From an uncultured bacterium (GTDB lineage Bacteria; Armatimonadota; JACIXR01): a stretch of DNA of 33,200 nucleotides. Each line of letters starts with the position of its first letter. The first letter of the stretch is position 1. Made by a program: the position numbers and the translations under genes. Positions 1 to 33,200 of the stretch are shown here, piece by piece. Location: assembly GCA_938041455.1 (NCBI GenBank), contig CALITO010000026.1, positions 1-33,200 on the forward strand, written 5' to 3'. The notes below the pieces were generated by a model. That model had not been told where the DNA came from. It was given only the letters and a program-made list of their open reading frames with translations, and searched no databases.

Positions 1-15
1 AAAGCAAAGTGCTTT
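1..15 (-). terminator. Possible terminator hairpin at window edge
   Basis: A perfect inverted repeat (AAAGCA, 3-nt loop, TGCTTT) lies 2 bp beyond the stop codon of the minus-strand secreted protein gene. On the minus strand it ends in TTT at the window boundary, so a following T-tract cannot be seen. The stem is short and AT-rich; this is a guess based on position. Confidence 0.3.
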
Positions 16-17
16 CA

Positions 18-1427
18 TCATCTTGCCGGTTTTCTGCTCGCTATGAATGTAACGCTTTTTGATTCGCCCCTTTTAAGTTCTCCTTTAATTTGAAGGAGGA
101 CGAAATCATCGGTTATTATCGGTTTTATTCCCTCATCAGCCTTCACATCCCTTACATTCTTTATCCTAAAGGGGAGGAATGTAGCAACCGCATCCGCTTT
201 AGTTGGGTCAAAGGAGATGTCCCGCCTTGCGAATGCCCTGAAGGTTATCTTATAGAGGTTAGTGCCGATCGGTCTAACGCCCAGTCCAAGGGAGACCGCG
301 GGGATATTACACATCCTGTTCATCCTAACCTCCAGAGCAGGGTCACCATAAAGAACGCAGACATCCCTATCATAGAGATGTCCCCTTAGATGCCTTTCAT
401 CTTTCACAACCTCCGGCACCTTTTCCTCAAGGTGCATAAGAAGAACTTGGTTGGTGAAGAAAACCCCCTCCGCGAAGGTTAGATAATCTCCCCCTCCCGC
501 AACGAACCACATAACATTCCAGCCTCCAAAACCATACCAGGTTGGCACGGTATAGCCGAACATCTGGTAGACGCCTCCCGAGTGAATCCAGGAGGTCGCC
601 ATACAATCCTTCCCTTCTATATGGGCGATGAGGCAGTTGCCGGCGGGAAGGTAGACCTTGGGGTTGAAGGAGTTAATGTAATATCTATTGCCCTTAGTAT
701 CCAAGCCGTATAACTGTCCCTTTTCATGGCGAAGTTGACCGCTCTTGAATGTATAGCCTATCTGCCAATCGTGCTCCGTGGCATGCCCACTCGTGACTAC
801 GAAATCATATATGTTCCTGTTCAACTCATCCACTATCTCTTTAGTGGCATCTGCTGGCACCTCGCATTCCTCAATCGTTCCCCCCACACTCTTTATATAG
901 CCAACCCCCTGCTTCCCTTCGTCAAACCCCTTACCCCTACAGAAATGCTCCATATATGTGGCGCCACAGCCTGAAAGGATAGTCCTCAATCGGATGGGAC
1001 CGGGAAATCTTGCGAGTCTTAAAGCGTCCTTGACATCATAGCCCGTTATTATTCCCCACACCGCATCGCCATAGGGGTCATCGTCCAGTTGGCGAAGCAT
1101 CTGGTTAACCTGGGGAACGAAATCTTTCCCCAAGGCAAGTTCTTCCGCAGACATTACAAAGCAGACATAGCGGGGAGCGAAGCGGGATAGCTCCCCCTTT
1201 AGTCCTTTAACATCTTCATAGGTGAAAATCTTTATATTAAAGCGGTTTTTCCATTTCTCTTCTAAAGCCCTAACTACTTCCCTCCATTGCTCATCCTCGT
1301 AGGTTTTTTCACTAACGCAGATTGCATAACCGAGATTTTCCTCCAGAGAAAAATCAACGGGAAAGACAAAGGATAGCACTGCTCCCATTGGGATAAGGAG
1401 AAGGAAGGCTAAAAGAGAACTTCTCAT
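18..1427 (-). CDS. Secreted C25 (gingipain)-like caspase-fold peptidase homologue
   Basis: The 469-aa protein has an N-terminal signal peptide (hydrophobic residues 5-22). The central region looks like clan CD/C25 cysteine peptidases: a GHA triad with candidate catalytic His at H215, a GNC triad with candidate nucleophile C265 at the end of a predicted strand, and the closing YGDPAL motif at 360-365, which C25 proteins usually carry just before their Ig-like domain. The last 100 residues look like such an Ig-like beta domain. The His and Cys spacing fits the clan, but the flanking motifs differ from true gingipains, so the protein could be an inactive or highly diverged homologue. It would act in the periplasm or outside the cell. 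The start is supported by AAGGAGGTG about 9 nt upstream. It is transcribed away from the DUF4838-like gene across a 110-bp shared regulatory region. Confidence 0.6.
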   Translation of the reverse strand: MRSSLLAFLLLIPMGAVLSFVFPVDFSLEENLGYAICVSEKTYEDEQWREVVRALEEKWKNRFNIKIFTYEDVKGLKGELSRFAPRYVCFVMSAEELALGKDFVPQVNQMLRQLDDDPYGDAVWGIITGYDVKDALRLARFPGPIRLRTILSGCGATYMEHFCRGKGFDEGKQGVGYIKSVGGTIEECEVPADATKEIVDELNRNIYDFVVTSGHATEHDWQIGYTFKSGQLRHEKGQLYGLDTKGNRYYINSFNPKVYLPAGNCLIAHIEGKDCMATSWIHSGGVYQMFGYTVPTWYGFGGWNVMWFVAGGGDYLTFAEGVFFTNQVLLMHLEEKVPEVVKDERHLRGHLYDRDVCVLYGDPALEVRMNRMCNIPAVSLGLGVRPIGTNLYKITFRAFARRDISFDPTKADAVATFLPFRIKNVRDVKADEGIKPIITDDFVLLQIKGELKRGESKSVTFIASRKPAR

Positions 1428-1458
1428 CTAAGAACACCTCCTTAAGACTCCTCAATTA

Positions 1459-1464
1459 ATTATA
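1459..1464 (-). promoter_or_regulatory. -10 box (TATAAT) for the C25-like gene
   Basis: A perfect minus-strand TATAAT would place the transcription start near 1452, leaving about 25 nt of leader before the ATG at 1427, with the Shine-Dalgarno at 1436-1444. The -35 region 17-18 bp upstream is T-rich (TTTTTT) and weak. It overlaps the 1474-1495 inverted repeat, which would let a bound protein block RNA polymerase. Confidence 0.45.
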
Positions 1465-1473
1465 ACTCAAAGG

Positions 1474-1495
1474 AATTCTCAAAAAAACGAGAATT
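1474..1495. promoter_or_regulatory. Inverted repeat in divergent promoter region (candidate operator)
   Basis: AATTCTC and GAGAATT form perfect 7-bp arms around an A-rich 8-bp spacer. The site lies midway between the divergent C25-like and DUF4838-like genes. A second small palindrome, TAGAA-A-TTCTA at 1508-1518, sits just before the plus-strand Shine-Dalgarno. Both contain the half-site GAATT/TTCT. Symmetry and location suggest protein binding; no regulator gene is adjacent. Confidence 0.4.
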
Positions 1496-1537
1496 GTTTA
1501 AAATTGATAGAAATTCTAACTTATAAGGAGGTAGTTT

Positions 1538-4500
1538 ATGAACCAGTTTTATAAACTTCTCTGTTTCTCCTTGCTTCTTTCCTCCTTAAACCTTTTTTCT
1601 GCAGATTACCTCATAATCAAGGATAAAAAGCCCGTCGCAACAATCGTCGTTTCAAGGGATATGAGCCACGCCACTGCCTTCGCCGTTTGGGAACTCCGCT
1701 ATCATATCCAGAAAATCACCGGCGTCCTGCTACCCATCGCTTACGACGATGAGGAGATCAAGGGCAATCGCATTTTAGTGGGAGAGAGCAAAGCCACAAG
1801 GAAGCTCGGGATAAAAACGGAGAATTTGAAGGACCAGGAATATATCATCCGCTTTTATCCAAACACCCTGGTCCTACTCGGTAAGGATGACCCCGTTCCC
1901 TTCTCTGATAACATCCGCATCTTCGGAGAGGTCGGCTGGTCCGAGGGGCGATTCGGCAAAGGATTATCCTTCTTGGGCAAGGGGACGGTCTTCGTCGATG
2001 ACTTCAATTTCTCGGATGAAGAGGGTTCACTGGAAGCCTGGGTATATATGGAGCAAGAACCTCAAGGGGGAGAGGGGCACATCTTCCGCTTAGACGGAGC
2101 GAATCCTTGGACTTATCACATAGTGAGCAAAATAGGTAATCGCATCAGGTATGCGACTTACGATGGTGCGGAGGGACATAGTTTGACCTCAGACGAGCTT
2201 TCCCCAGGTTGGCATTATGTTCTCGCCACATACAGCGCCTCTACAGGGAAGATGGAACTGTTCATAGATGGCATCAGCCAGGGGACGACGCTTTATAAGA
2301 AGACAACCTGCGAAGGGGCAACTCTCCTCATAGGCGGGCTTCCAGGTGTGGGACAGAACAGGGTAGGGAACGCCCTCCGGGGGATGGTAGACGAACTTAG
2401 AATTTCCGATGTCATCCGCCCCCCTTCCCTGCCCTCTAACCCCTATAATGTTGATGAGCACACCCTTCTACTTCTCCATCTTGATGAAGGTCAAGGGGTA
2501 CCAAGGGATGTGAGGGGGGTCCGGCTGGAGCGTCCCATAAGCCCTCCTGATATGTTCTCCGGACAAGGCACCTCCTACGCTGTGCACGATTTTCTTGAAC
2601 AGTTCTGCGATGTTCGCTGGTTCGGTCCCAAGGAAGATATGATGTGGTATCCTCAAAAGTCAACTCTCGCAGTGAAACAAAAGAATATTCAAAGAAGACC
2701 AACATTCCTTTATCGTGGGCTCTGGCCCCCCTTCGCCTTCGGAATAGTGGAAACCCTCTGGGACCATCCCAGCAGAAAAGAAATGGCGCTCTTTTGGGCG
2801 AGGCATAAGGTAGGCGGAGAAAGATATAACTGCAACCATTCCTTCTACGGCTACTACGACCGCTTCCTTAATACGCATCCGGAATTCTTCGCCAAGGGCT
2901 ATGAAGGACAGCCTCCTCAAATGTGCTATTCCAATCCGGGCTTCATCTCCCGAATTATACAAGATGCAAGGGATTATTTTGATGGGAAAGGCCTCCCCCC
3001 AGGAGCAGTTGCGGCGGGAGATTACTTCGCCCTCGTTCCAATGGATAACAACCTCTGGTGTAGGTGTGAGGAATGCCAAAAACAACTCGATCCCAAAAGG
3101 AGAAACGATTTCTTCTCCAACGGCTATGCCAGCGATTACTTCTTCAATTTCGTTAACAAGGTGGCCAGGGAAATAAAGAAATCTCACCCCGATAAGTTCA
3201 TCTCCACCCTCGCCTATTGGGAATACGCCTATTATCCAGAGAAGATAAAGCTCCTCCCCAATGTCTCCCTCCAGATGTGTCTCCATATCCGCAACTGGTG
3301 GGCACCAGCAATGAGGGATAACGACCTCTACTTCTATAAAGAATGGGTGACGAGGGATAAGGGAAGGAGGTTCTATCTCTGGCTTTATTATTGTTTTCCC
3401 GAGGAGATAGCAATGAATGGAGGATGGCACTGCTTCCCCGGCTTCTTCGCCCACACCATAGCAGAAGCTTTCAAGATGTTTGCCAGGGATGGAATAAGGG
3501 GAGTATTCCTCAACGGCTTAGGTGAGCAGGTGGATACTTATGTGACCTTAAAGCTCCTCGACAATCCTCAAGTAGATGTGGATAAGCTTTTGCATGAGTT
3601 CTTTTCCCGCTATTACGGCTCTGCAGGCGAGCCAATGAAGGATATCTATCTTTACATAGAGAAGATTTACAGCAATCCGAAGAACTATCCCCAATCTGTT
3701 CAGAAGGAGAAACGCCATTTTCACCAGACGGAAGAAATAGCATGGGGCTACTTGGGAACGGAGGAGAGGATGAGAGAACTGGGAAAGTTAATGGAGAAGG
3801 CTAAACAAATGGCGAAAACAGAACTGGAGAAGCGGCGAGTGGGCCTGTTTGAGAAAGGAATTTGGCAGTATATGGTTGAGGGAAGAGAGATGTATCTTAA
3901 AAAGAAAGCAATAGAGGAAAAGAAGAGGGCTCTTGCACCGGAAAGGGAGAGGCTAAGGGCTCAGCCACCGCCACAAATTTCTCTTCACATCACAACTTCT
4001 CGGGAGGGAGACCCTGAAAAAGTGGATTGGGATAAGGCAGTGGTTTTGGATAATTGGTTTGAAGTCGAGGGTTATCCCACGGAGCGGAAGCTTGAGGCGA
4101 GGCTCTCTTATGATGGAGATTATCTCTATGTGAGGTTGGAGGAACTCTTGCCAACGGAGAGGTTGCAAAACAGGGAAGATATATGGAGCGGAGATGATTG
4201 GGAAATCTTCTTAGCGGAAGAGAGGCATGCCCCCTACTATCAGATAGGGATAGCGCCAGATGGTAGATTCCTTACCTTAAGTTATAAGAAGCCGCGAGAA
4301 GGGATGGAAAGATGGGAAAGTGGAGCGAAGGTGATTTCCAAGGTATTCCCCGACCGATGGATAGTTCTTATTTCCCTCCCCCTAAAAAGCATAACCGCAA
4401 GGCTTGGGAAAGGGGGCAGGCTTTTCATCAACATTTATCGTGCTTCCTTCAGCCTTGACGAATTCCGCCTGCGAGAACTCCTTTCCTGGAGCCCCAATTT

Positions 4501-4552
4501 CGTCCCCAATTTCCACGAGCTCTCCAGGTTAGGTGAGCTTGTTTTAGATTGA
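1538..4552 (+). CDS. Exported DUF4838-like glycan protein with inserted LamG and C-terminal CBM9-like domain
   Basis: The 1004-aa protein has a signal peptide (hydrophobic 5-21). Residues 23-118 resemble the alpha-glucuronidase/GH20-type N-terminal domain of DUF4838 proteins (ends in LVLLGKDD). A LamG/concanavalin-like sheet domain follows at about 120-295 (SLEAWVY, GWHYVLATY, MELFIDG, GMVDELRIS). The DUF4838-type sequence then resumes at GTSYAVHDFLEQFCDVRWFGP (344-364) and continues as a TIM-barrel-like region to about 800, with a CxCxxC cluster (C508, C510, C513) typical of the family. The last 190 residues look like a carbohydrate-binding CBM9-type domain. Interrupting the N-terminal domain with LamG is unusual. 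A role in binding or cleaving plant-type or uronic acid glycans outside the cytoplasm is inferred; the substrate is unknown. The start has AAGGAGG at 1525-1531. Confidence 0.8.
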   Translation: MNQFYKLLCFSLLLSSLNLFSADYLIIKDKKPVATIVVSRDMSHATAFAVWELRYHIQKITGVLLPIAYDDEEIKGNRILVGESKATRKLGIKTENLKDQEYIIRFYPNTLVLLGKDDPVPFSDNIRIFGEVGWSEGRFGKGLSFLGKGTVFVDDFNFSDEEGSLEAWVYMEQEPQGGEGHIFRLDGANPWTYHIVSKIGNRIRYATYDGAEGHSLTSDELSPGWHYVLATYSASTGKMELFIDGISQGTTLYKKTTCEGATLLIGGLPGVGQNRVGNALRGMVDELRISDVIRPPSLPSNPYNVDEHTLLLLHLDEGQGVPRDVRGVRLERPISPPDMFSGQGTSYAVHDFLEQFCDVRWFGPKEDMMWYPQKSTLAVKQKNIQRRPTFLYRGLWPPFAFGIVETLWDHPSRKEMALFWARHKVGGERYNCNHSFYGYYDRFLNTHPEFFAKGYEGQPPQMCYSNPGFISRIIQDARDYFDGKGLPPGAVAAGDYFALVPMDNNLWCRCEECQKQLDPKRRNDFFSNGYASDYFFNFVNKVAREIKKSHPDKFISTLAYWEYAYYPEKIKLLPNVSLQMCLHIRNWWAPAMRDNDLYFYKEWVTRDKGRRFYLWLYYCFPEEIAMNGGWHCFPGFFAHTIAEAFKMFARDGIRGVFLNGLGEQVDTYVTLKLLDNPQVDVDKLLHEFFSRYYGSAGEPMKDIYLYIEKIYSNPKNYPQSVQKEKRHFHQTEEIAWGYLGTEERMRELGKLMEKAKQMAKTELEKRRVGLFEKGIWQYMVEGREMYLKKKAIEEKKRALAPERERLRAQPPPQISLHITTSREGDPEKVDWDKAVVLDNWFEVEGYPTERKLEARLSYDGDYLYVRLEELLPTERLQNREDIWSGDDWEIFLAEERHAPYYQIGIAPDGRFLTLSYKKPREGMERWESGAKVISKVFPDRWIVLISLPLKSITARLGKGGRLFINIYRASFSLDEFRLRELLSWSPNFVPNFHELSRLGELVLD

Positions 4553-4601
4553 GAGTGAGGTTATGGGAACCCCCGATGTTAGGAAGCGGAGTCGAGGCTC
4601 A

Positions 4602-5993
4602 CTATGGCTGTGGCCCGCCCAATCTGGCTGCCCACTTGACGCCGCTGAGGAAGAGCTTTTTGATTTTGGCATCCGAGCCCGGCTGATACTGTTCCCACTG
4701 TGAAGAGGCTATGTAATCCCACTGCCAGTAGAGACGCCCCATGCCATCCACTCCCTCTTGAGCGAAGGCAAAGACCATATGGTCGTTTTCCGTATTAGGG
4801 AAATTGGGGCTTGTAAGCCAATACATTGTCGCGGCTATCACCGAGACATGGGGATATTGGTAAAGGGGTGTAAGGACGCAGGCAACCTCCATACATTCAA
4901 GGATATCATCCGGGCTGATCCCGGGGGTAAGTGGAACATCTCCTCCAGAGAGGGCGTGGACATTGATATCGTAGACATGGAGCATCTTTCCTGCTCCACC
5001 AAACCAACCACCAATGGGAGAAATATCGGTCGGTGTCCAGTTCTGGTTATAGGGGTTATTGGGTGGTAGGGGCTTTCCTGTAGCCAGCATAGCGGGTGCA
5101 TCGCCGATGAGGACGATGTTACCGCCTTTGTTCAGGATATTCTCCACTTTCCCCGCATCGGAGGTTGTGAGCTTGGCGGTATCATCTATGACGAGAGCCT
5201 TGGCATCGCCAATGTTAGTGGGCACTGTTGATTGCATCTGAACATTGAAGCCGGCGGACTCCAAAAGGGCTCTTAAGGGTTGGGAAGCGGAACTTCCAAC
5301 AAGGATTAGTTGGGGAGGAGCAATTATGGGGATAGAGATATGGGTTTCACAATCTTTGCTGAGGATGAGACCGATAATACAGGTATCAGAGCTCCTCGCT
5401 ATGAAGTTACCTTGAGAATCTATGGTAGCAAGGTCTCCTTGCGCATACCAGTTAATCCCCTTGAGCGGGATTATCTGCCCGCTCTGGTCGCGAGCCTCGT
5501 AACCGAACTGGTAGGTCTGCCCCGCTATGTAGGGTCCTTCTGGAGGGATGATAGTTAGAGTTGTAGGTTTGTGGGGTTTAGCAATTATCACTACATCTAA
5601 ATCTATATCCTGGCTTGCGTCAAGGTTGGTCTGTATCTCAACTGGTTCGTAATCGCTACCCTCAGGTGGCTCGACTGCCAAAAGCCCAACAAATATAACC
5701 GAGAGTCCGATGGGGATACCGTATTTTCCGCCGTTCTTGGTGGTATCTTGCCCTAAAAAAATAAGCAAGCGGCTACCCCCTTTGGTAACTTGATATAACT
5801 TTACCGTCGCTCCATCTATTGGTTGACCTGTAACTGCATCCCTCAACACGCCACTCACAATGCGGGTTACCGCTCCGCCACCTCCGCCACAGCCGGGGAG
5901 GAGAGTGGAAAGGAGCAACCCTATCGCCAACACACTGCCCCAGAGGGCAAACGACCTCCCTCCGCTAAACTCTTTGCCGTTTAAACGGACCAA
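4602..5993 (-). CDS. Multidomain surface/periplasmic lipoprotein (CarboxypepD-reg, Big-like and Rossmann-like domains)
   Basis: A TTG at 5993 is chosen as start because AAAGGGAGGTG lies 7 nt upstream. The frame is open upstream to another TTG at 6035, but that has no ribosome site. From 5993 the protein has 463 aa, a signal peptide and a lipobox LPGC (Cys35) followed by a glycine run, so it should be a lipoprotein. Residues ~44-137 resemble a carboxypeptidase-regulatory-like domain (SGVLRDAVTGQPIDGATVKL). Residues ~143-225 resemble a bacterial Ig-like Big domain. Residues ~227-460 form an alpha/beta region (QLILVGSS, ALVIDDTAKLT, GGNIVLIGDAP) like glutamine-amidotransferase or ThuA-type Rossmann folds. 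No catalytic triad is apparent. It is monocistronic and converges with the DUF4838-like gene. The function is unknown; surface binding or scaffolding is a guess. Confidence 0.7.
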   Translation of the reverse strand: MVRLNGKEFSGGRSFALWGSVLAIGLLLSTLLPGCGGGGGAVTRIVSGVLRDAVTGQPIDGATVKLYQVTKGGSRLLIFLGQDTTKNGGKYGIPIGLSVIFVGLLAVEPPEGSDYEPVEIQTNLDASQDIDLDVVIIAKPHKPTTLTIIPPEGPYIAGQTYQFGYEARDQSGQIIPLKGINWYAQGDLATIDSQGNFIARSSDTCIIGLILSKDCETHISIPIIAPPQLILVGSSASQPLRALLESAGFNVQMQSTVPTNIGDAKALVIDDTAKLTTSDAGKVENILNKGGNIVLIGDAPAMLATGKPLPPNNPYNQNWTPTDISPIGGWFGGAGKMLHVYDINVHALSGGDVPLTPGISPDDILECMEVACVLTPLYQYPHVSVIAATMYWLTSPNFPNTENDHMVFAFAQEGVDGMGRLYWQWDYIASSQWEQYQPGSDAKIKKLFLSGVKWAARLGGPQP

Positions 5994-6051
5994 AAAAACA
6001 CCTCCCTTTTGGTAGTATTTTGTTTTGTTGAACAAACATTTTCATTTAAAA

Positions 6052-6081
6052 ATTATAACCACCTTACCTCCTAATTTGCAA
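6052..6081 (-). promoter_or_regulatory. Promoter of the lipoprotein gene
   Basis: On the minus strand, TTGCAA (6081-6076) and a perfect TATAAT (6057-6052) are separated by 18 bp. The start site near 6045 would give a leader of about 50 nt before the TTG start at 5993. This supports that start over the upstream TTG at 6035. Confidence 0.5.
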
Positions 6082-6193
6082 TATCCCATCGACGCATATC
6101 CTAAGCTCTTTGGCTTAATTATTCAACAAAACCTATTTTCATATTCCATCAATACTTATCGTAAGCTCTTTGGCTTAATTATTCAACAAAACC
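6081..6193. repeat. Tandem pair of 53-bp repeats (60-bp period)
   Basis: Copies at 6081-6133 and 6141-6193 match at 47 of 53 positions, including a perfect 32-bp core (6102-6133 and 6162-6193), with 7 bp between them. Read on the minus strand, each core begins GGTTTTGTTGAATAATT and contains a small hairpin, TAAGC-CAAAGA-GCTTA. The right-hand copy starts exactly where similarity to DNA methyltransferases stops. The 15-mer TTTTGTTGAATAATT also occurs on the plus strand at 32892-32906, upstream of yjbQ. Confidence 0.75.
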
Positions 6194-6919
6194 ATAGCCT
6201 ATGGAATTCCTTTTTAATTTCACAGCTGCAAGGGTTGTTGTGCCACTACCAAGAAAGGGGTCGACAACTGTCTCATAGGCGAAACTGAACATTTTGATAA
6301 GACGCTTTGGCAATTCCTCGGGGAACATCGCTAAGTGTTTGTCCTGCTTTTCCCCAGGGAAATTCCAGTGACCGCTAAAATATTGATTCCATTCTTCATC
6401 GGTCAGTTTTGAGGCTTCTTTTATTTCCTTACTAACCTTGGGTGGCTTGCCAGGTTTCTTAAAAATTAAGATGAATTCGTAATCCAATTTAATGATGCCA
6501 TTTCTGGGATAAGGATAAGAACCCATTACTGTGGCTCCACCCGTGGTGTGACAAGTAGTGACTTTCTGCCAAATAATCGCTCCCATATAATCAAAGCCGA
6601 TGGTTTCACAGAATTTAATGATTTCTGTTCTTATCGGAATGACTTTTTATCTCCCATAATAGACAGAGCGGGCGAACTGATCACCAATGTTAATACATAG
6701 CCTACAACCTTTATGTAAAATACGGTGGCATTCCTTCCACACCAAATTTAGGTTATTTATATATTCTTCATAAGTATCGTTAAAACCGATCTGCCCTGGG
6801 GCTCCATAATCTTTGAGTTGCCAATAGGGGGGAGAGGTGACAATAAGATGAATTGATTCATCCGGTATCTCCTTCATCCATCTCGCATCGCCGATAATTA
6901 TCTTATGGGTCGTCCTCAT
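6179..6919 (-). pseudogene. Beta-class DNA methyltransferase, interrupted by an in-frame stop and C-terminally truncated
   Basis: The frame from the ATG at 6919 encodes an N-terminal part with GDAR and the catalytic motif TSPPYW, then meets TAA at 6649-6647. The same frame continues without any shift through KVIPIRTEIIKF, GFDYMGAIIWQK and TTGGATVMGSYPYP to the AdoMet-binding DPFLGSGTT and ends at a second TAA at 6179. Motif IV before motif I marks the beta class; SPPY favours N4-cytosine. As I recall homologues, the residue at the internal stop is Tyr (GR-Y-KV), so a single change in TAT/TAC explains the break. The C-terminus ends abruptly after NSIGY, where the 53-bp repeat begins, so some 20-40 residues appear lost. 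No restriction enzyme gene is adjacent. It is probably a dead orphan methyltransferase; read-through is possible but unproven. Confidence 0.8.
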
Positions 6920-6961
6920 TTCTCACTTAAAGTATATTATTTACACATTCTTGCTCTCTAA

Positions 6962-8221
6962 TCAATCGCGAGTGCTTACCTTATTCCCTCTTTGCTCACC
7001 TATGGAGGGGCAAAGACAGAAAGTAGCGAGACCTTTAGATAGGGAACGGGAAATCGCCTCCTGAATATCCTCCCCCTTTATCCTCTCTATCTTCTCCAGC
7101 GTCTCTTCCAAAGGAACAATTCTCCCCTTATAATGAAGGGATAGGGCAAGGCGCATCATCCTCTGAAGAGAAGATTCAAGAGCCAAGAATATGGCGTTCT
7201 TTAACTGCTCCTTTGCCCTCCTCAACTCTTCCTCTTCAACCCCTTTATCCCTTAACGATATAAGTTCTTCCTCTATTAGTTCCCCTAATATTCCCTTGTT
7301 GCTGGGATGGGAAGCGGAGTAGATGGTGAGAAGCCCACCATCCTCCAAAGCCAAATCGTCCACTTCAACATCATAGCATAAACCTCTTTCCTCCCTTAAT
7401 TTTTGGAACAAGCGAGCAGCGCTTCCCCCTCCCAAAAGAGTTGCCAGAACCCCGTAAGCGTAATGGGATTCATCATCCACTCTTGAGCTCTCCATAGCAA
7501 TACAGGTGTGCACTTGGGTAGTGGAATACACCATCTCCCTCTCCCCCGGCTGAAATTCAGGCGGTGGGCTACCCCCTTTTTTCAAGCCGTTGAGCCTGCC
7601 AAGTAGCCCCTCCAATTGCTTCAAAAAAGTTGGCACCTCTAGCCTTCCCGCAGCTGAGACGATTACCGCCTCGGGATGATGATATAGAGAAAGGAATCCT
7701 CGCAAGTCCTCCCTACTTATGGAAAGGAGCGTCTCCTCGGAGCCAAGTATAGAGCGCCCCAAGGGATGTCCATCCCAGGCAAGGGAGAGGATTTGCTCCT
7801 TAGCCACCTCCTCCGGATTATTATCCCTTTCCCTCATCTCCTCAAGTATCACCAGTTTCTCCTTCTCCAATTCCTCAGAAGAAAGAAGGGGATTTTTGAA
7901 TATATCAACCAGAATATCCATAGCCACTTTTAATTCCTTATAGGGAACCCTGATGTAATAGAGGGTGTAATCCTTATGGGTTAAGCCGTTGAAATCCCCT
8001 CCCAACATATCAGTTATGCGGGCTATCTCTTTCCTATCATAGCGCCGACTCCCCTTGAAGAGCATATGTTCAAGTAGATGGGCTATTCCCGCCTTCTCCC
8101 CCTCGTCTTTCGCTCCCACCTTTAGGAGAATACCCAGGGAAACGGTGTAGCAGGAAGGGTTACTTTCTACTGCTACCCTTACCCCGTTGTCCAGTATTAC
8201 CTCTTTGGGACCCTCTTCCAC
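6962..8221 (-). CDS. M16 family zinc metallopeptidase (insulinase/mitochondrial processing peptidase-like)
   Basis: The 419-aa protein has the inverted zinc motif HLLEH (H48, E51 and H52), with E128 in VILEEM as the likely third metal ligand 76 residues after H52. The length and two-half architecture match bacterial M16B peptidases, which often sit directly after pnp. There is no signal peptide, so it is cytoplasmic. The GTG start at 8221 lies inside the pnp end (62-bp overlap), with AGAGGA a few nucleotides upstream, so translation is probably coupled. Family members cleave peptides or processing intermediates; the natural substrate is not known. Confidence 0.88.
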   Translation of the reverse strand: MEEGPKEVILDNGVRVAVESNPSCYTVSLGILLKVGAKDEGEKAGIAHLLEHMLFKGSRRYDRKEIARITDMLGGDFNGLTHKDYTLYYIRVPYKELKVAMDILVDIFKNPLLSSEELEKEKLVILEEMRERDNNPEEVAKEQILSLAWDGHPLGRSILGSEETLLSISREDLRGFLSLYHHPEAVIVSAAGRLEVPTFLKQLEGLLGRLNGLKKGGSPPPEFQPGEREMVYSTTQVHTCIAMESSRVDDESHYAYGVLATLLGGGSAARLFQKLREERGLCYDVEVDDLALEDGGLLTIYSASHPSNKGILGELIEEELISLRDKGVEEEELRRAKEQLKNAIFLALESSLQRMMRLALSLHYKGRIVPLEETLEKIERIKGEDIQEAISRSLSKGLATFCLCPSIGEQRGNKVSTRD

Positions 8222-10316
8222 CTGTCCTCTGCAAGATAGGGGAGAATAGTTTCTTCCTCGTCAGGGTTACCCTTCCCGATGGTTCCACACTTTCAACCCT
8301 CACCAGAACTTCATCGCCTACCTGTAGGACTTCCTCCACTTTGTTTATGGGGCGAGTGGAAATCTCCGAAATGGGGAGGAAACCTTCCTTTCCTGGGAGT
8401 ATCTGCACAATAGCGCCCGTGGGGGATATGCTCTTCACCTTTCCAGTATATACATCCCCTGGCTTCACCTCAGTGGCTATCCCCAATATTCTATCCCGAG
8501 CTGCTTCCCCCTTCTCAACGCTCGGGGCGGTTATATATACCGTCCCATCCTCTTGGATGTCTATCTTGACGTCTGTTTCCGCCACTATTTTCCGAATGGT
8601 CTGCCCACCCGAGCCTATCACCAAGGGTATCTTATTGGGAGGTATAGTGATGCTAAAAACGAGGGGGGCATAAGGAGAAATACTCTCTCGGGGAGCGGAT
8701 ATGACCTCCTCCATTTTATCCAAGATTACATAACGCACTTCCTTAGCCCTTTGAAGTGCAGAGGAAATCATCTCCTCCGTCAGACCGTTGTTTTTCACAT
8801 CCAGTTGAATTGCGGTTATCCCCTCCCTCGTTCCCGCCACCTTGAAGTCCATATCGCCAAACCTGTCCTCTATCCCTTGAATATCGGTCAAAAGGGTGAA
8901 CCTTTCCCCCTTGCTCACCATCCCAATTGATATACCCGCGACCGCTTTTCTGACCGGCACACCAGCATCCATAAGGGCGAGGGAAGAGGCGCAGACGGAA
9001 GCCATAGATGTGGAACCGTTTGATTCCAAAACCTCCGATACCAAGCGAATGGCATAAGGGAATTCCTTCTCGGGGGGAATAACTTGTTCAAGGGCTCTCT
9101 CAGCGAGAAAACCATGCCCTATCTCCCTCCTCGTCGGTCCCCTAAGTGGTTTAACCTCTCCTGTGGAAAAGGGGGGAAAGTTATATTGATGCATAAACCT
9201 CTTGCTCTCTTCCTCCAATATCCCTTCCAACCTCTGCACTTCCTCTAAAGCGCCCAAAGTAGCGGTGGTGAGAACCTGCGTCTGCCCTCGGCGGAAAAGC
9301 CCTGAACCATGGACGCGAGGAAGAAGCCCCACTTGACATTCTATCTCCCTTATCTCCTCCGGAGTTCTCCCATCCGGCCGTCTCCCCCTCTCCATTATCT
9401 CCTCCCTCACTATCTCCTCCTCCACCGCCTCTATGGCAAGGGCTATCTCCTTGCCTCGCTCCGGATAAAGCCCATTCAGTTTCTCGAACAGCCTCCCCTC
9501 AACCTCTTTCATCGCCTCTTCTCGTCCCTTCTTATCCTCAATGAGAATAGCGGATGCCAACTCCTCCCTGTGCTGGAGGACAACTTCCTTCATCTCCTCC
9601 GGATAGGATAGAATAGCGTAGTCATTCCTCTTCTCCTTACCAAATTTCTCCTTGAGCTCCAACTGCATATCGATAAGGGCCTGTATATAAGGGTATGCGA
9701 ATTCAATAGCGGAGACTATTTCCTCCTCACTCGCCTCGCTCCCCTCGAAATCCAGCATAACAATCCTCTCCCTCGTTCCCGCAATAACCAGGTTGAACTT
9801 CTTCTCCAGAACGGCGAGAGAGGGAGGATTTATTATAAATTCTCCATTCTCCTTGCTAACCCTGAGAGCACCTATGGGACCGTTGAAAGGAATATCGGAC
9901 AGGGTGAGGGCAGCAGAAGCACCTATAACGGCGAGCACATCGGGGGGATTGAGAGGGTCGGCACAAAGGGGAAGGGCTATTACCTGAACCTCGTTCCTCA
10001 ATCCCTGGGGAAATAAGGGACGAAGAGGACGGTCCATCATCCGAGCGTAGGTGATAGCCCGCTCGGAAGGTCTCCCCTCTCTTTTGAAGAATCCCCCGGG
10101 AATCTTGCCAACCGCGTATAACCTCTCCTCAAACTCACAGGTAAGAGGTAGGAAATCTATGTCCTCCCTCGTCTCGGGGGAAGAACAGACCGTTACCAGA
10201 ACCAGGCTGTCCCCCTCCCTTACCAAAACGGAGGCGTTTGCCTGCCCCGCTAACCAACCCGTCTCTATTATCAGTGGTCTCCCACCTATTTCTTTTTCCG
10301 CTTTTGTTTTCTCCAT
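8160..10316 (-). CDS. pnp: Polyribonucleotide nucleotidyltransferase (PNPase)
   Basis: The 718-aa protein has the complete PNPase architecture: first RNase PH domain (about 1-145), an alpha-helical linker (about 225-310), a second catalytic RNase PH domain (about 315-550), KH (555-615) and S1 (619-688). The phosphorolytic core residues in [15 protein letters not shown] are present (D484, D490, K492, equivalent to E. coli D486, D492, K494). The enzyme degrades RNA 3' to 5' using phosphate and can act in a degradosome. The KH loop reads GSGG rather than the usual GKGG. A short basic Gly/Arg/Gln-rich tail (about 698-718) follows S1. The ATG lies 1 bp after the rpsO stop, with AGAGG inside the rpsO end. 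Confidence 0.97.
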
Positions 10317-10317
10317 T

Positions 10318-10587
10318 TTAACCTCTGAGTCCCAATTTCCTCAAAATTTCCCTGTATTTTTCCGGATCCTCTCTGGCAAGCCAGTGAAGAAGTCTCCTCC
10401 TATGACCCACCATCATAAGCAGTCCACGACGGGAATGGTGGTCCTTGTGATGCTCCCTTAGATGCTGGGATAGTTTGTTTATTCTTCTGGTAAGAAGGGC
10501 AATTTGCACCTCTACCGAACCGGTGTCATTCTCCTGGCGAGCGAATTCGCTTATTATCTTTTCCTTTTCTTCCTTGGAAAGCGGCAT
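10318..10587 (-). CDS. rpsO: 30S ribosomal protein S15
   Basis: The 89-aa protein has the standard S15 length and the conserved [10 protein letters not shown] segment that contacts 16S rRNA helices. It is a primary binder of the small-subunit platform. GGAGGTG lies 9 nt before the ATG. The order rpsO-pnp is common across bacteria. In E. coli S15 represses its own translation through a leader structure; whether the 5' leader here folds similarly was not assessed. Confidence 0.98.
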
Positions 10588-10623
10588 CTCAGCACTTTCA
10601 CCTCCAACTATTTTCTTTATTAA

Positions 10624-10652
10624 ACATTAACAAGTTAAAGAGCAATTGTCAA
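10624..10652 (-). promoter_or_regulatory. Promoter of the rpsO-pnp-M16 operon
   Basis: A perfect minus-strand TTGACA (10652-10647) is followed after 17 bp by TAATGT (10629-10624), a poor -10 match. The resulting leader would be about 30 nt. The region is divergent with the propeller hydrolase gene. Confidence 0.5.
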
Positions 10653-10692
10653 ATGCATCCGAAATTCCTTCCTCAAAGGGATAAATTTATAG

Positions 10693-10708
10693 AATTACCC
10701 AGGTAATT
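10693..10708. promoter_or_regulatory. Perfect palindromic operator candidate upstream of the propeller hydrolase
   Basis: AATTACC-CA-GGTAATT is a 7+2+7 perfect palindrome. It sits between a possible TATAGA box (10688-10693) and a TATAAT (10713-10718), immediately before the Shine-Dalgarno AGGAGGTGA (10722-10730). Whichever box is used, a protein bound here would overlap the promoter. The shape resembles GntR- or MarR-type half-sites, but no regulator is encoded nearby. Confidence 0.5.
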
Positions 10709-10737
10709 GTTCTATAATTTCAGGAGGTGATTTAAAA

Positions 10738-11691
10738 ATGCCTTATAAGGTTCGTTTACATCCCGTTTCTTTGCTAAGACTTCCTGGGACTGTTGATTGT
10801 AATAGTCCCGCCCACTGGGTTGGAGAGACCCTTTATGTATTCACATCAGTTGGACATCCATATCTCAGTAGGGGGGAGGACTTGTTCTCCCTGGGCGAAA
10901 CTCAACCCTGTAGATTCAATAACGAGGTAAGGGGAGGAAGATGGATAGAGTCCACCTGGGTAGCGGAAGATGGTTCCCTTTATGGCTGGTATCACCTTGA
11001 ACCCTATGGCATATGCCCGGGAACAAATCTTACCGCTCCCCAAATTGGGGCAGTGCGCTCCTTTGATAACGGCGCCACCTGGGAGGATCTGGGTATCGTA
11101 TTAAAAGCCCCAGAAGACTCCACTGATTGCTCAGCTCAAAACGGCTATTTCGCAGGCGGCCAGGGAGATTTCTGCGTGATGTTAGACCATAAAGCGGAAT
11201 GGCTCTATTTCTTCTTCGGTAACTACGGAGGAGAACCCCAGGAGCAAGGTGTCTGCGTTGCCAAAATGCTTTGGATAGAAAGGGATAATCCAATGGGCAA
11301 AGTTTGGAAATGGCACCAAGGTAAATGGAATGAACCAGGTATAATGGGTAAAACAACCCCAATTTTCCCCGTAACAACGGCTTGGCAAAGAGAGGACTGC
11401 GAAGCTTTTTGGGGTCCTTCCATACACTATAATACCTATCTCGACTGTTATGTTATGCTACTTAACAGAGCTAAAGGACAAGGCTGGAAGCAGGAAGGAA
11501 TATATATCAGTTTCAACGAGGAGCTCTCTAATCCCCTCGGTTGGTCAGAGCCCCAGAAGATATATGATGGAGGGCAGTGGTATCCCCAGGTTATAGGTTT
11601 AGGGAGAAAGGAAACGGATAAATTGGCAGGCGAGATTGCCCGCTTCTTTATGGGAGGAATTTCCCAGTGGGAAATCGTCTTTTCCCAATAA
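10738..11691 (+). CDS. Cytoplasmic beta-propeller hydrolase-like protein (GH43/GH117-like style)
   Basis: The 317-aa protein has no signal peptide. The repeated aromatic beta pattern and an Asp-box-like RSFDNGATW (108-115) suggest a five-bladed propeller. Candidate catalytic positions typical of such folds are D20 in TVDCNSPAHW, D144 in GGQGDF and an acidic residue in EAFWGPSIHYN. This layout is reminiscent of GH43/GH32/GH117-like enzymes that cleave small oligosaccharides, but I cannot assign a family. The unusual richness in Trp and Cys fits a glycan-binding cytoplasmic enzyme. The start is fixed by AGGAGGTGA 8 nt upstream. It stands in front of a GH-A lipoprotein and a sialidase-like gene. 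Confidence 0.6.
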   Translation: MPYKVRLHPVSLLRLPGTVDCNSPAHWVGETLYVFTSVGHPYLSRGEDLFSLGETQPCRFNNEVRGGRWIESTWVAEDGSLYGWYHLEPYGICPGTNLTAPQIGAVRSFDNGATWEDLGIVLKAPEDSTDCSAQNGYFAGGQGDFCVMLDHKAEWLYFFFGNYGGEPQEQGVCVAKMLWIERDNPMGKVWKWHQGKWNEPGIMGKTTPIFPVTTAWQREDCEAFWGPSIHYNTYLDCYVMLLNRAKGQGWKQEGIYISFNEELSNPLGWSEPQKIYDGGQWYPQVIGLGRKETDKLAGEIARFFMGGISQWEIVFSQ

Positions 11692-11794
11692 GACATCCTT
11701 TGTTTAAAGAAGTTTTAAAAAAGAGAAATTACTTTAAAATATTCTCTTAGAGGCTATCCAGCGCAAAAGCGGGACGAAAGGAGGAAAGAAGAGA

Positions 11795-14449
11795 ATGCGT
11801 TTATTTATGACCGGCTTATTTATAAGTAGCATAGGGCTGATATTGGGCTCTTGTAGTGAGGGAGTGGGGCTCTTTCCCTTTGTCCTTCCTTGGGATGATT
11901 CTTCCCCAAGTTTCACCAATATCAGCGATTGGCTCCACAAGCCGGCGGGGAAGTTCGGTTATATAAAAGTGGGGAAGGATGGGCACCTCTATGCTGGCGA
12001 TAAGAGGATTCGCTTCTTCGGCGTCAACCTCTGCTTTGGGGCAGCTTTTCCCCGGAAGGAAGATGCGGAGCAGATAGCAAAACGGATGGCGAAGTTCGGC
12101 ATAAACATCGTGCGCTTCCACCATATGGATTCGGGGACATTCCCCTGGGGTATCCGCTCCCGAGATAGGGCTGATACCCGTGGCTTGGACCCCGAATCCC
12201 TGGACCGCCTTGACTACCTCGTTTACCAACTTAAGAGAAACGGCATTTATATAAACTTGAACCTCTTGGTCTCCCGTCCCTTCAACCGCAACGATGGTTT
12301 GCCCGCCGAGATAGAAAACCTTGACTGGAAACTCCGCCACAGTGTGGGCTTCTTCTACGAACCATTAATCCAACTCCAAAAAGAATATGCCAGAGAGCTC
12401 CTCACCCACAAAAATGCCTACACCCAAATGACCTATGCTGAGGACCCCTGCGTCGCTTTCATCGAAATAAACAACGAAAACGGCTTGATACATACCTGGC
12501 TGGGAGGGGAAATTGATGGGCTTCCCAAGGTCTTCCTACAAGACCTCCAAAGACAATGGAACGATTACCTCAAAAAGAAATACAAAACCACGGAGAACTT
12601 GAAAAAGGCTTGGAAAGTGAGGGAGGAACCTCTGGGAGGGGAAATCCTCCGCAATGCCGATTTCTCCCAAGGCCTGGAAAACTGGGTCCTTGAACAGCAC
12701 GGAGAAGCCCGAGCCACTGCCAATTTCACAAGCGATGTGCCCGCCTCCTTCAAAGGCAGATCTCTCAGCCTAAAGATAGAAAAGGGAAGTGATACCCGCT
12801 GGCATGTCCAGTTTCATCAACCGGGACTCAACCTACAGGCTGGCAAACCCTACACCGTCAGTTTTTGGGGGAAGGCGGATAGAAAAAGGGAGGTAACCCT
12901 CGTTGTCTCCCAAGCTCATCAACCGTGGGAGAACCTCGGCTTTGCGGTGTCTCCCACCCTTAACGAGACCTGGGAGCATTTTTCCTATACTTTCCAATTG
13001 AGGCAGGGAGACCCCGACGCTCGCCTCTGCTTCACAAGCCTCGCTCAGGAGGGAGCAACCTTCTGGCTAACGGGCATATCACTTCGCCCGGGGGGCTTGG
13101 TGGGTCTGAAGGAAGAAGAGAAGTTGGAGGATGGAAGCGTGCCCATCCTGCTCCACTCCCGCTTCGGTGAGCGGACCCCACCCGCGCAGGACGACTGGAT
13201 GGAGTTCCTCTGGGAAAAGGAGAATGACTACTGGCAGACGATGTATAACTATCTAAAAAAGGACCTCGGCGTTAAGGCGCTAGTTATGGGCACAATAGTG
13301 GGCTGTAGCACGCCCAACCTTATGTCCAAACTCGACTGCGTAGATACCCACTCCTATTGGCAACACCCCATATTCCCGGGAAGACCCTGGGACCCCGAGA
13401 ACTGGCTCGTCCCCAACCGGACGATGGTAAACGAAAGGGGCGGGACCTTGCCCGGATTGGCTTTGAAACGGGTTGTGGGAAAACCACATAGCGTCAGCGA
13501 ATACAATCATCCTGCTCCCAATACCTACTCAAGCGAGGGATTCCTGCTCCTCTCAGCCTACGCGGGGCTCCAGGATTGGGACGCAATCTACGCCTTCTCC
13601 TACTCCCATAGACAAGACGATTGGGACATCAAAAGGATTCCCAATTTCTTTGATATAGACCAGCACCCCACAAAGATGGTAACCCTCATCCCCAGCGTAG
13701 CTATGTTCGTCCGGGGCGATGTTAAGCCAGCGCAAAAACAGGTGGTCGTCTCTATAGATAAGAATAAAGAAATAGAGATTCTTAAGAGAAGTTATGCTTG
13801 GTGGCTTGTTGACGCAGGATTTATGGGTGTCCCTGGAGAAGCAAGTCTCATACATAGGGTGGCCATAGCGGTCCAGGGAAGAAGGGTGCCGGAAGGGACA
13901 TTGACGCCGGATAAATTGAAAATCGAGGGAAATCGTTTCCTCTCCGACACGGGCGAGTTGATATGGGATTTGAGCGAAGCCGGACGAGGGCTCCTCACCC
14001 TCAACACCCCAAAGAGCAAAGCGGTCATAGGATTCTCCGCTGGTAAAAGAATAAAGTTAGGCAATGTGCTCCTTGAGCCAGGAGAAACATTGCAGAATGG
14101 CTGGAGCGCCATAACCTTGACCGCTTTGGAGGGAGATATGGAAGGAAAGGGAGCGGCGAGTATCTTGATAACCGCAACAGGATACGCCGAGAATACGGAT
14201 ATGAAATGGAAGAACCCTGAGAAATCAAGCGTTGGGAGGGATTGGGGAAAACCACCCTCCTTGGTGGAGGGGATACCGGCAAGGATAACACTTCCCTATC
14301 CAGCAGAAAAAGTGGAGGCTTGGGCACTGGATGAGAAAGGGCTGAGAAAAGAGAAAATTGGGGTGAGGAGCGACGAAAAAGGGATGGCGGTGATAGAAAT
14401 CGGTCCCCAGTGGCAAACCCTCTGGTATGAGGTTTCCTATAAACCGTAG
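11795..14449 (+). CDS. Clan GH-A glycoside hydrolase lipoprotein with an inserted CBM4/9-like domain
   Basis: The 884-aa protein has a short signal sequence ending in a lipobox-like LGSC (Cys20), so outer-membrane anchoring is likely. A TIM barrel begins with IRFFGVNLCFG (72-82) and NIVRFHHMD (104-112). The INNEN motif (225-229) supplies the probable acid/base E228, and SEY (568-570) the probable nucleophile E569, as in cellulase-type clan GH-A enzymes. Between them, about 282-434, lies a jelly-roll carbohydrate-binding domain of CBM4/9 type (NADFSQGLENW, GKPYTVSFWGKA, ATFWLTGISL). A C-terminal beta domain (about 690-884) ends the protein. A retaining endo- or exo-glycosidase is inferred; substrate unknown. 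AAGGAGG precedes the ATG by about 11 nt. Confidence 0.8.
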   Translation: MRLFMTGLFISSIGLILGSCSEGVGLFPFVLPWDDSSPSFTNISDWLHKPAGKFGYIKVGKDGHLYAGDKRIRFFGVNLCFGAAFPRKEDAEQIAKRMAKFGINIVRFHHMDSGTFPWGIRSRDRADTRGLDPESLDRLDYLVYQLKRNGIYINLNLLVSRPFNRNDGLPAEIENLDWKLRHSVGFFYEPLIQLQKEYARELLTHKNAYTQMTYAEDPCVAFIEINNENGLIHTWLGGEIDGLPKVFLQDLQRQWNDYLKKKYKTTENLKKAWKVREEPLGGEILRNADFSQGLENWVLEQHGEARATANFTSDVPASFKGRSLSLKIEKGSDTRWHVQFHQPGLNLQAGKPYTVSFWGKADRKREVTLVVSQAHQPWENLGFAVSPTLNETWEHFSYTFQLRQGDPDARLCFTSLAQEGATFWLTGISLRPGGLVGLKEEEKLEDGSVPILLHSRFGERTPPAQDDWMEFLWEKENDYWQTMYNYLKKDLGVKALVMGTIVGCSTPNLMSKLDCVDTHSYWQHPIFPGRPWDPENWLVPNRTMVNERGGTLPGLALKRVVGKPHSVSEYNHPAPNTYSSEGFLLLSAYAGLQDWDAIYAFSYSHRQDDWDIKRIPNFFDIDQHPTKMVTLIPSVAMFVRGDVKPAQKQVVVSIDKNKEIEILKRSYAWWLVDAGFMGVPGEASLIHRVAIAVQGRRVPEGTLTPDKLKIEGNRFLSDTGELIWDLSEAGRGLLTLNTPKSKAVIGFSAGKRIKLGNVLLEPGETLQNGWSAITLTALEGDMEGKGAASILITATGYAENTDMKWKNPEKSSVGRDWGKPPSLVEGIPARITLPYPAEKVEAWALDEKGLRKEKIGVRSDEKGMAVIEIGPQWQTLWYEVSYKP

Positions 14450-14462
14450 GGGAAAGGACCCT

Positions 14463-15410
14463 GTGAAACTATCGCTATTAGAAGAGAACTTCCCTTTCCA
14501 AGCCACTCCAGATTTCCCCTCCTGCCACGCCTCAACTCTGGCAGAACTCCCCGATGGCAATATCATCTGCGCCTGGTATGCGGGCGCATACGAGGGAAGC
14601 CCCGATAGCGCCATCCTATCAACCAAGTATATTAAAGGGGAGAAAAGATGGACATCTCCCAAAGTAATAGCGGATACACCAGGCCTACCCGAGGGCAATC
14701 CCGTGCTTTTCCTCGATTTGAAAAACACCCTTTGGCTGTTCTTCGTCACAATGTTCGGGAGAGGTTGGGAAACCTGTAAGGTAAAGTATCAGCGCTCCTT
14801 TGATGGAGGGGAAAGTTGGGAGGAGCCGATTGTCCTAAAAGAGGAACTGGGCTGGATGACCCGAAATAAGCCCCTGATAATCTCTAAGGGCGATATCATC
14901 CTCCCTATGTATGATGAGAGGGATTGGACTTCCTTCTTCCTCATTTCGGAGGACGAAGGAATGAACTGGAAACCAACACCAAAGTTATCCGCACCCATAG
15001 GACTTATTCAGCCGGCTTTGGTTGAGCAGGAAGGAGATTTGATAGCCTTTATGAGGTGTGGGGGAAGCGGAGGGAATATCTGGAGAACGGTGTCCAAGGA
15101 TGGAGGGCGAAATTGGACGCCTCCCCACCCTACATCCTTGCCCAATCCGAATAGCGGGATAGACGCCATAGAAATTGCTGGGGGTGTCCTCCTCGCCTTC
15201 AATAATTCCCCCCGCTGGAGGACTCCCCTCAGCCTCGCCTATTCAAAAGATAAGGGGGAAAACTGGGAGGTGCTATTGGATGTGGAGAAAGAAGAGGGGG
15301 AATTCTCCTATCCCTGCCTTCTCAAAGGGAGGGACGGTTTGCTTCATCTCACCTACACCTACAAGAGAATCGCAATAAAACATTGCATCTTCCAATACTT
15401 TCCCCTATAA
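14463..15410 (+). CDS. Sialidase-superfamily (BNR/Asp-box) protein
   Basis: The GTG at 14463 has GGAAAGGA just upstream and is preferred to the ATG at 14427, which overlaps the previous gene and lacks a ribosome site. The resulting 315-aa protein has four Asp boxes of the S-x-D-x-G-x-x-W type (RSFDGGESW, ISEDEGMNW, VSKDGGRNW, YSKDKGENW), diagnostic of a sialidase-type propeller. The opening FPSCHASTLAELPDG and AWYAGAYEG resemble the widespread family called exo-alpha-sialidase by similarity. With no signal peptide it is cytoplasmic. That does not suit a true sialidase and may mean another uronic or sugar acid substrate. It follows the GH-A hydrolase by 13 bp, so the two are likely co-transcribed. 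Confidence 0.8.
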   Translation: MKLSLLEENFPFQATPDFPSCHASTLAELPDGNIICAWYAGAYEGSPDSAILSTKYIKGEKRWTSPKVIADTPGLPEGNPVLFLDLKNTLWLFFVTMFGRGWETCKVKYQRSFDGGESWEEPIVLKEELGWMTRNKPLIISKGDIILPMYDERDWTSFFLISEDEGMNWKPTPKLSAPIGLIQPALVEQEGDLIAFMRCGGSGGNIWRTVSKDGGRNWTPPHPTSLPNPNSGIDAIEIAGGVLLAFNNSPRWRTPLSLAYSKDKGENWEVLLDVEKEEGEFSYPCLLKGRDGLLHLTYTYKRIAIKHCIFQYFPL

Positions 15411-15420
15411 TGGATTTCAA

Positions 15421-17448
15421 ATGTTGGTCCCTTTGGATTGGCTTAGGGAGATCCTGAATATAGAACTCCCAGCAGAGGATATCGCCGATATCTTAACGAT
15501 GCTCGGTTTGGAGGTTGAGAATATAGAGGAAGGGGAGATCCCCGTCCTTAATGTAAAAGTGACCTCTAACAGGGGCGATTGCCTCTCCATCATAGGAATA
15601 GCCAGGGAACTTTCCGCCAAGCTCGACCTCCCTTTGAATCTCCCGACTTTCCCCCTTGAGGAGGGGGATAAGAAAGTGGAGGAACTTGCAGAGGTGGAGA
15701 TTTGGGACCCTGAACTCTGCCCCCGCTACTGCGCTCGCATCGTTCTTGGAGTTGAGGTCAAGGATAGCCCTCAATGGCTTCGGGAAAGGCTCACGAGGGC
15801 AGGTGTAAGGACGATAAATAACATCGTTGATGCCACTAATTACACAATGCTCCTAACCGGTCAGCCCATCCACGCCTTTGATTATGACCTCCTTAGAGGA
15901 AAGAAAATAATCGTCCGCAGGGCAAAAGAAGGGGAAAGGTTGACGACCTTAGATGGGGTAGAGAGAACTCTTTCCTCAGATATGTTGGTCATCGGGGACG
16001 CTCAAAGGGCGATCGCCATCGCCGGGGTTATGGGCGGGCAGAACACGGAGGTGACTTTGGGCACGGAAAATGTGCTCATAGAAGCAGCTCACTTCAACGC
16101 CGGCTCAATAAGGAAAACCGCTCGCAAGCTCCAGATGTCAACCGATGCCTCCTACCGCTTTGAAAGATATGTTGACCCCTATTTACCCCCCATAGCCGCT
16201 ACCTATTGCGCATCCCTTATTAAAAGCTTGGCGGGTGGGGAATTAGCCAAGGGCATCATAGATGCCTTCCCCAAGAAAATATTCCCTCATATAATAGAGT
16301 TTCCCTATAAACTGACCAATCACCTCCTCGGCACCAATCTCACCAAAGAGAGGATTATCTACTATCTGCGCAACCTCCACTTAGATGTTAGGGAGGAAGG
16401 GGAAAATCTGGTGGTAGTGTGTCCCACATATCGTCCCGACCTTAAGGAGCCGGCGGATTTGGTGGAGGAAATTGCTCGTCTTTATGGCTACGAAAAAATC
16501 CCTACTACCCTTCCCCTTACCAGGGTTAGCATCGGCTGTAAAGCGGAGGGGCTTGCCTTTGATGAGGAGTTGAAGGAAATACTCCTCCGCCTTGGGTTGT
16601 GGGAGATAACATCTCACAGCCTCATCAGCAAGGTAGAGAGGGAGAAATTCTTCCCCCATTTAGAGGTGGTGGGCGTGCGTAACGCCCTCAGCGAGGAATA
16701 CTCCTTCCTCAGACCTTCCATTTTCATTTCACTGGCTAAAGTTGCTTCCCATAACTTCTCCTACGGCGTTGAGGATCTATCTATCTTTGAGTTGGGCAAG
16801 GTATATAAAAGGGAAGGAGAGGAAAAGGTTTTGGGAATAGCCGTTGCTGGTAGGAGGGAGATAAACTGGCGGATGGGTAAAGAAGGATTGGAGAACGATT
16901 TCTTCTACCTGAAGGGCATAGTGGAGGGAGTTTTGGAGGCTCTGGGATTGGAGGGTTATTTCCAGCCCGTCCAACATCCCCTTCTCCATCCCCTTTGCAC
17001 AGCCAAGATACTTGCCAATGGCAGGGAGATAGGTTTCATAGGGGCTGTAGGGGAGGAGTTAGGACGATTCTACGATATAGAAAAGCCCCTCTATCTGGGG
17101 GAACTCAGCGTGGATACACTGAGGGAGGAAAGTAAAAAGGAGAAAATGTTCACCCCCTTGCCCAAATTTCCCTCAGTGCGAAGGGATATCTCCTTGATCG
17201 TGAAAAAAACATTGACCGCTGAAACGATAACCAATATAATTAAAGAAATTAGCGGAGACCTGTTGGAGGATATATTTCTGTTTGATGTTTATGAGGGGAA
17301 GCCCGTGCCGGAGGGGGAGAGGAGCCTCGCCTTCTCCCTTTCCTTCCGGGCGAAAGAGAGAACGCTCCCCTCGGAGGAGGTAGATTCTTTAGTAAAAGAG
17401 ATAAAGGAGGTTTTAAAGGAAAAACTGGAGGCAAAGATAAGAGAATGA
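15421..17448 (+). CDS. pheT: Phenylalanyl-tRNA synthetase beta subunit lacking the EMAP tRNA-binding domain
   Basis: The 675-aa protein opens as bacterial PheT (PLDWLREI, LTMLGLEVENIE at residues 25-36), but then jumps straight to VKVTSNRGDCLSIIGIARELS (46-66). The roughly 110-residue EMAP/OB-fold domain that normally lies between these segments is absent. The B3/4 editing-type region, B5 domain, catalytic-like core and C-terminal FDX-ACB anticodon-binding domain (about 583-675) are present. With PheS it charges tRNA-Phe; pheS is not in this window. Usual bacterial length is about 790-800. The ATG is 10 bp after the sialidase-like stop and has no good Shine-Dalgarno, so coupling is possible. 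The 3' end overlaps the next gene by ATGA. Confidence 0.95.
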   Translation: MLVPLDWLREILNIELPAEDIADILTMLGLEVENIEEGEIPVLNVKVTSNRGDCLSIIGIARELSAKLDLPLNLPTFPLEEGDKKVEELAEVEIWDPELCPRYCARIVLGVEVKDSPQWLRERLTRAGVRTINNIVDATNYTMLLTGQPIHAFDYDLLRGKKIIVRRAKEGERLTTLDGVERTLSSDMLVIGDAQRAIAIAGVMGGQNTEVTLGTENVLIEAAHFNAGSIRKTARKLQMSTDASYRFERYVDPYLPPIAATYCASLIKSLAGGELAKGIIDAFPKKIFPHIIEFPYKLTNHLLGTNLTKERIIYYLRNLHLDVREEGENLVVVCPTYRPDLKEPADLVEEIARLYGYEKIPTTLPLTRVSIGCKAEGLAFDEELKEILLRLGLWEITSHSLISKVEREKFFPHLEVVGVRNALSEEYSFLRPSIFISLAKVASHNFSYGVEDLSIFELGKVYKREGEEKVLGIAVAGRREINWRMGKEGLENDFFYLKGIVEGVLEALGLEGYFQPVQHPLLHPLCTAKILANGREIGFIGAVGEELGRFYDIEKPLYLGELSVDTLREESKKEKMFTPLPKFPSVRRDISLIVKKTLTAETITNIIKEISGDLLEDIFLFDVYEGKPVPEGERSLAFSLSFRAKERTLPSEEVDSLVKEIKEVLKEKLEAKIRE

Positions 17449-18095
17449 ACGATGTGTCCCTGAAGAAAGTGGAGGAGGCAATTGCCGGTGTGCGAGGCAT
17501 CAGCGGGGTCAGGGTCGTGGCCGATGAAGAGGGCAGAATTGAGGAAATCCATGTGGTGGTCGAGGCTAATCGTTCGCCTAAGCAGGTCGTGAGGGACATA
17601 GAATCCGTCCTTTTGGCGAAGTTAGGATTGAGCGTTGACCACCGCAAGATAAGCGTTGCCCAGTTAGGAGAAGAACCGCATATAGTCCAAACCCGCCTGA
17701 AGTTGGTTGATATATCGCTCTCCATATCCGCCATAAGGGCGAAAGCAGTAGTCCGATTGAAGAGAGGAGAAGAAACATTAGAGGGAGAGGCAACTGGACC
17801 GGCAAGCACTCACAACATTCCTTATCTCTTCTCCCAGGCAACCCTCAAAGCGGTGGAGAAATGCCTTCCTGAGGAGGTCTCCTTCTCCCTTAACGATTTA
17901 ATAATAACGGATTCTAAGGGAAGGGAGACGGTCGTCGTGCTCGTTGAGTTGGTTACTATGAACGGAGAGGAGCCGCTTGCGGGCGCCGCCTTGGTCAAGC
18001 AGGACATCGGCAAGGCGACCGTTTTGGCAACCCTCAACGCCATAAACAGACGCCTTGGCTTATATTTGAGCGAAGCGAGCGCGAAAAAAGAATAA
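17445..18095 (+). CDS. Conserved protein with LeuA-regulatory-domain-like C-terminus
   Basis: The 216-aa cytoplasmic protein overlaps pheT by 4 bp (ATGA). Residues 1-75 look like a small alpha/beta domain (GVRVVADEEGRIEEIHVVV, QVVRDIESVLLAKLG). Residues ~85-207 have the beta-beta-beta-alpha plan of the allosteric domain of 2-isopropylmalate synthase: AKAVVRLKRGEETLEGEATGP, a helix, then ETVVVLVELVTMNGEEPLAG, and an ending DIGKATVLATLNAINRRLG that matches the LeuA style D-x-x-x-A-x-x-x-A-x-LNA-x-NR. There is no catalytic TIM barrel. Ligand sensing is inferred from this resemblance by eye. It precedes a micro-ORF and two HD-GYP genes. I do not recognise a named family. Confidence 0.6.
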   Translation: MNDVSLKKVEEAIAGVRGISGVRVVADEEGRIEEIHVVVEANRSPKQVVRDIESVLLAKLGLSVDHRKISVAQLGEEPHIVQTRLKLVDISLSISAIRAKAVVRLKRGEETLEGEATGPASTHNIPYLFSQATLKAVEKCLPEEVSFSLNDLIITDSKGRETVVVLVELVTMNGEEPLAGAALVKQDIGKATVLATLNAINRRLGLYLSEASAKKE

Positions 18096-18161
18096 AAACC
18101 CCCTACCTCCCTGCGAAGTGGAGCGAAAGGGAAAATGTAAAGCTGAGCGGGAGCGAGATTC

Positions 18162-18185
18162 TCACCCCTTAGCGGGAAGGGGTGA
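18162..18185 (+). promoter_or_regulatory. GC-rich hairpin upstream of the micro-ORF
   Basis: TCACCCCTT and AAGGGGTGA form a perfect 9-bp stem with loop AGCGGG. There is no T-tract after it, so it is a poor intrinsic terminator. It lies 12 nt before the Shine-Dalgarno of a 27-codon ORF and could shape translation or mRNA processing between the 216-aa gene and the HD-GYP genes. Confidence 0.4.
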
Positions 18186-18212
18186 AGATGAAAAACGGGG
18201 AGGTGCATAACT

Positions 18213-18296
18213 ATGGCGAGGTTATATAAGCTCATCGCAGCCGCCCTGGGTTTTCTCCTGCTCGGCGGAGCGCAGAGCGTTTTTTGGCCGAGGTGA
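18213..18296 (+). CDS. 27-aa hydrophobic microprotein
   Basis: A 27-codon ORF starts at ATG 18213, preceded by GGGGAGGTG (18198-18206), one of the better ribosome sites in the window. The peptide starts with MARLYKL, then has a hydrophobic stretch (residues 7-20, IAAALGFLLLGGA type) and ends in WPR. It looks like a single membrane-spanning or signal-like peptide. It lies between the 216-aa protein and the membrane HD-GYP genes on the same strand. No family is recognised and function is unknown. Support is the Shine-Dalgarno, membrane-segment composition and operon position; conservation is needed to prove it. Confidence 0.5.
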   Translation: MARLYKLIAAALGFLLLGGAQSVFWPR

Positions 18297-18324
18297 GCAG
18301 GGAGAGTAGGGGGGAAAGGAAAAA

Positions 18325-19644
18325 GTGGAGCGAATGCCATTAAAACTCAAGATATACGCCCTGAGCGTGGGAGGGAGCTCCCTCCTCTTCCTCCTCTTCC
18401 TCTCCTTTTATTTCCCCTTCTCCCCTCTCAAATTGCCCTTCCTCGTCCTTCTTGTCGCCGCCACTATTCTTTCCCTCTTCGGCGTTTCCCTCCCCAAGGG
18501 AAGTATAGAGGAAATTCCCTTATTCCCCCTCGTCACCGCTTCCATAATCCTCTATGGTCCCGCAGCGGGTGCCTGGCTCGACTCCTTCTCCTTCTTTCTT
18601 TCTTCTTTACTGGACAAGAAAAAAAGGAAGGACATCCTCACAAAGGATTTGAACAAAGCCCTTTTCTATCTCCCCATCCTTCTTCTCAACATAGGGTGCT
18701 TCAATTACTCAGCAGGGGTAGCGGGAGTGGCTTGGGTTTATGCCAGTCATTTTGCCCCTCCCCACGAGTGCTATCGCCACATCCTCGCTCTTTTCCTTAT
18801 GGGGATGGCATATATAGTTGCGGACGGGCTATTCTCCTCTATAGGGGGAGCTCTTTGGGAAGGTGCTCCCTTTTGGAGAATTTGGCTCGCCAATCGTTCC
18901 TGGAACATTTTCTTCGCCTTTTTGGAGATAGGGTTGGGCGTGCTTTATGTCCTCATTTACTATGTGGGGGGAATCCCTCTGCTTTTGTTGGGTTTCTCCT
19001 TCCTCGCCGTGCTTCGCTTGGGCTACCTCGTCCATATAGAGAGGGAAGAAATCCTCAGCCTTTTCCTAAGGACGCTCCACGAACAACTGGAGAAATTGGA
19101 CCTACCCACTAAGGAGCATTGCGAGATGGTGGGTAGGTTGGCGAGTGCTATGGGAAGGGCGATGAACATTCCCTTTTGGAGAAGGGAACAACTCGCTTAC
19201 GCGGCGAGATTGCACGATGTGGGGAAGATAGCAGTAGACGAGAGAATAATAGAGGGTTCTGAGCCCCTCACCCCTCGGGAGAGGGAAGAAATACGCAGGC
19301 ATACATTGGTTCCTTATCAGGCTATGAGAAAGGTCCCCTATCTCCGCCAGATTGCCTATTGGATACTTCTCCATCACGAGAAGATGGATGGCTCGGGCTA
19401 TTGGGGAAGGTTAGGGGAGGAGACGCCATTGGAAGCGAGGATATTGGGAGTAGTTGATGCCGTCCACGCCCTTACTTCACCTCGTCCCTACCGCAAGGGG
19501 CGCCCTACTTATACATTAGAGGAAGCGATGGATATTCTTTATCAGGAAGCGGAGAAGGGAAAATGGGATGAGAAGGTCTTGAATGCCCTGAGGGCTGTTA
19601 TCCGACGCGATGAGGAGCGGAGGAGAATGCTGAATGAGGGGTAG
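18325..19644 (+). CDS. Membrane HD-GYP phosphohydrolase (candidate c-di-GMP phosphodiesterase)
   Basis: The 439-aa protein begins at GTG 18325 after AAAGGA. Residues 10-235 contain about six to seven membrane segments, a sensor-type membrane region possibly like MASE domains. The C-terminal HD domain (about 255-430) has HDVGK (H297, D298, K301), H326, HHE (350-352), DGSGYW (355-360, replacing the usual GYP) and VVDAVHALTSPRPYR. These are HD-GYP hallmarks, so it probably hydrolyses cyclic di-nucleotides, although the Pro of GYP is Trp here. It overlaps the next, related gene by 11 bp. No GGDEF domain is in the window. Confidence 0.85.
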   Translation: MERMPLKLKIYALSVGGSSLLFLLFLSFYFPFSPLKLPFLVLLVAATILSLFGVSLPKGSIEEIPLFPLVTASIILYGPAAGAWLDSFSFFLSSLLDKKKRKDILTKDLNKALFYLPILLLNIGCFNYSAGVAGVAWVYASHFAPPHECYRHILALFLMGMAYIVADGLFSSIGGALWEGAPFWRIWLANRSWNIFFAFLEIGLGVLYVLIYYVGGIPLLLLGFSFLAVLRLGYLVHIEREEILSLFLRTLHEQLEKLDLPTKEHCEMVGRLASAMGRAMNIPFWRREQLAYAARLHDVGKIAVDERIIEGSEPLTPREREEIRRHTLVPYQAMRKVPYLRQIAYWILLHHEKMDGSGYWGRLGEETPLEARILGVVDAVHALTSPRPYRKGRPTYTLEEAMDILYQEAEKGKWDEKVLNALRAVIRRDEERRRMLNEG

Positions 19645-20890
19645 TATACTCTGGCGTCTCTACCAGACAGCGGTAATCGTCTTCGCCTTTTTTCTGCTTT
19701 TTAAGAGTGCCCCCCAATTAGGGGAAAGCTTGGTGAGTTATGACTATCAGCAGTGGGAAGCCCTGGCTCTCCTCGGCTTCTTGCTTCTCCTCGCCGAGCT
19801 GAACTATATCCCTGCAAGGGAAGGCGATTTCATAACTGCAAGTTATCCCTTCCTACTCGTCCTCCTCATCGGTTTGGGCTTCCCCACAACGATATGGCTC
19901 CTCTGGTTTATGGCTTTTCTAATCCCGATTATATCTCAGAGGGAGAACTTGTGGGGTTCACTAACTGAGAGTTCCCTCAAGGTCGTCCCCCTCTACTTCC
20001 CCAACCTTCTCTTTCAGGCGGTGGGAGGGAAAGCCGAGACCTTTGAGATTAGGGTTTTGTATGCCCTCCTCGTTGGAATAGTCTATTATGTCTGCGAGAG
20101 GGTTATGGTGGGGATCGAGGTCGCTTTGAGGGAGGGGAGATTGTTCAAGAGAAATTTTTGGATAAGCAGATGGGAGGAAAGCCATTTGCGTTATCTCCTT
20201 TTCCTAATAGGAGCGATGCTCCTCGCCGCAGCTTACAGCACAACTTTTCAGCTTCCCTACTTTATTTTAATGGGCTTTTACCTTTCACTTGTCATCTACA
20301 TCATCCGTTCCGCGGAGATGAACAGGCTTGGTAGGAGAGGGATTTTCGAGGCTTTCTCCGAGATAGTGGAGGGAAGATGGATGGGAATGCAGGAGCACGG
20401 TAAAAGAGTGGGAATGTTAGTGGAGGAGATAACGAAGATTTTGGACCTCCCCTATGAGGAAAGGGAACGATTGATTTTGACAGCGATACTCCACGATATA
20501 GGGGTAGTTGATACCCCCTACGAGCTCCTCAACCACCCTACTCCTAAGGGTGAGCAATCGGAGGAATTTAAACATCATGTTATAAGGAGCGCCGAAATAT
20601 TGGAGGCGTTCCCCCAACTCAAAGAGTTAGCTTATTATGTTCGTTATCATCACGAGCGTCCCGATGGGAGCGGATACCCGGAGGGGAGAAAGGGCAAGGA
20701 GGTGCCGTTTTGGGCATATGTCATTGGTGCTTGCTGCGATTTTGATGATATGACCTGCTATAAATCTTGGCGGGAAAGGATTGCTCCCGCCAGAGCATTG
20801 AGGATGATGGAGGAGACGGTGGGAAAGCTTTACGATGGAAGGGCTGTTGCACTTTTGAGGGAAGCGGCGAAAAGGCTTAGGCGCTATTGA
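19634..20890 (+). CDS. Second membrane HD-GYP protein with altered metal/lysine motif
   Basis: The 418-aa protein overlaps the first HD-GYP gene and has GGAGGAGA before its ATG. It has about seven membrane segments within residues 8-225, then an HD-GYP domain: H255, HDIG (287-290), HHE (339-341) and an intact DGSGYP (344-349). The Lys that normally follows HDIG is Val (V291), and the usual DAYDAMT segment reads CCDFDDMTCYKSW. It shares topology with the upstream gene and probably arose by tandem duplication. The changed motif may mean altered activity or a regulatory partner role. Confidence 0.83.
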   Translation: MRGSILWRLYQTAVIVFAFFLLFKSAPQLGESLVSYDYQQWEALALLGFLLLLAELNYIPAREGDFITASYPFLLVLLIGLGFPTTIWLLWFMAFLIPIISQRENLWGSLTESSLKVVPLYFPNLLFQAVGGKAETFEIRVLYALLVGIVYYVCERVMVGIEVALREGRLFKRNFWISRWEESHLRYLLFLIGAMLLAAAYSTTFQLPYFILMGFYLSLVIYIIRSAEMNRLGRRGIFEAFSEIVEGRWMGMQEHGKRVGMLVEEITKILDLPYEERERLILTAILHDIGVVDTPYELLNHPTPKGEQSEEFKHHVIRSAEILEAFPQLKELAYYVRYHHERPDGSGYPEGRKGKEVPFWAYVIGACCDFDDMTCYKSWRERIAPARALRMMEETVGKLYDGRAVALLREAAKRLRRY

Positions 20891-20909
20891 AGGTGCTCCT
20901 CTTATAAAA

Positions 20910-22400
20910 TCAGGGAGCTATGGTATAAGCCTCCTCAGAAAGGCTCGCCTCCTTCGTCTGACTTACGCTGACCTTTGCTCCCTCAGGCACCGCATCACCC
21001 CTCTCTATCACTTGCTCACCTTCATTTATACCCTCCACTACCTCCATTAAATCCCCTATGACCGCTCCTATCTTGACCTTCCTCTTAACCGCCTTATTTC
21101 CTTCCACAACTGAGACATAGTTATTTCCTCCCTCCAAATATACGCAGGAGCGGGGGAGAAAGACGCCTCTCCTCTGCCCCACGATTACCCTCGCCCTTGC
21201 GAACATACCCGGTTTAAGCATAAAAGAGGGTTGAGGTAAGGTTACCCTTACGAGGAATGACCTGCTATGAGGGTCGCCGGCAGGGGAAATCATACCTATC
21301 CTCTGCTTGAATACCTGACCTGGCATCGCATCAAAGATCAAGTCAACCGTTTGCCCTACCTTCAACCGCGCAACATCCAGTTCAGAAGCCAGACAATCAA
21401 CATAAAGGGAACCTATATCCACCAGAACGAAAAGGGGCATCCCTGGCGCTACCACTTCCCCCACATCCACCAACTTGGTGAGCACATAGCCATTTATAGG
21501 AGAAGAGATACTCGCTTCCTTCAAACTGTTAAGGGCGAGATTATAAGCTGCTTTTGCTTGTTCCACCCCCGCAAGCGCTGACTCCATATCCTGCTGGCGT
21601 ATCCTCACCTGTTGCTCGGAAGCTTTAGCCAATTCATACATCGCTTCCGCTTGTCTTACATTCTGTTCCGCTATCCTTATTTGTTCTTCCCTTGGACCTA
21701 TCTTAACCAGTTCTACTTGTTGCTTAGCGGATTCAACCTGTGCCTTCGCCACATCGTATTGCATCTGGGCAAGGTCAAAAGTCTGCCTTGAGACAGCACC
21801 CTGGGAGAAGAGCATCTGCACCCTTTGATAGTTGCTTTCCGCATTACGCAAGTTAGCCTCCGCCTGAGCGAGCAGGGCCTCCACCTGCTTTACCTCCTGG
21901 GGGCGAGCTCCGGTTTTGAGCATCAAGAGGTTCTCCTTCGCGGCGTTAAGGGTGGCCTCCGCCTGTTGGAGGGAATACTGAACCTGCTGCTTCTGCAACT
22001 CATAAGCAGTTTTAGCTTGCTGGTAGCGGGTTTGGGCGCTTTCCAACAGTGCTTTGGCTTGATTGACTTGATGCATAATATCAGAGGTATCTATCTGCGC
22101 CAGCAATTCTCCTCTCTTTACATAATCACCCTCCTTCACCAACACCCTGCTCACCCTACCCCCAACCTTGCTGGAGACTTTCGTCTGAAGTATAGAGGAA
22201 ACGGAACCCGGCAAGTTGACGATATCTTTAACCTCCATAACCTTTGCAATATAAACATCCACAGGATATTCTTCCACGCCCCTAACCATTTCCCTTGCCT
22301 GCTGTGCTCTCATTATCACCACACGGCGCAGGACAGCTCCAATAACAGCCAAAGCAAGCAGGATAACAATTATTAGAATTACTCTCTTAAGACCTCTCAT
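20910..22400 (-). CDS. RND/HlyD-type periplasmic adaptor (membrane fusion protein)
   Basis: The 496-aa protein has an N-terminal membrane anchor (residues 7-24), a lipoyl half-motif (72-105, VGGRVSRVLVKEGDYVKRGELL), a very long alpha-hairpin/coiled coil (about 108-293, rich in Gln/Ala/Glu), the second lipoyl half (297-330, SPINGYVLTKLVDVGEVV) and beta-barrel and membrane-proximal domains. It bridges inner-membrane pumps to TolC-type channels. The start is 4 bp past the TolC-like gene stop with GGGAGG upstream. Its RND partner is divergently encoded at 24072. The hairpin of about 180 residues is longer than that of AcrA. Confidence 0.9.
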   Translation of the reverse strand: MRGLKRVILIIVILLALAVIGAVLRRVVIMRAQQAREMVRGVEEYPVDVYIAKVMEVKDIVNLPGSVSSILQTKVSSKVGGRVSRVLVKEGDYVKRGELLAQIDTSDIMHQVNQAKALLESAQTRYQQAKTAYELQKQQVQYSLQQAEATLNAAKENLLMLKTGARPQEVKQVEALLAQAEANLRNAESNYQRVQMLFSQGAVSRQTFDLAQMQYDVAKAQVESAKQQVELVKIGPREEQIRIAEQNVRQAEAMYELAKASEQQVRIRQQDMESALAGVEQAKAAYNLALNSLKEASISSPINGYVLTKLVDVGEVVAPGMPLFVLVDIGSLYVDCLASELDVARLKVGQTVDLIFDAMPGQVFKQRIGMISPAGDPHSRSFLVRVTLPQPSFMLKPGMFARARVIVGQRRGVFLPRSCVYLEGGNNYVSVVEGNKAVKRKVKIGAVIGDLMEVVEGINEGEQVIERGDAVPEGAKVSVSQTKEASLSEEAYTIAP

Positions 22401-22404
22401 CTTA

Positions 22405-23709
22405 TCATTCCTCCCTTACTTCTCCAATTGCCTTGTCAAGGTTAATTTTAGCTATATGAAAATCAAAAAGAGCGTTCACATAGTTGACCTCCGCCTGGGT
22501 GAGGGCAGATTGTGTATCGAGGAGTTCCACCGAAGTGGAAACCCCCGCCTGGTATCTTGCTTCAGCGAGGCGGTAAGCTTCCCTCGCCTGTTCAAGGACC
22601 TTCCCCGCTACCTCTAATTTAGCCCTGGCATTCTCCAAACTCGTATAGGCGTTTTTCACCTCCAATTTTATTCCATCCTCCAACTGAGCAAGGTTAGCCT
22701 TCAAAGTCTCTATGGTCGCTTGGACGCTCCTCTGCTTTGCCTTATTTAAGCCACTATCAAAGGGAGTAAAGGTTAGGGAAAGAACCGCGTTCCAGTTCGT
22801 TTCTCGGGGGGAGAAAGTTGTAGTGGGGCGCTGCCAATTGTAGAAAAAGCCCAATGCTAAATCTGGGTAGTTCTCCCTTTTGGTTAAGGCGAGGTTCGCC
22901 TCCGCTATATCTATCCCCAATTTTAAAATCGCTACTTCCTTTCGGTTCCTCAGAGCCTTATTCAAATACTCTTCAAGAGGAAGGAGTTGGAACTGGGGAG
23001 CAGGTACCTCCTCTTGCAATTCCGTGGGCGTTGTGGGGTCTATACCCATCGTGGTTAGGAGCGCGGATTTGGACATTTCATAGGCATTCTGAACGCTTAA
23101 AAGCGATTGGCGAACATTGGCGAGATTTACCTCCGCTCGGAGGACATCAAAATGGGGAACGGTTCCCGCCTCATAATTGGCTTTAGCCACCCGCAAGGCT
23201 TCCTCCGCTGCCTTCAGAGTGGTGGAAAATATCACTATGCTTCTCTTCGCCTGAAGGGCCTGTAGAAAAGCCCTCTTAGTAGAAGTAATAACATCCTCCT
23301 TAGTCCTGTTTAATTCCACTTCCGCTTGCTCCAACCCCAATAGGGCAAGCTTCTCACTTAGGGAGAGCTTCTTGCTAATATCCAAGGGATATAAGAGGCC
23401 CAGAGAAGCCTTGTAGGAGTAAAGTTCCCCTATGGTCATCTCCATTGGGGGCATACCGGGAATAAAAGAGGGCACCTTTATCGTGGTCTTCTTGTCTATG
23501 CGGAGGGCGGAAGCGCTAAGGGAGCTGTGAATTTTCTCCCCTGCCTTTATCATTTCCAGGTTGCTTTTAGCGCTCAACAATTTCTCCTCCCCAACCCTTA
23601 TCTGTTTATTGTTCTGGAGGGCTATCCTGACAGCCTCATCTATGGTAAGAGGGTTGGGCAGAACAACTAAATAGGAGAGAAGAAGGAGGATTTGCCTTAT
23701 CTTTTTCAT
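22405..23709 (-). CDS. TolC-family outer membrane efflux protein
   Basis: The 434-aa protein has a short signal peptide (residues 5-20) and the duplicated TolC/OEP pattern: LTIDEAVRIALQNN at 22-35, a middle repeat around 215-240 (LEEYLNKALRNRKEV) and long helical hairpins ending in AREAYRLAEARYQAGVSTSVELL. It forms the outer-membrane duct of a tripartite exporter. The ATG overlaps the AbrB-like stop by ATGA, indicating translational coupling. Confidence 0.9.
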   Translation of the reverse strand: MKKIRQILLLLSYLVVLPNPLTIDEAVRIALQNNKQIRVGEEKLLSAKSNLEMIKAGEKIHSSLSASALRIDKKTTIKVPSFIPGMPPMEMTIGELYSYKASLGLLYPLDISKKLSLSEKLALLGLEQAEVELNRTKEDVITSTKRAFLQALQAKRSIVIFSTTLKAAEEALRVAKANYEAGTVPHFDVLRAEVNLANVRQSLLSVQNAYEMSKSALLTTMGIDPTTPTELQEEVPAPQFQLLPLEEYLNKALRNRKEVAILKLGIDIAEANLALTKRENYPDLALGFFYNWQRPTTTFSPRETNWNAVLSLTFTPFDSGLNKAKQRSVQATIETLKANLAQLEDGIKLEVKNAYTSLENARAKLEVAGKVLEQAREAYRLAEARYQAGVSTSVELLDTQSALTQAEVNYVNALFDFHIAKINLDKAIGEVREE

Positions 23710-23954
23710 TCCTCCATCAACTCCCTCAAGAGGTCGGTGAGCCTCAGGAGGGCTTCAAGAGCGGAGGGGCGGACGAGGAAGATACAATTGTTAAAAGGGT
23801 TTACAAAGGCAAGGAGTTTATCGCCCGCCCGAAGTTCCAGCCTCCGCCTCGCTTCTATAGGAATGACCACCTGCCCCCGCTCCCCCACCGTTACCGAGCC
23901 AACAAAACTTTTCCTGATCAATTCTTCGTGCTCCTCAAAGGGCATTCTCTCCAT
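23706..23954 (-). CDS. AbrB/MazE/SpoVT-type DNA-binding protein
   Basis: The 82-aa protein contains the swapped-hairpin AbrB signature from about residue 18: GSVTVGERGQVVIPIEARRRLEL (20-42) then RAGDKLLAF. A C-terminal helix (64-82) may mediate oligomerisation. No toxin gene is next to it, so an antitoxin role is unlikely. It heads the TolC-HlyD operon, and its own promoter lies back-to-back with that of the RND gene, which suggests autoregulated control of the exporter. GGGAG lies 9 nt before the ATG. Confidence 0.85.
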   Translation of the reverse strand: MERMPFEEHEELIRKSFVGSVTVGERGQVVIPIEARRRLELRAGDKLLAFVNPFNNCIFLVRPSALEALLRLTDLLRELMEE

Positions 23955-23985
23955 TGCTAATCACTCCCTTTCAATTTTAAACCTT

Positions 23986-24013
23986 ATAGTATCATATTTT
24001 TCAAATAAATCAA
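23986..24013 (-). promoter_or_regulatory. Promoter of the AbrB-TolC-HlyD operon
   Basis: On the minus strand TTGATT (24013-24008) and TACTAT (23991-23986) are 16 bp apart. Its -35 lies only 11 bp from the -35 of the divergent RND promoter, so one bound regulator could control both. Each box is a 4/6 match. Confidence 0.4.
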
Positions 24014-24024
24014 GCATTTTCTAC

Positions 24025-24052
24025 TTGACTTATATTTCCATATTGTCATAAT
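24025..24052 (+). promoter_or_regulatory. Promoter of the RND pump gene
   Basis: TTGACT (24025-24030) and CATAAT (24047-24052) are each 5/6 matches to consensus and are separated by 16 bp. The expected start is around 24059, giving a leader of only about 13 nt with a weak GAGGCG. Confidence 0.55.
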
Positions 24053-24071
24053 TTTAGCGAGGCGAACTTGT

Positions 24072-27000
24072 ATGAATATCGCTGAATTCAGTGTCAGAAG
24101 ACCAATAACCGTCCTGATGGTGATAATGGCGGTCTTCCTCCTCGGCTTTGTTACCCTAACCCGCCTCAATATAGACTTCCTACCCGACATCACCCTCCCC
24201 GTGGTCACCGTGACCACTGTCTACCCTGGCGCAGGACCAGAAGAGGTGGAATCCTTCATTACAAAGCCAATAGAAGAAGCTGCTGGGTTAGTCAAGAATT
24301 TAGAGGAAATTTCCTCCTTCTCTATGGAAGGTGTCTCCAGCGTGATTGTCCGTTTTAAGTGGGGAACGAACATAGATTATGGGGCTATGGAGCTGAAGGA
24401 AAAAATAGACCCAATTGTAGATACCTTGCCTTCCGAGGCGCACCGTCCCGTGATAACCAAGATGGATATATCCGCTATGATGCCCGTAGTGGCTATTGCC
24501 ATAACGGGCACGGACCTCCAAACTTTGGGAGATTTGGCAGAAGATGTGGTCAAGCGCGATTTGGAAAGGGTGAGCGGAGTAGCAACAGCTACACCTATGG
24601 GGGGACTTGAAAGGGAGATAAGGGTGGAAGTAAACCCAAGCAGGTTGAAAGCCTATGGACTTGCTATAGAGCAGGTAGTTCAGGCTTTGTCAGCGGAGAA
24701 CCGCAACTTGCCCACCGGTTATATCAAGGGACAAAAGAACGAATATCTTGTGAGGGTGGTTGGAGAAGTGAGAAAACCCGAGGAATTAGGAAATATAACC
24801 TTAGACTTTAAAAACGGTGTCCCCGTCCTTCTGAAAGATGTAGCAGATATAAAAGATACCACTAAAGAACCCACGAGCTATGCTAGAGTTAAGGGGAAAC
24901 CCGCAGCCTTAGTGATGGTTTATAAGCAATCGGGGGCTAATACAGTGGATGTTTCCGATAGGGTGCAAAAGGCTATGAAGGAAATAGAAAGGGAACTTCC
25001 CCCTGGCGTTTCAATGGAAGTGGTGATGGACCAAGCTGATTACATCCGAAAATCGATAAAGAACTTGGAAGATGTAGCGCTGGAAGGGGCTTTCCTCGCT
25101 GTTGTGATAATCTTCCTTTTCCTCACCACTTTGCGGGGCGCTTTCGTCATCGCCCTTTCCATTCCCCTCTCTATATTCGTAGCTTTCATATATATGTTCT
25201 TCAGCGGAACTACCCTGAACATCGTGACTATGGGTGGATTGGTGATTGCCATTGGGAGGATAATAGACGATTCCATCGTGGCGCTGGAGAATATATATAG
25301 ACATATGGAGAGGGGGGAACCTCCCAAAACCGCTGCGGTAGAGGCGGTGAAGGAGATAGCGATGCCCATTGTTGCCTCTACCTTAACCACCGTAGCTGCC
25401 TTCTTCCCCATCCTCTTCATCACCGGCATTACCCAACAGTTGTTTTCCCAGATGGTCCTCGTTTTCTCCGTCGCCCTGTTGACATCTATGTTCGTCGCTT
25501 TCTTCGCCGTGCCTATGTTCGCATCCCGCTTGCTGCGTCCTCTGGGAGAAGAAAGCCAAAGGAAAAAGAATATTGTGGATAAGGTAGTTGATAGCTTCCA
25601 AAGGGGCTATAGCGCTGTTGAAGAAATATACAAGGGGATGTTAAGCTGGGTTCTGCGACATAGGAGAACAACGGTTGGTATCGGGATATCTACCTTTATT
25701 ATCAGCCTTTTCCTCATCCCCGTCATCGGTCTGGAGTATATACCCGCCCTCACCAACCTCATAACCGTCGTAGTAAAAACACCTGTGGGAACGAGTTTGG
25801 AGGAAACAAACCGCACAATAAGGGAGGTTGAGAAATACTTCGCCGAGGTTCCGGAATTTGAAAGATATTCCGCCTTTTGTGGAGGTGGAGGACCGGGAGG
25901 TAGAGCTGTCTCTATGGCGATGGGGGGTGTAAATCCTAATCAAAGCGGTAGAGTTATGGGGATGCTTAAGCCTATGAGAGAATTGAAAAGGTCTGTGGGA
26001 GAAATAAAAAATTGGCTCAGGGAAAGGATTTATAAGATACCAAGGGCCAAATTCAGCTTTATGGAGATGACCTCCGCTATAACCGGAGGAAGAGGGGCAG
26101 CGGATATAGATATAGAGATAAGGGGGGAGGACTTATCCACGCTCGCAGATTTGGGCAACCAGTTAGCCGATAGGATGAAGAAAATACCCGGCGTTTACGA
26201 TGTAGACCTTAGCTGGACCGCCGGCGCCCCCGAGTATCAGGTTATGATTGATAGGGAGAAAGCAAGGACCTTCGGCATTACCGCGGGACAGATAGGTTCT
26301 GCCCTCTATACTTTATTGGGTGGTCAGCAGGTGACGAAATATAAAGAAAGGGGAAAGGAATATGACATAAATGTCCAAGCTCCCCCTTCCCAAAGGGAAT
26401 GGGAGGCGACCCTGAGGAGAATGCCGATATACTCTCCAGTCACAAAATCCGCTATCCCCCTTGAGATGGTCGCCCAGGTCAAATTGGCAACTGGCCCTTC
26501 CTTAATAACTCGTAGACAACTCCAACGCACAATAGATATCACAGCCTCAAAAGGGAACAGAGCATTAGGAGATATAGTCAGAGATATACACAAAGAACTC
26601 CAAGCGATGAAATTCCCTGCTGGCTACACAACGAGCATCAGGGGAGCTGAGGAGACCAGACGGGAAGCGTTTAGTGGACTCTTCATCGCCTTAATAGCAG
26701 CTGTTTTCCTCATCTATATAATCTTGGCTTCCCAGTTTGAATCTCTTATTTATCCCCTCGTGGTTATGACAGCCATACCAATGGCTCTGATAGGCGTTAT
26801 GCTGGGATTACTGTTGGGAGGGCAGACAATCAGTGTCCTCTCTATGTTAGGTATATTGATGCTGACGGGAATAGTAATAAGCAACTCCGTGCTCTTAGTT
26901 CAGTTTATAAACCTTCAGAAAGAGCGAGGCTTGGAGATAAGTGAAGCGATAATGAGGGCGGGAACTATCCGGCTCCGACCCATTCTTATGACCGCCTTGA

Positions 27001-27185
27001 GCACGATATTCGCAATGATTCCTATGGCTCTGGCGATAAGGGAAGGCTCAGAGATGTTCAAGCCACTGGCTATTGCCGTGCTCGGGGGGCTTTCCACCTC
27101 CACTTTTCTAACTTTGCTCGTTGTCCCCGCCCTCTATAGCCTATTTGAAGAGTGGGCGAGAGGACGCCACTCCTTCAGGGGATAA
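24072..27185 (+). CDS. RND-family (AcrB/HAE-type) efflux pump
   Basis: The 1037-aa protein has the RND layout: N-terminal SVRRPITVLMVIMAV membrane segment, porter domain with VYPGAGPEEVE, a TM bundle with the proton-relay pair D399-D400 in GRIIDDSIVALENIYRH, then a second duplicated half. In the second half the usual Lys in TM10 is replaced in GIVISNSVLLVQF, as in HAE homologues that use Asn. It expels toxic or lipophilic compounds through the HlyD-TolC assembly encoded next to it on the other strand. Its stop overlaps the UPF0126 stop by 11 bp, tail-to-tail. Confidence 0.95.
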   Translation: MNIAEFSVRRPITVLMVIMAVFLLGFVTLTRLNIDFLPDITLPVVTVTTVYPGAGPEEVESFITKPIEEAAGLVKNLEEISSFSMEGVSSVIVRFKWGTNIDYGAMELKEKIDPIVDTLPSEAHRPVITKMDISAMMPVVAIAITGTDLQTLGDLAEDVVKRDLERVSGVATATPMGGLEREIRVEVNPSRLKAYGLAIEQVVQALSAENRNLPTGYIKGQKNEYLVRVVGEVRKPEELGNITLDFKNGVPVLLKDVADIKDTTKEPTSYARVKGKPAALVMVYKQSGANTVDVSDRVQKAMKEIERELPPGVSMEVVMDQADYIRKSIKNLEDVALEGAFLAVVIIFLFLTTLRGAFVIALSIPLSIFVAFIYMFFSGTTLNIVTMGGLVIAIGRIIDDSIVALENIYRHMERGEPPKTAAVEAVKEIAMPIVASTLTTVAAFFPILFITGITQQLFSQMVLVFSVALLTSMFVAFFAVPMFASRLLRPLGEESQRKKNIVDKVVDSFQRGYSAVEEIYKGMLSWVLRHRRTTVGIGISTFIISLFLIPVIGLEYIPALTNLITVVVKTPVGTSLEETNRTIREVEKYFAEVPEFERYSAFCGGGGPGGRAVSMAMGGVNPNQSGRVMGMLKPMRELKRSVGEIKNWLRERIYKIPRAKFSFMEMTSAITGGRGAADIDIEIRGEDLSTLADLGNQLADRMKKIPGVYDVDLSWTAGAPEYQVMIDREKARTFGITAGQIGSALYTLLGGQQVTKYKERGKEYDINVQAPPSQREWEATLRRMPIYSPVTKSAIPLEMVAQVKLATGPSLITRRQLQRTIDITASKGNRALGDIVRDIHKELQAMKFPAGYTTSIRGAEETRREAFSGLFIALIAAVFLIYIILASQFESLIYPLVVMTAIPMALIGVMLGLLLGGQTISVLSMLGILMLTGIVISNSVLLVQFINLQKERGLEISEAIMRAGTIRLRPILMTALSTIFAMIPMALAIREGSEMFKPLAIAVLGGLSTSTFLTLLVVPALYSLFEEWARGRHSFRG

Positions 27186-27777
27186 AACGGGGAAGGTTCC
27201 ACTGCCTTTTTATCGCTAAAACGCGAAGTAAAAGGGTTGTCAGCATACCCGCAGTAGAAGCGAGCGTTCTTCCACCATCTAAGGACGAGATAAGCCAGAA
27301 TATAAAACCGCCGAGGATGGAACAACTAGCATAAACTTCCCGATGTAGAATCAAGGGCACCTCACCTGCTAAGATATCCCTGACCACTCCTCCCCCAACA
27401 GCTGTGGAAAGCCCCAGAACAATAACCCCGATGATTCCCAACTGGTATTGCTGAGCTACGAGTGCCCCGCTCACCGTGAAGGCGGAGAGCCCTATGGCAT
27501 CTGAAAATAGGAAGCCCCAGTCCGTTATTATGATATTACTCCAGCGCCTTGTTAGAAGGGCTAAGAGGACACCAATAAGGGAAAAACCTATATAGGAGGG
27601 GTCAGTGAGCATTATGGGTGTTCTTGTAACCATAAAGTCTCTGATAACACCTCCACCAAGTGCTGTTGCGAGCCCTAAAACCGTTATACCGAAGATGTCC
27701 AGCCCTCGGTTGATGCCCTTCACCGCACCAGAGAAGGAGAAAGCAAGTAGTCCAAGGATGTTGGAGGCTTCCAGCAT
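27175..27777 (-). CDS. UPF0126/TRIC-like inner membrane protein (YicG-like)
   Basis: Two repeats each containing a GGG-x-x-RD motif (ALGGGVIRD and AVGGGVVRD) and about seven membrane segments identify the UPF0126/TRIC family. Start ATG 27777 is chosen because the protein then begins MLEASNILGLLAFSFSGAVKG, matching the usual YicG start and length of about 200 aa. The upstream ATG at 27831 has no Shine-Dalgarno and adds 18 residues. GAGGT lies 13 nt before 27777. YicG in E. coli has been linked to glycine transport, while TRIC proteins are cation channels; the substrate here is unknown. It lies downstream of tRNA-Ser. Confidence 0.87.
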   Translation of the reverse strand: MLEASNILGLLAFSFSGAVKGINRGLDIFGITVLGLATALGGGVIRDFMVTRTPIMLTDPSYIGFSLIGVLLALLTRRWSNIIITDWGFLFSDAIGLSAFTVSGALVAQQYQLGIIGVIVLGLSTAVGGGVVRDILAGEVPLILHREVYASCSILGGFIFWLISSLDGGRTLASTAGMLTTLLLRVLAIKRQWNLPRFIP

Positions 27778-27844
27778 TTTTAAAGATGATACCTCATTTG
27801 TTGTGGTTTTCAAGAAGGGAAGCTCGCTCATAGAGGAGGAATTA

Positions 27845-27935
27845 TGGCGGAGGGGGTGGGATTCGAACCCACGAGGAGCTTTTAACTCCTAGCGGTTTTC
27901 AAGACCGCCTCCTTCAACCACTCGGACACCCCTCC
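27845..27935 (-). tRNA. tRNA-Ser (anticodon UGA)
   Basis: The minus strand folds into a type II tRNA: acceptor GGAGGGG/CCCCTCC, D-arm with GAGTGGTTGAAGG, anticodon stem GCGGT/ACCGC with loop CTTGAAA (anticodon TGA), a long variable arm (AGGAG-TTAAAA-CTCCT type), T-arm GTGGGTTCGAATCCCAC, and encoded CCA. It reads UCA and, by wobble, other UCN serine codons. Confidence 0.97.
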
Positions 27936-27942
27936 CTCTTTA

Positions 27943-27972
27943 ATTATACCCTCTCCCTAAAAGAGAAACCAA
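27943..27972 (-). promoter_or_regulatory. Promoter of tRNA-Ser within the radical SAM gene end
   Basis: TTGGTT (27972-27967) and a perfect TATAAT (27948-27943) are 18 bp apart. The expected start is close to the tRNA 5' end at 27935. The -35 lies inside the terminal codons of the preceding radical SAM gene. Confidence 0.5.
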
Positions 27973-28904
27973 CGAGGTGCATCAAATCTATGTAATCCCG
28001 CTTTCCTCGCCACCTCCAAAGCTTTTTCAAACTCCCCTCTCGTTATCCTCCTCCCTATTTTAGGATGCCCTACTGCCCTGTAGCAGGGGCGATACTGAGC
28101 CATTATGTTTATATAAGTATCAGGAGATACCTCCTCCGCCAAAAATCTGCATATTTCCTCCGTCCCCGCTAACCCCTCCGGCATCACAAGATGCCTGACC
28201 AATAACCCCCTTACAGCGATACCTTCTTCATTTATTACCAAATCCCCCACCTGCCTGTGCATTTCCTTAATCGCCTTCTTCATAACCTCCGGGTAATCCG
28301 GAGCATTGCAAAACTCCTTTGAGACCTCCCCCTCAGCAAACTTGGTATCCGGCATATATATGTCAACCACCCCCTCCAGAAGCTTCAATGTTTCAATTGA
28401 ATCATAAGAGCCCGTATTATAGACGAGGGGCAATCTCATTCCCCTTGGGATGGCGATTTTCAAAGCAGAGAGAAGTTGGGGAACGATATGGCTGGGAGTT
28501 ACTATGTTTATGTTATGGCAACCTATTGATTGCAGGTAAAGCATCATTTGGGCAAATTCCTCATCATTTACCTCCTCTCCTACCCTCCAATGGCTTATCT
28601 CGTAGTTTTGACAGAATAGGCAGCCGAGATTACAACTGGTGATGAAAATTGTGCCCGAGCCACCCCGCCCAACAAGGGGAGCTTCCTCCCCAAAATGTGG
28701 TCCGTAAGAGGAAACCATCGCTTTCCTTCCCAATTGGCAAAACCCCTTCTCGTTCTTCAATCGGTTAACCCCGCACTTACGGGGGCAAAGACTGCAACTT
28801 TCCAGCAGGGCATAGGCTTTCTCTACCCTCTCGTCCAACTCGCCACTTTCAAAAAGGGCAATATAGGATGGATAAGAAGTTTTTAAAGGATTATCTCCTC
28901 CCAT
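27957..28904 (-). CDS. Radical SAM protein, PflA-like (AmmeMemoRadiSam-related)
   Basis: The 315-aa protein has the radical SAM cluster motif CNLGCLFC (C91, C95, C98), plus an N-terminal Cys cluster CSLCPRKCG...GFC (C37, C40, C44, C56) seen in PflA-like proteins of unknown substrate. The glycyl-radical partner usual for PflA is not in the window, and this subfamily often occurs without one. The ATG at 28904 lies inside the surE end (22-bp overlap), with AAGGG just upstream, so it belongs to the serA operon. It is cytoplasmic and should be oxygen-sensitive if it carries a 4Fe-4S cluster. Confidence 0.85.
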   Translation of the reverse strand: MGGDNPLKTSYPSYIALFESGELDERVEKAYALLESCSLCPRKCGVNRLKNEKGFCQLGRKAMVSSYGPHFGEEAPLVGRGGSGTIFITSCNLGCLFCQNYEISHWRVGEEVNDEEFAQMMLYLQSIGCHNINIVTPSHIVPQLLSALKIAIPRGMRLPLVYNTGSYDSIETLKLLEGVVDIYMPDTKFAEGEVSKEFCNAPDYPEVMKKAIKEMHRQVGDLVINEEGIAVRGLLVRHLVMPEGLAGTEEICRFLAEEVSPDTYINIMAQYRPCYRAVGHPKIGRRITRGEFEKALEVARKAGLHRFDAPRWFLF

Positions 28905-29650
28905 TGTTCCCTTCGCAGGATGTTTAAGGTTTTTGAATCCGTTAAATCCAACCCAAGAGGTGTAATCGAGATCTTGCCCTGGGATAGGGCACAGGTATCC
29001 GTTCCTTCTTCCATCTCATCTATGGGCGTTTCCCCACCAATCCAGTATACCCTTTTTTCGCCTTCAGTGAATATCTCCTGAATAGGAGAGGGGTAAATCC
29101 TCTTGCCCAAGCGGGTGACTTCTATCCCTTTTAATTTCTCTTTGGGAAGGTTGGGCACATTGATGTTGAGAAATATGTGGGGAGGAAGGGGATTGCGGAG
29201 GAGCAAATCTGCTGCCCTCTTGGCAACGAGGATAGCGGTCTCCAAGTGCTTCTCTCCCCCATCGCAGTTAAGGGAGATGGAGAAGGCGGTGAGACCTTGC
29301 ATAGCTCCCTCCCGAGCTGCCCCAACGGTTCCCGAATAGAAGATATCCCAACCGAGATTCGGCCCCATGTTTATCCCCGAAACGACAAGTTTTATATCCT
29401 TAAAGAGCGCCCTCGCGGAAAGCATCACGCAGTCAGCGGGAGTGCCCTCCACCGCAAAGACCTTTACCTTACCTGACAAGGTTTTCTCCCTTACAACCAG
29501 CGGCTGATGAAGGGTAACAGAGTGAGAGGAAGCACTCCTCTCTTGATGGGGCACCACTATAGCCACTTCCTCCAGGCAACTCAAAGCTTCAAATAGAGGC
29601 AGAAGGGTAGGGGAGTAAAGTCCATCGTCATTAGTCAATATTATGGGCAA
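28883..29650 (-). CDS. surE: 5'/3'-nucleotidase SurE
   Basis: The 255-aa protein has the SurE opening LTNDDG with metal ligands D8-D9, an ERSASSHS segment (S39) and VSGINMGPNLGWDIFYSGTV (N94), all conserved in this survival-type phosphatase that dephosphorylates nucleoside monophosphates. Its TTG start at 29650 has TAAGGAGG upstream. It follows serA by 10 bp and overlaps the radical SAM gene. SurE is widespread; its pairing with serA is not standard. Confidence 0.95.
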   Translation of the reverse strand: MPIILTNDDGLYSPTLLPLFEALSCLEEVAIVVPHQERSASSHSVTLHQPLVVREKTLSGKVKVFAVEGTPADCVMLSARALFKDIKLVVSGINMGPNLGWDIFYSGTVGAAREGAMQGLTAFSISLNCDGGEKHLETAILVAKRAADLLLRNPLPPHIFLNINVPNLPKEKLKGIEVTRLGKRIYPSPIQEIFTEGEKRVYWIGGETPIDEMEEGTDTCALSQGKISITPLGLDLTDSKTLNILRREQWEEIIL

Positions 29651-29660
29651 CTTAACCTCC

Positions 29661-31241
29661 TTAAAATTCCACTACCCAAGCCCTCTCAATCCCCTCTATC
29701 CCCTCTATCTCCTGGAGAACACTGAGAGGGATGTTCTCATCAACGCTCAGCACCATCACCGCTTTCCCTCTCCTCTCCATCCTTCCCACATTCATTCCCG
29801 CTATATTGATATCGTTCTTCCCTAAAATGGTTCCCACCTTCCCGATCATTCCCGGCTTATCTATGTGAGAAGTGACGAGGACTATCCCCTCGGGAACGAA
29901 ATCCACTCTATAGCCATCTATGGAGACGATGCGAGGCTCCCCTTTACCTACCACCGTTCCCCCTACTGTTCTTATCCCCTCCTCGCTATAGAGCTTCACC
30001 ATTGATAGGTTGGCGTAATCAATGGGGGCACTGCTTTTCGTTTCGGAGACACCTATACCCCTACTCTCCGCTATAAGGGGTGCGTTCACTATATTTATGG
30101 GAAGGGAAAGGACGGGTTCAAGAAGCCCCTTCAGAAGCGAACGGGTAAGGACGCTCGTTTCCGTATCGGTTATATCTCCATAATAAGTTATCTCCACTTT
30201 TTTAATCCTTTTACCTCCTATACCCGCAAGGAGCTTGCCTATCCTCTCCATCAACTGGATATGGGGCTGGAGTAAGGGAAGGACTTCTGGAGGGAGGACT
30301 GGCAAGTTAACGGGGCTGGATGGGGGTATCCCTTTGAAGAAATTCACAATCTGCTCTGCCACATCAATCGCCACATACTCCTGAGCTTCAACTGTAGATG
30401 CACCTAAATGTGGGGTAACGATGACCTGCTCGAGTTGGAGTAAGGGATGATCAGGAGGGGGAGGTTCTTGTTCAAAGACATCTATTGCCGCTCCACTTAT
30501 AATTCCCTCTCCTATTGCTTTAGCAAGAGCATACTCGTCAACGATGCCTCCCCTGGCTGTGTTAATTATCCTCGCTCCCTTCTTCATCATCCTTAGTTCC
30601 TTTTCCCCTAATAGGTGCCGCGTCTCCTTTGTTAGAGGGGTATGGATGGTCACGATATCCGCTTCGCTTAACAAGGTCGGAAGGTCCACTAACTGGACGC
30701 CGATCCTTTCTGCCCATTCCTCCGAGATGTAGGGGTCACAAGCGATTACTTCCATCCCCAACCCCTTTGCCCTTTTGGCTACTTCCCTTCCAATTCTCCC
30801 CAGTCCAATTATCCCCAATTTCTTGCCATAGACTTCCACCCCCATAAACTTGCTTCTTTGCCATTGTCCCTGTTTCAACATCCTATGAGCTTGGGGTATG
30901 TTCCTGGCAAGAGCCAACATTAAGGCAATTGTGTGCTCCGCTGCCGCCCTCGTATTTCCTCCCGGAGAGTTAACCACCACTATCCCCCTCTCCGTAGCAG
31001 ACTCCACATCTATATTATCAACCCCCACCCCTGCTCTCCCTATTATCTTGAGATTCGTTCCTTTCTCTATTATATCCCTTGTGACCTTCGTTCCACTTCG
31101 CACCATTAAAGCTTCGTATTCCGCTATCCTCTGCAGGATATCCTCTTTTGGAAGCCCGGGTGAATAGTCAACCTCCATCTCCTTGCGAAGGAGTTCCAAC
31201 CCCTTCTCCGATATCTGGTCAGAAACGAGTATCTTAGCCAA
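29661..31241 (-). CDS. serA: D-3-phosphoglycerate dehydrogenase, long form with ACT domain
   Basis: The 526-aa protein has the NAD fold GLGRIG (146-151), catalytic R230 in NTARGG, E259 in FEQEP and H278 in TPHLG, an intervening ASB-like domain (about 300-445) and a C-terminal ACT domain (about 450-526, HIDKPGMIGKVGTILG). It oxidises 3-phosphoglycerate, the first step in serine synthesis, and the ACT domain may sense serine. The TTG start at 31241 has GGAGG upstream and is 1 bp after the aminotransferase stop, so the pair catalyses the first two steps. Confidence 0.96.
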   Translation of the reverse strand: MAKILVSDQISEKGLELLRKEMEVDYSPGLPKEDILQRIAEYEALMVRSGTKVTRDIIEKGTNLKIIGRAGVGVDNIDVESATERGIVVVNSPGGNTRAAAEHTIALMLALARNIPQAHRMLKQGQWQRSKFMGVEVYGKKLGIIGLGRIGREVAKRAKGLGMEVIACDPYISEEWAERIGVQLVDLPTLLSEADIVTIHTPLTKETRHLLGEKELRMMKKGARIINTARGGIVDEYALAKAIGEGIISGAAIDVFEQEPPPPDHPLLQLEQVIVTPHLGASTVEAQEYVAIDVAEQIVNFFKGIPPSSPVNLPVLPPEVLPLLQPHIQLMERIGKLLAGIGGKRIKKVEITYYGDITDTETSVLTRSLLKGLLEPVLSLPINIVNAPLIAESRGIGVSETKSSAPIDYANLSMVKLYSEEGIRTVGGTVVGKGEPRIVSIDGYRVDFVPEGIVLVTSHIDKPGMIGKVGTILGKNDINIAGMNVGRMERRGKAVMVLSVDENIPLSVLQEIEGIEGIERAWVVEF

Positions 31242-31242
31242 C

Positions 31243-32391
31243 TTATTGCACCTCCTCAGCGATGTATTCCTCGCCCGCCCTCACCGCTTGCCCCAATTCC
31301 AAAGGGAAACCCTGTTTCTTCAACCCTATCTCGAGGGCAGAAAGGACGGTCAAAGCGTCCATAACATCCACATAACCAAGATGCCCTATTCTGAAGATGG
31401 TGTTCTGAATAGCCCCTTGCCCACCAGCGAGAACAACCCCAAACTTTTCCCTCAAAAAAGCGCGGAGTTTTCTAACATCCACTCCCTCGGGATTATAGAT
31501 GGCTGTTACGGTGTTGGAAGCGAACCTCTCCTCCCCGAATATATTCAACCCTATAGCTTTGACACCCCTTCTTATCGTCTCAGCCACCATTCTATGGCGC
31601 CTCTGCACATTCTCCAAACCCTCCTCCAGTATTTGGCGGAGAGCTTCCCGAAGGGCGAAAAGTTGAGGTAAAGCAGGCGTATAGGGGGTTTGATTCCGTT
31701 CCATTGACTTAAGCATTGACCTCACATCAAAGTAAAAACGGGGCATTTTAGCCCTTTCGCTGTTCTCTAAGGCTTTTTCACTCACGCTTATAAAGGAAAG
31801 CCCTGGCGGTATCATAAACGCCTTCTGCGAACCCCCTACCACCACATCAACTCCCAACTCGTCTGTTGGCAAATCAATCGCTACTAAGGAGCTTATCGCA
31901 TCCACTATCCACAAGATATCCCTATCCCCAATGACCTCCTTTATCGCCCAGAGATCGTTTGTAACTCCGGTAGAGGTCTCATTATGAGTCATAAGGAGCG
32001 CCTTGGCGTCTGGATGAGCATCTAAGCAGGCTTTGAGTTCTTCAGGGTCTATCGCTTTTCCCAAGGGGAAGTCCAATTTTATCAAATCCGCCCCATAAGT
32101 TTTGGCAATAGAAGCGAATCTATCCCCAAACACTCCTATACTGGCACAAATCACTTTGTCCCCGGGTGAAAGAAAATTCACTATAGCTGCTTCCATACCT
32201 CCCGTTCCTGCGGAGGGAAAAATTACAACCCGATTAGATGTCTTAAACACTTTCCGGAGGTTCTCCAATACCTCCTTCTGCAAAGCTTCATACTCCGGTC
32301 CCCGATGGTTTATCATCGGGCTGGAAAGCGCCTTTTGAACCTCCGGTGTTAGAGGAGTAGGACCCGGGATAAATAATCTCGTCTTGAACAA
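31243..32391 (-). CDS. Class V aminotransferase, serine-pyruvate/alanine-glyoxylate type
   Basis: The TTG at 32391 is preferred to the GTG at 32400, because AAGGGAGG overlaps the latter and lies 8 nt before the former. The 382-aa enzyme has the PLP Lys in GGSQKAFM (K190 from this start), the PLP-ring Asp in VDAIS and the family start LFIPGPTPL. It transfers amino groups with serine, alanine or phosphohydroxypyruvate as partners. Direct linkage to serA suggests it may stand in for SerC, as proposed for similar thermophile pairs. Substrate specificity cannot be read from the sequence. Confidence 0.88.
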   Translation of the reverse strand: MFKTRLFIPGPTPLTPEVQKALSSPMINHRGPEYEALQKEVLENLRKVFKTSNRVVIFPSAGTGGMEAAIVNFLSPGDKVICASIGVFGDRFASIAKTYGADLIKLDFPLGKAIDPEELKACLDAHPDAKALLMTHNETSTGVTNDLWAIKEVIGDRDILWIVDAISSLVAIDLPTDELGVDVVVGGSQKAFMIPPGLSFISVSEKALENSERAKMPRFYFDVRSMLKSMERNQTPYTPALPQLFALREALRQILEEGLENVQRRHRMVAETIRRGVKAIGLNIFGEERFASNTVTAIYNPEGVDVRKLRAFLREKFGVVLAGGQGAIQNTIFRIGHLGYVDVMDALTVLSALEIGLKKQGFPLELGQAVRAGEEYIAEEVQ

Positions 32392-32422
32392 AGAGAACAC
32401 CTCCCTTGGGATTCTTTATAGA

Positions 32423-32450
32423 ATTATAAACTTTAAAGGCGTTTCGTAAA
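32423..32450 (-). promoter_or_regulatory. Promoter of the aminotransferase-serA-surE-radical SAM operon
   Basis: A perfect TATAAT (32428-32423) is preceded by TTTACG (32450-32445) at 16 bp. The start site near 32416 gives a short leader of about 25 nt containing the Shine-Dalgarno. Confidence 0.5.
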
Positions 32451-32464
32451 GTCAAAGAGATTCT

Positions 32465-32872
32465 TCATTCCCCTACTATCTTCACTATCACTCGCCTGGT
32501 CCGAGGACCGTCCATTTCTAAGAGGAAGATGTTTTGCCAGGTGCCGACATCCAGTCTACCAGCGGTAAGGGGCATTGCTACGAACGGTTTGAAGAGTATT
32601 GACCCCAGGTGAGCAGTGGCGTTATCGTCAATGCGGTTGTGGAGATAGGGACGATTGCCAGGGATTACCTCCTTGACGAAAGATAGCACATCGCTCATAA
32701 GTCCCCCTTCATGCTCGTTAAGATACAAAGCGGCGGTTGCGTGGGGAACGAAGACGAGAACCATCCCTTCCTTTATTCCGCTTTTTGCTATGAGCTCTCT
32801 CACTTGGGAGGTTATATCAACCAGTTCTATTCTATCCTTAGTCCTCAGGAGGAACTCAGCAGAGTAGACCAT
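32465..32872 (-). CDS. yjbQ: YjbQ/UPF0047 family protein
   Basis: The 135-aa protein has the full YjbQ pattern: VPHATAAL with H44, NEHEGG with E53, HNRIDDNATAHLGS with H78 and H88, and GTWQNIFLLEMDGPR. The family has been reported to have weak secondary thiamin phosphate synthase activity; the true role is uncertain. The ATG has no Shine-Dalgarno, and its -10 box ends 7 nt before it, so the mRNA is probably leaderless. It is cytoplasmic and stands alone. Confidence 0.94.
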   Translation of the reverse strand: MVYSAEFLLRTKDRIELVDITSQVRELIAKSGIKEGMVLVFVPHATAALYLNEHEGGLMSDVLSFVKEVIPGNRPYLHNRIDDNATAHLGSILFKPFVAMPLTAGRLDVGTWQNIFLLEMDGPRTRRVIVKIVGE

Positions 32873-32879
32873 ATGATTA

Positions 32880-32909
32880 ATTATAAAAAAATTTTGTTGA
32901 ATAATTCAA
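32880..32909 (-). promoter_or_regulatory. Leaderless promoter of yjbQ
   Basis: TATAAT (32885-32880) with TTGAAT (32909-32904) at 18 bp places the transcription start at or beside the A of the start codon (32872). The -35 overlaps a small palindrome, TTGAA-TAA-TTCAA (32897-32909). Confidence 0.5.
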
Positions 32910-32962
32910 TGAATTTTACTTCCCCTTTTGAAGGAATGGTGGAGAAAAGATGTTTCTTAACA

Positions 32963-32984
32963 GGGGGCGAATTTCTTCGCCCCC
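32963..32984. terminator. Strong GC-rich hairpin after the right-edge gene
   Basis: GGGGGCGAA and TTCGCCCCC form a perfect 9-bp stem around a 4-nt loop, 12 bp beyond the stop of the partial gene and upstream of yjbQ. On the minus strand the T-tract is not immediate, so it is not a textbook intrinsic terminator, but it is the most stable small hairpin I saw in the window. Confidence 0.55.
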
Positions 32985-32995
32985 CGCCCCAATTT

Positions 32996-33200
32996 TTAAG
33001 ACAAGAACTTCAGAAACTTCCAAATAGCATAACTCAAGGCGGAGAGGGAGAGCCCTCCACCTATAGCACCCTGCGTTTTCTCCTTCTTCTCATCTACCTT
33101 TTTTAAATAAATCGTCCTCTCCTTGGGAACATATTTAACTGAGTAGCCCCCTATCTTTGCTACAGCCTCCAAAGATAGATAAACTTTTCCTCCCTCCTTA
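32996..33200 (-). CDS. C-terminus of a copper-amine-oxidase-N-like domain protein (partial)
   Basis: The minus frame is open from the right edge to TAA at 32996, giving the last 67 residues. YLSLEAVAKIGGYSVKYVPKERTIYL resembles the small repeat found in copper amine oxidase N-terminal and stalk domains of exported proteins. It is followed by a Lys/Glu-rich linker and a hydrophobic end (AIGGGLSLSALSYAIWKFLKFL) that may be a membrane tail. The start is outside the window. Identity is tentative. Confidence 0.5.
   Translation of the reverse strand, partial: KEGGKVYLSLEAVAKIGGYSVKYVPKERTIYLKKVDEKKEKTQGAIGGGLSLSALSYAIWKFLKFLS

Follow-up and report, generated by a model that had tools for sequence, protein, structure and literature searches.

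A unit of four open reading frames (ORFs) and a structured RNA was identified in the window (the whole stretch of DNA analysed, 33,200 nucleotides from an uncultured bacterium of the Armatimonadota), and the same gene order was found to recur in two large bacterial groups, Armatimonadota and Bacillota. Tentatively, the unit may be read as a conserved cassette for the control of c-di-GMP, in which a LeuA-like protein, here called LEU, would act as a metabolite sensor and the RNA would gate production of a membrane micropeptide, the putative partner of the enzyme encoded next.

Gene order and its conservation

All four ORFs lie on the + strand and encode, in order, products of 216, 27, 439 and 418 aa. 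The 216-aa ORF (LEU, 17445..18095) shares its first 4 nt (17445-17448) with the end of pheT, and the 439-aa and 418-aa ORFs overlap by 11 nt. A sequence-only reading of this DNA had placed the same four ORFs on one strand behind pheT, at positions that were confirmed here, and had overlooked a structured RNA at 18099-18313. It had also proposed a search for conservation of the gene order, and at 39 of 65 loci an HD-GYP-type gene in the same orientation was indeed found downstream of LEU; in this set of loci three genomes are counted twice, and several other loci are cut by contig ends. As two large bacterial groups share the gene order and the micro-ORF is conserved as a protein, the unit represents more than a chance assembly.

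The genes upstream of the unit vary by lineage (pheT, HPF or a ribonucleotide-reductase-like gene), and in the Bacillota group genes for a hibernation factor, SecA and a release factor often flank it. Such varied company could mean that LEU and the HD-GYP-type gene have simply remained adjacent in a housekeeping neighbourhood, with no functional link between them. We consider this very improbable, however, as LEU, the RNA, the micro-ORF and the HD-GYP-type gene remain together while their flanks change, and as the LEU domain is also found fused to GGDEF proteins. The order HPF-LEU-RNA-micro-ORF-HD-GYP-type gene was also recovered by the RNA covariance model R2 at a locus labelled Actinomycetes (L118); its candidacy as a third phylum was rejected, because its phylum sample shares many genomes with that of a Syntrophomonadaceae genome.

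LEU carries a predicted LeuA-type regulatory domain

Residues 82-211 of LEU were predicted to adopt the fold of the LeuA/citramalate synthase (CMS) regulatory domain, with the beta-beta-beta-alpha-beta-beta-beta-alpha arrangement of that family (PF08502; 3F6H, 3FIG). The model of LEU (mean pLDDT 92.4) aligned with the LiCMS regulatory domain (3f6h_B) with a Z score of 10.1 over 119 residues (rmsd 3.5) and with M. tuberculosis LeuA at Z 8.3-8.4, and a Foldseek comparison with 3hps_B gave an E value of 4.3e-7, bearing out the earlier suggestion of a LeuA-like C-terminal half. Neither of the two findings that the earlier reading had named as refuting it, absence of synteny among relatives and an unrelated predicted fold, was obtained. 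Unlike LeuA and citramalate synthase, LEU has no synthase domain, lies below the Pfam LeuA_dimer cut-off (20.6 bits against a curated 24.9, E 4.4e-4) and possesses an N-terminal ferredoxin-like domain (residues 1-75, alpha-beta-beta-alpha-beta) with an invariant KQVVRDIE motif. A LEU profile returned zero matches at E<=1 among PDB sequences. The nearest folds to the N-terminal domain were the C-terminal domains of CDF transporters and acyl-CoA synthetases, and not RNA-binding folds. The dsRNA-binding proteins at Foldseek ranks 3-6 (TM about 0.2, rmsd 16-23 Å) were rejected as evidence that LEU binds RNA.

Searches with the LEU profile also showed the C-terminal domain to be fused to GGDEF proteins in relatives (E 5e-21 to 4e-11). 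The GGDEF motif was present in 14 of 16 ORF rows with a C-terminal-only match, three of these rows belonging to one genome, and Pfam recognized CBS and GGDEF domains in both fusions tested, including one (L074) without a GGDEF motif in the row count. C-terminal-only matches were therefore rejected as LeuA proteins, those examined being GGDEF fusions; this reading covers the examined subset, two further searches having given more such matches. At 1e-3 the profile missed the two LeuA-type proteins of the host genome itself, and it is closer to the GGDEF fusions than to these. The host genome contains two GGDEF matches and three HD_5 matches, two of the latter at the present locus. As the same domain is joined to GGDEF in relatives, the earlier proposal of a small-molecule sensor feeding cyclic dinucleotide turnover gains independent support. 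LEU was also found with no HD-GYP-type gene, RNA or micro-ORF beside it in Thermosipho, Sulfobacillus and at other loci. Its N-terminal domain is likewise retained at loci without the RNA, so that binding of the leader RNA cannot be LEU's only role.

A structured RNA leader behind LEU

Between LEU and the micro-ORF lies a structured RNA with covarying helices and a hairpin displaying the motif AGCGR. Its core in the window (18136..18215, + strand) was matched by R2 at E 3.3e-4, the window being absent from the rows used to build that model; in one R2 genome search the window's own genome was not reported. Hairpin P3 (18162..18185) has a 9-bp stem and an AGCGGG loop, and of 33 distinct leaders 28 have a P3 stem of at least 6 bp, a feature seen at 10.0% of the 2450 AGCGR sites used as controls. 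All 15 modelled pairs change on both sides across 55 leaders, with 203 cells compared with 76.6 in shuffles. Leaders L005 and L006, which have no hairpin, were excluded from alignments A3 and A4, A4 consisting of nine leaders picked for alike folding; alignment A6 held 23 matches from 32 sources and alignment A7 held 55 of 59 (L007, L010, L021 and L080 were missed). In most leaders modelled, helix P1 pairs with the Shine-Dalgarno sequence of the micro-ORF (GGGGAGGTG, 18197..18205 in the window). The window's minimum-energy fold differs from the P1 of other leaders, its Shine-Dalgarno sequence pairing inside the micro-ORF.

The whole stretch is closed by a long-range helix, P0, whose two strands lie behind the stop codons of LEU and of the micro-ORF and which comprises 16 bp in the window. 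Its 5' strand (18099..18114) is separated from the stop codon of LEU by 3 nt, with pair probabilities of 0.99-1.0, and its 3' strand (18297..18313) follows the micro-ORF stop codon immediately; the fold z score of the window was -5.2. The mean ungapped P0 run was 11.7, compared with 8.0 in shuffles. In this test 33 of 72 units gave p<=0.02 and 36 gave p above 0.05, the test underrating bulged helices, among them the window's own (run 9, p 0.059). A comparison of duplex energies between cognate and non-cognate flanks, in which only 25 of 72 units fell in the best 5%, was dropped in favour of shuffles, since relatives share the P0 helix and therefore make a poor control.

The RNA was found to be closely tied to LEU. 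R2 matches at E<=1e-3 adjoined LEU downstream in 25 of 25 cases in one sample and 50 of 50 in another (49 behind a listed LEU and one resolved later), both counts including training members, and a membrane HD-GYP-type protein came next at 24 of 26 R2-fetched loci, the contigs ending at the other two. Among 398 genomes of the Bacillota group, 160 have LEU and 69 have an RNA match at E<=0.1; 55 of these 69 matches lay behind a listed LEU and 14 away from one. Eight of the 14 were fetched: the strongest (G334:C9) has an adjoining LEU, and the other seven, mostly inside other ORFs, had no LEU or HD match. The remaining six had E values of 0.058-0.076. Another model, R1, gave nine matches in eight genomes over 101 relatives, six adjoining LEU and three at E 0.026-0.084. 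At some loci the micro-ORF is kept and the RNA is reduced, divergent or unscored.

These properties bear on the possibility that the leader is riboswitch-like and binds a small molecule directly, LEU being a sensor of the same pathway that does not touch the RNA. A compact covarying fold, conserved unpaired AGCGR and the pairing of P1 with the Shine-Dalgarno sequence would all suit such an element, as would the fact that LEU retains its N-terminal domain at loci without the RNA. Riboswitches, however, usually spread to different genes, while in both samples every R2 match at E<=1e-3 lay directly downstream of LEU. Rfam, moreover, returned zero matches at gathering score in 10 sources including the window, and for 8 more loci there was none even at E<=1, on which ground a known riboswitch was rejected; around the window's micro-ORF, Rfam gave microRNA models only (E 0.069 and weaker). 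A direct small-molecule binder is thus somewhat unlikely. CsrA was rejected as a binder of the leader, as AGCGAA variants lack the GGA of its consensus.

The micro-ORF encodes a conserved peptide

The micro-ORF (18213..18296, + strand) encodes 27 aa, MARLYKLIAAALGFLLLGGAQSVFWPR, a single-pass membrane peptide as judged by hydropathy. The earlier reading had noted a hydrophobic ORF of this length with a ribosome site, and it proved to be a real gene: homologues occur in both Armatimonadota and Bacillota, many with the motif LAGGA, and differences at the three codon positions (240/122/650; dN/dS-like ratio 0.10) indicate conservation at the protein level. A pattern search found it at 36 of the 39 loci with LEU and an HD-GYP-type gene, and it was identified by eye in a further genome (L018/L094); at L091, with LEU and two HD-GYP-type genes, it was not clear.

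The peptides are mostly 24-29 aa in length; many end in tryptophan or have it close to the C-terminus, and many of those from Armatimonadota contain PP or PPP. Together with the position of P0 close behind the stop codon, these features would be in keeping with a TnaC-like leader peptide, at which a stalled ribosome rearranges P0 and so controls translation of the HD-GYP-type gene. What is conserved, however, is a hydrophobic stretch and N-terminal basic residues, as would fit a membrane peptide, while the C-terminal residues vary (W, I, L or PPP), making stalling an improbable explanation. We give still less credence to a type I toxin-like unit, in which the mRNA's own fold would silence a membrane-active peptide. 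In its favour, hok-like mRNAs likewise combine a small hydrophobic peptide with a sequestered ribosome site and a long-range helix between 5' and 3' parts. Toxins of type I occur sporadically, however, whereas the present RNA keeps a constant position behind LEU, in a signalling gene cluster, across two large groups, and gave a single match each in 69 of 69 and in 37 of 38 matching genomes (part of the candidates scored); of all the explanations weighed, this was judged the most improbable.

Two membrane HD-GYP-type proteins

The sequence-only reading had described the last two genes as a pair of membrane HD-GYPs. Pfam HD_5 was found in both, at 104.9 bits in the first (18325..19644, + strand, 439 aa) and 94.8 bits in the second (19634..20890, + strand, 418 aa) against a cut-off of 27.2, and to this extent the description stands. 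Neither protein in the window, however, carries the whole HD-GYP signature. HDxGK is present in 37 of 37 aligned first proteins (HDVGK in the window), two cut ORFs (L004 and L081) having been excluded, and in the window and L080 GYW takes the place of GYP (DGSGYW). The second protein retains GYP (DGSGYP) and departs from HDxGK, a point that had been missed: it reads HDIGV in the window, 15 of 21 rows have lost the H or the D, and many relatives have a short version of about 230 aa. As in membrane phosphodiesterases of the MASE9-HD_5 type, HD_5 follows a hydrophobic part. MASE9 scored above cut-off in L046, L118 and L193 of the Bacillota group and below it in L005; the first protein of the window, by contrast, has no MASE9 match. 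The cassette enzymes further differ from MASE9-HD_5 proteins in being tied to LEU, the RNA and the micropeptide.

Discussion

In the mechanism proposed for the cassette, LEU would sense a small molecule, probably a branched-chain amino acid or a related acid, as its C-terminal fold is the one through which LeuA and citramalate synthase bind leucine or isoleucine. The sequence from LEU to the HD-GYP-type gene would form one RNA domain closed by P0, within which P1-P3, with their exposed AGCGR motifs, would hold the peptide's ribosome site in a helix in most leaders modelled. Opening of the leader would allow the membrane peptide to be made, LEU with or without ligand being the first candidate opener, and we infer that the peptide would join the membrane enzyme encoded next and set the rate of c-di-GMP breakdown. 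Where there is a second HD-GYP-type protein, it may mostly be a non-catalytic partner. A more specific version, in which LEU regulates by binding RNA at AGCGR motifs in a metabolite-responsive manner, and its release lets the micropeptide set the activity of the HD-GYP-type enzyme, so that amino-acid status is written into the c-di-GMP level, seems to us unlikely as a whole.

Like riboswitches and protein-binding translational leaders, of which the TRAP and HutP operators are examples, the cassette RNA covaries, can pair with a Shine-Dalgarno sequence and repeats a short unpaired motif. It differs from them in having no Rfam match, in its long-range helix enclosing a micro-ORF and in the confinement of its strong matches to a place behind one gene. 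No description of the cassette, or of such control of a second messenger, was found in the titles and opening parts of abstracts in the literature. Its recurrence in distantly related bacteria suggests a previously undescribed control of the c-di-GMP second messenger. A stand-alone amino-acid feedback domain, an RNA without a known family and a conserved peptide some 25 residues long are usually separate topics, and here all three share one cassette with a c-di-GMP phosphodiesterase-type gene. If the proposed reading is true, it would assign a signal to one orphan class of HD-GYP-type enzymes and would constitute a new coupling of metabolism to c-di-GMP.

Gene order around the LEU cassette

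The four open reading frames (ORFs) proposed in the sequence-only reading were located at the coordinates claimed on the plus strand: the 216-aa gene LEU (17445-18095), whose start overlaps the 3' end of pheT, a 27-aa micro-ORF (18213-18296) and two HD-GYP-type ORFs (18325-19644 and 19634-20890) that share 11 nt. LEU was recovered by ORF clustering in 57 of 65 loci examined (L-handles), and 41 had HD-GYP-type ORFs. The gene order also held in relatives, an HD-GYP-type ORF lying on the same strand downstream of LEU in 39 of the 65 loci, a count that includes repeats (L004/L081, L010/L086 and L018/L094). In Armatimonadota the order pheT-LEU-HD-HD-DUF5317-PMT was present whole or in parts. For the Bacillota group, 12 longer stretches (L193-L204) were read, and HPF, LEU, HD, DUF5317, SecA and prfB followed in order in L194, L195, L196, L198, L200 and L204, several of the others ending at contig ends; the gap between HPF and LEU exceeded 1 kb in four of the six ordered stretches. 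HPF and DUF5317 were named from Pfam using one member each, and SecA, prfB and ribonucleotide reductase from reading of the query proteins.

Some loci were arranged differently. A tandem LEU pair precedes one RNA, a micro-ORF and two HD-GYP-type genes at L193:1849-3325, and in L096 DUF5317 comes after LEU and the micro-ORF, the HD-GYP-type gene being absent. Several other Armatimonadota have DUF5317 and a PMT-like glycosyltransferase gene after the second HD-GYP-type gene; in the host assembly (2.2 Mb, 50 contigs) they adjoin each other on the minus strand of a separate contig (L234, 1587-2180 and 5-1603). Beside the window cassette, efflux-type genes occupy 20910-27185, with HlyD and OEP on the minus strand and a large transporter, RND-type by reading, on the plus strand. 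A 135-aa ORF at 6179-6586 resembles a C-terminal piece of a DNA methyltransferase. LEU was also present without an HD-GYP-type gene in Thermosipho, Sulfobacillus and others. In five loci from Sulfobacillus and similar genomes (L036, L038, L040, L044 and L048), it is preceded by a gene named from its sequence as Glu/Leu/Phe/Val-dehydrogenase-like, a placement that hints at a possible link to branched-chain amino acids.

LEU fold and its relation to GGDEF proteins

An AlphaFold2 model of LEU was built from 44 aligned sequences (mean pLDDT 92.4, pTM 0.66). The LeuA-like C-terminal half first suggested from the sequence was borne out in this model, residues 83-211 matching the regulatory domain of LiCMS with isoleucine bound (Z 10.1) and residues 82-204 matching M. 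tuberculosis LeuA (Z 8.4). LEU is like the LeuA regulatory domain by fold, but its Pfam LeuA_dimer match fell under the membership cut-off. Residues 1-75 are modelled as a common ferredoxin-like arrangement, with Z scores of 8.0-9.7 to CDF transporter and acyl-CoA synthetase C-terminal domains. As 13 of the 17 invariant columns among the 44 sequences lie within residues 34-72, conservation is strongest in the N-terminal domain rather than in the LeuA-like one; KQVVRDIE is unbroken throughout.

When 201 related genomes were searched with the LEU profile, 61 contained matches at E ≤ 1e-6, of which 44 matches were LEU genes, full-length or cut by contig ends. Many others covered the C-terminal domain alone, mostly within frames of about 430-600 aa. 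That these might be LeuA was ruled out for those read. Both such proteins tested carried Pfam CBS and GGDEF domains, and of the 16 ORF rows matched over the C-terminal domain alone, 14 have a GGDEF motif (L010, L076 and L086 being one genome); of the two remaining rows, L074 has a Pfam GGDEF domain and L079 was judged by motif alone. One family carries the fusion gene some 5 kb downstream of LEU, as in L007 (LEU 2391-3071; fusion gene 7814-9145 on the opposite strand). The genome's own two LeuA-type proteins, which have strong LeuA_dimer domains, gave no LEU-profile match at 1e-3 in the search that found the GGDEF fusions. Judged from these sequences, the putative sensor domain of LEU belongs to c-di-GMP proteins. 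Neither GGDEF protein of the window genome (L231, L232) was matched by the profile at E ≤ 1e-6; by reading, one is seemingly soluble and the other seemingly has a membrane part.

HD-GYP-type proteins

The locus had been read as encoding paired membrane HD-GYPs. Two proteins of this type are indeed encoded, but each departs from the signature in the window: GYW replaces GYP in the first, and the second retains HD with V in place of K. Neither therefore has the full signature, and the name HD-GYP-type is used. HDxGK was intact in all 37 first proteins aligned (counting repeats but not two truncated ORFs), some from Armatimonadota having HHKWxNG where HHExxDG is expected, and H or D was lost in 15 of 21 second proteins; two aligned Bacillota-group second proteins (L012, L046) are intact exceptions. 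From these motifs, the pair looks like one active enzyme with a mostly degenerate partner. The host gave two GGDEF and three HD_5 matches, so that the window locus has two of the three HD_5.

The micro-ORF

By pattern search, 40 of 65 regions downstream of LEU contain a short hydrophobic ORF. Among the 39 LEU-HD loci it was identified by pattern in 36 and by reading in L018/L094; L091 had no clear micro-ORF by either means. Typical Bacillota-group micropeptides are MAKVIRAIVALATLVLAGGAAFKWF and MKLTLAKALIALAGLILAGAAVFRW, and some Armatimonadota C-termini are WPPR, FFPPP or a proline-rich tail. A 38-39-aa variant ending in the proline-rich YPPPKPPP occurs in L007, L009, L010, L013, L086-L088 and L095. 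Across 60 equal-length pairs, taken within hand-made groups so that related pairs are not independent, codon positions 1, 2 and 3 carried 240, 122 and 650 differences, and single-change codons were synonymous in 436 cases versus 121 that were not (dN/dS-like ratio 0.10). A search of five micropeptides against NCBIfam gave no family and two weak sorting-signal domain matches (E 0.21 and 0.30). Insertion into the membrane is predicted from hydropathy. We take the micropeptide to resemble small membrane regulators and its mRNA type I toxin units, as a likeness rather than a class assignment.

A structured leader RNA and a long-range helix

Between LEU and the micro-ORF lies GAGCGRAGCG together with an AGCGR-loop hairpin, 36-49 nt before the start codon. 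The hairpin stem reached at least 6 bp in 28 of 33 distinct leaders, compared with 10.0% of the 2450 AGCGR sites elsewhere in those loci, a test independent of the covariance models. The first model, R1, built from nine leaders, gave 27 matches at E ≤ 5 in 48 loci, 25 of them in the LEU/micro-ORF gap and nine being training rows. The second, R2, built from 23 leaders, matched the window at 18136-18215 on the plus strand (E 3.3e-4). In 55 leaders all 15 modelled pairs showed changes on both sides, with pairing at 97.0% for helix 3 and 78.5% for helix 1, whose partner is the Shine-Dalgarno sequence; these counts lean towards the model because the alignment was fitted to it. Rfam returned nothing for the leader RNA.

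A long-range helix, P0, pairs the strand right after the LEU stop (18099-18114) with that right after the micro-ORF stop (18297-18313), over 16 bp with one bulge and a pair probability of 0.99-1.0 in the window. P0 thereby encloses the micro-ORF in one RNA domain, predicted to begin at the LEU stop and end before the next gene. The 232-nt fold in the window reached -99.4 kcal/mol, where shuffles averaged -76.7 (sd 4.4), giving z -5.2, and L032 gave z -6.7 with an 18-bp run. From 118 loci, 72 distinct units were retained after setting aside repeats and loci with short flanks or no candidate. Their longest ungapped run averaged 11.7 versus 8.0 in dinucleotide shuffles; 33 units had p ≤ 0.02 and 36 lay above 0.05. 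The 5' strand of P0 contains ACCTCCC, which could pair with the Shine-Dalgarno sequence at 18197-18205; this pairing and P0 would be mutually exclusive.

Searches with the RNA alone

R2 matched 69 of 398 Bacillota-group genomes at E ≤ 0.1, four training genomes being recognised among them. Counting LEU among the matches listed, at least 55 of the 69 RNA matches lay 28-281 nt behind the end of a LEU match on the same strand, including all 27 at E ≤ 1e-6 and at least 41 of 42 at 1e-4 and 52 of 55 at 0.01. The exception at 1e-4, the match G334:C9, proved to have LEU alongside, so that all 50 matches at E ≤ 1e-3 adjoin LEU. The micro-ORF was also kept in all eight Bacillota-group LEU-HD loci that this search did not report; two LEU loci in which SecA comes straight after LEU have none. 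Among the 201 relatives, 38 genomes were matched at E ≤ 0.05. LEU adjoined 27 of the 30 matches at 0.01 and all 25 at E ≤ 1e-3; of these 25, 13 are training leaders, eight recognised from their locus and five from identical coordinates or an identical score. The window's own genome was not among these matches, in a search that scored 22 of 492 candidates with stricter filters, which lose weak matches.

In 24 of 26 Bacillota-group loci fetched through the RNA match, a short hydrophobic ORF opens exactly at the model's last codon, running off the contig in L164 and L177; in L180 the model runs one codon into the ORF, and the L174 ORF starts 2 nt further on. An HD-GYP-type match followed downstream in 24 of the 26, the contigs of L164 and L177 ending first.

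Proposed mechanism

No description of the cassette was found in the parts of the open-licence literature seen. By computation, LEU has a sensor-type fold that also occurs fused to GGDEF proteins; a covarying RNA accompanies LEU, and a conserved micropeptide and then a membrane HD-GYP-type protein are encoded after it. LEU may bind an amino acid or a relative of one, and LEU or its ligand would open the leader RNA; the micropeptide would then act on the enzyme in the membrane, altering the c-di-GMP level. As a guess, P0 might let ribosomes finishing LEU restart at the next gene and bypass the micro-ORF, separating two outputs. Since LEU also occurs without the RNA, it would have another target or partner there. 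The whole would be a variant of second-messenger cassettes that are controlled by a leader RNA.
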